Source of the DNA: a virus
Reading direction: 5' to 3' (one strand)
Virus record (IMG/VR): IMGVR_UViG_3300042882_001139
Span: 1-64,000 of that record
Length of the DNA: 64,000 bases
The notes under the pieces: model-generated
What the model was told of the DNA's origin: nothing
Database searches by the model: none
What the model saw: the letters and a program-made list of their open reading frames with translations, nothing else
Translations under genes and position numbers: made by a program
Shown here: piece by piece, positions 1 to 64,000 of the stretch
Numbering within the stretch: position 1 is the first letter of the stretch
Layout of the letters: the number at the start of each line of letters is the position of its first letter

Positions 1-1
1 T

Positions 2-562
2 CAGGCTGCTATGGGTATTGGTGCTGCAGCTGGGGCTGCGGCCGGTGGTGTCGCTGCCGCCGCGCCCACGTTGGCCGCCACGCCAGTTAGCAGCCTGCCG
101 GCGTATTTTGCCGGTAATGCCGCTGCGGCAGGCACCGTAGCCGGTGCAGGGGCCGGCGGTGCTGCTGCGACACAAAGTCCCACGGCACAGCGAATGTTCC
201 CGACGATGGCGAACGCGGCTTCAAGTGCGGCAAACTCTTTTAACCGATTTGCGACTGACGGGGCGATGCGGGTCAATGATCTGAAGAACACACTATGGAA
301 AAAATTGCCGCACTCGGCACGCGAGTTTCATGAGACGATAGAGCACCATCCTTTTGCTCAAGCCTTGGACCCCAACACGGGTATCGCAAAACACATGAAC
401 CCGGTGAACACGTCTGGTAATTTAATGGGGCTGTTGCCGCACTCCGTTACGCTGCCGTACGAAGGTATGCATGAAGGGGCGCACGGCTTACACCACACAC
501 TGCATAACTTTGTAGGCGGCGGACACGGGCACGGTGGCGTTGAGCATGCGGGTGTGCACTAG
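2..562 (+). CDS. Gly/Ala-rich virion-type protein, 5' end cut by window edge
   Basis: The reading frame is open from base 2, so the gene starts upstream of the window; an internal ATG at 11 is probably not its start. The first visible residues (QAAMGIGAAAGAAAGGVAA) match an internal stretch of the next gene, where about 55 residues precede it, so the two are tandem paralogues and this copy is truncated only by the window. The visible part has a glycine/alanine-rich, potentially membrane-inserting segment, a polar middle and a His/Gly-rich tail. Function unknown; a small virion or ejected protein is an inference from composition and from similar genes around the polymerase at 18-34 kb. Confidence 0.75.
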   Translation, partial: QAAMGIGAAAGAAAGGVAAAAPTLAATPVSSLPAYFAGNAAAAGTVAGAGAGGAAATQSPTAQRMFPTMANAASSAANSFNRFATDGAMRVNDLKNTLWKKLPHSAREFHETIEHHPFAQALDPNTGIAKHMNPVNTSGNLMGLLPHSVTLPYEGMHEGAHGLHHTLHNFVGGGHGHGGVEHAGVH

Positions 563-611
563 GTTGTGAATACAGTCAATACATTTAAATTAATCGCTGG
601 GCAGAAATAAC

Positions 612-1238
612 ATGCAGGCTTTTTCTTTTGGCCGTGCCCTCGGCGAAAAACTGGCTGCCGAGCCGAGTTTTTTGCGGTCTTACGGTAATGTCTTAGACCG
701 CTGGTATAACCCGTTTACAAAACAGCGCAATTACGAACGCGGTGAAAAGGGTTTAATGCGGGCCGGCCAAGCCGCGATGGGAATTGGAGCGGCAGCAGGT
801 GCTGCGGCCGGTGGTGTTGCTGCGGCCCCGACGATTGCTGGCATGGGCACCGGTACGGCGGCGACTGCGGGTACTGGCGGCGTCATAGCCTCGCAAACAC
901 CCGCGGGGCAAAACCTAATGCAACGTTTGCCGGCCATGGCTCAAAACGCCGCACACACATACTCGTCGCGCGTCGAGCCGGCTCTGCGGCGAGTTGGTTA
1001 CGGCCCGGGAGACGCAGCCCATGATTTATATGCGGCGGGCACGGGAAACTTTGACAGAATTAAAGGCCCGAACTGGGGCGCGGTTGGTATGAAACCGCCG
1101 TCTATGAACGCAGTCACGGGCGCCCCGAGCGGATGGACGTCTGGCTTGTATCCGACATTGCCGCGACCGACAGAGGTTGTTAAAAACATAGCGTCGGCTG
1201 TCCCGGCATCTTCAGTTCTTGCACAGGCTAAACTGTAA
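612..1238 (+). CDS. Gly/Ala-rich virion-type protein, paralogue of the preceding gene
   Basis: 208 residues. The N-terminus carries the short motif GEKLAAE near residues 10-16, a pattern (EK-x-A) seen near the N-termini of several virion-locus proteins in this window. Residues about 55-100 are a Gly/Ala-rich hydrophobic stretch shared with the upstream gene. The C-terminal half is soluble and Pro/Gly-rich. The stop overlaps the next ATG (TAATG), so translation is probably coupled. No enzymatic motif is visible. A structural or co-injected membrane-active protein is possible; I do not recognise the family. Confidence 0.75.
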   Translation: MQAFSFGRALGEKLAAEPSFLRSYGNVLDRWYNPFTKQRNYERGEKGLMRAGQAAMGIGAAAGAAAGGVAAAPTIAGMGTGTAATAGTGGVIASQTPAGQNLMQRLPAMAQNAAHTYSSRVEPALRRVGYGPGDAAHDLYAAGTGNFDRIKGPNWGAVGMKPPSMNAVTGAPSGWTSGLYPTLPRPTEVVKNIASAVPASSVLAQAKL

Positions 1239-1453
1239 TGGCACTTTGCCCCGCATGTGAATCCGCATTAGTCGAGATTCGCTCAAAACACGTCTGTCCG
1301 TTTTGCCACATCATCGTCGAGACGTGCTGCGACGGCGGTGAATGTCGGCCGGCGGTAGCAGGCTGGAAAAAACTTGTCGAAGAGACGGCCCCGGCACGAC
1401 AAGCGTATATGTCAAAAGTCCAGAACACCCAAGAGGAGTGCACTCGTGGCTGA
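1238..1453 (+). CDS. Small zinc-ribbon protein
   Basis: 71 residues. Two CxxC knuckles (CPAC near residue 4, CPFC near residue 20) are followed by ETCCDGGEC, giving a compact four-cysteine zinc ribbon plus a Cys-rich tail. Small proteins with this arrangement are common in large phages and usually lack an assigned role. The start codon overlaps the preceding stop and the end overlaps the GTG of the cupin gene by 8 bases, so it sits in a translationally coupled string. Nucleic-acid or protein binding is inferred from the zinc ribbon only. Confidence 0.7.
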   Translation: MALCPACESALVEIRSKHVCPFCHIIVETCCDGGECRPAVAGWKKLVEETAPARQAYMSKVQNTQEECTRG

Positions 1454-1847
1454 ATCTGCCAAGAAGTTTATTCTCAACGCCGAGCAGCGTGTTTATGTCG
1501 CAGAAGATTGGGGCCACGAGGATTGGATTTGGAACGGACGGTATTGCGGGAAAAAGTTGCTCATTAAAGCGGGCAAAACGACGCCATGGTCGTATCACCG
1601 CGTTAAAGACAAAGTCCTGTACGTCGAATCTGGGAACGTTGTGTTAACATATGGCTATGACGAAAACACTGCAACGGCGTCAAATTTAACACTTGGGCCG
1701 GATGCTGCGTTTCACGTTCCGCCTGGAATGTATCACAGCATTAAGGCAACAAGTGAGGCGCGGCTGCTTGAGTTGAGCACGCACCATAACGACAAAGACG
1801 TCTACTCCAACGGCGACCCCGCGGCTGAGGATAGCGATGAAGATTAA
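1446..1847 (+). CDS. Cupin-domain protein
   Basis: I place the start at GTG 1446 because AGAGGAG at 1432-1438 is correctly spaced; an in-frame upstream ATG at 1374 would lie deep inside the zinc-ribbon gene. That gives 133 residues. The core reads as a single cupin barrel: GKKLLIKAGKTTPWSYHRVK, then KVLYVESGNVVLTYG, then a second half with HVPPGMYHSIKA and LLELSTHH. It resembles the small cupins related to mannose-6-phosphate isomerase and WbuC-type sugar enzymes. The first cupin motif is short of [10 protein letters not shown] (only one H), so metal binding and activity are uncertain. Confidence 0.75.
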   Translation: MAESAKKFILNAEQRVYVAEDWGHEDWIWNGRYCGKKLLIKAGKTTPWSYHRVKDKVLYVESGNVVLTYGYDENTATASNLTLGPDAAFHVPPGMYHSIKATSEARLLELSTHHNDKDVYSNGDPAAEDSDED

Positions 1848-3663
1848 GCAGATTCTTAGTCGCGGTCTTGAGAAGTATGCCGAGCCGGTAGTTCAACCGA
1901 CTGCCGGTACACAACCGATCAAACCATTAGGTGCCCCGCCGGCAGGTGCTGGAAATAACGCCGCGAGTTTACCTCCCGCGGCACCCGCGCCGGCACCAGC
2001 ACCAATGCCGCCTGTGCCTGCCCCAGCACCAGCACCAATGCCGCCTGTGCCTGCCCCAGCACCAGCACCTGCACCAGCGCCCGCGGCACCCGTACCGAAC
2101 GTTATGAAGCCGCCGCAGGCACCACCAACGCCTGCCCCGACACAGCCGGCTAATCAAGCCCCGCAAACGTCTCCGGCTAATGACAAGATGCCGAAGTTAA
2201 TCGAGCACGCTCAGGCGACGCTTTCTGCGGCTAAAACACCAGAAGCCAAAGCGGAAATTGAAAAACAATTAGTACCGAATGTGACAGCACAAGTTAAAGC
2301 AACCGCCACACCCGAGACGTTAGATGCGGCGAGCCGTGTCATGCAAGGCGACACCGAAGCCGCCGCACCTGCCCGCGATAACTTTATTACAGATCAGGCC
2401 GGCGGAGATCCTACGAAAACACAAGACCCGACATGGTACGGCCAGGCCATGGGAATGTGGGACGGGTTAGGTCCGACAGGTCAGGCCGCGTTTATGGTCG
2501 GCGTGCCTGCGGCATTAATCAGTCTTTTATCGGGTGACGGGCTGATGGGGATCTTAGGCGGTCTTGGCATCGGCGCTCTTGGTGTCGGTGCCGGTGCCAT
2601 GGGCATGCTTGGTGAAAACACACAGGCTGGTATGGGCCGCATGCTGGGCGACGCTGCTAATTTTTTCGGCGCTATTCCTGAAGAAGCCCGGGACTCAAGT
2701 ATGTTTGCCCCCGGTGCGGACGCGGCTGTAAAGCAAAAAATTCAAGATGCTATTAAGGCGGCACCACAAGGCCAGGGTGCGGCTGTTGGTCAACGGATGC
2801 TCGACGCTGAACGGGCGAAGTTTGAGCAGTTGCGGCAACTGCACGCTACCAACCCAGAACTTGCCAATAGTTATTTAATGGGCATGCACGGCGAATACGC
2901 GCCCAAGACCCGAGAAGAAGCCGCGGCGTTATTCGCACGCCTTCAGCAACAGTATGACGAGACGGGGCAGCAAGGCTATTTGTACAACCAAGCATTGCAA
3001 GCCGCACAAAAAGAACGCGACGCACGACTGCAAGAAGCGAGAAGCGGCGGCAAAGGTAGCTGGGGCATGGCACTGGGCAATGCTTTCGGCGTCGACACTG
3101 ATGCCGCCGCTGACGCAGCCATGCACGCTGAACTGGCTGAACGAGGATTTTTCGCGCCAACAGAAGGGAAGGAAACACGTGCCTCTATGAACATCGCACA
3201 AAAAATTGTACTGAAACACGCTGCTTTAAAAGCCGCACGGTGTTGGGAAGGTTACGAGCCGGTTCCAGGGAAGAAGCCGTATAGCAATAATTCGTGCCGC
3301 CCGGCTGGAAGTAAGAGCAAGAAAAAAAAGACTGAGAAGAAGGCGGCACAACCAGTATCACAATTCAGCCAAACGGCGTTCGATCGCCCGTACGCCGAAG
3401 CCGCGTTTAAGCAGCACGGAATTCACTTTAATCCAAAAAGCACTGATCAGCAGTTGTACAACCTGTACACCCGAAAAGGTACAGTGCGGCCGGGGCAAAA
3501 AATGAACCCGTTTCAATCTATGGTTGGGGCGCATCACGGTTATTTGCCACCTGCGCCGCTGCAGCCAAACATTAAGCCACAACCTGTGCAATCAACGGCC
3601 CCGGCGAACAGCGTAGCAAGCGTCACGCCGGTAAAAACAAAAGTACCCACACCGGTAAGGTAA
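1837..3663 (+). CDS. Large Pro/Ala-rich putative virion protein
   Basis: 608 residues, starting at ATG 1837 inside the end of the cupin gene, after GAGGA. Visible parts: an N-terminal helix with LEKYA (residues about 10-14); a Pro/Ala repeat tract around residues 50-110 built on PMPPVPAPAPA; a helical stretch; a hydrophobic Gly-rich membrane-like segment around residues 225-265; a long charged helical region around 295-440; a basic lysine-rich patch near 485; and a Cys-containing motif CWEGYEPVPGKKPYSNNSC near 467-485. That last motif recalls short CW-x-GY...G-K...NC motifs in structural proteins of large phages. Role unknown; a virion or core protein is inferred. Confidence 0.7.
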   Translation: MKIKQILSRGLEKYAEPVVQPTAGTQPIKPLGAPPAGAGNNAASLPPAAPAPAPAPMPPVPAPAPAPMPPVPAPAPAPAPAPAAPVPNVMKPPQAPPTPAPTQPANQAPQTSPANDKMPKLIEHAQATLSAAKTPEAKAEIEKQLVPNVTAQVKATATPETLDAASRVMQGDTEAAAPARDNFITDQAGGDPTKTQDPTWYGQAMGMWDGLGPTGQAAFMVGVPAALISLLSGDGLMGILGGLGIGALGVGAGAMGMLGENTQAGMGRMLGDAANFFGAIPEEARDSSMFAPGADAAVKQKIQDAIKAAPQGQGAAVGQRMLDAERAKFEQLRQLHATNPELANSYLMGMHGEYAPKTREEAAALFARLQQQYDETGQQGYLYNQALQAAQKERDARLQEARSGGKGSWGMALGNAFGVDTDAAADAAMHAELAERGFFAPTEGKETRASMNIAQKIVLKHAALKAARCWEGYEPVPGKKPYSNNSCRPAGSKSKKKKTEKKAAQPVSQFSQTAFDRPYAEAAFKQHGIHFNPKSTDQQLYNLYTRKGTVRPGQKMNPFQSMVGAHHGYLPPAPLQPNIKPQPVQSTAPANSVASVTPVKTKVPTPVR

Positions 3664-3710
3664 CTTATTGCACAACCAGCCGCGATAAAAAATAGGCAAG
3701 GAACGCCGCA

Positions 3711-4424
3711 ATGCGAACAAACAACAAGTCGGTTCGAAAGGCTGAGCGAAAAGCAAAGAGGAAAGTCAAAGCAGTAGAACAACTGGAGAAACAAGACAAA
3801 AGCGCATCGCTGATTATTGAGTGGCGCAACGCCAGTCAGAAGCATGCCTGGAATACGATGAGCAAAAGCCCCATGACGTTTTTGCTAGGGTCGGCTGGCT
3901 CTGGCAAAACGTTCTTGGCTATGGCGTATGCGCTCAACGAAGTATTAAACAAGCGCCGCGAATTCATCGTGTTAACGCGGCCCATCGTTGAAGCGGGCGA
4001 GCGGCTGGGTTATCTTCCCGGCACGTTCGGCGAGAAAGTTAATCCGTACATGGCTCCGTTGTATGACACGATGGACGCTTTGATTGGTAAGTGCGGCCCC
4101 AAACGGGAAATCATCAATAAGAGCATTATGCTAGCGCCGCTGTGCTACATGCGCGGGCGAACATTCAATAACGCTATTTGCATTTTTGACGAAGCGCAGA
4201 ACGCGAGCTACCAGCAACTCAAGTTATTTCTTTCGCGCTTTGGGCAGAATACCCAGGTCATTGTTACCGGTGACCCGTTTCAAAGTGACCTGCCGTATAG
4301 CCCGCCGCCGCTGGTCGACGTCGTGGCTAGACTTCAGGATGTGGCCGGCATTAGCACGATTAAATTCACAACAAATGACGTGGTGCGCCATCCGCTTGTA
4401 GCCGCTATCTTGAAAAAGTTGTAA
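3711..4424 (+). CDS. phoH: PhoH-like P-loop ATPase
   Basis: 237 residues. A basic N-terminal tail of about 45 residues precedes the PhoH core: Walker A GSAGSGKT (about residues 60-67), the signature TRPIVEAGERLGYLPGTFGEK, Walker B IFDEAQN, and a sensor segment VIVTGDPFQSDLP. These are the characteristic motifs of the PhoH family, common in phages of aquatic bacteria and in bacteria as the ATPase half of RNA-processing systems. The RNA role is family knowledge, not visible here. Length matches the single-domain PhoH class. It is followed by a 63-bp gap with a candidate promoter. Confidence 0.93.
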   Translation: MRTNNKSVRKAERKAKRKVKAVEQLEKQDKSASLIIEWRNASQKHAWNTMSKSPMTFLLGSAGSGKTFLAMAYALNEVLNKRREFIVLTRPIVEAGERLGYLPGTFGEKVNPYMAPLYDTMDALIGKCGPKREIINKSIMLAPLCYMRGRTFNNAICIFDEAQNASYQQLKLFLSRFGQNTQVIVTGDPFQSDLPYSPPPLVDVVARLQDVAGISTIKFTTNDVVRHPLVAAILKKL

Positions 4425-4431
4425 TGCCCCG

Positions 4432-4461
4432 TTGACTAGTTTGGGTGGACCGCTGTAGATT
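4432..4461 (+). promoter_or_regulatory. Candidate sigma-70-type promoter
   Basis: TTGACT (4432-4437) and TAGATT (4456-4461) are separated by 18 bases in the gap between phoH and the first methyltransferase gene. The -35 matches consensus at five of six positions, the -10 at four of six. It would start transcription about 20 bases before ATG 4488. Not proven; it could serve the host enzyme or the phage sigma factor. Confidence 0.4.
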
Positions 4462-4487
4462 ACGGCACACCCCGCAACGGAGTACAC

Positions 4488-5087
4488 ATGCGACCCAATC
4501 AGGTTGAGTGGGAGAAGGCGCAGAAATGGGAGCGCGACTGGTGGTTGAACACACCGCAGCAGTACAGTGTAGAAATTAAAAAGGGCGACACGGTTGCCGG
4601 CTGGCTGGGTATCAAAGATTCTCCCGACCTGGCTGTGGTCGATATTGGCTGCGGGCCCTTCTCTATTCTGCAGCGCGTCCAGGTCGGGTTTGGCTGTGCG
4701 GTTGACCCGATTAATTACGGCTCTTTGGAGCTGGGCTATACGGCGGCAGCTATTTCGCGTGTGTTCTGCCGCGGGGAAGAACTCAGCGACATACTTCCTG
4801 GTGCCAAGTTTGACGAGGCATGGATCTACAACTGCTTGCAGCACGTCGAAGATCCGACTGCCGTCCTTCAGCAGTCAATCCGAGTAGCCAAACGAGTACG
4901 GCTATTTGAGTGGATTAATTTGCCGCCATACACAGGGCATTTGCACACGCTCACGGCGCCCATGCTTATGGCACCGTTCAAAGAAGCAGGCTGGCACACA
5001 GACTTCCATTTTCAAGGTGTCGCCGATGCCGATGGCCTCAACGGCGAGTTTTATGTCGGCGTCTTTAGCCGGCCGGAGCAGGCATGA
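4488..5087 (+). CDS. Class I SAM-dependent methyltransferase
   Basis: 199 residues. Motif I is VVDIGCGPFS (residues about 46-55), followed by an acidic strand end (AVDP) and a post-core segment with NCLQHVEDPTAVL, typical of small-molecule or sugar methyltransferases of the class I Rossmann fold. The substrate cannot be read from the sequence. The stop overlaps the start of a second methyltransferase gene by 4 bases (ATGA), so the two are probably translated together and may act on the same pathway. Confidence 0.8.
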   Translation: MRPNQVEWEKAQKWERDWWLNTPQQYSVEIKKGDTVAGWLGIKDSPDLAVVDIGCGPFSILQRVQVGFGCAVDPINYGSLELGYTAAAISRVFCRGEELSDILPGAKFDEAWIYNCLQHVEDPTAVLQQSIRVAKRVRLFEWINLPPYTGHLHTLTAPMLMAPFKEAGWHTDFHFQGVADADGLNGEFYVGVFSRPEQA

Positions 5088-5653
5088 CCTACACGTTCGT
5101 TACAGACGACGCTAATCCGCACCTGGGCGGCAATATCAACGAAGGCGATCCGTTTACATATTCTCCGACGACGTGGCGGTATCTCGTAGACCGGTTTGCT
5201 GTGCGGACGCTGTTGGATTTAGGCTCCGGACTGGGCTACAGTGCCCATTTTTTCTCCAAACTTGGGCCGCTAGTCGTAGCCGTCGACGGGTTAAAAAAGA
5301 ACGTCGAAATGTCAAGTTTTCCAACAATTTTACATGACATAACGCATGCCCCGCTGTACTGTGCTGTAGATTTAATTTACTGCGTCGAAGTCGTCGAGCA
5401 CATTGCTGAGCCGTACGTGCCGAACTTAATGGCGACGTTTCAGGGGGCGAAGTTTGTCATGCTTTCGCACGCCGTTCCGGAGCAGGGCGGTTACCACCAT
5501 GTAAACTGTAAAGACGATAAATATTGGGTTGACCAATTTAACGTTGCCGGGTTTAATATGCTTCCCGAAGACAGTGCGCGTGTGCGGCAGTACTCGGCAC
5601 TTGATAGTGCCCACCACATTGCGCGGTCAGCCTTAGTATTTGCACGCAGATGA
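5084..5653 (+). CDS. Second SAM-dependent methyltransferase
   Basis: 189 residues. Motif I is LLDLGSGLGYSA (about residues 43-54), motif II region VVAVDG, and a later IYCVEVVEHIAEP segment with the glutamate-rich helix seen in class I methyltransferases. It is unlike its upstream neighbour outside the fold motifs, so it is a second enzyme rather than a recent duplicate. Start is the ATGA overlap with that gene. A role in capsular or glycan modification, or in a metabolite of the phage, is possible but not shown. Confidence 0.78.
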   Translation: MTYTFVTDDANPHLGGNINEGDPFTYSPTTWRYLVDRFAVRTLLDLGSGLGYSAHFFSKLGPLVVAVDGLKKNVEMSSFPTILHDITHAPLYCAVDLIYCVEVVEHIAEPYVPNLMATFQGAKFVMLSHAVPEQGGYHHVNCKDDKYWVDQFNVAGFNMLPEDSARVRQYSALDSAHHIARSALVFARR

Positions 5654-5656
5654 CTC

Positions 5657-5953
5657 ATGAGCGCCGTACCTGAACTCGACCGCTTGCTCGACGAACATGC
5701 GACCGTCAAAAAAAACAAAAGGTGGGCACAGCGAGAACGGCTGCACCGACGGGCATTTGGTTGCATGCTGCTTTGCGTACTAACGTTTTTTCCGTTGGTG
5801 TTATTCTTCGGCGACATCGGTGCTTTTATTTGCGGCGGTGTGATGTTGTTTTGCCTGGCCCCGATCCTTACGTCGGCCGTGTTTGATTTACTGACGGTTT
5901 GTTTCACAGATCCACCGCCCCGCGATCCAACGAAACGTTACACCTACAAATAA
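5657..5953 (+). CDS. Small two-helix membrane protein
   Basis: 98 residues with a charged N-terminus (about 35 residues) and two adjacent hydrophobic helices, roughly residues 36-57 and 60-85 (for example LLCVLTFFPLVLFFG). No family recognised. It follows the methyltransferase gene with a 3-base gap. A membrane location is the only supportable statement. Confidence 0.6.
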   Translation: MSAVPELDRLLDEHATVKKNKRWAQRERLHRRAFGCMLLCVLTFFPLVLFFGDIGAFICGGVMLFCLAPILTSAVFDLLTVCFTDPPPRDPTKRYTYK

Positions 5954-5969
5954 CCCCTGGTCGTTTTGC

Positions 5970-6470
5970 ATGGATGCAAAAAACCGGTTCACGTCGAAGG
6001 TGCTCGTGCCGCCGGTGCCAGACGTCGAGACGCTGGGGCCAAACTTTTCTAAATTGCCAGACGCGCATGTGATCGCGGCAATTGCGGAAAACATGGCGGA
6101 GAACGAGATGTTCCGCCACGGCATTATGCCTTGCGTGCCGCGGTTTGATATCGGCGTCGACCGCATCACGTACTTTGGCGACGTAATTAAACGCGTGCAG
6201 GTTAAAGGGCAGGAAACCAAGAAACGTCGCACAGACAAGAGTTACGTATTCGACCTGCGGCGAAGTACAAACGGCGTTACGACGAGTTATCGCAAAAACG
6301 AACTAGACGCATTTATTTTTGTGCATACGGAACTACGGCTGTTTTATATTCTTCCGGCCAGTAAAATCTTGCCCGGCCAGACATCAGTGACATTCAGCGA
6401 TAGTGTGCGGCAGCAATGGCAAAATGCGTGGTGGGTTTTAAAAAAGGAGCGTGAACATCATGTCAATTAA
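5970..6470 (+). CDS. PD-(D/E)XK-like nuclease
   Basis: 166 residues. The segment RFDIGVDRITYFGDVIKRVQVKG (residues about 53-75) has the layout of a PD-(D/E)XK core: an aspartate before a strand, then a Q-x-K pair in VQVKG. It continues with DAFIFVHTELRLFYILP, as in the small intron-endonuclease-like branch of the fold. Target unknown. The start is weakly supported because there is no strong Shine-Dalgarno before ATG 5970. Could act in host DNA breakdown or as a homing-type enzyme. Confidence 0.6.
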   Translation: MDAKNRFTSKVLVPPVPDVETLGPNFSKLPDAHVIAAIAENMAENEMFRHGIMPCVPRFDIGVDRITYFGDVIKRVQVKGQETKKRRTDKSYVFDLRRSTNGVTTSYRKNELDAFIFVHTELRLFYILPASKILPGQTSVTFSDSVRQQWQNAWWVLKKEREHHVN

Positions 6471-6705
6471 AGCAACGTACGACCGGTTTGATTTAGAGCA
6501 GGCCCTCATGGCGTGCTGGCAGACGGTAGACGACCTGCAGCTCTTATCTGAGATGGTCACAGAAGACGCACTGGACACGGACAAAATTGCCAACGCGGTA
6601 ATGGGCATCGAGTTGCTGCACGAGATGCGCTGCAAAAAAACCATGGACATCTTTGAGCACGTCGTCTCGAACGGCGAATTGGATAACGACACCGACATTG
6701 ACTGA
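6460..6705 (+). CDS. Small acidic conserved-type protein
   Basis: Start chosen at ATG 6460 because AAGGAG at 6444-6449 is well spaced; a GTG at 6451 is in frame but too close. 81 residues, acidic, mostly helical, beginning MSIKATYDRFDLEQALMACW. It overlaps the end of the nuclease gene by 11 bases. Proteins with a similar RFDLEQA-x-x-x-CW opening occur as unassigned small proteins in T4-like phages, from memory. No function can be given. Confidence 0.65.
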   Translation: MSIKATYDRFDLEQALMACWQTVDDLQLLSEMVTEDALDTDKIANAVMGIELLHEMRCKKTMDIFEHVVSNGELDNDTDID

Positions 6706-6735
6706 CTTTAACACGCTATTAAATAGGAGACCAGC

Positions 6736-7212
6736 ATGACGCTCCCGCAGTTTTTAGACCTGATGAACGCGGACTTACAGAACGAATGGACGCATTTGCA
6801 GTTTTATCTTTATCACGCGTCATCTGTAATCGGCATCCACGCGGCCGAATACCGAGAGTTTTTCTTGGAGTCCGCCAAAGGGGAAATGCAGCATGTCCAG
6901 CAGTTTCTAGATCGGCTGTTTGGGCTGCACTTTAATCTGCCAAATTCCAGCGGCAAACAGTTTCCGCTTTGTCGTAATACGGAGTCGGCACTGGTTGAGG
7001 CTTTAAAGCTAGAAGAAGAAGTCATCAAGAACTACGCCACGCGTCTTGCACAACTTGACGCACTGATGATCAACAACCCCATCGAGGCGACGTACTTGCG
7101 TATTTTTTATGAAGATCAGTTGCAAGATAGTTATGAAGACTGTGAGCGTATTCGACAGATTTTAGGCGATACGCTGGCGCACGCTTTCCGGGCGGTCAAC
7201 TCGCGACCTTAA
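6736..7212 (+). CDS. Ferritin-like (four-helix diiron) protein
   Basis: 158 residues, all helical. The pattern of helix 1 (NEWTHLQFYLYHAS), helix 2 (ESAKGEMQHVQQFLDRL), helix 3 (EEEVIKNYATRL) and helix 4 (FYEDQLQDSYEDCERI) is that of the ferritin/bacterioferritin superfamily, with E-x-x-H in helix 2 and acidic residues suited to a diiron site in helices 1, 3 and 4. Iron oxidation or storage, or DNA protection, would be typical; which applies cannot be told. A good Shine-Dalgarno (AGGAGA) precedes ATG 6736. Ferritin-like genes are unusual but known phage cargo. Confidence 0.75.
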   Translation: MTLPQFLDLMNADLQNEWTHLQFYLYHASSVIGIHAAEYREFFLESAKGEMQHVQQFLDRLFGLHFNLPNSSGKQFPLCRNTESALVEALKLEEEVIKNYATRLAQLDALMINNPIEATYLRIFYEDQLQDSYEDCERIRQILGDTLAHAFRAVNSRP

Positions 7213-7231
7213 CACACGAGACAGTACTGCC

Positions 7232-7492
7232 ATGGAAAACTTCAGTTGGGCCACCGCCGGAACAGTATTTGTCGTCTACATTTTGTTTGACATTTTGTAC
7301 GCCCTGTACGTGATTTGCGTCAGTCGTCAGCAGGCTTTGAAAGCCAGCGGAATTAGCGCCGTGTTGTATAGTTTGGGCGCTTACGGTGTCATGAACTATC
7401 TGCACAACCCGTGGTATCTCATTCCGCTAGCGTGCGGGGCGTTTATCGGCACGTACATTGCCGTGAAATACATGAGCAACTGGCACGCATGA
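7232..7492 (+). CDS. Small three-helix membrane protein
   Basis: 86 residues with three hydrophobic helices (about 8-28, 38-56, 60-80) and short loops; the loop after helix 1 is basic (SRQQALKAS). The stop overlaps the start of the HAD gene (ATGA). No family assigned. Similar small multi-pass proteins occur in T4-like phages without known function. Confidence 0.65.
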
Positions 7493-7926
7493 CGCCGTAC
7501 AGGCTCACCACGATCGCTATTGATTTTGACCGCACGTTCACCAGCGACGTGGAAATGTGGCGGTATATGTTGCGGTTGTTTGTGAGCCGCGGACACACAG
7601 TGATCTGCGTGACAGGGCGTACTGATTCGCCGGCTAATAGGCTGCAACTTCTGCACGTATTTGGCGAAGACACTTTTAAACTTTTAAAGGACTGTATTTT
7701 CTGTAATCACGGTCCAAAGCGGGCAATGACGTTACAACGCGGCTACAAAATCGACATTTGGATTGACGACCTGCCGGAGGGCGTCGGTGCCACAGATCCG
7801 CGAGAGTTTAAAAAACTAGAAGATCAGTTTGACGTCTGCGAAACGCTGCCGTTATTTATGCCTAAAGCCGTAAACCCTTATACTGTCTGGGAACCGAAAC
7901 TTGTGGTACCAGAGTCTCATGGATAG
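7489..7926 (+). CDS. HAD-superfamily hydrolase
   Basis: I use ATG 7489, overlapping the previous stop, rather than an upstream ATG at 7411 that would run through the membrane protein gene. 145 residues. Motif I is [11 protein letters not shown] (residues about 9-19), motif II is ICVTGRTDS (near 41-49), and a late WIDDLPEG gives the acidic motif. This is a minimal HAD phosphatase fold without a large cap. Phage HAD proteins are often polynucleotide or nucleotide phosphatases; the substrate is not known here. Confidence 0.8.
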
Positions 7927-8248
7927 TTACATCATACATGTGTCCATTTTGCTGGCTTTCGCACTTGGCTATATTCTTGGGCGCCTCGATATTATTGCGA
8001 GTCGGCTTACGGGCCCGGCTGGGCCGGTATATCAATCTCCGCTCGCGAAGCCATCGCGATCTGGACGGCCCACGCCCGTGCTGCAGCCAGACATCAGTAC
8101 AATTGACATCAATGAAACAAAAGTCGTGACAAAGATTAATACAGACGGGCTGCAGAAAGCCTCGGACGTGGAGCTCGGGACAACCACGGCAAAACAAGAC
8201 ACCATTAATGCCTCGGTTTCCAAACTGGCACAATTAAAGGGTAAATAA
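7919..8248 (+). CDS. Single-pass membrane protein
   Basis: Start taken at ATG 7919, overlapping the HAD stop. 109 residues: one N-terminal helix (about residues 5-24, [18 protein letters not shown]), then a proline/serine-rich linker and a polar tail ending in a short helix. The stop is one base before the next gene. Function unknown; N-terminal anchoring is the only visible feature. Confidence 0.6.
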
Positions 8249-8249
8249 A

Positions 8250-9284
8250 ATGGCCAAAGGTTTAGACGTTGGTACTTCATTCATTGTCCTGGCTTCAGAC
8301 TCCGAAGCCCCCGTTAGCTACACCAGCGACGATAAGTTCGACTACGTGAAGTACAAGGAACTGCGTGACGCGTTCTTTGCCATCAAGCCGACGACCCCCG
8401 TGGCCACGAAGATGATTGAGAAAGGCCTGCAGGGCAAGTTATTCGTCAAAGACGCTGACGGCACGTTTATTCTTCTTGGGCAAGACGCTATTGAAAAAGC
8501 CATCGAGCGCAACGAGTCAGCCAAACGGCCCATGTTCCGGGGCGTTGTTTCGGCCAAGGAAAAAGACGCTCGGCGCATCCTGGCGTACATCCTGAAAGAA
8601 GTCGTCGGCACGGCCAGCGAACCCCACGAAAAACTTGTGTTTTGCGTTCCGGCCCAGCCCGTCGACCAAGAAGACGAAGACTTTGACGTTGGGTATCACG
8701 AAGACGTGGTTATGACCATTTTGGCCGAATGCGGGTACATGGCCCGGGCGATCAACGAAGCCGAGGCGCTGTGCTATTCCGAACTCGAGAAAGATGACTA
8801 CACCGGCGTGGCACTGTCATGCGGCGCTGGCATGGTGAACTGCTGCATCATGCTCAATGGTGAGCCGACAGTCATGTTTAGCACCACCAAATCCGGCGAC
8901 TGGATTGACCGTATGGCCGCCGTCGCTACTGGTGAAAAAGACTCGGTGGTACAGGCCGAGAAAGAGCAGGGTGACTTCACGATTGGCGAACAGAACGATA
9001 ATCCGGTGCTGGCTGCTGTAAGTGCGTATTACGAGCGGTTGATTGACTACACGACCAAAATGCTGGCGCACGCGATTGCTGGCCACAAGGCGTTACCCAA
9101 ATTTAAAGATCCGTTGCCGGTTGTAATTGCCGGAGGGACCAGCCAGGCCAAAGGCTTTATTGACGTGTTCGCAAAAAAATTGGACGACAACGGATTTCCA
9201 TTACCAATTAAAGAAGTGCGGCACGCCAATGACCCCCTGCATGCCGTCGCGCGTGGTTGCTTAATTGCAGCCAAGATTCTCTGA
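8250..9284 (+). CDS. Actin/Hsp70-fold ATPase (ParM/MreB-like)
   Basis: 344 residues. The fold's signature elements are present in order: phosphate-1 loop GLDVGTSF (residues 4-11), phosphate-2 segment VALSCGAGMVNCCIML (about 188-203), a following SGDWIDRMAA, and the adenosine motif VVIAGGTSQAKGF (about 291-303). This ordering fits the actin/Hsp70/sugar-kinase superfamily; the length fits filament-forming actin-like proteins (ParM, MreB, phage Alp) better than full Hsp70, which needs a substrate domain. The role could be DNA or capsid positioning in the cell. Filament formation is an inference. Confidence 0.78.
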   Translation: MAKGLDVGTSFIVLASDSEAPVSYTSDDKFDYVKYKELRDAFFAIKPTTPVATKMIEKGLQGKLFVKDADGTFILLGQDAIEKAIERNESAKRPMFRGVVSAKEKDARRILAYILKEVVGTASEPHEKLVFCVPAQPVDQEDEDFDVGYHEDVVMTILAECGYMARAINEAEALCYSELEKDDYTGVALSCGAGMVNCCIMLNGEPTVMFSTTKSGDWIDRMAAVATGEKDSVVQAEKEQGDFTIGEQNDNPVLAAVSAYYERLIDYTTKMLAHAIAGHKALPKFKDPLPVVIAGGTSQAKGFIDVFAKKLDDNGFPLPIKEVRHANDPLHAVARGCLIAAKIL

Positions 9285-9361
9285 CGCAGGGCCGTAGACA
9301 GGCCGCAAGTCGGTCGCTACGATGGCTCCGTTGTTTTCTGCTTTGGCTACAAGGATGTTAT

Positions 9362-9823
9362 ATGGCGGCAAGAAGTAGGACGCCGTTTGACGGTATTATT
9401 ATTTCGCACCTCGGGAACATCGACGGGCGACAGCCAGACAATGAAAATAAACTTGCCTATATTCAAAAAGCCCTCAAAGCCGGCTGGCATGTCTGTGTCG
9501 ATGTCGTATTCCACTGCGGCACTTTTATCTTGCCCTACGACGGCGGCTTTAATCCCGCGCCACCTGCCCTGCTATCCAAGCAGCGCGTCTGGTGCCGCGC
9601 TCACGATCCGGCCACCCTGGACGCTTTATGTAACGTCAGCGCCCACTCGTTTTTAGATACGCAGGGCTTGGCGTTAACAAGTGCACAATTTGTATGGACG
9701 CTCCCGGGGCACGAGTTAACATCTCGGTCAATTGCTGTATTTCCAGAGACAGCCGGCGAAGACTGGCTAGCACTTTACGAGCCAGCCGGCCTGTGCAGCA
9801 ACGAGCCGATGCGATATATCTAA
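9362..9823 (+). CDS. GDPD-like TIM-barrel protein, short form
   Basis: Start ATG 9362 after AAGGA; the longer in-frame ORF from 9257 would overlap the ATPase gene. 153 residues. ISHLGNIDGRQPDNENKLAY, then AGWHVCVDV, FHCGTF, a loop, RVWCRAHD, and FVWTLPGHELTSRSIAVFPE follow the layout of short glycerophosphodiesterase-like proteins. The usual catalytic HRG is HLG here, the E-x-D metal pair reads C-V-D, and the usual HD is replaced, so catalysis is doubtful. It may be a degenerate binding protein. Confidence 0.6.
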   Translation: MAARSRTPFDGIIISHLGNIDGRQPDNENKLAYIQKALKAGWHVCVDVVFHCGTFILPYDGGFNPAPPALLSKQRVWCRAHDPATLDALCNVSAHSFLDTQGLALTSAQFVWTLPGHELTSRSIAVFPETAGEDWLALYEPAGLCSNEPMRYI

Positions 9824-10188
9824 CGTACTGACAGCCGGGCGGTAAAAGACTGCCAGCCACCGATCTTTGACAACCTATCTTTATTGCCAGCCCGATTATC
9901 GCGGCCAGGGTAATACTGTTAAAATTGAAGTGCGTCAAAAGTTAGTCGTGGTGGCCGGCTGGTTAGGGTCGTTTTTTACCGCAGGGATGCGGCAAAGTTC
10001 GGCAGGTTCCGCGGTCAGATATAGTCGTGAGCGCGGTTGGAGGTACGGCGAATGCCACACAAAGTAAATTTTACTTTTGTAAGTCGTCGTAAAACCCTGG
10101 TTTAAATCAGGGTCGGTCTCGCGGAAGGGGATCGCGAGGGCTTTTGACGCATTTAACATAAAGCAAGCAATATCAAGCGGTTATCATC
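9824..10188 (+). other. 365-bp intergenic tract with hairpins
   Basis: No convincing gene. A possible TTG-started ORF of 66 codons (9867-10067) has no Shine-Dalgarno and low plausibility. Structures seen: CCGCA/TGCGG near 9980-9995; a near-perfect palindrome ACCCTG...CAGGGT centred on TTTAAA at 10094-10113; and a terminator-like stem at 10118-10138. It separates the auxiliary block from the holin-like and tRNA block, so it may hold a promoter or a small RNA. Confidence 0.5.
10118..10145 (+). terminator. Putative terminator
   Basis: Stem CTCGCG (10118-10123) with CGCGAG (10133-10138), a nine-base loop, then GGCTTTT. The T run is short (four), so efficiency may be moderate. An ACCCTG/CAGGGT palindrome lies just upstream. 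Confidence 0.5.
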
Positions 10189-10545
10189 ATGTCTGACGAA
10201 AATTTGCACGCTATTGCCGTATTTATCAGTGCTTTCGGGGCCGCGGGCTTCGCAGGCTTGGCAACTCTTTTGCGGTTTGCCAAAAAACTGTCTAAACTTA
10301 ATGTCATCAGCTCGATGCTTAACGCCGGTTTTCTGGGGTTAGCCATCGCACTGATTTGGTATCAAAATTACTGCCGGACAGAAAATGTATACGGCCTAAT
10401 TGGGATTTGCGTGCTGGCCGGCATGGGCGGCTCGACGCTAACCGATTTGGCGATTTCGTTGTTATCTGGTGCCGGTATTAAAGTCATCATCCACCATGAA
10501 CGTGATCATGAGGAGTTGCATCAACATGACAATGAACGTCCGTAA
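10189..10545 (+). CDS. Holin-like three-helix membrane protein
   Basis: 118 residues with three hydrophobic helices (about 7-27, 40-58, 66-92), the last with GLIGICVLAGMGGSTLTDLA, and a His/Glu-rich charged tail. Size, topology and the charged C-terminus are typical of class I or LydA-type holins. A short overlapping membrane-protein gene follows, and two proteases lie downstream at 14.7-17.8 kb, which would suit a lysis region. No canonical endolysin is visible beside it, so the call rests on topology. Confidence 0.5.
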   Translation: MSDENLHAIAVFISAFGAAGFAGLATLLRFAKKLSKLNVISSMLNAGFLGLAIALIWYQNYCRTENVYGLIGICVLAGMGGSTLTDLAISLLSGAGIKVIIHHERDHEELHQHDNERP

Positions 10546-10690
10546 ACAATTGAGTGTCGCCGCGTGGGGCGCCAGTGCGTTCTGTGCGGTGTTGCTGCTG
10601 CTGTCCGCACAGGCCATGGTCAACCATTGCGTGTCCGCTGTCCACGCGTCTTCGGCCACGAGTGCTGAAGCGATCGGCGGCTCGCGTTGA
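10526..10690 (+). CDS. Small overlapping membrane protein
   Basis: 54 residues from ATG 10526, preceded by AGGAG (10511-10515), overlapping the holin-like gene by 20 bases. One hydrophobic helix (about residues 13-31) follows a short basic N-terminus; the rest is small and polar. A lysis accessory (antiholin or spanin-like) is possible from position only. Confidence 0.55.
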   Translation: MTMNVRKQLSVAAWGASAFCAVLLLLSAQAMVNHCVSAVHASSATSAEAIGGSR

Positions 10691-10695
10691 ATTAT

Positions 10696-10767
10696 TGCTC
10701 GGTGGCGCAACGGTAGCGCGGCGCACTGTTAATGCGATGGTTCTAGGTTCGAATCCTAGCCGAGCAG
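10696..10767 (+). tRNA. tRNA-Asn (anticodon GTT)
   Basis: A cloverleaf can be drawn by hand: acceptor TGCTCGG/CCGAGCA, D stem GCGC/GCGC with loop AACGGTA, anticodon loop CTGTTAA (anticodon 10728-10730), T stem CTAGG/CCTAG with loop TTCGAAT, discriminator G. One mismatch (G-A) sits at the top of the anticodon stem. The 3' CCA is not encoded. It lies between the holin-like gene and the 2H-phosphoesterase/kinase gene, whose likely task is tRNA repair. Confidence 0.92.
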
Positions 10768-10783
10768 CGTACAAGGAAAACCC

Positions 10784-12631
10784 ATGAACAGCTTATTCAG
10801 TCTTGATCCGCTGTTGTGGGAAACATCGTTGGAAGATCAAACCGTGTACCAGCTTGGCAACGCCATTGGCTGGCTTGGCCGCACGGGAACAAAGACGGCT
10901 GCAAATCATTCATTATCTGGCCGCTTGTATCTGGCAAAAAGCGGATGGCTTCTGCTATCTGTGCCAAACGCGTTAGTCCGTGGATTATTTGACGCCTTGG
11001 TGGCGCCCGGGGCAGAACTGCCGTTGGCCGGCGCGATGAATGTGCCCAACGTTGACGCAGATCTTTTGAACGCCCATATTTCTGTGATGACTGCCGACGA
11101 AGTGCAGTCGGTGGGTGCCGATAAGATCAATGAGCGTGGCCACAACTTTGGCTACACACTTGGGCCGTTAAAAGAAATAACCGTCCGAGGCATTAGCGGC
11201 GTAAGCAAAGTTTGGGCCGTGCAAGTCTCGAGCCCCGGCTTAACCGCAATTCGCAAGAGTTACGGATTGTCGCCGCTGCCGAAGGGCCATCCGTTTCACA
11301 TCACGGTCGCAGTACGAAAAAAGAACGTGCTCGGCGACAATGAGGTACGCAAAGCCGCTGCCGCGGACCCGAGCCAGGTTGTGCTCGTAAGCGGGCATTC
11401 TGGGGCCGGCAAATCTACGCTGTCAAAAGCCCTAGCCGAAAAATTAAAACTGCCGCGCGTATCGGTCGATCAAGATCCCAATTTTCAAAAGTTTCTTGAC
11501 GACAATACGCCGGATAATCATTTGCCAGCCGGCTCGCCCAAAGAACAAGACTTTCGGGCACTGATGCGGCAAACGGCTATGCAAACGTTGGAGAAAAACG
11601 ACGGGCCCGCCGTGGTCGAGGGTGTGCAGCTGTCGTATCTTCCGCCTGAGATTTTAAGCAAATACAAAAGGGTGCATGTAAACCCGCCTGTCGAGCAGGC
11701 GTACGAACAACGCCTTAGCCGCACAAAACAGCGGTACGAAAAAGACCCCGCAAAAAAATGGACGCCGGACGTCGAGCAAGAAAAAAAGCGTATTGCCGAT
11801 CTTGTCTATAAGTTTCACACGCCCACGATTGCGGCGTATGACAAACTTCCGGGCACGCTGAAATACAAACCAGGGCAAGACCTTTCGGCCCTACTGCAAA
11901 AACTGCAAAGCCAGCAGAAACAGGCGGATCTGTTATCTGGTGGCGAAGCCGACGGCAAGGCCGATAATAAGTTTTTGAAAAAAGAATTAACTAGGGGAAC
12001 ACGGCATGAGCACGAGCACACCGACAACGATCAAATCGCCAAAGAAATTGCCAAGGATCACTTGTCCGAAGACGCGGCCTACTACGACAAGCAAGAAAAA
12101 ATAGAGAAAGCCGCGCAGCCCGAAATCCTCAAAGACCTTTTAGCGGCAAAAGAACATTCGGATAACAAGCGCTACGACCACAAGGCCGCGATCATTCGGC
12201 GCTTGATGGCACAATCGCCTGATGACTGGGTAATCGACGACGCTAAGCCGAAATACAAAGGCATTACCCACCGGCCCACGAATTTCAGGCTCCACATAGA
12301 TCCGACCGTTATTCCGGCTGGCGTAAAAGCCGCGGCGAACAGCGTGTATTTAAATGAACTGCGGAACTCGGTATTTGGCCGCGGTCCTTTCGCGTATGAC
12401 ATGCAGAAGCCTGTGTTTGAGAACATCCGTAATCACATGGCTGAAATTAAAAGACGGGGCGACTGGATGCTGCAAGCCCAGCGGAATAATCAGTCGTATC
12501 AGGCGTTTATTAACCCGGCTTATCGCCATCAATTAGCCCTGCAGGCTTTTCACGGCAATATGCCGCAGCCATCAATCGTAGATCAAACAATCGAGCGGTT
12601 TGGCGGCAACTTTTTAGGAACACCGCGATGA
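10784..12631 (+). CDS. 2H phosphoesterase - P-loop kinase fusion, likely RNA repair
   Basis: 615 residues with at least three parts. Residues about 60-185 have two H-x-S/T motifs (H98-I-S and H172-I-T, in AHISVM and PFHITVAV), the signature of 2H phosphoesterases, which open 2',3'-cyclic phosphates. Residues about 195-385 are a P-loop kinase (VVLVSGHSGAGKST, then VVEGVQLSYL), like polynucleotide or zeta-toxin-type kinases. Residues about 405-445 (HEHEHTDNDQIAKEIAKDHL...YYDK) resemble DUF5661, and YKGITHRPTNFRLHI near 490-505 is a motif I have seen in phage structural proteins. Phosphoesterase plus kinase are the end-healing activities of tRNA repair; a tRNA gene is adjacent. No ligase domain is visible. 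A virion-attached enzyme is possible. Confidence 0.72.
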   Translation: MNSLFSLDPLLWETSLEDQTVYQLGNAIGWLGRTGTKTAANHSLSGRLYLAKSGWLLLSVPNALVRGLFDALVAPGAELPLAGAMNVPNVDADLLNAHISVMTADEVQSVGADKINERGHNFGYTLGPLKEITVRGISGVSKVWAVQVSSPGLTAIRKSYGLSPLPKGHPFHITVAVRKKNVLGDNEVRKAAAADPSQVVLVSGHSGAGKSTLSKALAEKLKLPRVSVDQDPNFQKFLDDNTPDNHLPAGSPKEQDFRALMRQTAMQTLEKNDGPAVVEGVQLSYLPPEILSKYKRVHVNPPVEQAYEQRLSRTKQRYEKDPAKKWTPDVEQEKKRIADLVYKFHTPTIAAYDKLPGTLKYKPGQDLSALLQKLQSQQKQADLLSGGEADGKADNKFLKKELTRGTRHEHEHTDNDQIAKEIAKDHLSEDAAYYDKQEKIEKAAQPEILKDLLAAKEHSDNKRYDHKAAIIRRLMAQSPDDWVIDDAKPKYKGITHRPTNFRLHIDPTVIPAGVKAAANSVYLNELRNSVFGRGPFAYDMQKPVFENIRNHMAEIKRRGDWMLQAQRNNQSYQAFINPAYRHQLALQAFHGNMPQPSIVDQTIERFGGNFLGTPR

Positions 12632-12873
12632 GCAAAATAAACTGGCCCTGGCAGCCAAAGCCGAAACCTTCGCCGACACCAGACGTAACGCCGGACAAGC
12701 CGTCGCCGCAATGGATGCGTGCATTGCTGCTGTTTCGTAAAATACCTATTCAGAAATTGTTCCCGGCATTGACTCTGACGTCGTTTATTGTTTTTTTAGC
12801 TCTCAGCGGTCTGATTGCCTGGATTGTCGTAATTCTGGCTTTTGCCGTGCAGTTATTTCGAGTGTTAACGTGA
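12628..12873 (+). CDS. Small membrane protein with Pro-rich N-terminus
   Basis: 81 residues: a proline/lysine-rich N-terminus (about 1-28), then a hydrophobic region of about 45-75 that can hold one long or two short helices. It overlaps the preceding gene and the following one by 4 bases each (ATGA). No family recognised. Confidence 0.6.
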   Translation: MSKINWPWQPKPKPSPTPDVTPDKPSPQWMRALLLFRKIPIQKLFPALTLTSFIVFLALSGLIAWIVVILAFAVQLFRVLT

Positions 12874-13865
12874 TGCAGCCGTCGCACGATATTTCCGCGT
12901 GGGAACAGGTACCCAACAGGGTGGCTGCGTTGCTGCCTGTTGTGGCACACATTAAAGCCGCCCACGTTGACGCCGTAAAAGACACCGGCTTACTGAGCAC
13001 CAGTTTTGTCACGTGGCGTCCGGCGACCAATACACTGACTGTGTACGCGAGTCACGACCCGAGCAGCGAAACCCAACAAAAGTACGCAGCGGCTATGCCG
13101 CAATGGTCGTGTGTATTTCAGCGTTTAGCGCCCCTGAACATTGCCGAAGAGATTGTTGTAAAAAAAGCAGGCATTACCGGTATCGCGCCAACATTTGATG
13201 CCGCACAAAACGCGCTTGGCGGGCCAACCCCTCTGACCAACGCTATTGTTACGGGCTTGGCTGCTGGCGGTCTTGGGTATGGTGCCGGCACACTGATTGA
13301 AAACTTATTCCCGGAGCGCTACTTAGAGCGCGGTAAGCTGCGAAATACGCTGGCGCTTATCGGCGGCTTGGGCGGCGTTGGCCTTGGGGCGAACAATGCG
13401 GCAGCGAATGCGCGAGCCAAAAATACAAGTTTTTTGCGTGGCTGGACAATTAAAAACTCGCAGTTTGGCGTTTACGCGCCAGAATTGAATCCGGCTATTC
13501 CCGGTGACTCGGGCATCATGGCGCCGTCGGTTAATATCCAACAATTTAACAACGCAGTTTGGAACGACGCCCGTAAAGGTTTTTATAACGGGTTTGAAAA
13601 TCACACACCGCCGGCTTATGCCGCTGCGGCAAGCGGCATGATGACTGGTTTAGGCACTGGTCTACAGTCGCCGATTATCAGGCCGTCTGATGTTATTAAC
13701 GGTATCGCGTCCGCCGGCGTTGGCCTAGCCACCGCGACGATGGCCGGCAAAGCGTTGTCTGCAATGGCCGGCTTAACGCCGCTAGCCCAAGAGAAACTCC
13801 AGGACATGGGGTTATGGGGCGGAATGATGCACGCTATTGTGCCATCTATGTTAGGCATGCGCTGA
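12870..13865 (+). CDS. Virion-type protein with glycine-zipper membrane segments
   Basis: 331 residues. The N-terminal 95 residues look like a small alpha/beta domain. KKAGITGI (about 99-106) has the K-x-A style motif seen in other virion-locus proteins. Two glycine-zipper hydrophobic segments follow (GLAAGGLGYGAGTLIENL and LALIGGLGGVGLGANNAAA), and another Gly/Ala-rich stretch lies near the C-terminus. Glycine zippers suit membrane-inserting or ejected proteins. No known family; the role is inferred from composition. Confidence 0.6.
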   Translation: MMQPSHDISAWEQVPNRVAALLPVVAHIKAAHVDAVKDTGLLSTSFVTWRPATNTLTVYASHDPSSETQQKYAAAMPQWSCVFQRLAPLNIAEEIVVKKAGITGIAPTFDAAQNALGGPTPLTNAIVTGLAAGGLGYGAGTLIENLFPERYLERGKLRNTLALIGGLGGVGLGANNAAANARAKNTSFLRGWTIKNSQFGVYAPELNPAIPGDSGIMAPSVNIQQFNNAVWNDARKGFYNGFENHTPPAYAAAASGMMTGLGTGLQSPIIRPSDVINGIASAGVGLATATMAGKALSAMAGLTPLAQEKLQDMGLWGGMMHAIVPSMLGMR

Positions 13866-13892
13866 CGTGCTTGCGAATTTGTAACTGTTAAG

Positions 13893-13915
13893 GCACAATA
13901 TAGTGTTGTGCTTTT
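13893..13915 (+). terminator. Putative terminator
   Basis: GCACAA (13893-13898) pairs perfectly with TTGTGC (13906-13911) across a seven-base loop and is followed by TTTT. Short stem and short T run, so it is a modest candidate. Confidence 0.45.
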
Positions 13916-13930
13916 ACTCTAGGAGGCTCT

Positions 13931-14305
13931 ATGTCGACACGTAAAGTAAGCGTTGATACTGTCCGCGAAGAAATGCGGATGTTAAATGAGGCGGCCAACA
14001 ACACCGCCGAAACGGGCGTTGGAAACTGGATGTCGTCTGATTTTTGGACAATGGCTGGTTCGGCTGTGGCTAATCTTGTGGCTGTGGCTGTGCTTATTGG
14101 CTGGGTCAGCAACACAACAGCTGCTGAGCTGACGCAGGCGTTGACCGCCGTCGTGGGTGCGACGCAGGTCATTGTTGTGAACGCGGCATTGGTGTGGAAG
14201 TATCTGTCGAACCGCAATCAACTGCGGGCGACTATCCTGAGCCATCGCTACCACTATTTGGAAGCGACCACCATTGAAAAAATGCGGATGACCGCACAGC
14301 AATAA
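13931..14305 (+). CDS. Two-helix membrane protein, holin-like
   Basis: 124 residues with a charged helical N-terminus, two hydrophobic helices (about residues 40-60 and 66-90) and a basic, polar C-terminus. Strong Shine-Dalgarno AGGAGG before ATG 13931. The topology fits class II holins as well as unrelated small membrane proteins. It begins a new string of small membrane proteins that runs into the protease genes. Confidence 0.55.
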   Translation: MSTRKVSVDTVREEMRMLNEAANNTAETGVGNWMSSDFWTMAGSAVANLVAVAVLIGWVSNTTAAELTQALTAVVGATQVIVVNAALVWKYLSNRNQLRATILSHRYHYLEATTIEKMRMTAQQ

Positions 14306-14306
14306 C

Positions 14307-14711
14307 ATGACAAACGGAGATCTCCAAAAGCGGGTCGATGCTTCGCCGCGTTTGTCGGCACTGCGGGATCGACTTACAAACGAGTTGGTGTTTCGGGCTG
14401 ACAACTCAGTTCAGTTCGACCCGCTTTTGGTACTCGCGATTATTTCGTTGATGCTGCAGATTATCTATTACTGCCGAGAGTTGCGAAAACCCGACGAGAT
14501 TAAACAAGACATCAAAGACATTCGATCGTTGCCCGCCCGCAAACTAATTCGTTTGCGGCGCCGGGCAAACCTTTTGTGGCGCGACTGTTGTGCGGACAAA
14601 CAGGACAGCCGGCACGACGCTAACCCTATTTTGACGGCACTTTACGAACTGGGCGAGTCGGCTGATGACGCCACGCTGGACGAATTAATCGAACTAGCGA
14701 AAGAACAATAA
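14307..14711 (+). CDS. Single-pass membrane protein with charged C-terminus
   Basis: 134 residues: N-terminal helix, one hydrophobic segment (FDPLLVLAIISLMLQIIYY, about 38-56), then an arginine-rich stretch and an acidic helical tail. It starts one base after the preceding stop. No recognised family; could interact with the neighbouring membrane protein. Confidence 0.6.
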   Translation: MTNGDLQKRVDASPRLSALRDRLTNELVFRADNSVQFDPLLVLAIISLMLQIIYYCRELRKPDEIKQDIKDIRSLPARKLIRLRRRANLLWRDCCADKQDSRHDANPILTALYELGESADDATLDELIELAKEQ

Positions 14712-14723
14712 AGGTGACACAGT

Positions 14724-15545
14724 ATGGCAAGGACGCCAAAAAAACAAAAAAACGAAATTCTCTCCGCTAATGAAACACTGAAAAAACTCTTTGACCTTGG
14801 TTACTTTGGTGAAACACCGTGGGCGAAGGTTAAGACAATTCGCGGGGCCGATTTATCGCGGGCTGTAAAAGCCTATCAGGAGTTTAACGGCCTGGAGCCG
14901 ACCGGCGCCGTTGAGCCACGCACTGCTAGTCGCATTCACAGGCCGCGATGCGGGCTACCAGATTTTAATCTGACGGCGCCTGGCGGTGCTCCGTGCAAGT
15001 GGCTGCATAAAAAGATTACGTACTATCACGACATTACGCTTCCAGGCGTAACAGACGAGCAGGTTAAAGAAGCGTACGACATTGCTTTTTCGCAGTGGGC
15101 CGAAGTTTGCGATATTGAGCCGACCCGCGTTGACGGCTCAGATAAAGCAAACATTTATGCTCGATCAGGCGTTGGCCGTGCTAGCGGATTAGATAACAAG
15201 GGCGGCACGCTGGCCTGGAGCGAATTACCGTGCGGCGTAACTGAAAACGTGCAATTAGATCAGATGTTCGACGAGGCCGAGCCGTGGTCATTTAATATGG
15301 CCGTAGCGGTGATCTGCCACGAACTTGGGCACGCGCTTGGTTTGCCACATTTAAATTCTGGCAATTTAATGGCGCCTTATTACGATCCAAATGTAACTGG
15401 CCCACAAAAGGGCGACATTAAAGAAATTGTCAAACTATACGGTAAGCGTAAAGAAAAATACGCAATTACAAAAGACGCTGCGCCGCATATTCACGGTACA
15501 TTAGTCATTAATGGGCGGCCGTACGTGCTCGTGCCGCAAACTTGA
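14724..15545 (+). CDS. Matrixin-type metalloprotease with PG-binding domain and cysteine switch
   Basis: 273 residues. Residues about 10-70 form a peptidoglycan-binding-1-like helical domain (LSRAVKAYQEFNGLEPTGAV). It is followed by PRCGLPD with C76, the cysteine-switch motif that keeps matrix metalloproteases latent. The catalytic domain has the zinc site HELGHALGLPH (H199, H203, H209) and a Met-turn in NLMAPYY. The order propeptide domain, cysteine switch, catalytic domain is the classic matrixin layout. No hydrophobic signal peptide is visible; the N-terminus is basic, so export may rely on holins or the virion. Possible jobs: cutting host surface proteins at entry, or envelope proteins at lysis. 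Confidence 0.9.
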   Translation: MARTPKKQKNEILSANETLKKLFDLGYFGETPWAKVKTIRGADLSRAVKAYQEFNGLEPTGAVEPRTASRIHRPRCGLPDFNLTAPGGAPCKWLHKKITYYHDITLPGVTDEQVKEAYDIAFSQWAEVCDIEPTRVDGSDKANIYARSGVGRASGLDNKGGTLAWSELPCGVTENVQLDQMFDEAEPWSFNMAVAVICHELGHALGLPHLNSGNLMAPYYDPNVTGPQKGDIKEIVKLYGKRKEKYAITKDAAPHIHGTLVINGRPYVLVPQT

Positions 15546-15571
15546 TAGAATAACTGTTTTGGAGGTAACCT

Positions 15572-15850
15572 ATGACTGCGTTTCAAATAGTAGCGAGTGT
15601 AGTGTTTGTTGCTGTAATGCTGGCGGCATACCGACAGCAGATTGCGTCGTTGCTGACTAAAACTGTCGGTGCAGAGAGGGCACCGGAAGTACAGCAATCG
15701 ATCGCCGTTATGCTCGTTAACGATATCGTTGCGGTTACAAACCTGCGCGATAAACTTTCTGCCGAAGACTGCCCCGAAGGCGTTGAGGCGTGCACGAATC
15801 TTCTTCGCGTTATTGTTGAGCACAAGCAACCGTCGAAAGGTGTTGTATGA
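15572..15850 (+). CDS. Small N-terminally anchored protein
   Basis: 92 residues with an N-terminal hydrophobic helix (about 5-20) and a soluble helical remainder with two cysteines. Shine-Dalgarno GGAGG precedes ATG 15572. Function unknown. It overlaps the next gene by 4 bases. Confidence 0.6.
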   Translation: MTAFQIVASVVFVAVMLAAYRQQIASLLTKTVGAERAPEVQQSIAVMLVNDIVAVTNLRDKLSAEDCPEGVEACTNLLRVIVEHKQPSKGVV

Positions 15851-16284
15851 AAAGGTTAGTTTGGTTGGCCGGTCTAGTACTGTTGGCCTCGTTTGCTGAG
15901 CCGTATATTCGCGGCACATATCAGCAGGCGCCGGTTGTTGTCGAAGACAGCAGCACTGACAAGACTGATCCGACAATCCAAAAATTGCTTGCCGACGCTG
16001 CAGCTGCTGACAAGGCGGACGTTCGCGGCATATACAAAGCATTACGGGCTGTCGTTAATCGCGATGCCGGCAAGCGCGTCGTAACGACCGAGCAGTGGAG
16101 CGATCTGCAGGAGAACACGCTGCAACTCGCAATCACACAGGTGAATAAGTATCCAGGATTAGATGAGGCAATTGAGCAAGTATTTTTGACCACGCTCGGA
16201 ACAGACGACGTGCTGCCGGGCAACGAACAGACGCGCTCAAAGATTGTTGAAGCGTGCGACGTCATTATTAACTCGGCCAAATAA
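15847..16284 (+). CDS. Exported or anchored helical protein
   Basis: 145 residues. The N-terminus MKRLVWLAGLVLLASFAEP looks like a signal peptide or anchor. The remainder is a helical soluble domain (about 40-145). Its stop overlaps the next ATG. Unknown family; being beside two proteases, an envelope role is plausible but unproven. Confidence 0.6.
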   Translation: MKRLVWLAGLVLLASFAEPYIRGTYQQAPVVVEDSSTDKTDPTIQKLLADAAAADKADVRGIYKALRAVVNRDAGKRVVTTEQWSDLQENTLQLAITQVNKYPGLDEAIEQVFLTTLGTDDVLPGNEQTRSKIVEACDVIINSAK

Positions 16285-16796
16285 TGCCTTCGTTGTTTAC
16301 ACTTTTTGTTGTAGTATGTTTAGTTGCGTGGCTTGTCCTTATACTGCGAGGACAAGAACCGCCCGTGGCCCCGCAGTATTTACGTTGTATCCAAGTAAGG
16401 AGAGAATACATGGCAGATCTTTTAACATATGCGGTTGTCGTAGCACCGCCGACCGATTCTGACGTAGTAACACGCGTTTTCTCTGTTGACGTTAACGGTG
16501 AAAACAAGGGTGCGACTTCTTTTGCTGGCAACTCGGTTGATCTCGGCACAGTAACTGTTCCGCAGAACGCTGAGGTTGTCTTAACGCTCGTCGACGTTGA
16601 CGATGCGGGTAACTCGTCGGTACCGGCATTTCACCGCTTCGTAGCGGTAGACACGCTGCCGCCGGGCCAGCCTGGTGGTTTTGTGATCACGCTGGTTGGC
16701 GAAAAAGCAGCACCGGAAGTAACGCCGGAACCGGAAGTAACGCCGGAACCGGAAGTAACGCCGGAACCGGAAGTCACCCCTGACGCTGACGCTTGA
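16284..16796 (+). CDS. Beta-sandwich protein with PEVTPE repeats; two possible starts
   Basis: The frame opens at ATG 16284 (overlapping the previous stop) and would give a 170-residue protein with an N-terminal membrane helix (residues about 4-22). A second in-frame ATG at 16410 has a much better Shine-Dalgarno (AAGGAG 16397-16402) and would give a 128-residue soluble form. Residues about 45-140 look like a fibronectin/Ig-type beta sandwich. The C-terminus is a repeat of PEVTPE (about 3.5 units). It could be made in both forms. Unknown role; carbohydrate or surface binding is possible. Confidence 0.65.
   Translation: MPSLFTLFVVVCLVAWLVLILRGQEPPVAPQYLRCIQVRREYMADLLTYAVVVAPPTDSDVVTRVFSVDVNGENKGATSFAGNSVDLGTVTVPQNAEVVLTLVDVDDAGNSSVPAFHRFVAVDTLPPGQPGGFVITLVGEKAAPEVTPEPEVTPEPEVTPEPEVTPDADA
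16714..16782 (+). repeat. In-frame 18-bp repeat coding PEVTPE
   Basis: About three and a half copies of an 18-base unit beginning CCGGAAGTAACG, identical in the first copies and diverging in the last. It encodes a rigid acidic Pro-rich tail and could change copy number by slippage. Confidence 0.8.
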
Positions 16797-16811
16797 TTTT
16801 GGAGAGACGCC

Positions 16812-17837
16812 ATGGCTTTCGAAGAGAAGTTGTTTGCAAACGTCTATGACGTTGTGGCAGCATATGAAGCGGGCTTTTTGGGTGCATTATGCGATCCCGA
16901 AAAAACAGCCCAGCTTCAGGCAGAAATTGCTGCTGCGGGCGGCCTTCCCGACGGAGCCATGGCGTGCTCTACCTTTGGCCTGGAAGACTCAGGTAAAGAC
17001 AAACTCAGCCTGACGTTTCTTGAAATTCTTAAACTGTACCCGGACTGTTTGCCGGGCGGAGCACAGGGGCGCGGCGACTGCGTAAGTTGGTCGACGCGTA
17101 ACGCGTGCTTAACCACGATGTGCACAGACATCACAAGTGGGCAGCCTGACGAAGTTTCAGGCCGGCTTGAGGGTGCACCCGAGGTTAGTGACGAGGCACG
17201 CTTAAACGGCGTGTTGAGCACGGAAGCATTTTATAATTGGCGCCGGCACTCCGGCGACGGTTGGTTCTGCTCTGACGCTGTTAAAGTCGCGATGAACGAC
17301 AGCGGCATGTGGCTGCGAAAAAAGTATGACGAAATTGGTGTAGATCTGACCCGTTACAGTTCGCGTAACGCGGGGCTGTATGGCAATAAAACGCCGCCGG
17401 AAGCGTGGCGGCAAATCGGCAAAGATCATCTTATCCGCACAGCGACAGTGCTTCATACATATGAAGAACTCCGCGACATGCTGGCGAACGGTTATGGGAT
17501 TAGCTCGTGCGGTAGTGAGGGCTTTGAATCAAATCGTGACGCTAATGGCGTCAGCCGCCGCACAAAACAATGGGCGCACGCGATGGCGTATATCGCTGTA
17601 GACGACCGGCCGGAAATTATTAAACTCTACAAAGAACCGCTGGTGCTGGTCCAAAATTCTTGGGGTGATTGGAACGATGGTCCGAGAATTATTTACGGTA
17701 CAAACATCAGTATTCCCGTCGGCTCATTTTGGTCGCGATGGTCGGACATCAAGAATCGCGACATGATTGCGGTGTCTGGTGCGGCCGGTTGGCCGCCTAA
17801 GAAACTCAAGAGCTACGGCGCTCGCGGCAACATTTAA
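16812..17837 (+). CDS. Papain-like (C1-type) cysteine protease
   Basis: 341 residues. Catalytic residues of the papain fold are visible in order: Cys90 in GRGDCVSWS, His256 in QWAHAMAYIAVDD, and Asn282 in VLVQNSWGDW, the last very close to the family's QNSWG signature. The N-terminal 80 residues may be a propeptide or targeting region; no signal peptide is seen. The typical Gln of the oxyanion hole lies about six residues before Cys (here QGRGDC, Q86). It sits two genes from the metalloprotease, suggesting a joint proteolytic role, for example against host surface layers or in virion processing. Confidence 0.85.
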   Translation: MAFEEKLFANVYDVVAAYEAGFLGALCDPEKTAQLQAEIAAAGGLPDGAMACSTFGLEDSGKDKLSLTFLEILKLYPDCLPGGAQGRGDCVSWSTRNACLTTMCTDITSGQPDEVSGRLEGAPEVSDEARLNGVLSTEAFYNWRRHSGDGWFCSDAVKVAMNDSGMWLRKKYDEIGVDLTRYSSRNAGLYGNKTPPEAWRQIGKDHLIRTATVLHTYEELRDMLANGYGISSCGSEGFESNRDANGVSRRTKQWAHAMAYIAVDDRPEIIKLYKEPLVLVQNSWGDWNDGPRIIYGTNISIPVGSFWSRWSDIKNRDMIAVSGAAGWPPKKLKSYGARGNI

Positions 17838-17847
17838 CGAGGTTTTT

Positions 17848-18171
17848 ATGTTTAACTGGCTTTTTTGGTTATTAAGCCTTTTTACTGCGGCGGCGCCGGC
17901 CGACCCAAACTTTGTTCCCGCAGTGGCAGCCGAGGCCGCTTATGCGTCTTTGATTCACGTCGCGCCGGATACGGCACCAAAGCCGGACACAAAAGACTGT
18001 AAGACATGTAACGGCACAGGCCGGGTCCGATCTGGCGATGGCCAGGGTTGGACAAAATGCCCCGACTGCGAAAACCGCACGGGCATGCGGGCTATTGACG
18101 CCCCGGCGGAAAAACTAACGGCACCCGGAAAAGGCTGGCCCGCTAGAAGTGTTTCGGCTGACGCCCAGTAA
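17848..18171 (+). CDS. Exported DnaJ-type zinc-ribbon protein
   Basis: Start ATG 17848 after GAGG; an ORF from 17767 would run into the protease gene. 107 residues. The N-terminus (MFNWLFWLLSLFTAAAPA) looks like a signal peptide. A CxxCxGxG...CxxC zinc motif (CKTCNGTGRV then KCPDC, about residues 50-73) resembles half of a DnaJ zinc centre. Unknown role; an exported redox or binding protein is possible. Confidence 0.6.
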   Translation: MFNWLFWLLSLFTAAAPADPNFVPAVAAEAAYASLIHVAPDTAPKPDTKDCKTCNGTGRVRSGDGQGWTKCPDCENRTGMRAIDAPAEKLTAPGKGWPARSVSADAQ

Positions 18172-18180
18172 GGAAATTAC

Positions 18181-18675
18181 ATGTCTGTCCAGAAAATTAC
18201 TGGAAAGTGTTACACTTTCCGGGGGTTAAAGTTCTACGCTCAGAACGGCTTTGTTTGTCTTCATGACGAAGACACCGGCGATTTTTTTGTGCTAACCCGC
18301 AAAGAGTTTCTTTTGCGAGCGCAGGCACTGAGCGACGAAGCCAAGCGACTGCGGCACATTGCCGCCACAAACCCGAGTAAAGCTTCCTGGCTTTCCGCGG
18401 ATCGCATGGATTTACAGCAGGCTATTGATAATATGGTGGCCTGCACCCAGGAGGCCCGCGAGCAGGGAGACCGAAATGACCCTGTAGTCGACGAGTGGTT
18501 TAGGCGACATCGCCCCGGCAAAAAGAGTAAGATATCTTTGGCCAGCGGTGCTAATTTTAATACGGCACTGCCCGGTGTTTTACCGATCGGGAAAGATACT
18601 GGAAAGCACGTAACCCCGGACTTTACTGCCGGGCAATCCGCACCAAAGAAACTGATTTTGCCGGGAGATTTTTAA
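18181..18675 (+). CDS. Hypothetical protein
   Basis: 164 residues, soluble. It begins with a beta-rich stretch (about 1-45), continues with a helical segment (about 45-100) and has a basic/polar C-terminus. No recognised motif. It begins a tight series of genes leading to the polymerase. A virion or polymerase-associated role is only positional inference. Confidence 0.6.
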   Translation: MSVQKITGKCYTFRGLKFYAQNGFVCLHDEDTGDFFVLTRKEFLLRAQALSDEAKRLRHIAATNPSKASWLSADRMDLQQAIDNMVACTQEAREQGDRNDPVVDEWFRRHRPGKKSKISLASGANFNTALPGVLPIGKDTGKHVTPDFTAGQSAPKKLILPGDF

Positions 18676-18676
18676 T

Positions 18677-19069
18677 ATGGACATGACCCCTAACGAGGCT
18701 TTTCGGCTCGGGTTCATTACCCGCTGCGCCGAAGAGGGTCTAAACGGCGATCAACTACAGCAGCGCATTAAACTGGCAGCTGAGAAAAAAGCCTACATGA
18801 ACTACATTTTACCGACGCTGTTACTTGGCGGTGGTATTGGGCTTGCGAGCCAGGCACCTGGCGTGACGGGTACAGCACTTGGTCTGCCAGCTGCCGCCGG
18901 GCTGGGCATAGGTGCTGGCCTTGGTTACGGCGCGGCACGGGTTACAGAACCCGACATCTCAGCCGATGACATTAAAGCTATGGAACTTGCGGACACCTAC
19001 AAGATCTACGCTGCCCGGGCTAAAGCTAACCGGAAAGCACAGAAATACCGACAAAGCAGGAGCATATGA
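18677..19069 (+). CDS. Small protein with glycine-zipper membrane segment
   Basis: 130 residues. N-terminal helical motif NEAFRLGFITRCAEEGLNGD, a style (F-x-x-GF...CAEEGL) I associate with phage virion proteins. A hydrophobic Gly-rich segment (about 40-85) with two possible helices and a basic helical tail follow. No known family; possibly an ejected or internal virion protein. Confidence 0.6.
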   Translation: MDMTPNEAFRLGFITRCAEEGLNGDQLQQRIKLAAEKKAYMNYILPTLLLGGGIGLASQAPGVTGTALGLPAAAGLGIGAGLGYGAARVTEPDISADDIKAMELADTYKIYAARAKANRKAQKYRQSRSI

Positions 19070-19419
19070 GCACGCGTAAATATCACGCAGAAGTTGGTGG
19101 CGGCCAGCACGGGCAGCATGCTCTGAATTGGCCGGGCACGATGGACGGTTTTCCGGTTATTGGTAGTGATGCTGCACTTGGAAATCTTAAGCAGGATGAG
19201 GTTGAAAATCTTGAACTGCAGTACGACTTTAAGTCAAAAATGTTTGTTTTGTGGGACGAAAAGCAAAAAGCAGAGTTTGACGAGATAAACGATAAAATAG
19301 TAAACGGCTGGTATAGGCTGCTTAAACGCAGCGACCACTGGGACGAGGAAAATAATCATTACCGCGTCTGGTTAGAGTGGTTCCAGGTATACGGAATGTT
19401 GCCAACAAAAAAGAGTTGA
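19066..19419 (+). CDS. Small soluble acidic/aromatic protein
   Basis: 117 residues, rich in Trp, Tyr and acidic residues (for example KMFVLWDEKQKAEFDEI). Overlaps the previous gene by 4 bases. No motif recognised. It looks like a folded single-domain protein rather than low-complexity sequence. Confidence 0.6.
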   Translation: MSTRKYHAEVGGGQHGQHALNWPGTMDGFPVIGSDAALGNLKQDEVENLELQYDFKSKMFVLWDEKQKAEFDEINDKIVNGWYRLLKRSDHWDEENNHYRVWLEWFQVYGMLPTKKS

Positions 19420-19422
19420 TGC

Positions 19423-20445
19423 ATGACTACGAAACACGCTGAAAATTTGGCCGAGTACGCCGAAGGTGCAAAATTTAACGTAGGCGTGCCGGCCGACTCG
19501 GAAGCCGCGCGGCCGTATCACCAGCAATACGGTAAAGAGTTAATAAATAGCGCTCTCTGGGGGCTTGGGCTTGGTGCTGGTGGTACGGCACTGTATCACC
19601 TTATTAATGGTGCTGGTTCTTCGCAGTTGTCTGAGTTACAAGGACTGCTGCACAACCCGTCTCCCGAAGCGGCCCCGCAAAAAAAGCAAAAAATCAGTAA
19701 ACGGAAACAAGTAGCCAAAAAACAAGAGACCAGTTGGCTGCCGAAAAATATGACGATGCCGTCATTTAAGTTAGCCGCGGATGCGTCTGCCGGCGGACTA
19801 ATGGCGAACTTTCAAGAATCGCTGTCGAAAAATTTAATCCCGACGCAATTTATCCCTTCTGCCATCTGGCCGACTTTTGACCCAAATGCACCACCGAGTC
19901 TAAATACTGCACAGCACGGCTGGCGGCAAGCCGCGAACATTATTGCGGCGATGGGCGGTGGCTACGGCGGCATGCAACTTGTTAACTCGATGTCGGCTGA
20001 TAAGCGTAAAAAAGATATTGAAGACGAAGTCGAAACGGCTCGCCGTGCTTACTTTAATGCGTTAACCGGCAAAGAAGCGGCGGAACTTGACAATGTTTAC
20101 GCCTGTATGAAGCAAGCCGAAGCACCACCGGCACCTCCGGGCTTTTTCTCTCGTATGTCGCAGGGGTTGGGTTTGAGCAAACCAGGCGGGCCCGGAGCAC
20201 TTGAAAATGCAGGGATTGCCGCCGCACGTACCGTACAAGAAACTGGCAACAATGCGTGGACCGCCGCTTTGTTAACTGCACTTGGCACCGGCGCACTCGG
20301 GGCAAAGTACATGTATGACCAGACAAAGTCACGCACCAAGGCGGAGAATTTAATGCGGGCACGCAACTCGAAAGCCCGCCTGCAGGAACTGAATCAAACG
20401 CCGTACGTAGATCCGGACGCACTCGCCGCCCTTTCAGGGAGGTAA
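19423..20445 (+). CDS. Virion-type protein with membrane segments, directly upstream of RNA polymerase
   Basis: 340 residues. Two or three Gly-rich hydrophobic segments (about 42-62, 165-190, 280-302) alternate with basic and Pro-rich linkers. SFKLAADASAG near 112-122 again shows the K-L-A pattern. Charged helices (DKRKKDIEDEVETARRAYF) lie between. The stop is 3 bases before the polymerase GTG, and its last codons carry the polymerase's GGAGG, so the two are tightly linked. Possibly an internal virion protein that travels with the polymerase; this is inference. Confidence 0.6.
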   Translation: MTTKHAENLAEYAEGAKFNVGVPADSEAARPYHQQYGKELINSALWGLGLGAGGTALYHLINGAGSSQLSELQGLLHNPSPEAAPQKKQKISKRKQVAKKQETSWLPKNMTMPSFKLAADASAGGLMANFQESLSKNLIPTQFIPSAIWPTFDPNAPPSLNTAQHGWRQAANIIAAMGGGYGGMQLVNSMSADKRKKDIEDEVETARRAYFNALTGKEAAELDNVYACMKQAEAPPAPPGFFSRMSQGLGLSKPGGPGALENAGIAAARTVQETGNNAWTAALLTALGTGALGAKYMYDQTKSRTKAENLMRARNSKARLQELNQTPYVDPDALAALSGR

Positions 20446-20448
20446 GCC

Positions 20449-23400
20449 GTGCTGCCCTTAAACGCGCCTCAAGAACAGCCCCGCGAATTTGGCGATGTTC
20501 CCGCTTTGCGTCAAAGCATTTTTAACAATGCTTTGCAGAGTGCACAGAGCATCGAGCCAATTAAAAACGATCTGTACACGCTGCAATTAAACGACGTAGC
20601 GTACGACGGCCCGGAAGCGTTTACCAAAGCCGATCAAAAGCGTGCTGTGCTTACACGCGGCAACCTGTCGCGAAAACTCCGTGGCACATGGACGCTGACG
20701 GATAACAAGACGAATACGCCCGTCGCCAATCGGCCCGTCACGTTAGCCAGTGTGCCGTACTTAACGGACTCCGGCACATTCGTGAACAAGGGCGTCGAAT
20801 ACACGCTGGCTCATCAATTACGTTTGCGTCCCGGCGTGTTTACCAGACAAAAAGACAACGGCGAGTTAGAGGCCCACGTTAACACGCTTCCAGGTAAAGG
20901 CCGTTCGCACCGGTACTACTTAGACCCGCAAACTGGTGTGTTCAAAATTCAAATTGGGCAGGCGCAGATTCCGCTGATGCCGCTTTTGAAAACTCTTGGT
21001 GTCACAGACAAACAACTGCGTGATACCTGGGGTAACGAGATCACTGCTGTCAACATGCAGCAAGGTGACGCCGGAACACTCGACAAACTTTATCAGCGCC
21101 TTGTGTACTCGCCAGATCCGAAAGCGGATGAACTGGCGAAGATCAAGGCTATTGCCACTGAGTTCAACAAAACAGAGTTCGACGAAGAAGTCACTAGTCG
21201 AACGCTGGGCAAGCCGTACAAAAATTTAACGCCTGACGCCATTCTCGACATCACGAAAAAACTGATTGCCGTTAATCGCAAAGAGGCGGACTCGGACGAT
21301 CGAGACAGCATGGCGTTTCAGTCTGTGTTCGGCCCCGAGGACCTGCTGGCAGAGCGTTTCGTTAAAGACCGCTCGGTGCTGCGGCAACTGCTCTGGAAAG
21401 CCACGGCAAAAAAATCTTTAGACCACATTCCGACTGGCGTGTTCAATAAGTCGATTCAGGCCGCTCTTTTAGGGTCCGGCCTTGGATCAAGTCTTGAAGA
21501 AATCAACCCGGCCGAAATCTTTGACCACCAAACGCGCGTCACCCGGCTCGGCGAAGGCGGGATCGGCAGCATGGACGCCATCCCGGCCGAATCGCGCTCG
21601 GTGCAGCCAAGCCATTTCGGATTCATTGACTATTTGCGTACGCCGGAATCTGGCAAGGTCGGCGTGGACATGCGCTTTGCCGCCGGGGCACGAAAAAGCG
21701 GGAAAAACTTACATACGTTCGTAATCCCGGTGCGGAATGCAAACACCGGGAAAACCGAATACAAAACGCCGCAAGAACTTACGGACATGCCGCTGATGTT
21801 CCCCGGTGAAGACAAGTCAGATCTTCCGATGGTTGCGGCACTAGTTGGCGGCAAGATTAAGTATGTACCGCGGAAAGACGCACAGTACACCGTTCCGAAC
21901 ATGGACAACACTTTCTCGGCACTTACAAACATGGTGCCGATGAAGTCTATGGTCAAAGGGCAGCGCGTGATCATGGGCGCTCGAATGTTTACACAGGCTT
22001 TGCCGCTCGTAAACGCCGAAGCCCCGCTCGTACAGTCTGCTACAAATGACGACGAGAACATATCGCACGAAGATCTGATCGGCGCCAAGATGGGCACGGT
22101 TAAAGCAGACGAGCCTGCCGAGGTGCTACAGGTTACACCCGACAACATTGTTCTTCGGCTGCGTGACGGTACGAAAAAGACCGTCGACTTGTACAACGAC
22201 ATGCCGTTTAATCGGAAGACGTTCTGGACGCAAAAAGCAGCCGTTCAGCCCGGCGACGTGATTAAACCCGGCCAGATTATCGCCACAAGCAACTTTACCG
22301 ATAAGAGCGGAGCGGCAGCCCTCGGCATGAATATGCGTGTGGCGTATGTGCCTTTCCGCGGCAAGAACTACGAAGACGCCATCGTGATCTCGGAATCCGC
22401 GGCCAAGCGCCTAACGTCTGAGCACATGTACCAGAACGAGGCCGAGTGGGACGACAACACGCACGTCGGTAAAAAGGCGTTTGTCAGTCTGTTTCCCAGT
22501 GAGTACGACAAAAAACTGCTCGATAACTTTGACGACCAGGGCGCGATCAAAAAAGGCACGACCGTCAACTTCGGCGACCCGTTAGTGCTAGTCGCCAAAA
22601 AGAAAGAACAGGTGTACGGAAAAGTGCACCGCGGCCGGGCAGGTAGTTTCTCGAATGACACGCTGACCTGGGACCATCATTCGCCAGGTATTGTCACTGA
22701 CGTCGAGCACACAAAGAAGGGCGTGTCCGTGGTTGTAAAGAGCCAGGCCCAGATGGAGTCGGGCGATAAGTTAACTGGTCGCTACGGGGATAAGGGCGTC
22801 ATTGCGGAAGTTGTGCCGGATAATCAAATGCCGCACGACAAAGACGGCAACCCATTTGAAGTGCTTGTCAGCCCGCTTGGTTTAATTTCACGCGTGAACC
22901 CTGCCCAGATTATTGAAGCAGCGTTGGGTAAAGTCGCGGCTAAGACCGGTAAACCGTACAAGATCAAAGATTTCGACAGTGAGAAAGACCTGGTCGAGTT
23001 TGCACAGCAGGAACTCGCCAAGCACGGGTTATCTGACACCGAAGAAGTTATTAACCCAGAGAGCGGCCATAAAATTCCTGGAATATTAACTGGCCAGCGG
23101 TTTTTCATGAAACTGCACCACACGGCTGAATCCAAAGGCCAGGGCCGAGCGATGGCGGGTTATACAGCCGAAGGTACACCGGCCAAAGGCGGCTCTGAGG
23201 GTGCAAAGCGTGTCGGCATGCTGGAACTGGGGGCTTTGCTTTCGCACGGTGCTGGCAAAGTAATCCGCGACGCCAAGATGGTACGTGGCCAAGCGAACCC
23301 TGAGTACTGGTCGCAATTCATGGCCGGGTATGACGCTCCGCTGCCCAAGGTTCCACACGTGTATGAGAAGTTCGTAAATCAATTAAAGGGTGCTGGCATC

Positions 23401-24822
23401 AATACTGTGCGGACTGGAACCAAGACGCACATTATGGCCATGACAGACAAAGACGCCGCGGCCCTTACAGGCGACCGGGAACTCAAGAGCGCCGAGACTG
23501 TCGATTGGAAGGGAAATCTCAAGCCCATTAAAGGCGGCTTGTTTGATGAGTCACTTACGGGCGGTCATGGCGGCAGTCGGTGGGCAAAGATTACGCTTCA
23601 AGAGCCGATGCCCAATCCCGTCATGGAAGAACCTATTCGCCGCGTCTTGGGCCTGACAGAGAAGAAATTCCTGGGGATCTTGGCCGGCCGGGAACAACTG
23701 GGTGACGCAACAGGCCCCAAGGCTATTCAACAAGCCCTGGCCAGCATTAATCTCCCTAAAGCCATCGAGCAGGCAAGGGAAGACATCAAGTCTGGTCGGA
23801 AGACAGTTCGGGATGAGGCTGTTCGGCGCCTTGGATTCCTTAAGTCAGCCGAATCGACCAATATCCATCCGAAAGACTGGATGATTAATCAGGTTCCAGT
23901 TATTCCGCCTGCTTTCCGCCCTGTGTCGACGATGGGGCCAAAGAAGCTCCCGCTCGTAGATAACCCCAATTACCTTTACAAAGAGTTATTTGATGCTAAT
24001 TCAACACTGAAAGAAGCATCTGGGGCCTTATCAGACTATGGCGACGAGCGGCTGGCTGTTTACAACTCAATGAAGGGTGTGACTGGCTTAGGTGCTCCGA
24101 CTAACCCCAAGAACGTCGAAAAGAACGTCCAGGGGTTTTTAGCCAAGATCTTCGGCGACAGTCCTAAATTCGGCACCATGCAGCGAAAACTGCTTTCGAG
24201 CACTGTTGACTTGGTCGGCCGCGCTGTCATTACGCCGAACTCTGATCTGGATATGGACGAAGTAGCCCTGCCTGAAGAGAAAGCCTGGGATATCTACAAG
24301 CCGTTTGTTATTCGCGGCCTTGTTCGTCGTGGCTTACCTCGAATGCAGGCACTCCAGGCTGTTGAAGACAAAAACAAAGCCGCCTTCGACGAATTAAACA
24401 CCCAGATGAACGCTAAGCCCATTGTAATTAACCGGGCGCCCGTCTTGCACCGCTACGGCGTGATGGCATTTAAACCGCGCTTGACCAAAAATAAGGTCAT
24501 GGAGGTTAACCCGGTAATCACGAAGGGGTTTGGTGCAGATTTTGACGGGGACGCTATGCAATATCACGTTCCCAGCACAAATGAGGCGGCAAAAGAAGCA
24601 CTTGATAAGATGTTACCTAGTAAGAACTTGTTTAGTACGTCCAGCTTCAAGGCTCACTACGTTCCAAACAAGGATTACCAGACTGGGCTGTACCTAGCAT
24701 CGAGTAGAATAAATCAACGCAGTAAACCACGCGTGTTTAAAAGCAAACTAGAGGCTGTGGCGGCTTACCGGCGCGGCGAAATCAACGTAGACACGCCCGT
24801 ACACATTGTGGAAGATAAATAG
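20449..24822 (+). CDS. RNA polymerase beta subunit fused to N-terminal part of beta'
   Basis: 1457 residues, GTG start after GGAGG. Beta part: the MFTQALPLV region aligns with bacterial QRQAVP; VAYVPFRGKNYEDAIVISE; catalytic lysines K774 and K782 in GDKLTGRYGDKG; MPHDKDGNPFEVLVSPLG...SRVNPAQI; and a C-terminal KRVGMLELGALLSHGA. From about residue 1020 it becomes beta': GGLFDES, NQVPVIPPAFRPV, INRAPVLHRYGV, and the catalytic Mg-binding DFDGD at 1364-1368 (GADFDGD, where cellular enzymes have NADFDGD). It ends where the E. coli beta' continues toward the bridge helix. The beta' N-terminal zinc-binding segment is absent: GGLFDE is followed at once by GGHGGSRWAKI with no cysteines. The rest of beta' is in the gene at 25712. 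Confidence 0.95.
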   Translation: MLPLNAPQEQPREFGDVPALRQSIFNNALQSAQSIEPIKNDLYTLQLNDVAYDGPEAFTKADQKRAVLTRGNLSRKLRGTWTLTDNKTNTPVANRPVTLASVPYLTDSGTFVNKGVEYTLAHQLRLRPGVFTRQKDNGELEAHVNTLPGKGRSHRYYLDPQTGVFKIQIGQAQIPLMPLLKTLGVTDKQLRDTWGNEITAVNMQQGDAGTLDKLYQRLVYSPDPKADELAKIKAIATEFNKTEFDEEVTSRTLGKPYKNLTPDAILDITKKLIAVNRKEADSDDRDSMAFQSVFGPEDLLAERFVKDRSVLRQLLWKATAKKSLDHIPTGVFNKSIQAALLGSGLGSSLEEINPAEIFDHQTRVTRLGEGGIGSMDAIPAESRSVQPSHFGFIDYLRTPESGKVGVDMRFAAGARKSGKNLHTFVIPVRNANTGKTEYKTPQELTDMPLMFPGEDKSDLPMVAALVGGKIKYVPRKDAQYTVPNMDNTFSALTNMVPMKSMVKGQRVIMGARMFTQALPLVNAEAPLVQSATNDDENISHEDLIGAKMGTVKADEPAEVLQVTPDNIVLRLRDGTKKTVDLYNDMPFNRKTFWTQKAAVQPGDVIKPGQIIATSNFTDKSGAAALGMNMRVAYVPFRGKNYEDAIVISESAAKRLTSEHMYQNEAEWDDNTHVGKKAFVSLFPSEYDKKLLDNFDDQGAIKKGTTVNFGDPLVLVAKKKEQVYGKVHRGRAGSFSNDTLTWDHHSPGIVTDVEHTKKGVSVVVKSQAQMESGDKLTGRYGDKGVIAEVVPDNQMPHDKDGNPFEVLVSPLGLISRVNPAQIIEAALGKVAAKTGKPYKIKDFDSEKDLVEFAQQELAKHGLSDTEEVINPESGHKIPGILTGQRFFMKLHHTAESKGQGRAMAGYTAEGTPAKGGSEGAKRVGMLELGALLSHGAGKVIRDAKMVRGQANPEYWSQFMAGYDAPLPKVPHVYEKFVNQLKGAGINTVRTGTKTHIMAMTDKDAAALTGDRELKSAETVDWKGNLKPIKGGLFDESLTGGHGGSRWAKITLQEPMPNPVMEEPIRRVLGLTEKKFLGILAGREQLGDATGPKAIQQALASINLPKAIEQAREDIKSGRKTVRDEAVRRLGFLKSAESTNIHPKDWMINQVPVIPPAFRPVSTMGPKKLPLVDNPNYLYKELFDANSTLKEASGALSDYGDERLAVYNSMKGVTGLGAPTNPKNVEKNVQGFLAKIFGDSPKFGTMQRKLLSSTVDLVGRAVITPNSDLDMDEVALPEEKAWDIYKPFVIRGLVRRGLPRMQALQAVEDKNKAAFDELNTQMNAKPIVINRAPVLHRYGVMAFKPRLTKNKVMEVNPVITKGFGADFDGDAMQYHVPSTNEAAKEALDKMLPSKNLFSTSSFKAHYVPNKDYQTGLYLASSRINQRSKPRVFKSKLEAVAAYRRGEINVDTPVHIVEDK

Positions 24823-24838
24823 ACACAGGGAGGCTTTC

Positions 24839-25483
24839 ATGGCGATCAACCCGTATTTAATGTCGATGGCCCGCGATCAATTCGAGAAGTCGGCCGTCGT
24901 TCCGCCTGGCGGCGGTGACCCGTCTATGGGTGCAGCCCCGCCTGTTGATCCTTCTATGGGCGGTGCGCCGCCTATGGACCCGGCTGCTATGGGTGCCGTT
25001 CCACCCGCCGGCCCGGCTGCACCGGTTGATCCGGCCACCGCGATGGCTGCAATGGGAGGTGCTCCCGCCCCCGCTGCGATGCCTGCGGCTGCGCCCGCTC
25101 CCGCTGCGCCGGCCGGCGGCCAGAAGTTAAAGCCTGAGCAGATGATGCAGATGATCGATATGCGGCTGTACAACATGCAACAGCAGTTAACATCGATTAT
25201 GAACGCCATGGGCGTGCAAGTCGCTCCTGAGTCGCTTGTTCTTCCTCCGGGCACGACTGGTGCCCCGCCTGCCGAATCGGCTCTCCCCGGCGGTCCTATG
25301 GCTCCGCCTCCGCCGCAAGACCCTGCCGCGGCTGGTATGCCTCCCGGTGGTATGCCTCCCGAGGCTATGCCGCCTGAGATGGCGAAAGGTGCCAACTGGA
25401 ATGCCGGTCAGATTTTAGATCTGCATACCAAGGCGTCGGCGATCAAGGCGTTACGGAGGAGTTTAGAGAGCAATGCGGGTTAA
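24839..25483 (+). CDS. Pro/Ala/Met-rich protein between the polymerase genes
   Basis: Start ATG 24839 with GGGAGG; an in-frame GTG at 24806 lies inside the polymerase gene. 214 residues. The N-terminus has FEKSA (about 14-18), a K-x-A motif shared with other virion-locus proteins. Most of the protein is a low-complexity Pro/Ala/Gly/Met tract; a central helical segment (PEQMMQMIDMRLYNMQQQL, about 100-118) could form a coiled coil. It sits between the two polymerase genes and may be a virion or polymerase-associated linker protein. No known family. Confidence 0.65.
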   Translation: MAINPYLMSMARDQFEKSAVVPPGGGDPSMGAAPPVDPSMGGAPPMDPAAMGAVPPAGPAAPVDPATAMAAMGGAPAPAAMPAAAPAPAAPAGGQKLKPEQMMQMIDMRLYNMQQQLTSIMNAMGVQVAPESLVLPPGTTGAPPAESALPGGPMAPPPPQDPAAAGMPPGGMPPEAMPPEMAKGANWNAGQILDLHTKASAIKALRRSLESNAG

Positions 25484-25712
25484 AACGCAATTTAACCTGC
25501 AACCAGCGGACACGCCGGCCCATAGCGTCGTAATTGAAGACGACATGGGTAATCCAATTATCGTGGCAACACAACTGACCGAGTCAATTGTGTTTTCCAC
25601 GGTAAATGACCCCGACTTCCAGTCCGTGCTTCGATCTCTCGGCATTACTAAGACTGTAAAAATAACAGAATTTAAACCCAAGCCGCTTCAAGATATTATC
25701 TGGACACCGTGA
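25473..25712 (+). CDS. Small beta-rich protein between the polymerase genes
   Basis: 79 residues, predicted mostly beta from alternating hydrophobic residues (HSVVIEDDMGNPIIVATQ, TKTVKITEF). It overlaps the previous gene by 11 bases and the beta' C-terminal gene by one (TGATG), so it is translated in step with the polymerase. It may be a small polymerase subunit or regulator; that is inference from position. Confidence 0.65.
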   Translation: MRVKTQFNLQPADTPAHSVVIEDDMGNPIIVATQLTESIVFSTVNDPDFQSVLRSLGITKTVKITEFKPKPLQDIIWTP

Positions 25713-27595
25713 TGTTAAAAACCACGCTTGGTCAAATTCTGATTAACGACGCACTCCCGGAAGATCTGCGGGACTACGATCGTGTCTTAGATAAAAAGAC
25801 GATGGGTGCCTTGGCGACAAAACTAGCCGAGCAGTACCCAGACAAATATCGAGATGTCATGAAGCGGCTGCACGACGTCGCTCACGAGTCGGCCCATACG
25901 ACCGGCGGCCTGTCTTTCGGGCTCAAAGATATTAAGCAGACGCTTGCCGCTCGCCATGCCCAGATAAAGGCTCGTGCCGGTCTGCGTGCGATCATGGCGA
26001 ACGGCAAATTCTCCGAAGAACAGCGAACGCAGAAGATCCTAGAACTAGCCTCAACTATTCAGCAGAAACTAGTAGAGGACGTTTATGCCGAGGCTAAAGG
26101 TAATGATAATCCTTTGATGCACCAGGTGTTGGGGTCTGGTGTCGGCAATAAATACTCGCTGAATTCGATCATTGGTGCCGACATGCAATATGTCGACCAC
26201 AAAAACGATCCGATTCCTTTGCCGGTGCTGCACAGTTACAGCCGAGGCTTAAGACCCGCCGAGTATTTTGCGGGCGCCTTCGGCGCCCGCAAGGGTGTAA
26301 TTGATACTAAGACGGCTACGGCAGACGCCGGCTTTTACGGCAAGCAATTGACCCAAATGGCGCACCGCCTGCTCGTTACCGCCGACGATGACGATGACGA
26401 AGAATGGAACAGCACAGCGAGCGAGCGTGGCTTCCCTACAGACGTCGATGACCCGGATAACGAAGGTGCCCTGCTTTCGCGACCTGCGGGGCCGTATAAA
26501 CGAAACACGGTCCTGACGCCCAAAATCCTGCAAGACATTAAAAAAATGGGCGTCAAGGATATTCTTGTCCGCAGCCCGACTGTGGGCGGTCCGAGTGACG
26601 GCGGAGTTTTCGCTAAAGACGTCGGATTTCGCGAAAAGGGCCGGCTACCGCCGGCCGGTGACTACGTTGGAATTGCAGCAGTTCAGGCGCTCTCCGAGCC
26701 GGTATCGCAGGGGCAATTGTCGTCGAAGCATTCTGGCGGTGTCGGCGGTGCCGGGTCTATTTCTGGCTTCAAGGCGTTAAATGCCTTGGTACAGGTGCCG
26801 AAGACATACCCGGATGGCGCCGCTCACGCCCAGCGCGACGGCAAAGTGCAGGAGATCCGCCAAGCACCGCAAGGCGGCGTATACGTCACCATCGACGGCG
26901 AAGAACACTACGTCGGGGCCGACCGCACTGTCGCCGTTAAAAAGGGCGACACACTTGAAGCCGGCGACGCGATTTCAGACGGCATGCCGAATCCGGCCGA
27001 GATTGTTAAGCACAAGGGTATTGGCGAGGGCCGGCGTTACTTTACGCAAGCTATGCGGCAAGTTATGAAAAACAGCGGCATGAGCCCGCACCGCCGAAAT
27101 ATCGAATTGCTGTCGCGAGGCATTGTGAATCATGTCCGCATGCTCGACGAATACGGCGACCACGCGCCAGAAGACGTTGTGCCGTATTCGATGCTGGAGC
27201 GCAACTGGCAGCCGCGCCCGGGGAGCGTTGCGGGCAACCCTACAACGTTAACAGGGCATTATCTTGAGCGGCCCGTGCTGCATTATTCTATCGGCACAAA
27301 AATAAGTAAATCTGTCAACGAAAACTTAAAAAAGTACAACATCGCGAGCGTGCAGGCGCACAAAGAACCCCCACCGTTTCAGCCTGAAATGATTCGCGGA
27401 ATGTCAAACATCTCACACGACCCGGACTGGATGACGCGCATGCTGGGGTCGTATCAAGAAAAAGGCCTGCTGAACAGCGTACACCGCGGTTTAACGAGCG
27501 ACGCGGCCGGCAGCAGTTACGTCCCGGCTTTAGCCCGCGGCGAGCAATTTGGCGTTACAGGTGTTACAAGCGGGTGGAAGCCGGAAGGCGTTTAA
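25712..27595 (+). CDS. RNA polymerase beta' subunit, C-terminal part
   Basis: 627 residues from ATG 25712 (GTG 25709 is an alternative). The beginning TTLGQILINDALP matches the start of the beta' segment that follows the active-site domain in bacteria (TTVGRAILMNIIP). Bridge helix and trigger loop are clear around residues 180-220: RPAEYFAGAFGARKG, then TKTATADAGFYGKQL. VRSPTVGGPSDGGVFAKDVG occupies the place of the second zinc motif but lacks its cysteines. VGIAAVQALSEPVSQGQLS matches VGVIAAQSIGEPGTQLT. YFTQAMRQVMKNSGM and the C-terminal SSYVPALARGEQFGVTG complete the subunit. With the preceding fusion it makes a complete large-subunit core. Confidence 0.94.
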   Translation: MLKTTLGQILINDALPEDLRDYDRVLDKKTMGALATKLAEQYPDKYRDVMKRLHDVAHESAHTTGGLSFGLKDIKQTLAARHAQIKARAGLRAIMANGKFSEEQRTQKILELASTIQQKLVEDVYAEAKGNDNPLMHQVLGSGVGNKYSLNSIIGADMQYVDHKNDPIPLPVLHSYSRGLRPAEYFAGAFGARKGVIDTKTATADAGFYGKQLTQMAHRLLVTADDDDDEEWNSTASERGFPTDVDDPDNEGALLSRPAGPYKRNTVLTPKILQDIKKMGVKDILVRSPTVGGPSDGGVFAKDVGFREKGRLPPAGDYVGIAAVQALSEPVSQGQLSSKHSGGVGGAGSISGFKALNALVQVPKTYPDGAAHAQRDGKVQEIRQAPQGGVYVTIDGEEHYVGADRTVAVKKGDTLEAGDAISDGMPNPAEIVKHKGIGEGRRYFTQAMRQVMKNSGMSPHRRNIELLSRGIVNHVRMLDEYGDHAPEDVVPYSMLERNWQPRPGSVAGNPTTLTGHYLERPVLHYSIGTKISKSVNENLKKYNIASVQAHKEPPPFQPEMIRGMSNISHDPDWMTRMLGSYQEKGLLNSVHRGLTSDAAGSSYVPALARGEQFGVTGVTSGWKPEGV

Positions 27596-27674
27596 TGTAG
27601 GATAATAGGCTGTAACACGCTAAAGTAGTAAACAGTCAGCGTTTCGTTACGTTTAGTGCCGCATGGAGGTGGCC

Positions 27675-30068
27675 GTGTACAACAAAAGCAAAAAAGAAGC
27701 GTCGTGGCAGCACTGGCTGAAGGTAGTTAGGTCTCACGACCGCAGCCAAGTCAAACAGGCCGAAATTGGCGGCCGTGGCGATGACACTTCTTTTGAACAG
27801 GCGTTTTCTAACCTGGCCCACGCTTACTTGCGTGACTCAGCGCCCAAATTGCTTGATCACGAAGTCGGTTTCCAATTATTGGACCGCAACCGCGAGAACA
27901 CAAAAGCCGTTGGCGTATTTGCTTTTAAAGTCGGTGCCCAGTGGCTTTACGCCCCGGTATTCTTTTTAAACGGCGACTTGAAAGGGCACGAACTCCTGTA
28001 CATCAAAAATCAGGATATGTTCGTACCGCTCAAAGAAAACTGGATCAACTATTTAATCAATCGAAAGCCGAACATCCTTGGCAACGGCGTCGATCGAAAT
28101 CTGTCGAATCTTGGCCAACGGCAGCCGGACTTCACGCAACTTTCCCGCAGCCCGTCAAAGTTCGGCTCGGCGCAGCCCACGCTCAAAGAGATGATGACTG
28201 CGGCCATGCCGGCATTTGCGAAATCGGCCACGATGAATACCGCCCAGGCTTTTGCCGAACTTGGCAGTGCGATCAACCTGCCGGCGTTCTTAAAAGAAGC
28301 CAGCATGCAAATGTTAAGCACGCTGGTTAACAGCTGCAAGAAAGCCCCCGAACTCGCCGAGGCCATCGACTCGTTCCACGGTTTAAATATCGTCAAAGAG
28401 GCCGTAGCACAGGCGTCGGCTCGCGTAAGCCGCACAAAAGTGGCGAGCGTGTTGTCTGAGGCTCCCAAAACGCCAGCGGCTGAAAAGTCGCTTGAAGTCA
28501 TTACGCTCGATACGACGGTGCAGACTAAGTTACCGCCGGGTCACACAGAAGAAGACCAGGAAAAACTTTTGCGGGACGGCGTGCTGATTCTCGACAAGCG
28601 GGATCGCGACAACGTTTCGATTCCCTACCATATCCAAGTCGAGAAGCGGCTGTTTAATCCGACCGAGAGCGGTCTGTACGAAATCCTCGTCAAGCCGGGC
28701 AATATTGAACGCTGCTACGTGGCCGTATTCCCGATGGGTGCCGCCAAGCGGTCTAACTTCGTCACGGTCGTTCGCATTGACGGTAAAGCCGACTGGATTA
28801 ACACACGGGCTGACCATGTTTTTGCACTTTCCCGCGTAGAGGGCGAAGAGTTTGACAAATGGTATGACGGTCTTCCGGAAGCCAAAAGCCTTCCGTCCGG
28901 TCGCTCGCGCGTAATGCTGCTTAACAAGCGCGGCGACACTACCGCCCCGGTTCGGAGCCTTCGCGAATATGGCGAAACAAATGGCTCGACGGTGTACGAA
29001 GTGCATCTCGAGGATTACACAAAGTTTCCGCCCAAGGGCAGCATTTCTCCGTGTTGCTACTCTGACCCGCTTAATTACGACAAGTACCGCGACGGCGTGC
29101 GGCTGCATTTAAACGGTAAAAAGGGTTCGTCGCTGCGTGCCAGCATGGGCGACATCTTTGTGCCGGAAGGGTTCAAGATGCTGAAGTGCGAGCCGGGCGA
29201 AGACGACGTCGATTCGGCTGAAGGGCAGGGTGCATGCGGTTGCGGCGAAAGCAAAGATCCGCCGCTGATGCCGGGCAACCTGCTTGACGCCCAGATGGAG
29301 TTGATGCAAAAAACATCGTCTTTAACTGTGACAAATAACGGTCACGCTGTAGAGATTCACAGCGGGCAAAAACAACTCGTTGAAAAAGAACTGTCTGAAA
29401 AGCAGGCACTGGTGTCGTTAGTACGGCAGCACGGTTTACGAGAAGAAGCCGCCCGCGACATTCTGAAACAAGCGGCTGATAAACGAAAGTTTGAGTGCCG
29501 CGTAAAATATGCCGAGCCGTACGGCAGCCCGATGATGATCAACAGTGCCCCGAACGCTCCGAGTGATCCCGGCGCGGTCATGGGCGGCGAAAGCATCATG
29601 GGCACGAGCGTTCCAACACAACTCGGTATTGACGTCGGTATGCCTGTGTCGGGCATGGCTGCTAGTCAGACGGATCGCAGCGTTTACAACCCGAACACTG
29701 AGTTAGATCAAAAAGATTTACGCTCGGTAATCGACGCCGCTCAAAGCGGTCAACGCGAAGTATTTGACACAGCGATGATTGGCTCCATGTTGCGAACTGT
29801 ACGCGACGACGGCATGGTAGATCGCTACATGGGTGAACTGACAAAGGGCCTCGACAAACTGGGGCGCATCTTGTTTATGTTTTATTGGCATGGCGACCGG
29901 TTTGCCGATCGTTATGGCAAGGCCGACATGCCGGAACTGGAAGATTCGCTGCGTAACGCATTTGAGATGCTTGGCGACGTCATCTTGTTCCTGAAGCAAA
30001 AGACAATCGAGCCGTATCCAGAAGAAGCCAACAGCGACGTCGACTTAGGTCCCGTTGCCAACTCTTAA
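27675..30068 (+). CDS. Large putative virion protein
   Basis: I prefer GTG 27675 because the in-frame ATG at 27663 overlaps the best Shine-Dalgarno (GGAGGTGG). 797 residues. It contains a domain with VGVFAFKVGAQWLYAPVFFL and GHELLYIKNQDMFVPLKENW (about 80-130), an alanine-rich helical region with repeated K-x-A motifs (FAKSA, LKEAS), a beta-rich middle, a Cys-rich turn (ACGCGE, near residue 520), and a helical C-terminus. No portal or terminase motif is visible. A structural virion protein is the best guess from size and place. Confidence 0.65.
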   Translation: MYNKSKKEASWQHWLKVVRSHDRSQVKQAEIGGRGDDTSFEQAFSNLAHAYLRDSAPKLLDHEVGFQLLDRNRENTKAVGVFAFKVGAQWLYAPVFFLNGDLKGHELLYIKNQDMFVPLKENWINYLINRKPNILGNGVDRNLSNLGQRQPDFTQLSRSPSKFGSAQPTLKEMMTAAMPAFAKSATMNTAQAFAELGSAINLPAFLKEASMQMLSTLVNSCKKAPELAEAIDSFHGLNIVKEAVAQASARVSRTKVASVLSEAPKTPAAEKSLEVITLDTTVQTKLPPGHTEEDQEKLLRDGVLILDKRDRDNVSIPYHIQVEKRLFNPTESGLYEILVKPGNIERCYVAVFPMGAAKRSNFVTVVRIDGKADWINTRADHVFALSRVEGEEFDKWYDGLPEAKSLPSGRSRVMLLNKRGDTTAPVRSLREYGETNGSTVYEVHLEDYTKFPPKGSISPCCYSDPLNYDKYRDGVRLHLNGKKGSSLRASMGDIFVPEGFKMLKCEPGEDDVDSAEGQGACGCGESKDPPLMPGNLLDAQMELMQKTSSLTVTNNGHAVEIHSGQKQLVEKELSEKQALVSLVRQHGLREEAARDILKQAADKRKFECRVKYAEPYGSPMMINSAPNAPSDPGAVMGGESIMGTSVPTQLGIDVGMPVSGMAASQTDRSVYNPNTELDQKDLRSVIDAAQSGQREVFDTAMIGSMLRTVRDDGMVDRYMGELTKGLDKLGRILFMFYWHGDRFADRYGKADMPELEDSLRNAFEMLGDVILFLKQKTIEPYPEEANSDVDLGPVANS

Positions 30069-30078
30069 TAGGTGAACT

Positions 30079-30462
30079 ATGCCCAGCACAGTTTGGTCAG
30101 GCAGTAAAGAGTTTACGACGAATGCCGGGTCGGCAACGACGGTGGCCATTCCAATGCCGCATCGTGGCGTTTTAAAAGGCTACAACCTCGTCGAGGCGGC
30201 TGGTGGTGCAACAGGTAACTTCACTGCCACGCTGTATTCGAGCAAGCAGGATAAGGCGCCGAACAACGCGTTACCGGCAGACACATTCAAAGTGCTGACG
30301 TTTGACCAGGCTGCGGCTTTTAAAAACGACTTAAACGTGTCGTATCTCAATCGTGACGGCTCGCCGACTAATCCGCAGCGCTACCTGTATCTTAAAATTA
30401 CGACGGCGGCAGTTAAAAACTTTGTGTTCTCTGTCACCGTAGACACGCCGACGCTGCGCTAA
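30079..30462 (+). CDS. Small beta-rich structural-type protein
   Basis: 127 residues, rich in Thr, Val and Ala, with alternating beta pattern throughout (for example GNFTATLYSSKQDK, RYLYLKITTAAVKNF). Looks like a single beta-sandwich, as in decoration or fibre-type proteins. Stop overlaps the next ATG (TAATG). Family not recognised. Confidence 0.6.
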   Translation: MPSTVWSGSKEFTTNAGSATTVAIPMPHRGVLKGYNLVEAAGGATGNFTATLYSSKQDKAPNNALPADTFKVLTFDQAAAFKNDLNVSYLNRDGSPTNPQRYLYLKITTAAVKNFVFSVTVDTPTLR

Positions 30463-31391
30463 TGCTAAACGCCCTTCGCGATAACCCTCGACGGTCGCCT
30501 AGTTGGCGGTGGCTGCGGGCGGTAAATATTGATGCCGGCGGGCCCAAGGCGTCTCGCAAATTAGACGGTGCGGAAGGCTTTAAGTGGGTACGCCGTGCTA
30601 GCCGGCTGAAACGGCATTTTGAGTTAGCTGGCAGCAGGCCGCAAGCATTGTACGCCCTGCATCTCCGCGACCCGGAATTGTTCTGGGCCCACTCACTGTG
30701 GGTGGAGGATAAAGCACCGTCAAAGTGGGCCGTGGAAGCCCGTGTATTAGCAGGAGAAACGGACGCCGAGATTGCTGCTAAGGTCGGCACGACGCCAGAG
30801 ATTATTAACGCGTATATCAACGTATTTTTTGATGTTCGCGAAAAGATGGCCCACACCGATTATGTTGTGAATGTCGTGATGGGTGATGCCGTTACTCGCG
30901 GATTGCAGGAACGACACTACGACTTGCTCTGGAAGTTAATGGGTTATCACGGCGGCCCGATGGTGCTAGATGCCGTCATTAACAGATTTTGCCCGGTCAG
31001 CCGCCCGCAAAACCCTGAGAACGTCTCTGGCTTTTTCCAGGATTTTGCAATTAGTGCCATGAAGTACAAGGCGGCACTGGCGACGCTTACCGTGCAGGCC
31101 AACACGCATACACAATTACCGCTTATCGACTCGTTCGCCAAATATGTTGAAATTGAAAGAACGACAGAAAACGCTACTAAAGCGCAGGTATCCATTGTGG
31201 AGAATATCGGGGCTATGTTGACGGCCCTGCCATTCCGCGTTGGGACGAAACTGGATTCTGAAGCTATAAAAATGGTACCCTTTGATAGTGGCGCGGCAGA
31301 ATTAAACAACAGCGAAATGATCATTGTGGCGACTGGTGGTAAACTAGAAAATCAGCCCCTGATCGAAAATCTGCGATTCCCGGGAGAATAA
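30462..31391 (+). CDS. Helix-turn-helix-containing protein
   Basis: 309 residues. Residues about 90-125 (ARVLAGETDAEIAAKVG followed by TPEIINAYINVFFDVREKM) look like a helix-turn-helix. From memory, planctomycete genomes hold many hypothetical proteins with this LAG-x-x-D-x-EIA...FF-x-VR pattern. The remainder is helical with a beta-rich end. Possible roles: small terminase-like or virion DNA-binding protein. Not enough for a firm call. Confidence 0.55.
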   Translation: MLNALRDNPRRSPSWRWLRAVNIDAGGPKASRKLDGAEGFKWVRRASRLKRHFELAGSRPQALYALHLRDPELFWAHSLWVEDKAPSKWAVEARVLAGETDAEIAAKVGTTPEIINAYINVFFDVREKMAHTDYVVNVVMGDAVTRGLQERHYDLLWKLMGYHGGPMVLDAVINRFCPVSRPQNPENVSGFFQDFAISAMKYKAALATLTVQANTHTQLPLIDSFAKYVEIERTTENATKAQVSIVENIGAMLTALPFRVGTKLDSEAIKMVPFDSGAAELNNSEMIIVATGGKLENQPLIENLRFPGE

Positions 31392-31393
31392 CA

Positions 31394-33004
31394 ATGCAGA
31401 CATTGAGCAAAGAAGCCGAACAAAAGTTAATTGCTGCGATTGAAAAAGCTGCAGCATTAGTCAACGAAGGGCTATCGCCAAACGCTGCAATCATTAAGAG
31501 TGCCGCCGCCGCCGATATTCCCGCGGGGCATATTAACCTTATGGTGCATGCGTACAACACAGGCCGCACCACCAAGCAACGCGAACAAGGCGAAAACACG
31601 ACTGAAAAGTCGGCTGATTTCCAACTGGCTGACGCCCCCACGGTTTTAGATGCTCTGTACCCCAAGGCTGTTAAAACGTCGGCAGAAATCGTGCGGCAAG
31701 AAATTGTATCTACGGACTACGCCGTTTCGCCTGCCGGCATGCTCGCTCGCCGCGTGGCTGAGCAGGAGAAGGCCGCAGCGGCTCAAGTGGCATTACCGGC
31801 AAAGACATATGTGCCGTATCCGCGTGACGAGCAATTCGCCGCTGAGCGGGCCTATAGCGTCAAACGTGCCGAGCAGTTGGCTGACGAGGAGCGGCGCCGC
31901 ATCGCTACGGCTGCGTACTCTAAAGCCGCCGCGGCGCTTGACGGCGTAGTTGAGTATTTCCGCACTCCGGGAAACATGTCGTTCGCCGACGCTGTTCGTC
32001 AGGTTGGCTTACGTTTCGGCGACGAGGGTGTTTCGGTGCTGCACAAGGTGGCCGAAGTTTATCCTCAGTTTAAAAAGCAAGCGGCAACGAACAACAACCA
32101 CTTTGGCGATAACCCCCTGTACGCCCGCGTACAAAATGTTGTTATTCTGACGGAAGAATATGTCAAAGCGAGCGCGGACTTAAAAAAAAAGACGCCAGTA
32201 ATTAGTAATAAGAAAGTAGCCACTTTTCTTACAGGTTCGGTGCTGCAGGCGCCGGTAGACTTCTCTAACGGCGTAACTTTAAAGCAAGCAGCAGGCCCGC
32301 GTGGCGGGCATTTTCCTGTATCTGCCGGGCCAGGATTACCGCCGAGTCTTGCGGCGACATTATTCGGCATTAACCCGCCTGCTCCGCCTGCACCGCCTGC
32401 ACCGCCGGCAAAGCCATCTCCTAAGCCCGAAAAGCCGGAAGAGAAGAAGCCGCAGGGCAACCGTGGCGGCGGTGGCGGCGGTAATCGTGGTGGTGGCGGT
32501 GGCGGCAAGGGTGGTGCCAGCAATTACGAAAAAAACTTACAAACGTTTTTTGAGAGTGCTAACCGGCCAGTCAACACTGTTGGTGAACAAATTGGTCTTG
32601 CTGGTGCTGCCTCGCCAGCCGGGATGGCTAAAAGCATTCTTGGCTTAGACAAAGAGCCGCGCGACATTGGTTTAAAGATGTTGAAAGAGATCTCCTCGCC
32701 CGACCACGAACTGACGCTTAAAAATATTCGCGCTCAAGCCACGCTTCACGACTTGATGCTTAATGACGACGTCATCTCTGGTTATAGCCCTCAAGAAGTA
32801 GCATTGGCGTTTAATGAAGTAGCCGACGCGGCGCCAAACGTCGTGCAGTCCCCGGCTGTCTTACGTGCCATGCTTCGGAAACGTTTAGAGGCCGGACAAC
32901 TTGCCGATTTTGACGCGAAACAATTACTTGAAATGGATAAACTCAAAGCCGAGCGGGATCAAACAATGCTTTCGGCCCGCAAACTCCAAGAAGAACTTGC
33001 GTAA
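31394..33004 (+). CDS. Large helical virion-type protein with Pro and RGGG tracts
   Basis: 536 residues. The N-terminal and central part is Ala/Lys/Glu helical with many K-x-A motifs. A PPAPPAPPAPPAKPSPKPEKPEEKK tract is followed directly by a glycine/arginine run (about residues 355-375), like RGG-type flexible linkers. The C-terminal 150 residues are helical and charged. The DNA of this tract is simple-sequence and may be unstable. A scaffold or internal virion protein is possible; function not recognised. Confidence 0.6.
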   Translation: MQTLSKEAEQKLIAAIEKAAALVNEGLSPNAAIIKSAAAADIPAGHINLMVHAYNTGRTTKQREQGENTTEKSADFQLADAPTVLDALYPKAVKTSAEIVRQEIVSTDYAVSPAGMLARRVAEQEKAAAAQVALPAKTYVPYPRDEQFAAERAYSVKRAEQLADEERRRIATAAYSKAAAALDGVVEYFRTPGNMSFADAVRQVGLRFGDEGVSVLHKVAEVYPQFKKQAATNNNHFGDNPLYARVQNVVILTEEYVKASADLKKKTPVISNKKVATFLTGSVLQAPVDFSNGVTLKQAAGPRGGHFPVSAGPGLPPSLAATLFGINPPAPPAPPAPPAKPSPKPEKPEEKKPQGNRGGGGGGNRGGGGGGKGGASNYEKNLQTFFESANRPVNTVGEQIGLAGAASPAGMAKSILGLDKEPRDIGLKMLKEISSPDHELTLKNIRAQATLHDLMLNDDVISGYSPQEVALAFNEVADAAPNVVQSPAVLRAMLRKRLEAGQLADFDAKQLLEMDKLKAERDQTMLSARKLQEELA

Positions 33005-33007
33005 GAC

Positions 33008-33997
33008 ATGAACAACAACGACTTTGAAAAATTGGCAGGTCAGTTAGCCCGCAGCGCCGTTACTGGCGAAACACTGCCATCAAACTTAATGCAAATTAAA
33101 ACCGCGTTCGTCGGTGGTGACGCCGGGCGTTATTTACTTGGCGGCCTTGGCGGGGCGGGTATCGGCGCACTCATTGGTGCGACGCAGGGCCGCAATAAGA
33201 AACGCAACGCCCTTTATTACGGCACGCTCGGCGGCCTTGGCGGCCTTGGCCTCGCCCACTTTATGAACGGCGGTAACAGCGCTGCCCCGACGCCGTCAAC
33301 TACCCCGACGGCTAAAATTACACCGTCGGCTGCGCCTGCCGCTGTCAAACCAAAAGACGTACAGCGAGTAGAAACGACGCCAATGCGCGTAGCCGATAAG
33401 CCGACCGAGCAAGTTGCGCTGACAACAAACGCTGACGGCACAGTAAGCGTTGTGCCGTATAAGGGCTACAGGCCAGACGCTATTAAACCCCACATGGAAA
33501 CTGATTTATACAAACAGGGCCCGTCTCGGCATCCGTTAGCTGACGGCGTGTCGCCAAACGCCGGCGGGAGTGATTTTTTAAATTGGGTGCAAACCGGCAA
33601 AATGCCGTGGTATAAGAAATTAACCGGGCGAACGACGCAGTATCAAGACCGTTTTCGTGGTTTATTAGAGTCGTATGAACGTAAAACTGGAAAACCGGCA
33701 ACGAGCATGGCTGAACTGCGGGAGACTGGTTTATTGCCAAAAGACGATTTAGATATCTACACGAAAACACCCAGCGGCCAGCCGATTGCGATGACAAACC
33801 CGCAAGACAAAACTAACTTGCTACAAATGATTAATAGGATTCGTGAGTTTCCGGGCGGGGAAGAGTTTTATTTGAACAACGACCGCGATATGGCAAAAAC
33901 GATAGCGTGGATACAAAACACTGCGGCAGAACAAGCGCGCCAACAGGCTAGTCGTTTTGGTTACGCCGGCAGCCGTGGCGCCGTAAATGCACGATAA
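33008..33997 (+). CDS. Virion-type protein with glycine-zipper segment
   Basis: 329 residues. Begins MNNNDFEKLAGQLA, the clearest copy of the FEK-x-A motif. A glycine zipper hydrophobic segment (YLLGGLGGAGIGALIGA, then GTLGGLGGLGLAHF, about 39-80), a Pro/Ala/Thr linker, and a soluble C-terminal domain (about 165-329). The same N-terminal motif plus glycine zipper recurs in genes at 612, 12870 and 18677. Candidate ejected or inner-membrane-interacting virion protein. Confidence 0.6.
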   Translation: MNNNDFEKLAGQLARSAVTGETLPSNLMQIKTAFVGGDAGRYLLGGLGGAGIGALIGATQGRNKKRNALYYGTLGGLGGLGLAHFMNGGNSAAPTPSTTPTAKITPSAAPAAVKPKDVQRVETTPMRVADKPTEQVALTTNADGTVSVVPYKGYRPDAIKPHMETDLYKQGPSRHPLADGVSPNAGGSDFLNWVQTGKMPWYKKLTGRTTQYQDRFRGLLESYERKTGKPATSMAELRETGLLPKDDLDIYTKTPSGQPIAMTNPQDKTNLLQMINRIREFPGGEEFYLNNDRDMAKTIAWIQNTAAEQARQQASRFGYAGSRGAVNAR

Positions 33998-34021
33998 AAT
34001 TAACGGATAAGGAACTAGCAA

Positions 34022-35476
34022 ATGAGCATGATCAAAGTTATTCAGCCGCACGCTCAAGACTTTAGTGAGCCAGTCGCGGAGATTATTAAGATCTCAAGCC
34101 GCGGCCTCATCGGTGCCGACAAGCAGGCATTCGTTAAACGAGCCGGTGCGGAGTTTGCCCATAAACTTGAAAACATTAAGTTTGCAAAAGATGAAGTTCC
34201 TGTGCACATGATCGCGATTGGTGCCACAGAGGACTACGGCCCGAACCGCAACGGCGACGGCTTTACACGAGACACATGCCGTAAAGATCACAACACGTTT
34301 GAAAAGTTAGCCAGGTTCTATCGGGACCACGCCAACAAGAATCCGGCCAAGTCATTCGGCATCGTGAAGGCCAGTGCCTACCACGAGCCCATGCACCGAA
34401 TTGAACTTGTCTGCGCGTTAAATGGCACAAAAGAAGCGGCCGATCGCAATGGCGGTTTAATTGCTGACAAAGAACTTGAGAAACTGGCCAACGGGAAAGA
34501 GATCCCGGTATCGATGGCCTGCAAAATTCCTTTCGACAAATGCTCTTCTTGCGGCAACACGGCTCGTACCCGGGCTGAGTATTGCGACTCACCAGAGAAC
34601 GGCGGGCACTGCAAGGCGGGCGGTTTAAAGCACAACATCGGTCGGGTGCTGGCGGACGGTCACGTGCTACACGCCGACAATACGAAGTGTGCGTTTTTTG
34701 ACATTTCTCACGTGTTTCGCCCGGCTGACCGAATTGCGTATGTATCTGGCCGGCTTGAAAAAGCCGCTGGTACAGCCATTCTTTCTGGCGCTGAATTGGC
34801 TGAGCACCTTGGCGTCACCGCACCGATTGGATTTAACTTAGATGGTAACTCAAGCAAGCGGGCTCACGCACAGTTAGAGGCTTTAAACTTACTTGTCCAA
34901 GCCGAAGCCACCCAGAACAGTGCTGAGTGGACCAAACTTGCCCTGGCTTCATCGCCGGAAGTACAGCCGCCTATTGATGTAAGTGCGTGCTCATTTGTTA
35001 AAATGTCAGACGTGTTGCGTGGGCTGGCTGACGCCGGTGTTATCCTGCCGCTGCGCGACTTTTTAGCACTGACTTTAAAGACAGCAAGTGAGGACCTCGT
35101 CGGGGCTGTTGCGAAAGCCCTGCCCAATATTTTTACAAAAGTTGCAAATGATCTAGACATGGCGACGCTTTTGGAGAATAATGTTTACTACCCTTCGAGT
35201 GTGGCTCCGGCTGCTGTTAGGGTGTGGGCAGAGAAAGTAGCGCAAACCCACAGCGTATTACCGAGTAACATCGAAAAGCGTGCATACTTAGCCGCGATTC
35301 GTAACGCTCGGTTAGATAACATTCCGTGTGAGAAACAAGCAACTGGGAACGCAGAAACAGCACTTGCGCAACATTACGCGTTGTATAAGATTGCCGCTTT
35401 CGCCGCCATTTGTGATAAATACGGAAATAACTTGTTGACAGCAAACCACTGTGTACTGCAAAATTACATCATGTAA
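34022..35476 (+). CDS. Putative prohead protease / head maturation protein
   Basis: 484 residues. GATEDYGPNRNGDGFTRDTC, then a helix, then AYHEPMHRIELV, and EIPVSMACKIPFDKCSSCGN followed by AEYCDSPENGGHC. The order of a conserved His and a Ser in V-S-M-A/G, plus the Cys cluster, recalls a group of phage head-maturation proteases. The Cys cluster probably binds zinc. The place directly before a scaffold-like gene, a decoration-like gene and the major capsid gene supports this. The long C-terminal half (about 250-484) is helical and could be a scaffold part. I have not verified the catalytic residues by alignment. Confidence 0.55.
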   Translation: MSMIKVIQPHAQDFSEPVAEIIKISSRGLIGADKQAFVKRAGAEFAHKLENIKFAKDEVPVHMIAIGATEDYGPNRNGDGFTRDTCRKDHNTFEKLARFYRDHANKNPAKSFGIVKASAYHEPMHRIELVCALNGTKEAADRNGGLIADKELEKLANGKEIPVSMACKIPFDKCSSCGNTARTRAEYCDSPENGGHCKAGGLKHNIGRVLADGHVLHADNTKCAFFDISHVFRPADRIAYVSGRLEKAAGTAILSGAELAEHLGVTAPIGFNLDGNSSKRAHAQLEALNLLVQAEATQNSAEWTKLALASSPEVQPPIDVSACSFVKMSDVLRGLADAGVILPLRDFLALTLKTASEDLVGAVAKALPNIFTKVANDLDMATLLENNVYYPSSVAPAAVRVWAEKVAQTHSVLPSNIEKRAYLAAIRNARLDNIPCEKQATGNAETALAQHYALYKIAAFAAICDKYGNNLLTANHCVLQNYIM

Positions 35477-35519
35477 CGGAAACTAATCGCACAACGATTA
35501 GGCCCCAAAGGAGATAACA

Positions 35520-36908
35520 ATGGCACGGATGCAACGTTCCCTTTTCGCTCAACTCAATGCTCTTGCTGACGAAATTTCGCAGAGCACAAAAGCCGCTGCT
35601 GAAAAAGTAGCTGGCCCCACGCCTTCTGATCCGGGCGGCTATCAGGGCGCCTCTTCGCACCCGACGACCAGCGTTGATAACAGTGTGCAGAATGCTGACA
35701 CCGGTGCGCGTGCTTCCGAGTACGAGACCGACATCAAGAAGCAGCAGGGTGCGTTAGCTGTAGACAACACTCCGGAAATGTCGCAAGAGGGTCGGCAGAA
35801 CGAAGTGCAGTTAAACATCAATACAAATGCCAAGTCGACCGGCGAAGATCCCGCTGCCGAAAAGGATTTCAAGGGCACGAAGGATGACCCGGGCACATCG
35901 CATCCCGCCAAGACCAACGACGGCGAGAAGTACTCGTCGGCCTCGTTCAAGGAAGCACGCAATCACTGCGGTAACCTCGGCAACGACATCCTCGCGAACC
36001 TTATCAACTTTGGCACGGACAAGTTAACAAAGAAGTCTGACGACCACCTAATAGGCGGCCAAAAAAAGTTAGACGTTAATGACAACGGCAAGATCGACGG
36101 CTCGGATCTCGCTGCGCTCCGCAGCGGCAAGGCCGAAGCCGGTTCCGAAGCCGGCAGCGAAGACAGCGACGAGAAGTCCGACGCCGGTGATGAGAAGGAA
36201 GAAAAGTCCGACGCTGGCGACGAGAAAGCGGCTGCGTTTAAGGCGGGCTATGAGTTAGCCGCACACTTTGGGATGGACAAAGCCGCGGCCGAGGCTTCGG
36301 TGCGCGAGGTGTGCGCGAACACTCTCCGCGAGGCTGACGAAATGGCCGACCTGTTCATGGGTTTTTTAAGTTCAAAGCAGGCCGCCGCGGACCCGACAGA
36401 GGAAGCGTCGGAAGGTGAGGATCACAGTGCCCCGGCTGACGTTGGTTCCGGTGCGGCTCCGGCCGGCCTGGAAGAAATGCTCGGTGCTGAGGGTGGCGAT
36501 CCGGCTGCGGCTGGTGGTGCTGGCATGGAAGGCGCCGGCATGGAAGGTGCTGGCCCTTCGGAAGACGAGGCTGTACAAGAACTGGCTATGGCGCTGGAAG
36601 AACTCGGCATTCCGCCGGAAGCGCTGCTTGAGGCCATTGCTGGCGGCGAGGGCGGTGGTGCTGCAGGCGGAATGCCGCCGGAAGCCGCTGGTATGCCGCC
36701 GGAAGCCGCTGGTATGCCGCCGGAAGCCGCTGGCATGGCACCCAAGATGGCCGCTGCCAAGCGAGCCAGCGAACTGCGGTCCATTGGTGCTGCTGTAATG
36801 AATTTTAAACGTGCTGGTAAGTTCCAGGTCAAAGAGGCCCGCACCAAGCGGTCTCGGCAACTTCGGGACATCATGAAGCAGCACGTCATCGAACTCGTAA
36901 ACCGTTGA
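35520..36908 (+). CDS. Acidic scaffold-like protein with EF-hand-type motif
   Basis: 462 residues, strongly acidic. A helical N-terminus with AAAEKVAG (about 25-32), a KKLDVNDNGKIDGSDLAALR loop (about 181-200) that fits a dockerin/EF-hand calcium site, DEKSDAGDE repeats, a helical domain (about 240-290), a Gly/Met/Pro region with GMPPEAA repeats, and a basic C-terminal helix. An acidic, low-complexity protein with a basic end, between the protease-like gene and the capsid, is what a scaffolding/core protein looks like. Strong Shine-Dalgarno AAGGAG. Confidence 0.6.
   Translation: MARMQRSLFAQLNALADEISQSTKAAAEKVAGPTPSDPGGYQGASSHPTTSVDNSVQNADTGARASEYETDIKKQQGALAVDNTPEMSQEGRQNEVQLNINTNAKSTGEDPAAEKDFKGTKDDPGTSHPAKTNDGEKYSSASFKEARNHCGNLGNDILANLINFGTDKLTKKSDDHLIGGQKKLDVNDNGKIDGSDLAALRSGKAEAGSEAGSEDSDEKSDAGDEKEEKSDAGDEKAAAFKAGYELAAHFGMDKAAAEASVREVCANTLREADEMADLFMGFLSSKQAAADPTEEASEGEDHSAPADVGSGAAPAGLEEMLGAEGGDPAAAGGAGMEGAGMEGAGPSEDEAVQELAMALEELGIPPEALLEAIAGGEGGGAAGGMPPEAAGMPPEAAGMPPEAAGMAPKMAAAKRASELRSIGAAVMNFKRAGKFQVKEARTKRSRQLRDIMKQHVIELVNR
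36671..36737 (+). repeat. In-frame 21-bp repeat coding GMPPEAA
   Basis: About three near-identical copies of a 21-base unit containing ATGCCGCCGGAAGCCGCTGG. It is a coding repeat inside the scaffold-like gene; length variation between isolates would be expected. Confidence 0.8.
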
Positions 36909-36927
36909 TATACACGGAGGTTTTCTA

Positions 36928-37353
36928 ATGTCGAAAAACAATAACGCGCTTGTTCAAAACATCATCGACTACATCGGTTACTCCGATGCGGCGATGACGA
37001 AGGCTGCTGCGGTACTGCAGGAGCGGGACGAGCAAACTGAAAAGGTCGCCCGTCTTATTCCCGAAGCCGTTCAGGCTTGCGTGGACAACGAGCGCATCGA
37101 GCCGCACCAGAAGGAAGCGCTTGCCGCCGCCTTAAGTGACCCGGCTCGCACAATGGAACTGGTCATCAAGTTAGCGACGCATAAAAACGCCGCTGAGTTG
37201 GCCCGTCTCGGCACGCCGGTCGCTACAAAGACTGCCGGTTATGACCCTGCGGGCAGCCTGACGAGCGGGTATGTGGGTGCCCGCGATGGTCGCCTCAAGG
37301 CTTCTGACGTGAAGTTGTTCACGGGCCTTGGTTTGAATCCGCCCACAGCCTGA
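36928..37353 (+). CDS. Small head-region protein
   Basis: 141 residues, helical in the first 100 and with a Gly-rich C-terminus ending in KLFTGLGLNPPTA. Shine-Dalgarno GGAGG. Lies between scaffold-like and decoration-like genes. No motif recognised; a virion role is positional. Confidence 0.6.
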   Translation: MSKNNNALVQNIIDYIGYSDAAMTKAAAVLQERDEQTEKVARLIPEAVQACVDNERIEPHQKEALAAALSDPARTMELVIKLATHKNAAELARLGTPVATKTAGYDPAGSLTSGYVGARDGRLKASDVKLFTGLGLNPPTA

Positions 37354-37414
37354 GCTCGATAACGAAACCCCGGGATACAACGTCCCAAATTGACAAAGAC
37401 ATGGAGGTCTAACA

Positions 37415-37981
37415 ATGCCTGCTCCCGATCTGATGTTTGAACACGGCCTTGACGTAAAGAAGGGCTGGTTCGATATGGCGTCGCTCGATTACGACGCCAA
37501 GCTCGCTGCTTCTAACGTGGTTACGTTTGCCGTACCGCGTGGTCGCGTTGTGCACGTCGATGCCGACGGTAACTTCCGTCCCGGCTGCCACGCTACTGGT
37601 GTTTCTATTTTCCTGTTAAACGGTTCGGAAGACGCTGACGTAAGCAACCCCGGCCAGACGGCTGCGAACAACTTCATGCACAAGGCGATTTCGCCGACGG
37701 GCAAGTTGTCGGGCCTGGTGGCTACTGGTGGCTACGAGATCTCGTCGACTGAGTTTGATTCGTCGCGAACTTACGTTCCTGGCGATCTCCTCACGGCGAC
37801 TGCCAGCAACTCCAATGCCGCCACAGGCGGTGTGCTTACAAATGCGTCCGTGGTTCAGTACGTGAACCCGGTTTGCGGCGTAGTGTCGAGCGGTAAGAAG
37901 AAGAACCATAACAACGTGCAGTCGCTCTCGTTCTGGTGCGTCTGGCTGCCGGCTGGTACCGCGGCGACGATCGATCCGTGA
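37415..37981 (+). CDS. Putative capsid decoration protein
   Basis: 188 residues, beta-rich, with RGRVVHVDADGNFRPGCHAT and GVVSSGKKKNHNNVQSLSFW. Highly biased codon use and an excellent Shine-Dalgarno (ATGGAGG) suggest high expression, as for a major virion component. It sits directly before the major capsid candidate. Decoration protein is the most natural reading; a minor capsid protein is the alternative. Confidence 0.55.
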   Translation: MPAPDLMFEHGLDVKKGWFDMASLDYDAKLAASNVVTFAVPRGRVVHVDADGNFRPGCHATGVSIFLLNGSEDADVSNPGQTAANNFMHKAISPTGKLSGLVATGGYEISSTEFDSSRTYVPGDLLTATASNSNAATGGVLTNASVVQYVNPVCGVVSSGKKKNHNNVQSLSFWCVWLPAGTAATIDP

Positions 37982-37990
37982 TCTAACCCT

Positions 37991-38017
37991 TAACTAACTA
38001 ATTAACTAACTAACTAA
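37991..38017 (+). repeat. TAAC tetranucleotide repeat upstream of capsid gene
   Basis: Six TAAC/TAAT-type units in a row directly after the decoration gene stop and before the capsid Shine-Dalgarno. The run carries stop codons in several frames. It may block read-through into the capsid leader or be an unstructured ribosome-loading region. Confidence 0.75.
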
Positions 38018-38038
38018 GGAACATGGAGGTTCCAAACG

Positions 38039-38965
38039 ATGCCCACTCAGCAAGAAGTTCAACTGCTCAACGAGACTCTCTTTGAGCAACTCGATACCCC
38101 CGGCATGCAGAAGCAGGCCATTGATGCTGTTAACGACTTCACGCGCACCAAGATGCGTGAAGACGGGTTCTACCGGCGGATTATGCCGCCGCTGACCATC
38201 ACCAACGACGAGCTCGACCGTCAGGTTGACACTGACAAGCCCGTCAAGGTTGTGGACAAGGAGCCCGATTCCCCGGCGGCTGTGTCGCTTCCGTTTGCGA
38301 CACTCCCGATCAACTTTTACATCCGTGGCCCGCGCTACCGCGTCATGTTTGACCGGATCGTGTCGCCCCGTGCTGTGAAGGACGTCGACGAACTCCGTAC
38401 GTATGTCATCGACATCCGTCAGGTGCTCAGCGACAACATGATCAAGGACATGCTCGCCGAGGAAGACTCGAAGTTTATTGCCGCTTTCAAGGCCGTACTC
38501 CCGACGCCTGGCACCGAAGTCACGATGTCGGAAACGGTTCAGTACGAGGAAATCTCTGGTGGCATCACCCGCGAAACGCTGGTTGACGCCCTCAAGGTTA
38601 TGCCCCGTACGCCGTCGCACTTTGAAGTTGAGACCTGCCTCGTGAATAACATCACGATCAAGGAACTTCTCAAGTTCGGCCGCGACGAAATGGGTGGCGA
38701 TTTCAGCCAGGACATCATCAAGAATGGCTGGGCTGAAACCAACTTCCTGAACTGCCGCTGGATCGTCACGATCAAGCGCGACCTCGTTCCGGACGATTCG
38801 CTGTTCATGTTCGCTTCGCCGAAGTTTATCGGCAAGAACTACGAGCTGGAACCCACCACGATGTACATCCGTCGTGAGGCTTACATGCTTGAGTACTTTG
38901 CCTACAACACGCAGGGTGGTTCGTTCGGTCATACGAACGGTCTGGCCCGTGTTGACTTCAAGTGA
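38039..38965 (+). CDS. Major capsid protein (HK97-like fold, probable)
   Basis: 308 residues without low-complexity sequence. The N-terminus is helical (about 1-50), followed by PPLTITNDELDRQVDTDKPV, an alpha/beta middle, and a C-terminal beta-rich region (FMFASPKFIGKNYELEPTTM, then EYFAYNTQGGSFGHTNGLAR). Size, a strongly biased codon set, GGAGG Shine-Dalgarno, and place after protease-, scaffold- and decoration-like genes all support major capsid protein. The HK97 fold is inferred from context; no hallmark motif exists to confirm it. Confidence 0.75.
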   Translation: MPTQQEVQLLNETLFEQLDTPGMQKQAIDAVNDFTRTKMREDGFYRRIMPPLTITNDELDRQVDTDKPVKVVDKEPDSPAAVSLPFATLPINFYIRGPRYRVMFDRIVSPRAVKDVDELRTYVIDIRQVLSDNMIKDMLAEEDSKFIAAFKAVLPTPGTEVTMSETVQYEEISGGITRETLVDALKVMPRTPSHFEVETCLVNNITIKELLKFGRDEMGGDFSQDIIKNGWAETNFLNCRWIVTIKRDLVPDDSLFMFASPKFIGKNYELEPTTMYIRREAYMLEYFAYNTQGGSFGHTNGLARVDFK

Positions 38966-38997
38966 GTCGTGTAAAAACTAACCAAAGGAGCACAGAG

Positions 38998-39384
38998 ATG
39001 GATCAGATTAAACAAGCGGCTGAGCAGGCTTATGCCACGATTGTGGCTGAACTTGCTGCGCCGTATTTCTTCGAGAAACTTGCCGCCCACGGGGTTGCCC
39101 CGCGGTCGGAGCAGGAGGCCTCTGAAATGTGGTCGATTGCGAACAAGTTACATGTGCTCTACACGGCGGAACAAGAAAAGGCCGCTGCGGCGCAGGTTTC
39201 GGGACTGTCGGCTGCTAACCAGCGACTCGACGCCGTCCTCGCCGCGGCGGGCCTTTCTGGCCCGGTTGAGAAAGTGGCCGCTTTCAAGGGGGCCGCTGAC
39301 GTGGCGGCAGAGCAGCCGGCGATTGCCAATGCTGTTCTGACGCTGCAAGCCGCGGCTTCCGCTGCTATGCAGAACGCATCCTGA
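38998..39384 (+). CDS. Small Ala-rich virion-type protein
   Basis: Start ATG 38998 after AAAGGAG, not the upstream ATG at 38962, which overlaps the capsid gene. 128 residues, helical, with FFEKLAAHGV (about 22-31) and PVEKVAAFKG, two copies of the K-x-A motif. Same high-expression style as the capsid gene. Possibly a head or internal protein. Confidence 0.65.
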   Translation: MDQIKQAAEQAYATIVAELAAPYFFEKLAAHGVAPRSEQEASEMWSIANKLHVLYTAEQEKAAAAQVSGLSAANQRLDAVLAAAGLSGPVEKVAAFKGAADVAAEQPAIANAVLTLQAAASAAMQNAS

Positions 39385-39402
39385 AGAATGGAGTAATTAA
39401 CA

Positions 39403-39723
39403 ATGCCAGTACCCGGTTTATACACGACAGTTAAGAACACATCGGGCGCCGCCCGCGTGTTCGGTTTCCTTGGCGCCCACGGCAAGCGGCTTGAAGCGGA
39501 CGCAACCTACACGGTTGCGGGCGACCTCGTAGCTAAGCTTGGTAACGGCGGCAGGGGCAGTCAGCGACAATTCAAGGCTCTTGAAAAGGCCCTTGAGACA
39601 AACAAGATCGATATTTTAAGTTCGCCCGCTGTTTACATGCTCGACGCGACCGACAATAGCGTTGATCAGTTGCGGATCAATAACAACACGCTCGGCACAG
39701 TGACGCCGACGGGGTGGACTTGA
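39403..39723 (+). CDS. Small structural-type protein ending the head operon
   Basis: 106 residues, beta-rich with a basic loop (GGRGSQRQFKALEKAL). Followed after 27 bases by a strong hairpin, so it probably ends the head transcription unit. No family recognised; head-tail joining or decoration are possibilities. Confidence 0.6.
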   Translation: MPVPGLYTTVKNTSGAARVFGFLGAHGKRLEADATYTVAGDLVAKLGNGGRGSQRQFKALEKALETNKIDILSSPAVYMLDATDNSVDQLRINNNTLGTVTPTGWT

Positions 39724-39750
39724 TTAAAAAAAATCGGTTTGAATTTTTAC

Positions 39751-39780
39751 AAGGGCTGGCTGCTTAAGCGGCCAGCCCTT
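39751..39780 (+). terminator. Hairpin after the head operon
   Basis: AAGGGCTGGC (39751-39760) and GCCAGCCCTT (39771-39780) pair perfectly over 10 bases. The following bases (GCTGTTTG) are not a clean T run, so it may be a terminator that relies on stem stability or an RNA-processing site. Confidence 0.65.
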
Positions 39781-39816
39781 GCTGTTTGTACACTAGAACT
39801 ATACACGGAGTGATTT

Positions 39817-40824
39817 ATGGTAGTAATTGCAACGCCGACGTCGCATCCGTTAGTTCAGTGCTGCGACAACGCCAATACGCCGCAAGTTTTAAATCCCGTA
39901 TCTTGTGCAATACAGAACAAGTTGCAGGCCCCGGTAACTTCGCAGAACGGGCAGCAATTGTTGTCAAAGATGCGGGCTATATCGGTTACACAAGGCCAGT
40001 GCTCAACTGTCGAATGGCAGATGATTAACAAGGATGGCGTGCCGGTAGATTTACGGCCGTGTGGCTTTGGCGGCGTGACAGCGCCGTTATCTTTTACAGT
40101 TGTGTTGCGTTTAAAAGAACAGCTAGCCCTCGGTAATACGAATCCGGTCACGCAGGTGACAGCAACAGTGCACGACGCAGAGCACGGCATTGTCCGGGCA
40201 GCGTTGACAAAGCAAATGGTTGGTTTGCCCGGCATCTACTACGCCGAGATGGCTTTGCTTGACGTAGCAGCAGAGAATGCAGCCCAGCCGTGCGTTGTGT
40301 TTTCAAACTTGTTTTATGTCGTTATTAATCGCAGCACATTCGAAGAAGCCGGTCGTGTGGGCGGGCCCCCGAGCGTTGCAGAGATTCGACTGCACCTTCG
40401 CGACTCAAGCCCCGGCGAAAGTTTCTTGCTGGATAATCTGATGTTTGACGACGCAGAAATCGCATTGGCAATTGTGCGCCCTGTGCAATACTGGAACGAA
40501 ATCCCGCCGCCGCTCGACACGACATACAACACACAAAATTTCCCGTTCCGCTATCACTGGCTTGAAGGTATTTGTGCGAATCTGTTTTTTATGGTGGCGG
40601 AGCAGTATAGGCGTAATCAGTTGTCGTATTCTGCTGGCGGGCTGCAGGTAGACGACCAGAATAAAGAAGCAGCCTACGAACGTGCCGGCCAGGCCAGGTG
40701 GCAGGCGTATCGAGAATGGGTGCGAGCTACGAAAGCCAGCATTAACTTAGAGAGTTGCTACGGTGAAGTAACGTCGTCGTATAAGTACAGCGCCTACACC
40801 GACGCCATCCGTATTCGTTATTAA
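39817..40824 (+). CDS. Putative neck / head-tail connector protein
   Basis: 335 residues. N-terminal half is beta-rich (about 1-190), with a Cys-containing opening (VQCCDN). The C-terminal part has FRYHWLEGICANLFFMVAEQ and a helical Tyr/Trp-rich end. It stands alone between the head hairpin and the accessory island. Connector or neck assignment is from place and from the pattern of an acidic/aromatic C-terminus; not certain. Confidence 0.5.
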   Translation: MVVIATPTSHPLVQCCDNANTPQVLNPVSCAIQNKLQAPVTSQNGQQLLSKMRAISVTQGQCSTVEWQMINKDGVPVDLRPCGFGGVTAPLSFTVVLRLKEQLALGNTNPVTQVTATVHDAEHGIVRAALTKQMVGLPGIYYAEMALLDVAAENAAQPCVVFSNLFYVVINRSTFEEAGRVGGPPSVAEIRLHLRDSSPGESFLLDNLMFDDAEIALAIVRPVQYWNEIPPPLDTTYNTQNFPFRYHWLEGICANLFFMVAEQYRRNQLSYSAGGLQVDDQNKEAAYERAGQARWQAYREWVRATKASINLESCYGEVTSSYKYSAYTDAIRIRY

Positions 40825-40885
40825 ACTATCTCATTCTGGAAACTGGAAAATTTGACGTAAGTGCTTTGTTTCCTAGCACTTTCGC

Positions 40886-40928
40886 AATTCGCGAATTTGG
40901 AATATGTCGCTTGTCCGCAGTTCGCGAA
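40886..40928. promoter_or_regulatory. Paired TTCGCGAA palindromes, candidate enhancer/operator sites
   Basis: Two copies of TTCGCGAA (40888-40895, inside a 12-base perfect palindrome, and 40921-40928) are 33 bases apart, about three helical turns. They lie 79-119 bases upstream of the main -24 element at 41007, the usual place for sigma-54 activator sites. The factor that would bind is unknown. Confidence 0.45.
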
Positions 40929-41006
40929 CCGTGGACATGTTACAGAATCGCGGTCCAAAATCTTTTTGGCATAGGTTCTGTAACACCTAAATACGTGCCC
41001 AATTTC

Positions 41007-41022
41007 TGGCATATTCTTTGTA
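41007..41022 (+). promoter_or_regulatory. Sigma-54-like (-24/-12) promoter P1
   Basis: TGGCATATTCTTTGTA matches the consensus TGGCAYR-N4-TTGCW at all defined positions but one (T for C in the -12 element). GG and the -12 G are at the correct spacing. Nearly identical to P2 at 41823. Weaker look-alikes at 40967-40982 (TGGCATAGGTTCTGTA) and 41054-41070 (TGGCACGCACATTTGCG, spacing one base too long) flank it. It would drive the gene at 41111. Confidence 0.6.
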
Positions 41023-41110
41023 GCCCAGGGCTACATGTCAGACGCAATTGTGTTGGCACGCACATTTGCGTTTTTGGGTTTTTGTGTGCTCACAGAAGTG
41101 GAGACTACCT

Positions 41111-41659
41111 GTGAAGGCAGTGAATGACATCACGCAGTTTTTTCTGCGGGGGATGAAGAAGATGTTCGCCGAGCAACAAGAGAGTGGCAAGAAGACGCCG
41201 CTCGACGATATCAACGAGATACGGAAAAATGTCGGCGACTCGTTGCACGACAAAGATGTCAAAGACGCCATGAAGGCGGCCTTGGGGGTGAGCACCACGC
41301 TGCTGGTCACGATGACCATCCACAGCGTGCAGCAGGCTCTCAATCAGGCGGGCCGGGTGCTCGTCCGCATTGGGGACCCGGATAACGTTCCGCCGGAGAG
41401 CCGGATCGCGCCGGAGGAACTTGCGGAGAAAGCGATGGAGGCGGCCCACAAGTTGGCCGCGGTGATGAGCGTGCTTGAGGCTATGTCGATGTGCGCACTG
41501 GAACACACCGATATGGAGCACATCGTGGAGACGCTCTACGACGCGCATCTTCCGAGACTGCTGGCGGAAGAAGCCGGGGCTGCCACGCCGCCGCAGGCAA
41601 AGCCCATCAGCGGCACTGCAACGCCGCTGAACCAGAAATGGAACCCGTCGGCAAACTGA
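41111..41659 (+). CDS. Helical protein of unknown function, first gene of the island
   Basis: I start at GTG 41111, with GTGGAG about 9 bases upstream; the open frame extends to 41048, but that would cover the promoter region. 182 residues, almost wholly helical, with a hydrophobic stretch (VSTTLLVTMTIHSVQQAL, about 60-77) and a Pro-rich C-terminus. No family recognised. It has its own terminator, so it is a separate transcription unit under P1. It could be a partner of the MoxR/VWA pair. Confidence 0.6.
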   Translation: MKAVNDITQFFLRGMKKMFAEQQESGKKTPLDDINEIRKNVGDSLHDKDVKDAMKAALGVSTTLLVTMTIHSVQQALNQAGRVLVRIGDPDNVPPESRIAPEELAEKAMEAAHKLAAVMSVLEAMSMCALEHTDMEHIVETLYDAHLPRLLAEEAGAATPPQAKPISGTATPLNQKWNPSAN

Positions 41660-41746
41660 CGCCTATGCGGCAGTTAGCGCTGCTGCCGCATTTGCGGTGC
41701 CGTGGGCGATCATCCCTAGGGTGTGTTGTTTAAAACTTTCGAGTTT

Positions 41747-41786
41747 AACACTCCGCCTGGCTACGGCCGCGCGGAGTGTTTTTTTT
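41747..41786 (+). terminator. Strong Rho-independent terminator
   Basis: AACACTCCGC (41747-41756) pairs with GCGGAGTGTT (41771-41780) over 10 bases, followed by a T run to 41786. A second stem ATGCGGCAG/CTGCCGCAT (41665-41673, 41683-41691) lies just after the gene stop. Clear end of the P1 unit. Confidence 0.88.
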
Positions 41787-41822
41787 AGCTATTGGCGAGC
41801 ACCTAAATAATTCGCAATTTAA

Positions 41823-41838
41823 TGGCATATTTTTTGTA
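41823..41838 (+). promoter_or_regulatory. Sigma-54-like (-24/-12) promoter P2
   Basis: TGGCATATTTTTTGTA, differing from P1 by one base, again 15 of 16 against TGGCAYR-N4-TTGCW with T at the conserved -12 C. It lies 53 bases before ATG 41876, so a start about 12 bases downstream would leave a leader of about 25 bases holding AAGGAG. A half site TTCGCAA lies just upstream. Confidence 0.6.
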
Positions 41839-41875
41839 TCCCCGGTTCTATTCATTCCCTAAGAAGGAGATGTGC

Positions 41876-42697
41876 ATGGTTGGAAACCTGTTGCCCGGAT
41901 ACCACGCCCGCAAGGGTGAACTGCTGGCCGCGCGATGGCTGGCGACGATCACGGACCTGCTCCGTGCGGTTCTCCTCGTCGGAGACCCCGGCACGGGCAA
42001 GACGTTCTTTGCCGAGTGCTTTGCAAAAAGCATGAACGCAATGCATCTGTTTGTGCCGTGCCATCCATGGTTGACGGCTGAGGAGATGCAGCAGGGTGTC
42101 GACATCGGCCAAGTGGCGGTCGGCGTTCAACAGGCTGACGACGCCTACTTGGACGGGCAACTGCTGCGTGCAGTTCGTGCCAGCCACGAACAGAAGGTCG
42201 TGCTGGTGCTTGACGAGGTGGAAAAGGCTGGCAGTCGTTTCTACCCGCTTGTGCTGGACTTTCTTCAGCACGGTCGGGTGCCCGATGCACGACACAAAAT
42301 GCATCAGGCGACTCTTCGCAATTTGTTCGTAGTTCTAACCGCGAACGAAGAAGCGGAGATTCCGGAAGCGGTTAAGCGCCGCTGCTTCCGGGTGACGATG
42401 GAGTTCTTGCCGGAGAACGTCGAGATCGATGTTCTCCGCAAGACAACGGGTGCTCCGGGAGGTGCGTGCCGGCTCGTCGTGCGAATGGCTAACACTATCC
42501 GCACGCGAGGCGAGTCTAAGCCCTCGCTGCAGGAGTTGCGTGAACTTCTGCGGGCCAGAGATCTCGTCTCGTCGATTGACGAGGCTGAGATGCTGATCGA
42601 CGCGTTCTTGGTGAAGGCCAAGCGCGACCGAGAGGCGATCGTTAAGGAAATCCGCACGCCGGGTGCGGCCCTGCTTGGAGAAATCAAGCGGGTGTGA
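41876..42697 (+). CDS. MoxR-type AAA+ ATPase
   Basis: Start ATG 41876, six bases after AAGGAG; an in-frame ATG at 41822 lies within the P2 promoter and is rejected. 273 residues. Walker A GDPGTGKT (36-43), Walker B VVLVLDEVEK (about 108-117), sensor 1 VVLTANEEAEIP, and an arginine-finger region AVKRRCFRVTME. Order and spacing fit the MoxR group, which commonly works with VWA-domain proteins as a chaperone or metal-insertion machine. The next gene encodes a VWA-like protein. It is the central enzyme of the island. Confidence 0.85.
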   Translation: MVGNLLPGYHARKGELLAARWLATITDLLRAVLLVGDPGTGKTFFAECFAKSMNAMHLFVPCHPWLTAEEMQQGVDIGQVAVGVQQADDAYLDGQLLRAVRASHEQKVVLVLDEVEKAGSRFYPLVLDFLQHGRVPDARHKMHQATLRNLFVVLTANEEAEIPEAVKRRCFRVTMEFLPENVEIDVLRKTTGAPGGACRLVVRMANTIRTRGESKPSLQELRELLRARDLVSSIDEAEMLIDAFLVKAKRDREAIVKEIRTPGAALLGEIKRV

Positions 42698-42707
42698 CGG
42701 TTGTTCA

Positions 42708-42741
42708 GGGGGCACGATTCTGTGGCGGGAATCGTGCCCCC
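42708..42741 (+). terminator. 13-bp perfect hairpin between MoxR and VWA-like genes
   Basis: GGGGGCACGATTC (42708-42720) pairs perfectly with GAATCGTGCCCCC (42729-42741). No strong T run follows, so it may protect or partially terminate the upstream message to set the ratio of the two products. Confidence 0.65.
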
Positions 42742-42766
42742 TTACCCTTACCGCCAAGGAGTTTGC

Positions 42767-44206
42767 ATGGATTTAACAATCCGGCAGGTGCAGCGTTTGC
42801 TGCATAAGTCGAGGACGAATCCGAACACCTTGGTGGCAGAGGGTGTTCGAGACATTGCCCAATTGGCAAACCACTTAGTTGGTTTGAATATTGTGGCTGT
42901 CGGGGCTGTACACAACGGGCATCTCTGGATGTCCGTAGCAAGTAACTTCGCACCGCGCGGCACGCGGGCGATGTATGCCTACCTGGACCCGCATCACGCC
43001 GTAGACCGCTTGTGCCGCAAGTACGGGCCCAATGCTTCTGTTAAAGACATAATTAAACAGGAGCAGCCAGCCAAGCAACCGCCGCAGCCGCCTAAGCCGG
43101 AAAGCGGCGAGGGCAGCGACGCCGATGCGGACGGCCACGAGGACGCAGATGCTGAGACTCAGGCCGAGCCCAGCACCTCAGCCAAGGACATGGCTAAGGC
43201 CCGCGAAGCAGCCGAAGACTGGCGTGCAGACGAAGCGGCACGGCAGCGGCAAGCCGAAGCCGAGGCACAGGCCGCGGCGGCAAGAAAGAAGTTAGCAGAC
43301 AATCTTGCTGCTGCTAAGGCGAAGGCTTTGGCAGAAGCGAAGAAAGCCGCCCAGAACGCCAAACGACAGCCGAGCGGTTACCGCCGTTGCGGAGCCAAAC
43401 AAGCCCTTAAAAAGGCACGCCAGGCTGTGTCGTTTAGTCAGGCCGCAGAGGCGTCTGGGCCGTCGCTGGCGTCTCGGCACGCCCTGTCGAGTGCTAACGG
43501 TCGCTTGCGGGCTGTACCCGCGGCGCTGCGAAGCCAGATGGCAGAGTTGCTTAACAGGCTCGTGGGCAACACAGGAAATACCGGCGGCAACGTCGGACCG
43601 ATTCCTGTGTACGACAGTCGTAGGTTGGTTAAGCGGTTGCTCGTCAAACGACCGCTACCCAACGCGCTGAAGGAGGACGTCATTTCCGGGCGACCGGTGA
43701 CGTTAATCCTTCCTGATGTTTCGCCGTCTTGTGCCAAGCAGGCACAGGCCGCGTGTGACATCGCCAATGCCGCCGGGTACGCAGGAGTTAGCGGCTCCGA
43801 CGTACTCGTTCTGCCACATAGCAACGGCTGCATCGAAGAACACGTCGATGCGTACATGCCGTGGTTTAATGGCAGGCCCGTTGATGTTCGCGGTACGGCG
43901 TTAAGGACGCTGTTCCGGACCATTATTACGGGCAAGTCTTCGTACAAGCTCCGCGTAGTGATCGCCGTCGGCGACCATGACGCGGTAGACATGTACGAAC
44001 AACTGGCGGGATTGCGGCAGGTAACAAGGTTGATTTGGCTGCACAACGCCAGTGGTCGCCACGGCGGCCTGCGCAATCGTGTGGTCACATCGACGCCCGA
44101 AGACTGTCCGGGGTGGGTACCGGACTCCCTTAAGAAGTTGTCGCTGATCTGGGGCTGTCACAGTCAGCGGCGCATGCTTAAAGGGCTTGCTTTAAGTCTT
44201 CGGTAA
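42767..44206 (+). CDS. VWA-like partner of the MoxR ATPase
   Basis: Start ATG 42767 after AAGGAG; the longer frame from 42701 covers the hairpin. 479 residues: an N-terminal alpha/beta domain (about 1-85), an acidic linker, an Ala/Lys/Glu coiled coil (about 130-215), and a C-terminal VWA-like domain. In the latter TLILPDVSPSC gives a DxSxS MIDAS motif at D317, GTALRTLF supplies the threonine position, and VVIAVGDHDAV the later acidic position. MoxR plus VWA is a known working pair; the target is unknown. No membrane helix is seen. Confidence 0.65.
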   Translation: MDLTIRQVQRLLHKSRTNPNTLVAEGVRDIAQLANHLVGLNIVAVGAVHNGHLWMSVASNFAPRGTRAMYAYLDPHHAVDRLCRKYGPNASVKDIIKQEQPAKQPPQPPKPESGEGSDADADGHEDADAETQAEPSTSAKDMAKAREAAEDWRADEAARQRQAEAEAQAAAARKKLADNLAAAKAKALAEAKKAAQNAKRQPSGYRRCGAKQALKKARQAVSFSQAAEASGPSLASRHALSSANGRLRAVPAALRSQMAELLNRLVGNTGNTGGNVGPIPVYDSRRLVKRLLVKRPLPNALKEDVISGRPVTLILPDVSPSCAKQAQAACDIANAAGYAGVSGSDVLVLPHSNGCIEEHVDAYMPWFNGRPVDVRGTALRTLFRTIITGKSSYKLRVVIAVGDHDAVDMYEQLAGLRQVTRLIWLHNASGRHGGLRNRVVTSTPEDCPGWVPDSLKKLSLIWGCHSQRRMLKGLALSLR

Positions 44207-44258
44207 ACGTGATGCACGGGCACCATTCCCGGCACGCGGTACTGAAAGGAGGTGCCTC

Positions 44259-44273
44259 ATGACCTGGCCCTGA
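44259..44273 (+). CDS. Four-codon mini-ORF (MTWP)
   Basis: ATG ACC TGG CCC TGA directly follows AAAGGAGG at ideal spacing. Such a strong ribosome site before four codons suggests either a leader peptide affecting the folding of the following RNA, or chance. It sits about 20 bases before the nested stems. Confidence 0.35.
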   Translation: MTWP

Positions 44274-44863
44274 TACAGTTCCTTTTTAAAAACCCGGGCT
44301 GCTGCTTTTTCCGTCGGCAGCTGCGGGTATTCGCAACACGCGGTAAGTGACCGCATTCGTGCGGTTGCGAACGGAAAAAACAGGCTGTCCGAATACAGCC
44401 CGGAGAAAAAAGTTAACGCCTTGTCGGGTTAACAATTTCGGGGGTAAATCACAAATAAACCCTTAGATGTCGGCTTGAGTCGGTCGGGACGTCGAAAAAA
44501 GAACGGGAGTACTACCGTTGTAATTAATTCGAAACGCCGCCCGCTCTCAACGCTCACATCACATTTGTGGCGGGGACTAGGCATTGCATGCAGGTCAAGA
44601 CAATTGCAAATGCTGTATACCCGCGTGCCGCGTGCACACTCAATTGCGTCACGTTGTGTGGCCCTTGACGGCCACATAACATGCTCCTCCCACCAAGCCA
44701 CTTAGACGCTGTTTTAAAATAATAACGTCGGCTGCCACACGCGTCTGGCACTCAGCGTCATATAAGTGTTACCGTCACGACCGGGAAGACGAAAGTCGGT
44801 GGGCCGCCGCTGCCGAGTAATCGGTAGCCTTGGGATGCGTCCCAAGTGAAAAGCGTAGGGAAA

Positions 44864-44907
44864 ATGGGGCTGGACGGATCATAGTACCGCCTAGCCCCAT
44901 TTTTTTA
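44864..44907 (+). terminator. Strong Rho-independent terminator
   Basis: ATGGGGCT (44864-44871) pairs with AGCCCCAT (44893-44900), extended inside by GG-CGG/CCG-CC pairing, followed by seven T. It ends the accessory island before the tail operon. Confidence 0.88.
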
Positions 44908-44997
44908 GATATCAGCGGTATGTGTAAAATGTAGAATGGCTGGACGTTTGGTGCGGAACGCATCAAAAAAGTTATGTCATTCCGCACAGGTTATCAA

Positions 44998-46239
44998 ATG
45001 ACCCAACAGCGCGTCTTCCCGTTCCGCCGAATCTCAGTCGACCACATGGTTCGCGGCGTAACGCGTGTGTGGTGGCAATTAGAGCCGTTATTTAATGACC
45101 CCGGCCCGTATACGTTTCAACTTCAGTTCGGCCACACCGGTCTTCGCGACACACCTGATTGGAAAGATATCGGCAATCCTGTCGTCAATACATACACGGC
45201 AGCAGATGCCGCGTGGCGCGAGGGCGGGTACGATATTCTGTCGCATTACCGAGTTAAATTAACAACTTCTGTCGGCGTATACGTTTCGCAGGCGGCCAAC
45301 TGCTACGGCGACCTGACAGAAAAAGACTGGCTCCTTGCACGTGAGATCATGCGTAAAGAGCAACTGCGTAACAGGCTTGTATCTGTTCCGGGCTACCTAA
45401 TTAAACCTTATCGCTACGGAAAGCCGTGCAAACGTTGCCGTGATCAGTTGACCCAAGAAATTACAGACGCCAACTGTGACATCTGTAGCGGCACAGGGTT
45501 TGAAATTGGGTTCCATCCACCGCTTGGCCTACAGTGCTGGGATCTATCACCCGAAATTATTCAAGAAGACGTAAACAATGAAGTAAAGGGCTCGACGCGA
45601 GAGAACGCGTATGTCACTGCCCGTGTAATTGGTTTTCCGGCACTCAATAAAAACGATATATGGGTAAACGGTGCTAGTGACGAGCGCTGGCGGGTAGAGA
45701 CAATACAGGTGGCGGCGAGCATTCGCGGAGTTCCAATTGTTTATTCTGTCAAAATGGGTTTAGTGCCTTTTAATAACTCGGTGTACAGTTTAGAGGTCGG
45801 CGGCGAGCCTGAATCACGACCCGGCCCGACGCTACCTGTGAAAGGTTGTGGTGCCATCGCTATCGACCACAATTACGGCGGACAAGAAAATTTAATATAC
45901 ACCGCAAGCATCGACGGGTGCCCGATAATTGGTGCCTCTGTGTACGTGTTTACGCGTGCCGTGTTTGACGATGCAGAAACAGACACTCCGCGAAACTTGG
46001 CAGTAGCGGGCACAACTACTCGAGCAAATGGCCGATGGACTGAGTCTTTAAAACTAGACCCAGGCGAGTACGCTATCTTATTTGAGAAGTTAGGCGAGTA
46101 TGGGCCGGATGTAGCGTACATAGAAGTGACCGTGCCAGCGTTACCGCAAATGGCGCCCGCAGCCGCACCGTCACCACGCCCTAACATTAAACCATTAAAT
46201 AACAGCAAAGACCGTACGAACGGATTCTGGGATATCTAA
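44998..46239 (+). CDS. Putative neck/tail protein with zinc knuckle and Ig-like end
   Basis: Start uncertain: ATG 44974 lies in the loop of a perfect 8-bp inverted repeat (GTGCGGAA 44951-44958, TTCCGCAC 44980-44987), so I prefer ATG 44998; both are in frame. 413 residues. The N-terminal domain is beta-rich and contains a C-x-x-C...C-x-x-C knuckle (CKRC then CDIC-SGTGF, about 145-165). The C-terminal 120 residues look like a carboxypeptidase-regulatory/Ig-type beta sandwich (GASVYVFTRAVFDD...TTTRANGRW). First gene of the tail block. Neck or tail completion is inferred. Confidence 0.55.
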   Translation: MTQQRVFPFRRISVDHMVRGVTRVWWQLEPLFNDPGPYTFQLQFGHTGLRDTPDWKDIGNPVVNTYTAADAAWREGGYDILSHYRVKLTTSVGVYVSQAANCYGDLTEKDWLLAREIMRKEQLRNRLVSVPGYLIKPYRYGKPCKRCRDQLTQEITDANCDICSGTGFEIGFHPPLGLQCWDLSPEIIQEDVNNEVKGSTRENAYVTARVIGFPALNKNDIWVNGASDERWRVETIQVAASIRGVPIVYSVKMGLVPFNNSVYSLEVGGEPESRPGPTLPVKGCGAIAIDHNYGGQENLIYTASIDGCPIIGASVYVFTRAVFDDAETDTPRNLAVAGTTTRANGRWTESLKLDPGEYAILFEKLGEYGPDVAYIEVTVPALPQMAPAAAPSPRPNIKPLNNSKDRTNGFWDI

Positions 46240-46379
46240 TGTTTCTTGATAAGATTAAACTCACGTCGCCGATAGTGTTTAACGATAAAAAACTGCAACT
46301 CTGGCCGCGGTTACAACTTATTGAAAAGAGAGAAGCCCGTGAGCGACTGCCCGCAAAACCAAAACCCGCCGGAAGTTGA
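46239..46379 (+). CDS. Small coupled ORF
   Basis: 46 codons from ATG 46239 (TAATG overlap with the previous stop): basic, soluble, starting MFLDKIKLTSPIVFND and ending in a Lys/Pro-rich tail. It overlaps the next gene by about 40 bases. Tight packing suggests it is translated, but there is no independent evidence. Confidence 0.4.
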   Translation: MFLDKIKLTSPIVFNDKKLQLWPRLQLIEKREARERLPAKPKPAGS

Positions 46380-47061
46380 AGACCTGTTTCCGGAAGGCAG
46401 CGAGACCGAAAACCGCCTGCCGAAAGTGAGTGCCTTGTGCTCGTACGGCATGCGCCCCCACGTTATGACCGGTTTTCTTCGACAACTGCTTATCGGGCAT
46501 TTCGCAGACACCGACAATATCGACGACCCGAAACTCCGGCAGCAACTGCAAGAATTAAATGATTGGAAACCGGCCGAAAACGATACGTACGAAAAGGTAT
46601 ACGGCCCTATCCTTATTGAGAGCATTACACGCTGGGTGCCGAATCAAATAGACAAACGACCCGCAATACTTATTAAACGAAACGGGTGGAAGTGGCAAAA
46701 ACAAGGTATTGGTGACATTACAAGTACCAATGCTTATACTGGAAGCACGTCGTATGCGGGTTTATGGGACGGCAGCCACACATTGTTCTGCCTGTCCCAG
46801 AACGGCGCCGAAACAGAATTTTTAGCCACTGAAGTAGTTAAGTTTTTAATCAAGTTTTCGCCGATGATCCGCGAGCAAATGGATCTTCACCGATTCTTTG
46901 TAAGCGATGTCGGCGGTATAGGAGAAATCCAAGAAGTTATACAGGGTTATGCCGTACCTGTTAACGTAGCATACATGGCCGAGGAGGCTTGGACGCTCCA
47001 GCCGTATGCGCCGCGCCTAAAGCGGATTGTCTTCAAGGCATCGGATTTACTGACCTATTAA
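46339..47061 (+). CDS. Putative tail completion / neck protein
   Basis: I use GTG 46339; a TTG at 46321 is the alternative. 240 residues, with an acidic N-terminus and an alpha/beta body (RPAILIKRNGWKWQKQGIGD, WDGSHTLFCLSQNGAETEFL). The body pattern resembles tail terminator-type proteins that sit before the sheath gene in myoviruses. Its place directly before the sheath gene supports that reading, but no motif proves it. Confidence 0.5.
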   Translation: MSDCPQNQNPPEVEDLFPEGSETENRLPKVSALCSYGMRPHVMTGFLRQLLIGHFADTDNIDDPKLRQQLQELNDWKPAENDTYEKVYGPILIESITRWVPNQIDKRPAILIKRNGWKWQKQGIGDITSTNAYTGSTSYAGLWDGSHTLFCLSQNGAETEFLATEVVKFLIKFSPMIREQMDLHRFFVSDVGGIGEIQEVIQGYAVPVNVAYMAEEAWTLQPYAPRLKRIVFKASDLLTY

Positions 47062-47156
47062 ATCGCGGAGAAGTGTTTTTTGTTGCTAGAGTGGTTGTGT
47101 ATACTACTCGTTACGCGCTGAACCGCACACAAATTTTAGGCATGGAGGCCTGAAGC

Positions 47157-50100
47157 ATGTCGAGCTACGTAAAACCACAAGTTCTTGTTTTCCAAGAGTT
47201 CTCGATCGTCCCCACGGAGATCACTGAGCCGCTGCGTGCCCACATTGCTGGTCCGCATGCGATGCTCCACCGATATAACGTTCTGGCTGAGAAAAACGAT
47301 ACTCGCCTTGGACTTTATAATCGGTTAGACGACACTTGCTATTCGTGGCCTGGCCGCGAGCCCGGCAGCCTTGTCGATCCGAGTTACACAAAACTCTACA
47401 TCGACGACGCTCTGTTACTTTATTACTCGCATAATGTCGGCGATCCTGCGAACCACAACGTTACGCCAGTTGCCGGCAAGACTAACTGGATTCAGTCGAA
47501 CGTTCTCAAGTTCAAGACCAACGGCGGCGAGACACGCAGCGACGTATTTAATGACCGCGACGTGCAACTCGGCGACGTTGTTTATCTGCGATCGGTCACG
47601 GACACAGCAGATTCATGCGTCGAGACTGAACTGACGACAACGGTCGCCGGTTTTGCAAGTGAAGCCACGAACTCTGTAATTGAAGCGGCTTATGCCGATG
47701 ACGATAACCAAGATCCTGTTTCCGGTGCCGCGGCTGCCGCTAACATCAGCGTCGTACACGGTAGCACGCTCGTTAACTGTGTTACTGTCGCCGAGTCGGC
47801 TGCTGTGGGCTATAACGGTTATAACGGTTTAGCCAGCGGTGACGTTGTAGAAGAGTATTTAGTCGAAGTTATTAAAAGTTCTGTTGCGACATGTCAGGCT
47901 GCTCGGCTGCGCGTCACAAGTGCCAGCGGTCGCGACAACGTAGCGGAACTCGACCCGGGCGATTTTGGTGATGAGGTTGCAGTCGGCACGCGTGGCTTAA
48001 AATTGGTGTTCAGCAACGCCAGTGCCGGCCCCTGTGCCGCCACTGCTACAACGAACGGCATCCCGGCAACAAGTTTTGTGGTCGGCCAAAAGTGGCGTGT
48101 GCTTGTCGGGCAGGCTTACGATAACGTAGAGGCTGCAATCGTTGCCACGTCGCCGAACACTGTTTCGGCTGGAAAGATTTATGGACAGTATACTGGCGCC
48201 AAAAATGACACTTATATCATTGAGTGCACGAAGGGCGGCACGTGGGCCACGCAGCCTGAGATCTCTGTGCGGACAGCGAAGGGCTTAGATTATTCTGGCC
48301 CGACGTCTGTAACTTCTAGCACTTATGCGACTGGCGTGTCGGTGGGTTCTAGCGGTGTGCGGGTCAAATTCGTTGGCGATACCGGCGGTGCTTTAGCCAC
48401 GTCTGTTAATCCCATCATAACCGTTACTTCGCCCGGTGTTGGTTACACCTCCGCACCTACCGTTACATTCTCTGCGGCTCCGGCTGGCGGCGTTACCGCG
48501 ACCGGCACAGCGGTGCTGGGAACCGGTGCTGACAGCGATAATGTAGTCAGTATTACTGTGACAAATCGCGGAGCTGGTTATACATCAGCCCCGACGATCA
48601 CAATTTCTGCGCCTCCGGCTGGTGCTGGAAATGCGACAGCCACAGCCACAGCGACATTAACCGGCGCAGATACCATCATCGGCCTTCGTAAGGGCGACAA
48701 GTGGTACATTCCGGTTACATCGTCCCAGGCTGGTCCGGTCCGTCGTTTAATCCTGCGCGACGACCTGCCGGCACTGATGGCTTCAGCCACGGAACTCGAC
48801 CTGAAGTTGTTCATCAAAGACAACATCCAGGTTGCCGAAAACAGGGTAGAGGCGGCTCCGGACGTAAATTACGAAACCGAAGCCACACAGATCTGCGTCA
48901 AAGAAGGCGTAACAGCGTACCACCCCGAGTGGACGGCTGCCGGCGCCGAACAGCCGCTGCCTGTGTACTCTGGCACAATGTACGTTCAGTACCGCGAATG
49001 GCTTGCTGATCTTGCCGACGAAGTTAACGCTATCAACAACCCTGGCGACCTTGATCAAATCAAGGGACAACTTGATCCGGACAATCCGCTCAAGTGGGGC
49101 GTGTACAAAGCGCTGTCGAACTCGAACGGCACGGCTGTGAAGTACACCGCTGTACGTAACCCTGAAAATCTGGATAGCTGGGTTGAGGTGTTAGAACGAC
49201 TCAAGGGTCGCGATGATCTCTACAACCTTGTTCCGCTGACGTTTAACACACTCGTGCACAACCTCTGGGCGGCTCAAACCGTTTCGGAGTCCAATGAATT
49301 TGCTAATAACTGGAAGGCCGCGGTCGTAGCCCTCAAGTCTCGCCCGACCGTACTGGTTGTCGGTGAAGGCGCTGCTATCGCCGGTGTCTCTGGCAATGTA
49401 ATTGCTGACCCCGTGCTTGCGGTGCTTGAAGATGATCCGAACGCGACAAATATGCAGTACACACGACTGCGTGTTCCGACAGGTTCTGGTTACTTTATCA
49501 CTAACAATGTTCGCCCCGGCGACGTTGTTCGCTACCTGTTTACCGTAGACGGATTTTCTGAAGAGCAGTACGAAGAATTTGTTGTTGACGAGGTTCTCTC
49601 TGAAAACACACTGCGGCTTTACTCGGGCGCTGACGCTCCCGTTAACGCAGCGCAGCGTGTTGAGATCTACCACAACAACAACCGGAATGAGATCGCTGAC
49701 GACATTGCACAGCAGGCCGGTGCCCTCAGCAGCCGACGTGTCGTGGCCGTATGGCCCGATCAGGTCGGCGAGGCTGGCGTCCTGCAGCCGGGCTACTATC
49801 TCGCTGCGGCCATCGCTGGCCTCGCGAGTGGCGTAGTGCCGCAGCAAGGTTTAACAAATGTTGAAGTAGCTGGGTTCGACGATTTCACTCGGTCGTACAA
49901 GTACTTCAACGAAACACAGTTAAACAGGCTTGCGGAAGCTGGCGTGTGGATTGTGACCGAAGACCGTGACGGTACGCCGCACTCGCGGCACGCTCTGACC
50001 ACGGACAATCTCGACTTGAACCGTCGTGAAGAAATGATTCGGCGCAATGTTGACTCGATGTCTTATCTGTTCCTGCGTCGGCTGCGTCCGTACATCGGCC

Positions 50101-50327
50101 GCACTAACGCGACTCCGTCGATGGTAACGCTGTTGCGTAACCGGATGACAGAGACAATTTCTGCGTTGGCTACGAACGGCACAACGGCGGAGGTCGGTTC
50201 GCAGCTCATTGATGGAAGCATCCGCGTGCTGCGTATCCATCCGCTGTTAAAGGATCGGATCGAGGTGATCCTCGACCTCACGGTTCCGGCGCCGCTCAAT
50301 AACATCGAGTTACACTTAGTGGTCTAA
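47157..50327 (+). CDS. Tail sheath protein with inserted repeat domain
   Basis: 1056 residues, well above the typical 350-700. The C-terminal third is sheath-like: VAVWPDQVGE, YYLAAAIAGLASGVVPQQGLTNVEVAG, GVWIVTEDRDG, and RRNVDSMSYLFLRRLRPYIG. The middle holds an insertion with two tandem copies of a beta repeat (GVGYTSAPTVTFSA... and GAGYTSAPTITISA..., about 420-500), a motif common in bacterial surface proteins. Insertions in sheath proteins point outward, so this is probably a surface decoration. Strong Shine-Dalgarno and biased codons fit a major protein. It shows the tail is contractile. Confidence 0.85.
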   Translation: MSSYVKPQVLVFQEFSIVPTEITEPLRAHIAGPHAMLHRYNVLAEKNDTRLGLYNRLDDTCYSWPGREPGSLVDPSYTKLYIDDALLLYYSHNVGDPANHNVTPVAGKTNWIQSNVLKFKTNGGETRSDVFNDRDVQLGDVVYLRSVTDTADSCVETELTTTVAGFASEATNSVIEAAYADDDNQDPVSGAAAAANISVVHGSTLVNCVTVAESAAVGYNGYNGLASGDVVEEYLVEVIKSSVATCQAARLRVTSASGRDNVAELDPGDFGDEVAVGTRGLKLVFSNASAGPCAATATTNGIPATSFVVGQKWRVLVGQAYDNVEAAIVATSPNTVSAGKIYGQYTGAKNDTYIIECTKGGTWATQPEISVRTAKGLDYSGPTSVTSSTYATGVSVGSSGVRVKFVGDTGGALATSVNPIITVTSPGVGYTSAPTVTFSAAPAGGVTATGTAVLGTGADSDNVVSITVTNRGAGYTSAPTITISAPPAGAGNATATATATLTGADTIIGLRKGDKWYIPVTSSQAGPVRRLILRDDLPALMASATELDLKLFIKDNIQVAENRVEAAPDVNYETEATQICVKEGVTAYHPEWTAAGAEQPLPVYSGTMYVQYREWLADLADEVNAINNPGDLDQIKGQLDPDNPLKWGVYKALSNSNGTAVKYTAVRNPENLDSWVEVLERLKGRDDLYNLVPLTFNTLVHNLWAAQTVSESNEFANNWKAAVVALKSRPTVLVVGEGAAIAGVSGNVIADPVLAVLEDDPNATNMQYTRLRVPTGSGYFITNNVRPGDVVRYLFTVDGFSEEQYEEFVVDEVLSENTLRLYSGADAPVNAAQRVEIYHNNNRNEIADDIAQQAGALSSRRVVAVWPDQVGEAGVLQPGYYLAAAIAGLASGVVPQQGLTNVEVAGFDDFTRSYKYFNETQLNRLAEAGVWIVTEDRDGTPHSRHALTTDNLDLNRREEMIRRNVDSMSYLFLRRLRPYIGRTNATPSMVTLLRNRMTETISALATNGTTAEVGSQLIDGSIRVLRIHPLLKDRIEVILDLTVPAPLNNIELHLVV

Positions 50328-50346
50328 TTACACAAGGAGTTAAGGT

Positions 50347-50853
50347 ATGGCAAAAACAAGTGTTTTCGCAAACACATGCGGTGAAGACCAGACGCACGGC
50401 GGTTCGTTTTTAGCCGATAACGTTAAGCTCACGTGGTCGCAGGATTCTGGCGGCGCGGGCAACGGCGGTGCAAACGGCGGAGCTTTAGTGCAACAAGTGC
50501 AGTTTCAAATTCAACGTAATGTAAACATGCTGTACGAGATTGGCTCGTCGCTTGTGTACTACGTTGGCGGTCGTCGGCAGGGTAACGCGACGTTTAACCG
50601 CGTCGTTTCCGGCTCTGACACATTCCGCGACTTGGCTACAAAGTTTGGCAACATCTGCAATCCGAAGAACCTTTATTTAAACGCGGCGCAGGCTTCTTGC
50701 AAAGGCGAGAGCTGCGGCGAGGCTGGTGGCGTGAAGTACACGCTCATTAGTGCGACTTTGAACTCTGTCGGTGCGTCGGTTTCGGCGAACGATGTTGTAA
50801 TTAACGAATCGCTCGGTTTCATGTTTACGGATCTCGGTTACGAGAAGGCGTAA
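50347..50853 (+). CDS. Tail tube protein
   Basis: 168 residues, beta-rich with one helix (SDTFRDLATKFGNICNP) in the manner of tube proteins. It directly follows the sheath gene, has AAGGAG and strong codon bias, and is followed by a hairpin. GLVQQVQFQIQRN-like strands and the C-terminal GFMFTDLGY fit the fold. The assignment rests mainly on gene order and size. Confidence 0.75.
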   Translation: MAKTSVFANTCGEDQTHGGSFLADNVKLTWSQDSGGAGNGGANGGALVQQVQFQIQRNVNMLYEIGSSLVYYVGGRRQGNATFNRVVSGSDTFRDLATKFGNICNPKNLYLNAAQASCKGESCGEAGGVKYTLISATLNSVGASVSANDVVINESLGFMFTDLGYEKA

Positions 50854-50881
50854 GCAGTAGATTAGACAGCGTATAACCAGA

Positions 50882-50914
50882 AAACGGCGGTTGCGTTTTA
50901 CGCAGCCGCCGTTT
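50882..50914 (+). terminator. Hairpin after the tube gene
   Basis: AAACGGCGGTTGCG (50882-50895) pairs with CGCAGCCGCCGTTT (50901-50914) with one G-T pair and a five-base loop. No long T run. It could limit transcription beyond the highly expressed sheath and tube genes. Confidence 0.65.
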
Positions 50915-50973
50915 ATGGTATAGGCGGCAACGCCTGGGGCTTAGGCCCGTAACCACACCGAAAGGTGGACAAC

Positions 50974-53862
50974 ATGAGTGATCAGCCTACGCCAGTGGGT
51001 ATTAGACCCATTTCGCCGGCAGCCCAGTTTACCGACAACACGATTCACACGCGTATTCTTCAGAACAATACGCAGTACGCCGCTAAGGGCGCTAACGCCG
51101 CGTACGGAGCGCAGACTGACTCCGTAGCCGACCCGTTTCAAAAACTTAGCAGTTACGAAAACGGCCTGCAAGAAGGCGGGCGTATTTTAATTGGCTGGAT
51201 TCTTGACGGCACGCCAATTGTAAATTCGTATCGCGTGCATCTTGAAAAAGCAATATGCCCGATTCTAGCGACCGCCGTTTGCGGTACAACGCAGGGCTTC
51301 TTTGGCCCAACAGAACTGCAGCACTATTGCCTTGGCACATGTGTCATGGTGATGTGGCACGACAAGATAAACAAGTATTACATCATCGGCGCTATTCCCG
51401 ACCCGTACGATACCGGCAAACGCGCTGTTAATCCTTACATTACGCAAGCGTCCAGAAAGCGCGTAGACGAAGCCCACAAAGTCCACATCAAGCAGCCGAA
51501 TAGCAGCAACTTAGCTAACTACAGTGCACTGAAACCTTTTGACGCCACGCTTGGAGGCGAGTGGGGTGCGGTGAGCACAACAGGTGTTGCAGTTACTGTC
51601 GATGACTTTATGGCACAGTTATCGGTGAATGAGTTTTGCGGCGTGTTCAGTTTTTATCATGACAGTTTGCTACGTGTTGCTGGCACGCAATTCCAACTTT
51701 GGACTGCCGGCCATGAGCGTGATGCGTTCATGGACCAAGCCGAGTACAACGACATTCAAGGTTACACGGCTTTTCCGTGGGAGGCTGTCGGCATACTTAC
51801 GCCAGGGCAGCCGACCATTAAAGAGTTTCAATTCGAAGACATCCACTGCCCGAACGCTAAGCCATACTTCGCGCACTGGGAAAGTAAAAATCTTTACCAG
51901 CAGCCATACCATCGGACGCAACATTTTTACGGCTATCTCGGCCAAGGCGGTCGCTATGTTTTACACGCCCCACCTGAAGGCGTAAACGTATGGACGTACG
52001 AAAAAACAGGCGGCGGAGATGCGGGCAAGGTATATGAGGCCACGGTAAGAAGCCAAGATTACGAAAATCCGTGTACCGGCGGCGGCGGAAGCAATCCAGA
52101 CACGAACACGATGGAACTTAAGCCATGTGTTGGTCTGCACGAAGACAATATCGCAATGGACGGCCGCAGGTTCATTGCGTCGGCAAAAGGTATTGTGTTA
52201 GCGAAGCGAATGTTGCTTCCTATGCCAACACGTCTTCGCCGCCCGGAGGATAGTAAAGGGGACGATGCCGAGACAAATTATAAGGCATGCGGCAAAACAG
52301 GCGCAGGCCCAGAGCATGAGATAACAGGCGACATAAAGACTAGCGGTGATCACCCCCATCTTCAACGAGCTAGTGCTGTTCTTGACTTGCATGGGTATTT
52401 GTTTAATTACGCTGGAATACATCCGTTCCACTGGCACACGAAAGATTTCAAACTGTGGCAGCAAAGCGAGCTAAAGCACGCACAATATAACCACAAGATT
52501 CCAAGTTTTTCAACGCTTAAATCAAAAATGTATTTGCCGGAGCCGCAACCCAAGCAAATACGCGTAGACCACCGCTATAAAACACAAAAGTTTTACGAGT
52601 CGGAAAGTTCGATCTCGTTGCTTGAAGACGGCAGTGTTGTAATTACAGATGGTTACGGCGCAGAAATAAAGATGTCTGCCGGCTGTCTTACGATGTCCGC
52701 GCCCGGCGACGTGTGGCTCAAGTCTGGTCGCTCTACGCAACTGTGGTCCGGAGCCGACTGCATTGTGCGAGCAGTAGACGATGTCGACATCTCAACGACA
52801 GAGAAAAACGTGCGTATTAAAAGCGAGCAAAACCTCATGCTGCTCGCCGGCAACGACTCGTCTCAAAAAGAGGGCGGCGTGCTTATTGAAAGCCGTGCAA
52901 AAAGTCCCGTATACAAATTTGAAGAATGCGGCGACGACGTTATCTTCGGCGGCATAGTGCTTAGGGCGCCGAAGTCTGAAGTCGTCGCACTGGGCGAAAA
53001 GATCTACCTTCGCACTGGCGGCGGCGGGAGCAAAATTAAACCGGGCAATATCACAATTGACGCCGGCCGCGGCGAAGCAGACATCGTCACAAAGTCCAAT
53101 AACCTGTTTAACTACGTTGGGCAAAACGGGCAGATCCTCCACTTCTTCCGTGCTGGTGCCGACGACGAAACGAAAAAAGCAAATGCCTTCAGAAGCAGTG
53201 CCACGCTGCTTTGCGGCCCAGTCATGACAGACCGAGACATTATTGCTGGCGGCAATATGATCTTGGACGGCAGCATATTGTGTGCCAGTCAAAATGGCCA
53301 TATTTTTACGGGCCAAGCCGCGAAGGGAATGATCTTCGTTGCCCCATGTGACGGCGACTGTGCTGATCAAGCATTGCCAGCACTTGATACGGTGAAACAA
53401 CTTATTGAAAAAGAACTGCCAAAGATTGCTGATCAAATCGACGATCAAATGCTGGAACAACTTTGGTACAAAACTGGCCGGCCGGGCAATGCCGGAACGA
53501 TGGACATCATGGAGTTCTCGTTCCGTACCGACGAACAATACAAAATTCCAGACTTCTTATTGTTCGAAGATCGCTGGCAGCAGATGGCCCGCCTCACGGG
53601 CGACATTCCAAAACGTTGGACCGAGAAACCGGTTACGAATGTTTCTTGCGGACCGACGTATCCGTTTCCGGGAAAGAAATGGCTGGAGTCTGAGGGCTTC
53701 GCTATGGTTGACTTTAATATCGTTACGTCCGCCGGCGGAAGCATGCGCGATAAAGATCGCGGGAACCAAGGAACGCTGGCGGAAGAGTACCGTAATCCCG
53801 AATTCAAAGAGATTAAAAAACAGAAAATCAACGGCATGTACCCAATCATTGGTCGCGACTAA
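50974..53862 (+). CDS. Baseplate spike / central hub protein (gp5/VgrG-like)
   Basis: Start ATG 50974; GTG 50965 overlaps the AAAGGTGG ribosome site. 962 residues. An N-terminal OB-type region (GTCVMVMWHDKINKYYIIGA, about 110-130) resembles spike OB domains, followed by a large middle, and then a beta-helix-like repetitive stretch (SISLLEDGSVVITDGYGAEI, DVWLKSGRSTQLWSG, NVRIKSEQNLMLLAG, about 545-640) typical of gp5/gpV/VgrG needles. The C-terminal 150 residues are helical. It is the tail's cell-puncturing component by this reading. No lysozyme domain is evident. Confidence 0.65.
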   Translation: MSDQPTPVGIRPISPAAQFTDNTIHTRILQNNTQYAAKGANAAYGAQTDSVADPFQKLSSYENGLQEGGRILIGWILDGTPIVNSYRVHLEKAICPILATAVCGTTQGFFGPTELQHYCLGTCVMVMWHDKINKYYIIGAIPDPYDTGKRAVNPYITQASRKRVDEAHKVHIKQPNSSNLANYSALKPFDATLGGEWGAVSTTGVAVTVDDFMAQLSVNEFCGVFSFYHDSLLRVAGTQFQLWTAGHERDAFMDQAEYNDIQGYTAFPWEAVGILTPGQPTIKEFQFEDIHCPNAKPYFAHWESKNLYQQPYHRTQHFYGYLGQGGRYVLHAPPEGVNVWTYEKTGGGDAGKVYEATVRSQDYENPCTGGGGSNPDTNTMELKPCVGLHEDNIAMDGRRFIASAKGIVLAKRMLLPMPTRLRRPEDSKGDDAETNYKACGKTGAGPEHEITGDIKTSGDHPHLQRASAVLDLHGYLFNYAGIHPFHWHTKDFKLWQQSELKHAQYNHKIPSFSTLKSKMYLPEPQPKQIRVDHRYKTQKFYESESSISLLEDGSVVITDGYGAEIKMSAGCLTMSAPGDVWLKSGRSTQLWSGADCIVRAVDDVDISTTEKNVRIKSEQNLMLLAGNDSSQKEGGVLIESRAKSPVYKFEECGDDVIFGGIVLRAPKSEVVALGEKIYLRTGGGGSKIKPGNITIDAGRGEADIVTKSNNLFNYVGQNGQILHFFRAGADDETKKANAFRSSATLLCGPVMTDRDIIAGGNMILDGSILCASQNGHIFTGQAAKGMIFVAPCDGDCADQALPALDTVKQLIEKELPKIADQIDDQMLEQLWYKTGRPGNAGTMDIMEFSFRTDEQYKIPDFLLFEDRWQQMARLTGDIPKRWTEKPVTNVSCGPTYPFPGKKWLESEGFAMVDFNIVTSAGGSMRDKDRGNQGTLAEEYRNPEFKEIKKQKINGMYPIIGRD

Positions 53863-53877
53863 TAACGAGGAGCAAAC

Positions 53878-54885
53878 ATGGAACTGGTTGAAAACCCGTA
53901 CCTGTCGGATTTCACAAAAAAAACGCTGCTGCAGTTTAATTGGAAAGACGGCGATCCAATCCCGGCGACGCTTGGCGATTTTCTGTTGAAAACTAAAGAA
54001 ACGATTCCAGCGTCCTCGCGCACTGACGTGTTGATAGACGCTGAAAAAATGCCTGCCGAGGCCGTCGCACAGGTGAACGCGATGCTCGCCGAAGCCCGCG
54101 TCATTGGCGACAAAGAAAAGGCACGGCAGGCGCGACAGAAAGAACTACAAAGCGTAACCGAGGGTATGGCGCCGAATGTCGCCGCGGCCGTTGAACAAAT
54201 TTTAGGCCCGCAAATCGTAGATGACCGGGCGACGATGGCTTCCACTCCAGCAGCAGAGGCAGCCCCGGCACCAAAGCCCGCACCGCAGCCAGAGGCACCT
54301 GTAGTGCCCGATTCAGTGGACGAGGCCCTGATGCCGGCAATGGCCTTTATGCCGTTTTGCCCGCGCTGTGGCTGGGACATGCGACAGAAGTATGACGTAA
54401 ACGCTACCGACAGGGACAAAGAAGATTTTGTGGCTTGCCTGCTGGGCAACACGCGATTTAAACGAACTTTTGAGCTCTTTGGCGGGAAACTCAGGGTGAC
54501 GCTACGGGCACTTCTGACAGAAGAAACCAAAGCCATTTATAAGCAGTTAATTATCGACCAGCAGCAGGGGGTTGTTAACTCTGAGGCGGAGTGGTTCGCG
54601 CAGATGATGGACTACCGGCTGGCTTGTTCCGTAGAGAGCCTTGCCGATAAAGACGGCAAATTAATCTCGGTCGTGCCGGAGATGGCTGAAATGCCGTTTA
54701 CGCCTGACAAGGACAACCCGCTGGCGACACCATTAGTAGCAACGCTGGATTACGTAAATACAAAAGTATTGGCACAAGAAGTCACCAAGCGGCTTGTCGG
54801 AACGCACCTCCGACAATTTCAGCGGCTTGTTGAGGCACTTGAAGCCATGGCGTTAGAACCAAGTTTTTGGACCGGGATCGAATAG
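53878..54885 (+). CDS. Putative tail assembly chaperone (first frame)
   Basis: 335 residues: helical N-terminus, an Ala/Pro linker (about 120-150), a CPRC motif (MPFCPRCGWDM, about 160-170) and a helical C-terminal domain. It overlaps the next ORF, which is in the -1 frame, and both precede the tape measure gene. That is the standard place of the two-frame tail assembly chaperones (lambda G/GT type). It is larger than usual for that role. Confidence 0.55.
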   Translation: MELVENPYLSDFTKKTLLQFNWKDGDPIPATLGDFLLKTKETIPASSRTDVLIDAEKMPAEAVAQVNAMLAEARVIGDKEKARQARQKELQSVTEGMAPNVAAAVEQILGPQIVDDRATMASTPAAEAAPAPKPAPQPEAPVVPDSVDEALMPAMAFMPFCPRCGWDMRQKYDVNATDRDKEDFVACLLGNTRFKRTFELFGGKLRVTLRALLTEETKAIYKQLIIDQQQGVVNSEAEWFAQMMDYRLACSVESLADKDGKLISVVPEMAEMPFTPDKDNPLATPLVATLDYVNTKVLAQEVTKRLVGTHLRQFQRLVEALEAMALEPSFWTGIE

Positions 54886-55262
54886 CAGCCTACATGGTGC
54901 GGGCTGCAGTATCGGGGGCAATTGACTACTCCCGAGCCGATCCCACGGACAGAAACTGGCGGTTAAAGCAAAACCTGGTGCTGCGTGAAATACAGCGCCA
55001 AGAGGATCTGCAGATCCACACGGCGATACACCAGCAGTGGCTGGCGTACATATCGCACGGCCGGCTCACGCCAGAAAGCTTTGACTCCGTAAAAAGCCAG
55101 GCGAACGAGGCCCTCGACCGCCTGCAGGAGTTAATTTTGCCGTGGGTCGAAAAGACTGAGCCTAAACAACTGCTTCAAAACGATACAATGTTAGATGCAG
55201 AAACGCAGAAACTTGTAGAGCAATATAAGCGCGAATTTGGCGGCGGAGACGAACAAAAATGA
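54867..55262 (+). CDS. Second-frame ORF, possible -1 frameshift extension of the chaperone
   Basis: Open in the -1 frame from 54843; the listed start is TTG 54867. ATG 54894 is another possible start, 6 bases after the upstream stop. Neither has a strong Shine-Dalgarno. The overlap contains AAGTTTTTGG (54861-54870), which could allow -1 slippage on the T run. About 131 residues, helical and charged, ending 4 bases inside the tape measure gene. Expression as a fusion with the upstream protein is plausible. Confidence 0.55.
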   Translation: MDRDRIAAYMVRAAVSGAIDYSRADPTDRNWRLKQNLVLREIQRQEDLQIHTAIHQQWLAYISHGRLTPESFDSVKSQANEALDRLQELILPWVEKTEPKQLLQNDTMLDAETQKLVEQYKREFGGGDEQK

Positions 55263-58200
55263 ATGGGTTCCAAGCACCCGGCCCCGTGCCGTGGACATAC
55301 GCCGCACCCTACAACCCGGCTATGAGCATGGGTTTTAACCCGTCTGGCTTTGGTGCTATTGCGGGCCCGTTAATGACGAGTTATTTGCAGCAATTTGCTG
55401 GCCCCACCAATTTTTTGCCGCATCAGTTCCCCGGGCAGGCCAAAGCCGACCAGTTCATAATGCGGGAGTACTTTAACCGCAGCCAGCAAAATTTATACAG
55501 AACAAACGCCGCAGGTGACCAGCGGTTTGCCAATGTGCTATTAGGCACCCGCGGCATGGTTACTGACAAGCCGGCCTCTGATTTAAATCGAGGCCAGGCT
55601 TTAAACATGGCCCAAATGTTAAACGACCCCACAGTTAAAGGTCTGGTGGGCATGATGGTCGGCCCTGAGAATCTTGAGCAAATTATGTTCGGCAGTGCCG
55701 GCGACCCCATGGCTATGGCCGCTGCCGCGAACCGTATTGGGTATTACCGGCCTGACGCACTTACTGGCGCGAAAAAAATGAGTGCCCGGTCGCTAGAGTC
55801 TTTTTCCCGCGGTATGTACGCGACTATGTACGAACCTGCCGGGGACGTAGAAAAAATGGTGGCCGATGCTCGGGCAGGTGATCCAACTCAGACTGCAGCG
55901 TTACAAAAAGCCGCTCGTGCTGAGAGTTCAAGAATTGTACGCGACGACGAAGTAAGCCAGCGTCTTATCGATCAGGGAGAAGACCGCGTAAATGATCTGT
56001 ATAAGCGATATCAGCCAAGCGGCACCGCGACAACAGTAACCGATAAAGCGGCAGCCCTTACAAAATTTGATCGTGCTGTAAATGACGCCAACGTTCTTTC
56101 GGCAGACGAGGTGACGTTCGGCGGTATGGAGCGAAAAGCAAAGCGTGCCGGGCTTGATAGCATGCACGGCTTCTCCGCGTCACAGGCGGCAACAGTCACT
56201 GAGAACTTATTTCAAAAAGGTTTGTTACCGCAAAGCATCGGCGCCTTGTCGCCGGCTGAGCGCGTCAAAGTGCTGGCCGATCAAAATATGGATGACGAGA
56301 CGCTTACCAGGCTCGCCAAAGAATATGGGCGACACTATTTAACAGAAGGCGGTGGCCGTAATTCAGACGCCGGTGCCGCGTTCAGAGCCGCAGGCACAGA
56401 TATCGTTAAACAAAATAAAGTGCTTGATGACAACACGGAAGACTTCAAAGGTCAACTGCGATTTAATATGTCGCAGTTAAAGGGCGCTGTCGGCACGGCG
56501 AACCCTGAAGATTTACTGCAACTTGAAGGCATGGACGTCGTCGCTAACCAGGTCGACGCAAGTAAAGCGGGTAATGCGGTCAAAAAGCACACAGAAGCAT
56601 TAGCCGCGATTAGAGAGATTTTCGGAGACAGCGGTAATCCAAACGCTCCCGTGCCCGCCCTGCTTGCGGCTCTCGATCACTTAAGCCATGGCTCGATGCA
56701 CCAAGTCGGCGCGGGAAGAGTTGCTGGCATTATGCGTGAGATGCGCGGGACAGCTAAAGAGATCGGCATGGGCTTTGACCAGTTGGCAGGCTTCTCCGCA
56801 TCTGTGGGCGCGTACGGCGACACACTTGGATTGTCCGGCCCGTCAAAAATGAATGCCGTCAATGAAGCACTAACTATGGTGCAGTCAATGCGACAGAGCG
56901 GTGCATTATCTATTGAACGCTACGGCGCAATGAGCCAAGAAGAGGCGTTACAGCAGGCGGGCATGTTGGCCGCCCGCGGCGAAGGCTCGTCAAACGCCAA
57001 GTCTGTCGCCGCATTGGTCCGTGCGTACGAGTTAGATCCGAGCAAGTATGCCGGCACAGAATTGGAAGCAGCTGTTAATTCGCTCAAGGAAGGCGGCGAC
57101 GGTAACTACGAAGTTAAAGACGCTAGCGGTAACGTTGTAAAAACCGGCAATATTTACGAGCAACTTGGCACCGGCGGCTTCCGAGAGGCGTCGCGTATTG
57201 CGGCAACCGGCGGCATGACGCATCAAGAGTTCATGACGTTACATGCTGACTCGGCCACCATGGAGTACAGCCAGTCGGGTGCTGCCATGCGAACCATGCG
57301 GCAAGAATATTTAGAGCGTGTGGGTGGTAACGCGTTTGGCGGATTCTTGGCACAGGGCCTCGACAATATCAAAGACCCGGACAATAAACTCGATGGTCGC
57401 GACGCTGCGGCAGTGCGTGGTCGTAATGTTATCGCCACTAAGTTTGCGGAGATAGCACTTGACACCGCACACATGGACGAAAAAGAGCGCGTCGATCACA
57501 TCAATAAGACAATCAAAGATGAGTTTGCGGCAGCATTAATCGCAGACGCCGAGCGCCAAGGCATTACGATCGATGACGCTGCCCGTGCAGAAGCCAACAA
57601 ACAAGCAGAGTTCGCGGTGCGTGGAATCTTGGGCGATGACCCAAATCGCCGCGACCAAACACTGCAGTCACGGCTGGCGGGTTTCAACACCTCGTCTGAG
57701 CAGTTAACTGGCCGCGGCACTGTGGCCACATATCAACTTTTTAGCAAGGATCAGCAAGCACAATTTGCCAACGCACAGACAGCCCGAAAAGAAGAAGCCG
57801 ATCGCCGATATAAGCTTGGCTTTGGATTAGATAGTTCACCGCTCGGCCGACTGTCGGATTATCTGGCTGAGACCGGTATGACTGGCGAAGCCGTTACGAA
57901 AGAAAACCTGATTAAAGAGTTGGCTGGCATAATCCCCGATCAAAAGTTTAGGGAGACGCTGGCCGACCAACTGATGCCGCAGTTAAACGCCTCGCGGGAC
58001 GCGGGAAATCAACACCTTGTCACCACTCGGCACCTAGACGATCTCGAACAGAAGACCCGGTCAGGCGACAAAAAAGAAAGCGCCGCGGCGGCTGAAGAAC
58101 TCCGTGCAATCGCCGCTCGCCGCGATAAGCGGTTTGAGAAAGCCGACGGGCTGGTGACCGAACAGGAACTATCAGCAAAACGTGCCGAAGCATTAAAAGG

Positions 58201-59131
58201 CATGGACGACGCTAAATTAAAAGCCGTCTATTCAAGAAAATTCAGCGATCGTACCGGCCGTACAAACGACGAGATGATACAAGAGTTGTCGGCGTCCGGC
58301 GTTGACCTGTCTAAAGAAGTCGGCTTACGTGAACAAGATCTGCTCGATAAGGGGCAGTATACCGTCGGGCAGATGCGCAGTGCCGCCGAGACAGAGGTGG
58401 GCAAAGGCCGCGGTAAAACAGAGGCCGAGATCGCGGAGAATCGCCGAAAAGCAGATCGCGAAGATCGTAAGGCCGCGGGCATTATCGGTGCGACCGTCGA
58501 AGATCAGCGACGCGGCACGGCAGCTGTATTAGAAGACGCTACCGGTGGCACGCTAAAAGGCGAAAAACTAGAACAGTTAGTAACCGCTAGTTTAGAGAAA
58601 GGTGCAGACGGCAAACACTCTGACGCGTTCTTGAAGCAGTTAGACACGTTAGGTTTAAGCGACGACAAGAAAAAAGAAGTACTAGATTACACCGCGCGGC
58701 AGCGGGAAGTTAAAGAGGCCCGCGAGGCGAGCGGGCAGCCGACGGGCGAACAAGTCGACGATAAGGCCGGCACGAAAAAAACCGCAGACACTGCGGCGGC
58801 AACTGACGAGTCGTTCAAGTTGCTGGCCACGACCGCCGGCGAACTTAACAAATCGTTCACCGAGCTAATTGCTGTCATTAAAGCACAAAAACCCACAGCG
58901 GGTGAGCAGCCAGGAGTGCAAGACTCCGCGGCACAAGTGGCCCAGGCAAAAACTGCGGGAACAAATGTTGCGGCTACGCCACCACCAGCCCCGACACCGG
59001 CAGGTAAAGACGGCGGCACAACCCAAATTACAGGGCGCTTAAATATCGTAGGGCTCGACTGGGCAATCCTGACAGCCACCATGCCTCAAATGCAAACCAA
59101 CCCTGGCGGTATAACAATCGCAAAAACCTGA
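55259..59131 (+). CDS. Tape measure protein
   Basis: 1290 residues, the longest helical protein here after the polymerase. N-terminal 60 residues are Pro/Gly/Phe-rich; the rest is nearly continuous helix rich in Ala, Asp, Lys and Gln. There is a Thr/Ala/Pro C-terminal linker and a short beta end. Size and place (after the chaperone-like pair, before baseplate genes) fit a tape measure. By the usual rule of about 1.5 angstrom per residue the tail would be near 190 nm. No lytic domain was recognised. Confidence 0.75.
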   Translation: MNGFQAPGPVPWTYAAPYNPAMSMGFNPSGFGAIAGPLMTSYLQQFAGPTNFLPHQFPGQAKADQFIMREYFNRSQQNLYRTNAAGDQRFANVLLGTRGMVTDKPASDLNRGQALNMAQMLNDPTVKGLVGMMVGPENLEQIMFGSAGDPMAMAAAANRIGYYRPDALTGAKKMSARSLESFSRGMYATMYEPAGDVEKMVADARAGDPTQTAALQKAARAESSRIVRDDEVSQRLIDQGEDRVNDLYKRYQPSGTATTVTDKAAALTKFDRAVNDANVLSADEVTFGGMERKAKRAGLDSMHGFSASQAATVTENLFQKGLLPQSIGALSPAERVKVLADQNMDDETLTRLAKEYGRHYLTEGGGRNSDAGAAFRAAGTDIVKQNKVLDDNTEDFKGQLRFNMSQLKGAVGTANPEDLLQLEGMDVVANQVDASKAGNAVKKHTEALAAIREIFGDSGNPNAPVPALLAALDHLSHGSMHQVGAGRVAGIMREMRGTAKEIGMGFDQLAGFSASVGAYGDTLGLSGPSKMNAVNEALTMVQSMRQSGALSIERYGAMSQEEALQQAGMLAARGEGSSNAKSVAALVRAYELDPSKYAGTELEAAVNSLKEGGDGNYEVKDASGNVVKTGNIYEQLGTGGFREASRIAATGGMTHQEFMTLHADSATMEYSQSGAAMRTMRQEYLERVGGNAFGGFLAQGLDNIKDPDNKLDGRDAAAVRGRNVIATKFAEIALDTAHMDEKERVDHINKTIKDEFAAALIADAERQGITIDDAARAEANKQAEFAVRGILGDDPNRRDQTLQSRLAGFNTSSEQLTGRGTVATYQLFSKDQQAQFANAQTARKEEADRRYKLGFGLDSSPLGRLSDYLAETGMTGEAVTKENLIKELAGIIPDQKFRETLADQLMPQLNASRDAGNQHLVTTRHLDDLEQKTRSGDKKESAAAAEELRAIAARRDKRFEKADGLVTEQELSAKRAEALKGMDDAKLKAVYSRKFSDRTGRTNDEMIQELSASGVDLSKEVGLREQDLLDKGQYTVGQMRSAAETEVGKGRGKTEAEIAENRRKADREDRKAAGIIGATVEDQRRGTAAVLEDATGGTLKGEKLEQLVTASLEKGADGKHSDAFLKQLDTLGLSDDKKKEVLDYTARQREVKEAREASGQPTGEQVDDKAGTKKTADTAAATDESFKLLATTAGELNKSFTELIAVIKAQKPTAGEQPGVQDSAAQVAQAKTAGTNVAATPPPAPTPAGKDGGTTQITGRLNIVGLDWAILTATMPQMQTNPGGITIAKT

Positions 59132-59141
59132 CGAGTCGAAA

Positions 59142-59642
59142 ATGGCAACCTCTGTATTTACACCATGCGAAGGCGCAGTTGTGCGCGTCAACCTGTGCGA
59201 AGGTTCTGGCGGCACCGGCGGCGGAACTTTTAACGTAACAATTGACGGCGCCGCTATATCCTTACCTGTGACCGGCTTTGTGCATGAAATGCAGGGCAAC
59301 TATCAGTTCCTTCACGCCCTTGATCGCTTTGTGTATTTTTATTCGTTTGGTGACCGCATCGGCGAGATTACCGTGTCTGGTATTTCTTTTGCCGCAGCAC
59401 CATGCGGTCCGGCTGCGGCGGGTACAAAGCCGCCGACAATTTGCAACCTGTACGAGTTATACGCTGAAAAGAAACAGTCCAAATTAAAAAAAGCAGTTAA
59501 AATTGGCGCGAGCAATTGCGGCTCGTTTCAGGCGTTTCTTACCGGAATGCGCTTAGAGGTTACCGCGGCCAATAGCGGTGTGCCGATTGGGCAGTGGTCG
59601 CTGCGGTTTCATGTCATCCCGCCACAAGACACAACAAAATGA
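59142..59642 (+). CDS. Putative tail tube initiator / baseplate protein
   Basis: 166 residues, beta-rich N-terminus (VVRVNLCEGSGGTGGGTF, then HEMQGNYQFLHALD) and a KKAVKIGASNCGSFQAFL segment with C-terminal strands. Following the tape measure gene, this is the normal place of hub or tube-initiator proteins. No motif decides between them. Confidence 0.5.
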   Translation: MATSVFTPCEGAVVRVNLCEGSGGTGGGTFNVTIDGAAISLPVTGFVHEMQGNYQFLHALDRFVYFYSFGDRIGEITVSGISFAAAPCGPAAAGTKPPTICNLYELYAEKKQSKLKKAVKIGASNCGSFQAFLTGMRLEVTAANSGVPIGQWSLRFHVIPPQDTTK

Positions 59643-60628
59643 TTAATCACGCAAGAACGCTTTTACTTAACAAAGCCTACAAAGACAATCACATTACACG
59701 CGACACAGGGGCAGAATATGTGCCACTGGAGTTTGTGCCGGTACGGTTATCTAACGAACTAAAATTGTTACGCCGGGTGCTCTTTGGCAGTAATCCGGAC
59801 GCGCGTTTTATCAATCTGCGCGTGCGCGAGTTGATGAGTTACGTCCATCAGACAGAGTTAGCGGATTACGTACATGCACTCGATAACCGGATGACGTACT
59901 GGCCGTTAAGCGTCGTTGATTTTTATGACACGTCAAAAAAAACAGTAACCGTTACGCAACTAAACGGCCCGCCGCAGCGCCTTACGATTATCGGCGACTA
60001 TCAGGCAGACAACAGCGTAGGTCGGTCACTGTTTCAGTACATGATTAGTGCGGGCACAGAAACGCCAACGTTGCCCATGCAAGCCCTGGCGTTCTCTACC
60101 GACCTCCCGCTCATTGCAACAGCCCAAGAACTGAGCACAACTGCTGCCCCAATTACGGCAGACGTTGGTACAGCCGCAGAGTCCGAAGTTATGCGGCTTG
60201 AAAACACAGGTTTAAAAGTATTGCTCGATTTCGCTAATCAGTCTGAAAACGATTTGTACGCAAGCATCGTAACCGAAGCCGGCAACTTTTTAATGCACGA
60301 AATCTACGGTGATAGTGCCGGCAACCTTATATCCGATCAGATGTCGACAACTATTGCGTTGACGGCTCCGCCCATCGCGGAAGTTATCGCCCAGTGGTTT
60401 GTCACTGTACGTGCTGTCCCATCGCCAATTATTACAACCGGCATTCCGACGATCGAACTGCTCGGCGAGCCAATTATGTTGGGCTTATTTGGGCTGGGGG
60501 ATGAAGAACCCTACGCCACGTTTAGAAATTTATGGCGCGACCATAATTCGCCGGTGTATCGCCTCGCCGGCCTGACCATGGCCCTGATCTATCGTACGGA
60601 AGAATTGCGGAAGAATAAACATGCCTGA
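59639..60628 (+). CDS. Baseplate-region protein
   Basis: Start ATG 59639, overlapping the previous stop; the longer frame from 59594 overlaps too much. 329 residues, mixed alpha/beta, with no repeats or membrane segments. A beta-rich middle (KTVTVTQLNGPPQRLTIIGD) and a C-terminal helix are visible. Between the initiator-like and hub-like genes, it is likely part of the baseplate. Family not recognised. Confidence 0.5.
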   Translation: MINHARTLLLNKAYKDNHITRDTGAEYVPLEFVPVRLSNELKLLRRVLFGSNPDARFINLRVRELMSYVHQTELADYVHALDNRMTYWPLSVVDFYDTSKKTVTVTQLNGPPQRLTIIGDYQADNSVGRSLFQYMISAGTETPTLPMQALAFSTDLPLIATAQELSTTAAPITADVGTAAESEVMRLENTGLKVLLDFANQSENDLYASIVTEAGNFLMHEIYGDSAGNLISDQMSTTIALTAPPIAEVIAQWFVTVRAVPSPIITTGIPTIELLGEPIMLGLFGLGDEEPYATFRNLWRDHNSPVYRLAGLTMALIYRTEELRKNKHA

Positions 60629-62288
60629 CAATTACGTATTCTCGCAGTTTAAACTTTACGCCATGATAGAAGACATCGGGCGTGTAGACGATATTGTCGC
60701 CATATCCGGCAACTTTGCGTTAAACACGATTCCAACAGCTGCACTCATTTTGGCTTGCGGTATTAACGCTACAACGAACGCGCAGGCCAGTGCCCACTCA
60801 AAAATTATGGGCAAAATAAAGTCACGTGCTCGCGTGTCCGTGTACTTAGAAGTAGACACGACCGATGGCTACAAGGAAAAAATGCCGAGCGAAAAAACGT
60901 TCATGGTGTTTGACGGATACTATGCGGGGTTTGGTTTTCAGCGTTCGAACAATAATGCAAATTACACGCTGCACCTAGTGCACTGGCTCGATGACTTAAA
61001 CATAGGCTCGATGTTAAACGGGCAGTGGTTCCCCGGGGCGCCGTTTAACGTAGCCGATAACGCGGGCTACTACACGGCGACGAACCAGGCACAGGGCTCT
61101 GGCTTTGTAATGGCCCCGGCAATTGATCCTGACAATCAAATCATAACGTATTCAAATATCACGAACGACCTGTGGGGCGATGTGCTGAAGCCTGTTCTAA
61201 CAGTTATTGCTGGTTGGGGCACGAATAAGTGCGCCACAGGCGTAGACACCGAGCATGAAAAAAAGATCAAAGCGGCCTTAGAGAAGATGCCTGGCTCCGC
61301 ACCGAACAAAGTAAAACTTGGCTTAAACCTTGACGGCCCCGGCGGGCTTACGGGAGATCTCATTAGAGATTCCGTCAACGATGCTTTAACAAAAGTTGGC
61401 GTGCAAGCGTTTAGTTACTCAACTTTTTGGAGCAAACTTACCGGCGAATACGCACCGCAATTTTTGTTCGCACTGTCGCCCGGAGTTGACTTTGCACAAG
61501 TCGTGCCTGTCTTCGGCGGGTTAAAGTGGCGCGACGGCGACAAAGTCGTTTACGCTGACGAGTACGGCTACGCTAATTTTATGGGCAACACCCGTCAAAC
61601 ACTTGGCGGCATAGACATTATCTGGCCTGCAAGTTTTGGCTCTGGTTTAGTCGCCGGCACGCCGGTACAGAACGATTATCGCCCGCCGTCGTTTTGCGAC
61701 CCGCCAGGTCTTTTTCCGTCACATGAAGCCCGCAAAACGCGGCCGGGCACTGTGCTTGTAAAAGAACCACCGAGTTGGTTCGGCAACATCATGAGCAAAA
61801 TATCGAATACATCTCGGACGGCCGGGTTAAGCGGTAGCGTGCTAGGCGCTAATAACGACGCCAGCAAAGGTGCCGACGCTACAGAAAAAGCAAAAAAAGA
61901 ATCTGAACTGCAGCAAAATATAAAAGACAGTCCGGTGTTAGACAGGTTTGCCGAACAGTGGTTTAAAACAGAATTACTGCAGCAGCGTTACGGCGAGTTT
62001 TCCGGCAAGTTACGCTTTGATATAGCTCCGGGCAGCGTCATTAAAATTAAAGCACCCACAGAAAACATGCCGCAGTTGTCAGATAACACGGACATGATAG
62101 CAACTGTCGTGCAAGTTTCGTTCTCCATTAACGCTGAAAACGCAAACGCAGGTACGGCGTTTTCCGTATCACATATTCGTTCACCTGCTGAAAACGACGA
62201 TCGTTTAATCGCTGGGTCCGACACGCCGCCGTTATACAATGAACGCTGGGCCGGCGGCCCGCTCTCCTCAAAAATTAAATACACATGA
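60621..62288 (+). CDS. Putative baseplate hub protein (gp27-like)
   Basis: 555 residues. The N-terminal beta-rich domain (VSVYLEVDTTDGYKEKM, FMVFDGYYAGFGFQRSNN, NYTLHLVHWLDDL) has the look of hub proteins that bind the spike trimer. A central alpha/beta domain and a C-terminal beta region (LRFDIAPGSVIKIKAP, MIATVVQVSFSI) follow. It overlaps both neighbours by 4-8 bases. Assignment by fold impression and order. Confidence 0.5.
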   Translation: MPDNYVFSQFKLYAMIEDIGRVDDIVAISGNFALNTIPTAALILACGINATTNAQASAHSKIMGKIKSRARVSVYLEVDTTDGYKEKMPSEKTFMVFDGYYAGFGFQRSNNNANYTLHLVHWLDDLNIGSMLNGQWFPGAPFNVADNAGYYTATNQAQGSGFVMAPAIDPDNQIITYSNITNDLWGDVLKPVLTVIAGWGTNKCATGVDTEHEKKIKAALEKMPGSAPNKVKLGLNLDGPGGLTGDLIRDSVNDALTKVGVQAFSYSTFWSKLTGEYAPQFLFALSPGVDFAQVVPVFGGLKWRDGDKVVYADEYGYANFMGNTRQTLGGIDIIWPASFGSGLVAGTPVQNDYRPPSFCDPPGLFPSHEARKTRPGTVLVKEPPSWFGNIMSKISNTSRTAGLSGSVLGANNDASKGADATEKAKKESELQQNIKDSPVLDRFAEQWFKTELLQQRYGEFSGKLRFDIAPGSVIKIKAPTENMPQLSDNTDMIATVVQVSFSINAENANAGTAFSVSHIRSPAENDDRLIAGSDTPPLYNERWAGGPLSSKIKYT

Positions 62289-63109
62289 AACCAAACATGC
62301 CGCAAACGAATAGCCCAAAAGGTATGCCGTCCATTCTGGGCGACGTCACGCCGCCATATTCGGCACCAAGATCTATTACCGGCGTCGCGCCGGAATTTGA
62401 TGACCTGTACACGACCTGGCAAACGACAAAGACGCCAGAAAACAACACCAAGGTGCTAGCCGCATTACAGCCGGTTATTGACACCGCTGTTTCGTCATAC
62501 GGTGGCGCCAACGCTACTCCAAATCTTAAGTCTCGTGCCAAACTCATGGCTCTTAAAGCGCTTGACACATATGACCCCAAACGAGGCAATGTGCGCACGC
62601 ATTTGTTGTCTCAGTTGCAAAGCCTGCGGCGGCTGTCAGCAAAAGAGCAACACATCATTAGCCTGCCAGAACAAGTAGGGCTAGATTTTCAAAAATTGAC
62701 GCTAGCTGAAAGTGAGCTTACTGATGCACTTGGCCGCGATCCGACAGACGACGAACTAGCCGATCACACCAATTTGTCTACACGGCGAATTCGTAAGATT
62801 CGTGCGTTTAATCAGCCGCTTGCAGAAGGTTCTGTTTCTCGTGTCACAGAAGAGTCAGCCGGTGGCGATGTTGCAAGTCACATCCCAGGCAGCAACCGTG
62901 GAACAGATGCGTGGATGAACTTCGTATACGACGATCTCGGACCGACCGATAAAATGATCATGGACATGACGCTGGGCAGGAACGGTAGACGACGTGCGTC
63001 GACGCAAGATATCGCAGCGCGATTAAAAATAACGCCCGGGGCGGTCAGTCAGCGTGCGGCAAAGATACAGCAAATGCTCGATAAACGTTTTGACTACGGA
63101 GGCTTTTAA
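62285..63109 (+). CDS. Sigma-70-family RNA polymerase sigma factor
   Basis: 274 residues. Region 2-like helices: KSRAKLMALKALDTYDPKRG...RTHLLSQLQSLRRL (about 95-135). Region 3-like: DALGRDPTDDELADHTNLS (about 157-175), a strong match to the usual LGREPT-x-EELA. Region 4-like with a helix-turn-helix: LGPTDKMIMDMTLG, then STQDIAARLKITPGAVSQRAA (about 242-262). Region 1.1 is absent, as in alternative sigma factors. It lies among baseplate genes but probably serves the phage polymerase at 20-27 kb or redirects host polymerase to late genes. Confidence 0.85.
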   Translation: MKPNMPQTNSPKGMPSILGDVTPPYSAPRSITGVAPEFDDLYTTWQTTKTPENNTKVLAALQPVIDTAVSSYGGANATPNLKSRAKLMALKALDTYDPKRGNVRTHLLSQLQSLRRLSAKEQHIISLPEQVGLDFQKLTLAESELTDALGRDPTDDELADHTNLSTRRIRKIRAFNQPLAEGSVSRVTEESAGGDVASHIPGSNRGTDAWMNFVYDDLGPTDKMIMDMTLGRNGRRRASTQDIAARLKITPGAVSQRAAKIQQMLDKRFDYGGF

Positions 63110-63570
63110 TGGCAAACGGCGTTTCCCGTGCGAGCATAGACAGCACATTTGAAAAGCGCATTCGGCATTTAGAAGAAGCGGCGCAGGCGTCAGCGGACGC
63201 TTTTCGCGATGGCTACTCTACGTATTTAAAGTGGTGCACGCCAAAAGAAGTGAAAGATCTTCTAGACGTGCCATCGCTGCATAACCCTGCTTGGGACCGC
63301 AACAAATTAAACGAGATGTATTGCTCGCAGGTGCTCGCGGGTCCGGGTGATGCTGGCGGTACCGTAGCTGACTGCATCGGTGTCAAATCGCAAATCGATT
63401 TCATGGCCGTCGAGGAGCGTGCGTTTAGATTACGCCACGCAACTTACTCCCGATGTGCTGCTATGGCACATGGCCGCTTGGACGGGTACGGCAAAAAAGA
63501 CCGCGGCGTGTTTTCGTTTGTTTTAAACTCAATTGACAGCATTATCAATGCCGGTCGTGTAAGCAGTTAA
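63109..63570 (+). CDS. Small helical protein
   Basis: 153 residues, helical, cysteine-containing (KWCTPKEVKD, MYCSQV, VADCIG). Start overlaps the sigma factor stop by one base. No family recognised. Baseplate-region position only. Confidence 0.55.
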   Translation: MANGVSRASIDSTFEKRIRHLEEAAQASADAFRDGYSTYLKWCTPKEVKDLLDVPSLHNPAWDRNKLNEMYCSQVLAGPGDAGGTVADCIGVKSQIDFMAVEERAFRLRHATYSRCAAMAHGRLDGYGKKDRGVFSFVLNSIDSIINAGRVSS

Positions 63571-63578
63571 GGTGAGCT

Positions 63579-64000
63579 ATGGCAACAGCATATGAAGGAC
63601 GAAAATACGACTTTCTAGGTTTTAGAAACGTCGCCCCGCGAGGCGAGCGGCAACTGGGGCTGGCGTTGTACAGCGAAGATAGTTCCGGTCAGATTTGCGT
63701 TGGCGTACAAAAACTGGCGCAGCGCTGGGCACTCGAGTTTCTTACAGAGGTGGGGTCAATGCCCGGCCTGCCCGAGCGCGGCTGCGAGTTCATGGCAGCC
63801 GTCCGAACGCAGACGGCTCGTACAGAGCAAGAAATAATATGGGCGTTTTTATCGGCTGATATCGACATTACACGCAATTTGAAAAACGAAGAATACGCCG
63901 ACATGCCCGACGACGAAAAGTTTAAATCGGCGACGCTCACGTCTGTTACATTTTATCCGGGATATTTATCGTTACATGTTATGATTGAGAGCGTTGCAGG
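63579..64000 (+). CDS. gp25-like baseplate wedge protein, 3' end cut by window edge
   Basis: Starts at ATG 63579 after GGTGAG and stays open to the window end (140 codons visible). The segment GVQKLAQRWALEFLTEVGSM...ERGCEFMAAVRTQ resembles the gp25/GpW wedge proteins, with their LLT-x-GS...RG core. The visible part ends in beta-rich sequence. The gp25-like role fits the baseplate operon. The C-terminus is outside the window. Confidence 0.55.
   Translation, partial: MATAYEGRKYDFLGFRNVAPRGERQLGLALYSEDSSGQICVGVQKLAQRWALEFLTEVGSMPGLPERGCEFMAAVRTQTARTEQEIIWAFLSADIDITRNLKNEEYADMPDDEKFKSATLTSVTFYPGYLSLHVMIESVA

What the first reader, a model, noticed from the sequence alone, without database searches (positions are those of the whole stretch)
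20449..27595. RNA polymerase with beta fused to beta' N-part and a separate beta' C-part
Motifs of both large subunits are present: beta lysines in GDKLTGRYGDKG, beta' DFDGD, bridge helix and trigger loop, and VGIAAVQALSEP. They are partitioned as beta+beta'N (1457 aa) and beta'C (627 aa), with two small genes between. From family knowledge, cellular enzymes keep beta and beta' separate or fuse them whole; cyanobacteria and plastids split beta' near this point; phiKZ-type phages split each subunit. A fusion on one side and a split on the other looks unusual. Both beta' zinc motifs have lost their cysteines.
Basis: partly seen in the sequence, partly recalled or inferred. Interest (0 to 1): 0.9.

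Follow-up and report, generated by a model that had tools for sequence, protein, structure and literature searches.

The report
Phage RNA polymerase, fused then split
A large phage carries its own cell-like RNA polymerase in which the two big subunits are joined into one chain and then cut at an unusual place, a layout shared by many related phages including an isolated one whose particles contain the enzyme.

Summary
Window 20449-24822 encodes beta fused to the N-terminal half of beta' (1457 aa), and 25709-27595 encodes the rest of beta' (628 aa). Catalytic residues are intact. The layout recurs in 107 distinct intact ORFs from IMG/VR and in named phages (Salmonella phage Arash; Vibrio phages D69, D181, D148). 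A sister group of phages (77 distinct ORFs) carries the whole beta-beta' fusion as one chain of about 2,100 aa, and in 39 of 65 of these the two window proteins map to adjoining stretches. In trees with bacteria as outgroup the split phages form one clade; the shortest history is one fusion, then one split. The cut lies about 24-27 residues before the cyanobacterial-type cut. No alpha or omega was found. A sigma-like gene was found in 22 of 22 genomes (19 over cut-off). Published mass spectrometry of Arash particles found both pieces and the sigma, which favours a packaged, early-transcribing enzyme. Prior art: yeast cytoplasmic linear plasmids also have beta fused to part of beta' plus a separate beta' C-part, but cut elsewhere. 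My searches found no paper describing the phage arrangement. I rate it a new variant of a known kind, interesting and directly testable.

The parts
20449..24822 (+). fused RNA polymerase beta + beta' N-part, 1457 aa
20449..23430 (+). approximate beta portion (residues 1-994) of the fused protein
   Evidence: profile cut; E. coli beta alignment
22762..22797 (+). beta active-site lysine motif GDKLTGRYGDKG (residues 772-783)
23431..24819 (+). approximate beta' N portion (residues 995-1457), first zinc ribbon missing
24538..24552 (+). beta' catalytic DFDGD (residues 1364-1368)
24839..25483 (+). small Pro/Met-rich ORF between the two RNAP genes; similar sequence in 109 of 125 (redundant) near loci
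25473..25712 (+). 79-aa ORF; its stop overlaps the ATG of the beta'C gene; similar sequence in 102 of 125 (redundant) near loci
25709..27595 (+). RNA polymerase beta' C-part, 628 aa
26255..26362 (+). bridge helix (residues 183-218)
   Evidence: predicted helix; alignment
26666..26794 (+). trigger-loop region (residues 320-362), His341 aligned with E. coli His936
62285..63109 (+). sigma-70-like protein (regions 3 and 4), likely the enzyme's initiation factor

Best explanation
It is a complete, functional two-barrel RNA polymerase of a large tailed-phage lineage, made of two core chains (beta-beta'N and beta'C) plus a phage sigma, with no alpha or omega. Covalent fusion of beta to beta' replaces the alpha dimer as the assembly platform; beta'C docks to complete the bridge helix, trigger loop and clamp. 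The enzyme is most likely packed into the virion and injected with the DNA to transcribe the first phage genes. Historically beta and beta' fused once in the common ancestor and the chain was then cut once, after the beta' barrel, in the ancestor of the window's clade. Shown: sequence, catalytic residues, fold match of beta'C and of the beta half, family-wide layout, presence in Arash particle preparations (published). Inferred: assembly of the two chains, sigma partnership, injection and early transcription, replacement of alpha, order of events.
For: Residues aligned with beta D814, K1065, K1073, R1106 and beta' R425, D460/462/464, H936 are identical in 41 of 41 split and 62 of 62 whole-fusion representatives. 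Predicted folds match cellular enzymes: beta'C over its whole length, Z 31.4, 547 aligned; the beta half, Z 31.1, 428 aligned. Architecture: of 310 (redundant) loci, 187 classed fused-plus-separate-C and 33 whole fusion; over 386 loci 107, 117 and 77 distinct intact fused-N, beta'C and whole-fusion ORFs. Junction: 39 of 65 whole-fusion ORFs run from the end of the first profile to the start of the second with at most 5 residues between. beta'C is downstream on the same strand in 98 of 98 pairs found within a locus. One RNAP match per genome in 18 of 18; alpha 0 of 18 (controls 13 of 14); omega 0 of 15 (controls 14 of 14); sigma region 3 in 22 of 22, 19 over cut-off. Window sigma resembles Arash gp10 (28% over 137 residues, E 4e-19 as a single comparison). 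Arash particles: gp206 3516 spectra, gp216 1210, sigma gp10 467 (PMC10585845 passages). Split phages one clade; all fused phages apart from bacteria.
Against: No biochemistry was found. The Arash authors themselves say the enzymes might be carry-over from infection. Two-chain assembly was not modelled, and the window phage has no proteome. Absence of alpha and omega rests on profile searches that could miss diverged forms; G000 is a 123-kb fragment. The sigma profile also rang, at the loose threshold, in two archaeal controls (12 of 14 controls, 10 over cut-off), so the three phage matches below cut-off are weak; sigma factors are common in phages anyway (for the counts; the last point is recalled). 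In 26 of 65 whole-fusion ORFs the junction is less exact. Whole-fusion monophyly is unsupported under the mixture model (29), and the tree columns come from profiles built on split phages. One locus (L477) looks like beta (603 aa) plus whole beta' (1030 aa), which I take for a frameshift without proof. For the MAG phage L180 no beta'C of this family was found, only a bacterial-type match.
Confidence: 0.72

Rival explanations
1. Same enzyme, but a non-virion polymerase made during infection for middle or late genes; its presence in particle preparations is carry-over.
For: Arash authors offer carry-over as an alternative, and metabolic enzymes such as ribonucleotide reductases also appear in the particle list.
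Against: The fused protein was the most counted protein in the particles and beta'C fifth, near the major capsid protein (1333). The portal gene lies just before the fused gene in Arash. Only one RNAP match per genome in 18 of 18.
Confidence: 0.2
2. The two genes are one gene interrupted by a spliced intron, a frameshift or an assembly error, so the mature enzyme is a whole fusion.
For: Whole fusions exist in the sister group and often join exactly at this point. Inteins and probable introns do interrupt these genes elsewhere.
Against: In Arash the two genes are 4.8 kb apart with opposite-strand genes between. No Rfam match in window 19000-30000 at E up to 1. All 98 pairs keep at least 534 nt between the first ORF and the second open frame. 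The window's second gene has its own start overlapping the preceding stop.
Confidence: 0.04
3. The split was inherited from a cyanobacterial donor, since the cut is near the cyanobacterial one.
For: A review says that phiKZ-type phages and cyanobacteria share a cut after the barrel (PMC7598289, passages).
Against: In six bacterial loci with a cyanobacterial-type split rpoC (L192, L196, L201, L213, L219, L239; mostly named Gastranaerophilales or Cyanobacteria) RpoC1 keeps the TTxGR segment and ends 24-27 residues past the end of the phage match. Phage sequences lie apart from all 20 bacteria, two such loci included. Unsplit sisters exist. No photosynthetic cyanobacterium was in the trees.
Confidence: 0.03

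Closest known systems
Salmonella phage Arash gp206/gp216 (OQ632216; PMC10585845) and Vibrio phages D69, D181, D148
   Same: same partition, catalytic motifs kept; Arash has a sigma homologue, and both RNAP pieces and the sigma were found in Arash particle preparations
   Different: Arash about 32% (fused protein) and 25% (beta'C) identical to the window; annotated as beta subunits (Arash) or hypothetical (D69, D181); second zinc site kept in Arash and D69; in D181 the beta gene is interrupted by a homing endonuclease gene, and D148 shows the same in its match list
Yeast virus-like element (pGKL2) ORF6p/ORF7p RNAP (PMC6211774, passages)
   Same: beta fused to part of beta' with a separate beta' C-part; a divided ORF6 could not replace the intact one
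   Different: cut between regions beta'a15 and a16 as in some archaea; tree grouping with poxviral RNAPs; yeast host; capping enzyme and helicase partners
phiKZ/AR9-type jumbo phage vRNAP and nvRNAP (PMC7598289, PMC7824862, passages)
   Same: phage multisubunit RNAP without alpha or omega; beta' cut after the barrel
   Different: beta is also cut, no beta-beta' fusion, no recognisable sigma; phiKZ nvRNAP pieces are only weakly matched by this family's profiles
mReC (PMC7481178, about half of the text plus word searches)
   Same: metagenomic tailed phages with deep-branching RNAP alignable to bacteria
   Different: text searched mentions no fusion or split of mReC subunits; its capsid family PF07068 was not found in 19 of 19 of these genomes
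Cyanobacterial/plastid RpoC1-RpoC2
   Same: beta' cut in the same linker
   Different: cut about 24-27 residues later; beta separate; alpha and omega present (recalled)
Whole rpoB-rpoC fusions of Helicobacter and Wolbachia (recalled) and crAss-like single-chain RNAP
   Same: beta and beta' joined
   Different: no separate beta'C; cellular ones keep alpha and omega (recalled); the crAss enzyme showed no similarity to the beta and beta' profiles used for mReC

Membership tests
two-barrel multisubunit RNAP | beta and beta' barrels with catalytic Asp triad, beta lysines, bridge helix, trigger loop | tested here: met
two-barrel multisubunit RNAP | both barrels assemble with beta'C into one active enzyme | not testable with these tools
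   only single chains up to 1200 aa could be folded
mReC (Weinheimer and Aylward 2020) | study's filter: NADxDGD motif in the beta' match | tested here: not met
   window has GADFDGD; 27 of 29 whole-fusion ORFs do have NADFDGD; filter
mReC (Weinheimer and Aylward 2020) | major capsid protein of PF07068 | tested here: not met
   0 of 19 genomes; 4 of 4 other RNAP phages match, 3 over cut-off; the study detected 8 capsid proteins in its contigs
mReC (Weinheimer and Aylward 2020) | placement in their mReC clade | not testable with these tools
   their sequences were not at hand
phiKZ-type jumbo RNAP | beta also split; four or five core chains | tested here: not met
   beta in one ORF; definition
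Arash-like phage RNAP | fused beta-beta'N of about 1500 aa plus separate beta'C of about 610 aa | tested here: met
yeast VLE ORF6/ORF7 RNAP | beta' cut between regions a15 and a16 (bridge-helix and trigger-loop regions; this equation is recalled) | tested here: not met
   bridge helix and trigger loop both lie in the window's beta'C
cyanobacterial RpoC1/RpoC2 | cut after the TTxGR segment | tested here: not met
   window cut lies before KTTLGQ

The most novel reading that the evidence does not exclude
A widespread phage lineage ancestrally carries the whole bacterial-type core polymerase as one beta-beta' chain of about 2,100 aa that works without alpha or omega and with its own sigma inside the virion. 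One sub-lineage then cut this chain, once, in the linker that cyanobacteria and phiKZ-type phages also cut independently, giving a self-contained enzyme of two core chains plus sigma.
Probability: 0.6. Interest if true: 0.78.

Novelty: new variant of a known kind. Interest (0 to 1): 0.66.

Why it matters
Cellular multisubunit RNAPs assemble on alpha, and how phage enzymes manage without it is posed as unknown (PMC7598289, passages). Here a bacterial-like, readily alignable enzyme appears to replace alpha by covalent fusion and to use a sigma. That makes the question 'what is the minimal assembly of a bacterial-type RNAP?' testable with two or three proteins from a cultivable phage. The repeated cutting of beta' in one linker by different lineages suggests a tolerant seam in the enzyme. 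The clade also offers well-aligned sequences for studying where phage RNAPs come from.

Tried and rejected
Tried, little result: alignment of the cut with phiKZ gp55, gp74 and gp80 was unreliable (no Asp motif was found in the annotated gp55 or gp80, perhaps because of an intron in gp55). From PHROG matches I estimate that the phiKZ-type cut lies some 30-40 residues earlier than the window's; an estimate only. A scan with Cobetia/Yersinia phage beta' found no relatives in IMG/VR. PF07068 first rang nowhere, so I ran a positive control. The second half (beta'N) of the 918-residue model was not covered by the listed structure matches, only by sequence. No Rfam family in 19000-30000. Paper searches that could have shown a phage beta-beta'N fusion gave none. 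The library holds no preprints and lacks most subscription papers, so this does not show that none exists.

Rejected: an intron or frameshift as cause of the split; descent from cyanobacteria; filing as mReC (two features tested and not met).

Rows dropped or chosen before counts: the trees used 20 fused phages and 20 bacteria picked by hand (from 40 phage representatives plus Arash and D69, and from 80 genome loci plus E. coli); L180 and L181 went in without beta'C, and were left out of the beta' tree. The trees left out intein-sized ORFs (fused 1650 aa or more, beta'C 760 or more, whole fusions over about 2200-2230), ORFs cut by contig ends, and near-copies at 75-80% identity or more; 13 of 26 whole-fusion representatives were used, 62, 16 in its mixture tree. 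Rhizobium Y65 and Vibrio 1.031 phages were used only in the beta' tree; Cobetia and Yersinia phages were left out of the careful tree. Structure alignments used 49 and 48 of 67 representatives.
Full report
OBSERVATION. The window (part of a 123,067-bp IMG/VR virus record) has two long co-directed ORFs at the stated places. The first, 20449-24822, 1457 aa, matches beta domains and then beta' domains of Pfam; the second, 25709-27595, 628 aa, matches beta' domain 5. PHROG 24349 matches the beta part, and one family, PHROG 25354, matches first the end of protein 1 and then protein 2 in consecutive stretches. Against E. coli the family profile covers beta 112-227, 420-933, 1050-1146 and 1177-1337, then beta' 160-550; the beta'C profile starts at beta' 571. 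So the cut lies at about E. coli beta' 555-568, after the catalytic barrel and before the bridge helix. Neither protein has a cysteine.

ACTIVE SITE AND FOLD. In 41 split and 62 whole-fusion representatives the residues aligned with beta D814, K1065, K1073, R1106 and beta' R425, D460, D462, D464 and H936 are identical. Predicted model of protein 2: mean pLDDT 86, a 36-residue helix at 183-218 where the bridge helix is expected; best VIA match S. aureus beta', Z 31.4, rmsd 4.8, 547 aligned, over residues 1-628. Model of residues 540-1457 of protein 1: pLDDT 87; its first 451 residues match beta of a plastid RNAP, Z 31.1, rmsd 2.8, 428 aligned; the beta'N half matches beta' by sequence, E 1e-99. 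The two chains could not be folded together.

DISTRIBUTION. tblastn in annotated phage records gave four with the same partition: Salmonella phage Arash and Vibrio phages D69, D181 and D148 (D148 seen in the match list only; in D181 the beta gene is interrupted by a homing endonuclease gene). IMG/VR scans brought 55, 70, 27, 80, 79 and 79 loci, many redundant. Of the first 310 loci, 187 were classed as fused beta-beta'N plus separate beta'C and 33 as a whole beta-beta' fusion in one ORF; the rest were cut by contig ends, interrupted or partial. Over 386 loci there are 107 distinct intact fused-N ORFs, 117 distinct beta'C ORFs and 77 distinct whole-fusion ORFs (open frames of 2018-3596 aa, median about 2,100). 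No locus was classed as separate beta plus whole beta' except L477, which looks frame-shifted. For the MAG phage L180 no beta'C of this family was found. These scans favour the family, so ordinary-pair phages could have been missed. Cobetia and Yersinia phages have separate beta and unsplit beta' genes and Rhizobium Y65 and Vibrio 1.031 phages an unsplit beta'; they fall elsewhere on long branches.

THE CUT. In 39 of 65 whole-fusion ORFs the end of the split phages' first profile (position 1458 or later) meets the start of the second (position 5 or earlier) with at most 5 residues between; the other 26 are less exact. The two window proteins thus read as the two halves of one ancestral chain. 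In six bacterial loci with a cyanobacterial-type split rpoC, RpoC1 continues 24-27 residues past the end of the phage match, through the TTxGR segment. Solved cyanobacterial chains agree in outline: profile position 1458 falls at residue 555 of a 624-residue gamma, and RpoC2 begins near position 24 of the second profile. The phage cut is before this segment. A review states that phiKZ-type enzymes and cyanobacteria share a cut after the barrel (PMC7598289, passages); by PHROG coordinates the phiKZ-type cut is nearer the barrel still, but that is an estimate.

HISTORY. With bacteria as outgroup, split phages are one clade (SH-aLRT 99-100) in three trees, and 20 fused phages are one side of a branch from 20 bacteria (UFBoot 100). 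Whole-fusion phages are one clade under LG+G4 (98-99) but unsupported under a mixture model (29). An unbroken beta' is shared by most bacteria and whole-fusion phages, and the fusion is shared by both phage groups. One fusion followed by one split is therefore the shortest account; this is inference. Long branches (flagged) and a profile-based alignment are cautions.

ENZYME MAKE-UP. One RNAP beta match per genome in 18 of 18 records. No alpha domain in 18 of 18 (controls 13 of 14) and no omega in 15 of 15 (controls 14 of 14). A sigma region 3 match in an open frame of 226-367 aa occurs in 22 of 22, 19 over cut-off; the same profile rang in 12 of 14 controls, two archaea among them at the loose threshold, 10 over cut-off, so the three weakest phage matches prove little. 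The window's sigma is at 62285-63109 with regions 3 and 4 and resembles Arash gp10 over 137 residues (E 4e-19 as a single comparison). Many phages carry sigma factors (recalled), so co-occurrence alone is not proof of partnership.

FUNCTION. The Arash paper (passages) reports that gp206 is the most counted protein of purified particles (3516 spectra), followed by two structural proteins, the major capsid protein (1333) and gp216 (1210); sigma gp10 (467) and helicase gp217 (1148) are also listed. The authors suggest early transcription or carry-over. By homology I infer a virion polymerase for the window phage. Five of the aligned rifampicin-pocket positions differ from E. coli (the list of pocket positions is recalled), which predicts insensitivity.

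PRIOR ART. Yeast virus-like elements have beta fused to part of beta' in ORF6p and C-terminal beta' regions in ORF7p; the authors called the fusion unique, found that a divided gene could not replace it, and place the beta' cut as in some archaea (PMC6211774, passages). So the partition is known in principle, with a different cut and origin. mReC (PMC7481178, parts 1-3 of 6 read, word searches of the main text) is the nearest described phage group; 'fused' and 'fusion' occur there only for crAssphage, 'split' not at all, and two of its features are not met here. Its motif filter would be passed by most whole-fusion kin of the window (27 of 29), so kinship with mReC stays open. A hydrothermal-mat paper notes a viral RNAP gene annotated beta and beta prime at the base of the mReC clade (PMC10159854, passages), perhaps a whole fusion. 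I found no description of the phage fused-and-split layout in the searches named under Tried and rejected.

VERDICT. Real, conserved, unusual and testable; a new variant of a known kind.

Noticed in passing
L054 (IMGVR_UViG_3300022723_000184), 4658-22947: The RNAP genes of this phage are interrupted at about eight places; seven inserts tested all match a LAGLIDADG domain (one just below its cut-off) and two an intein-splicing domain. The beta'C open frame is 2254 aa. An RNAP with so many inteins is striking.
   Followed up: partly
L027 11168-12240, L032, L112 8858-10030: In-frame intein-like inserts at the TPE motif of beta and just before the trigger loop of beta'C; the L112 insert matches LAGLIDADG, the L027 insert had no Pfam match but intein-like ends by eye.
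   Followed up: partly
L128 (Vibrio phage D181) 7453-8351; L144 about 10545-11478: Insertion near Arash beta residue 517; D181 has an annotated homing endonuclease there, and L144 an HNH-like frame by eye; probably a mobile intron.
   Followed up: partly
L146, L148, L149, L150, L153, L155, L156, L157, L160: Nine Arash-side loci in which the fused chain is broken again inside beta'N, near Arash residue 1110-1146; whether a third split, an intron or an intein was not resolved.
   Followed up: no
L105 11882-14107: beta'C carries a C-terminal extension of about 740 aa with a P-loop kinase-like (AAA) domain; similarly long extensions in L125, L291, L305 and L420.
   Followed up: no
window 8250-9284: ORF with a full-length match to the Volactin actin-like family (E 2e-61).
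   Followed up: no
window 14724-15545: ORF with a matrixin (M10) metallopeptidase domain and a peptidoglycan-binding domain, possibly a lysis or entry enzyme.
   Followed up: no
L180 (JAFQXE010000002.1) and L181 (QVQF01000100.1): Contigs with this family's fused gene binned in a Thermoguttaceae and a Methylococcales MAG; possible host hints or binning errors. A 59,676-base contig of L181's MAG, the same length as L181's own, also holds a beta'C in an open frame of 1015 aa with an insert.
   Followed up: partly
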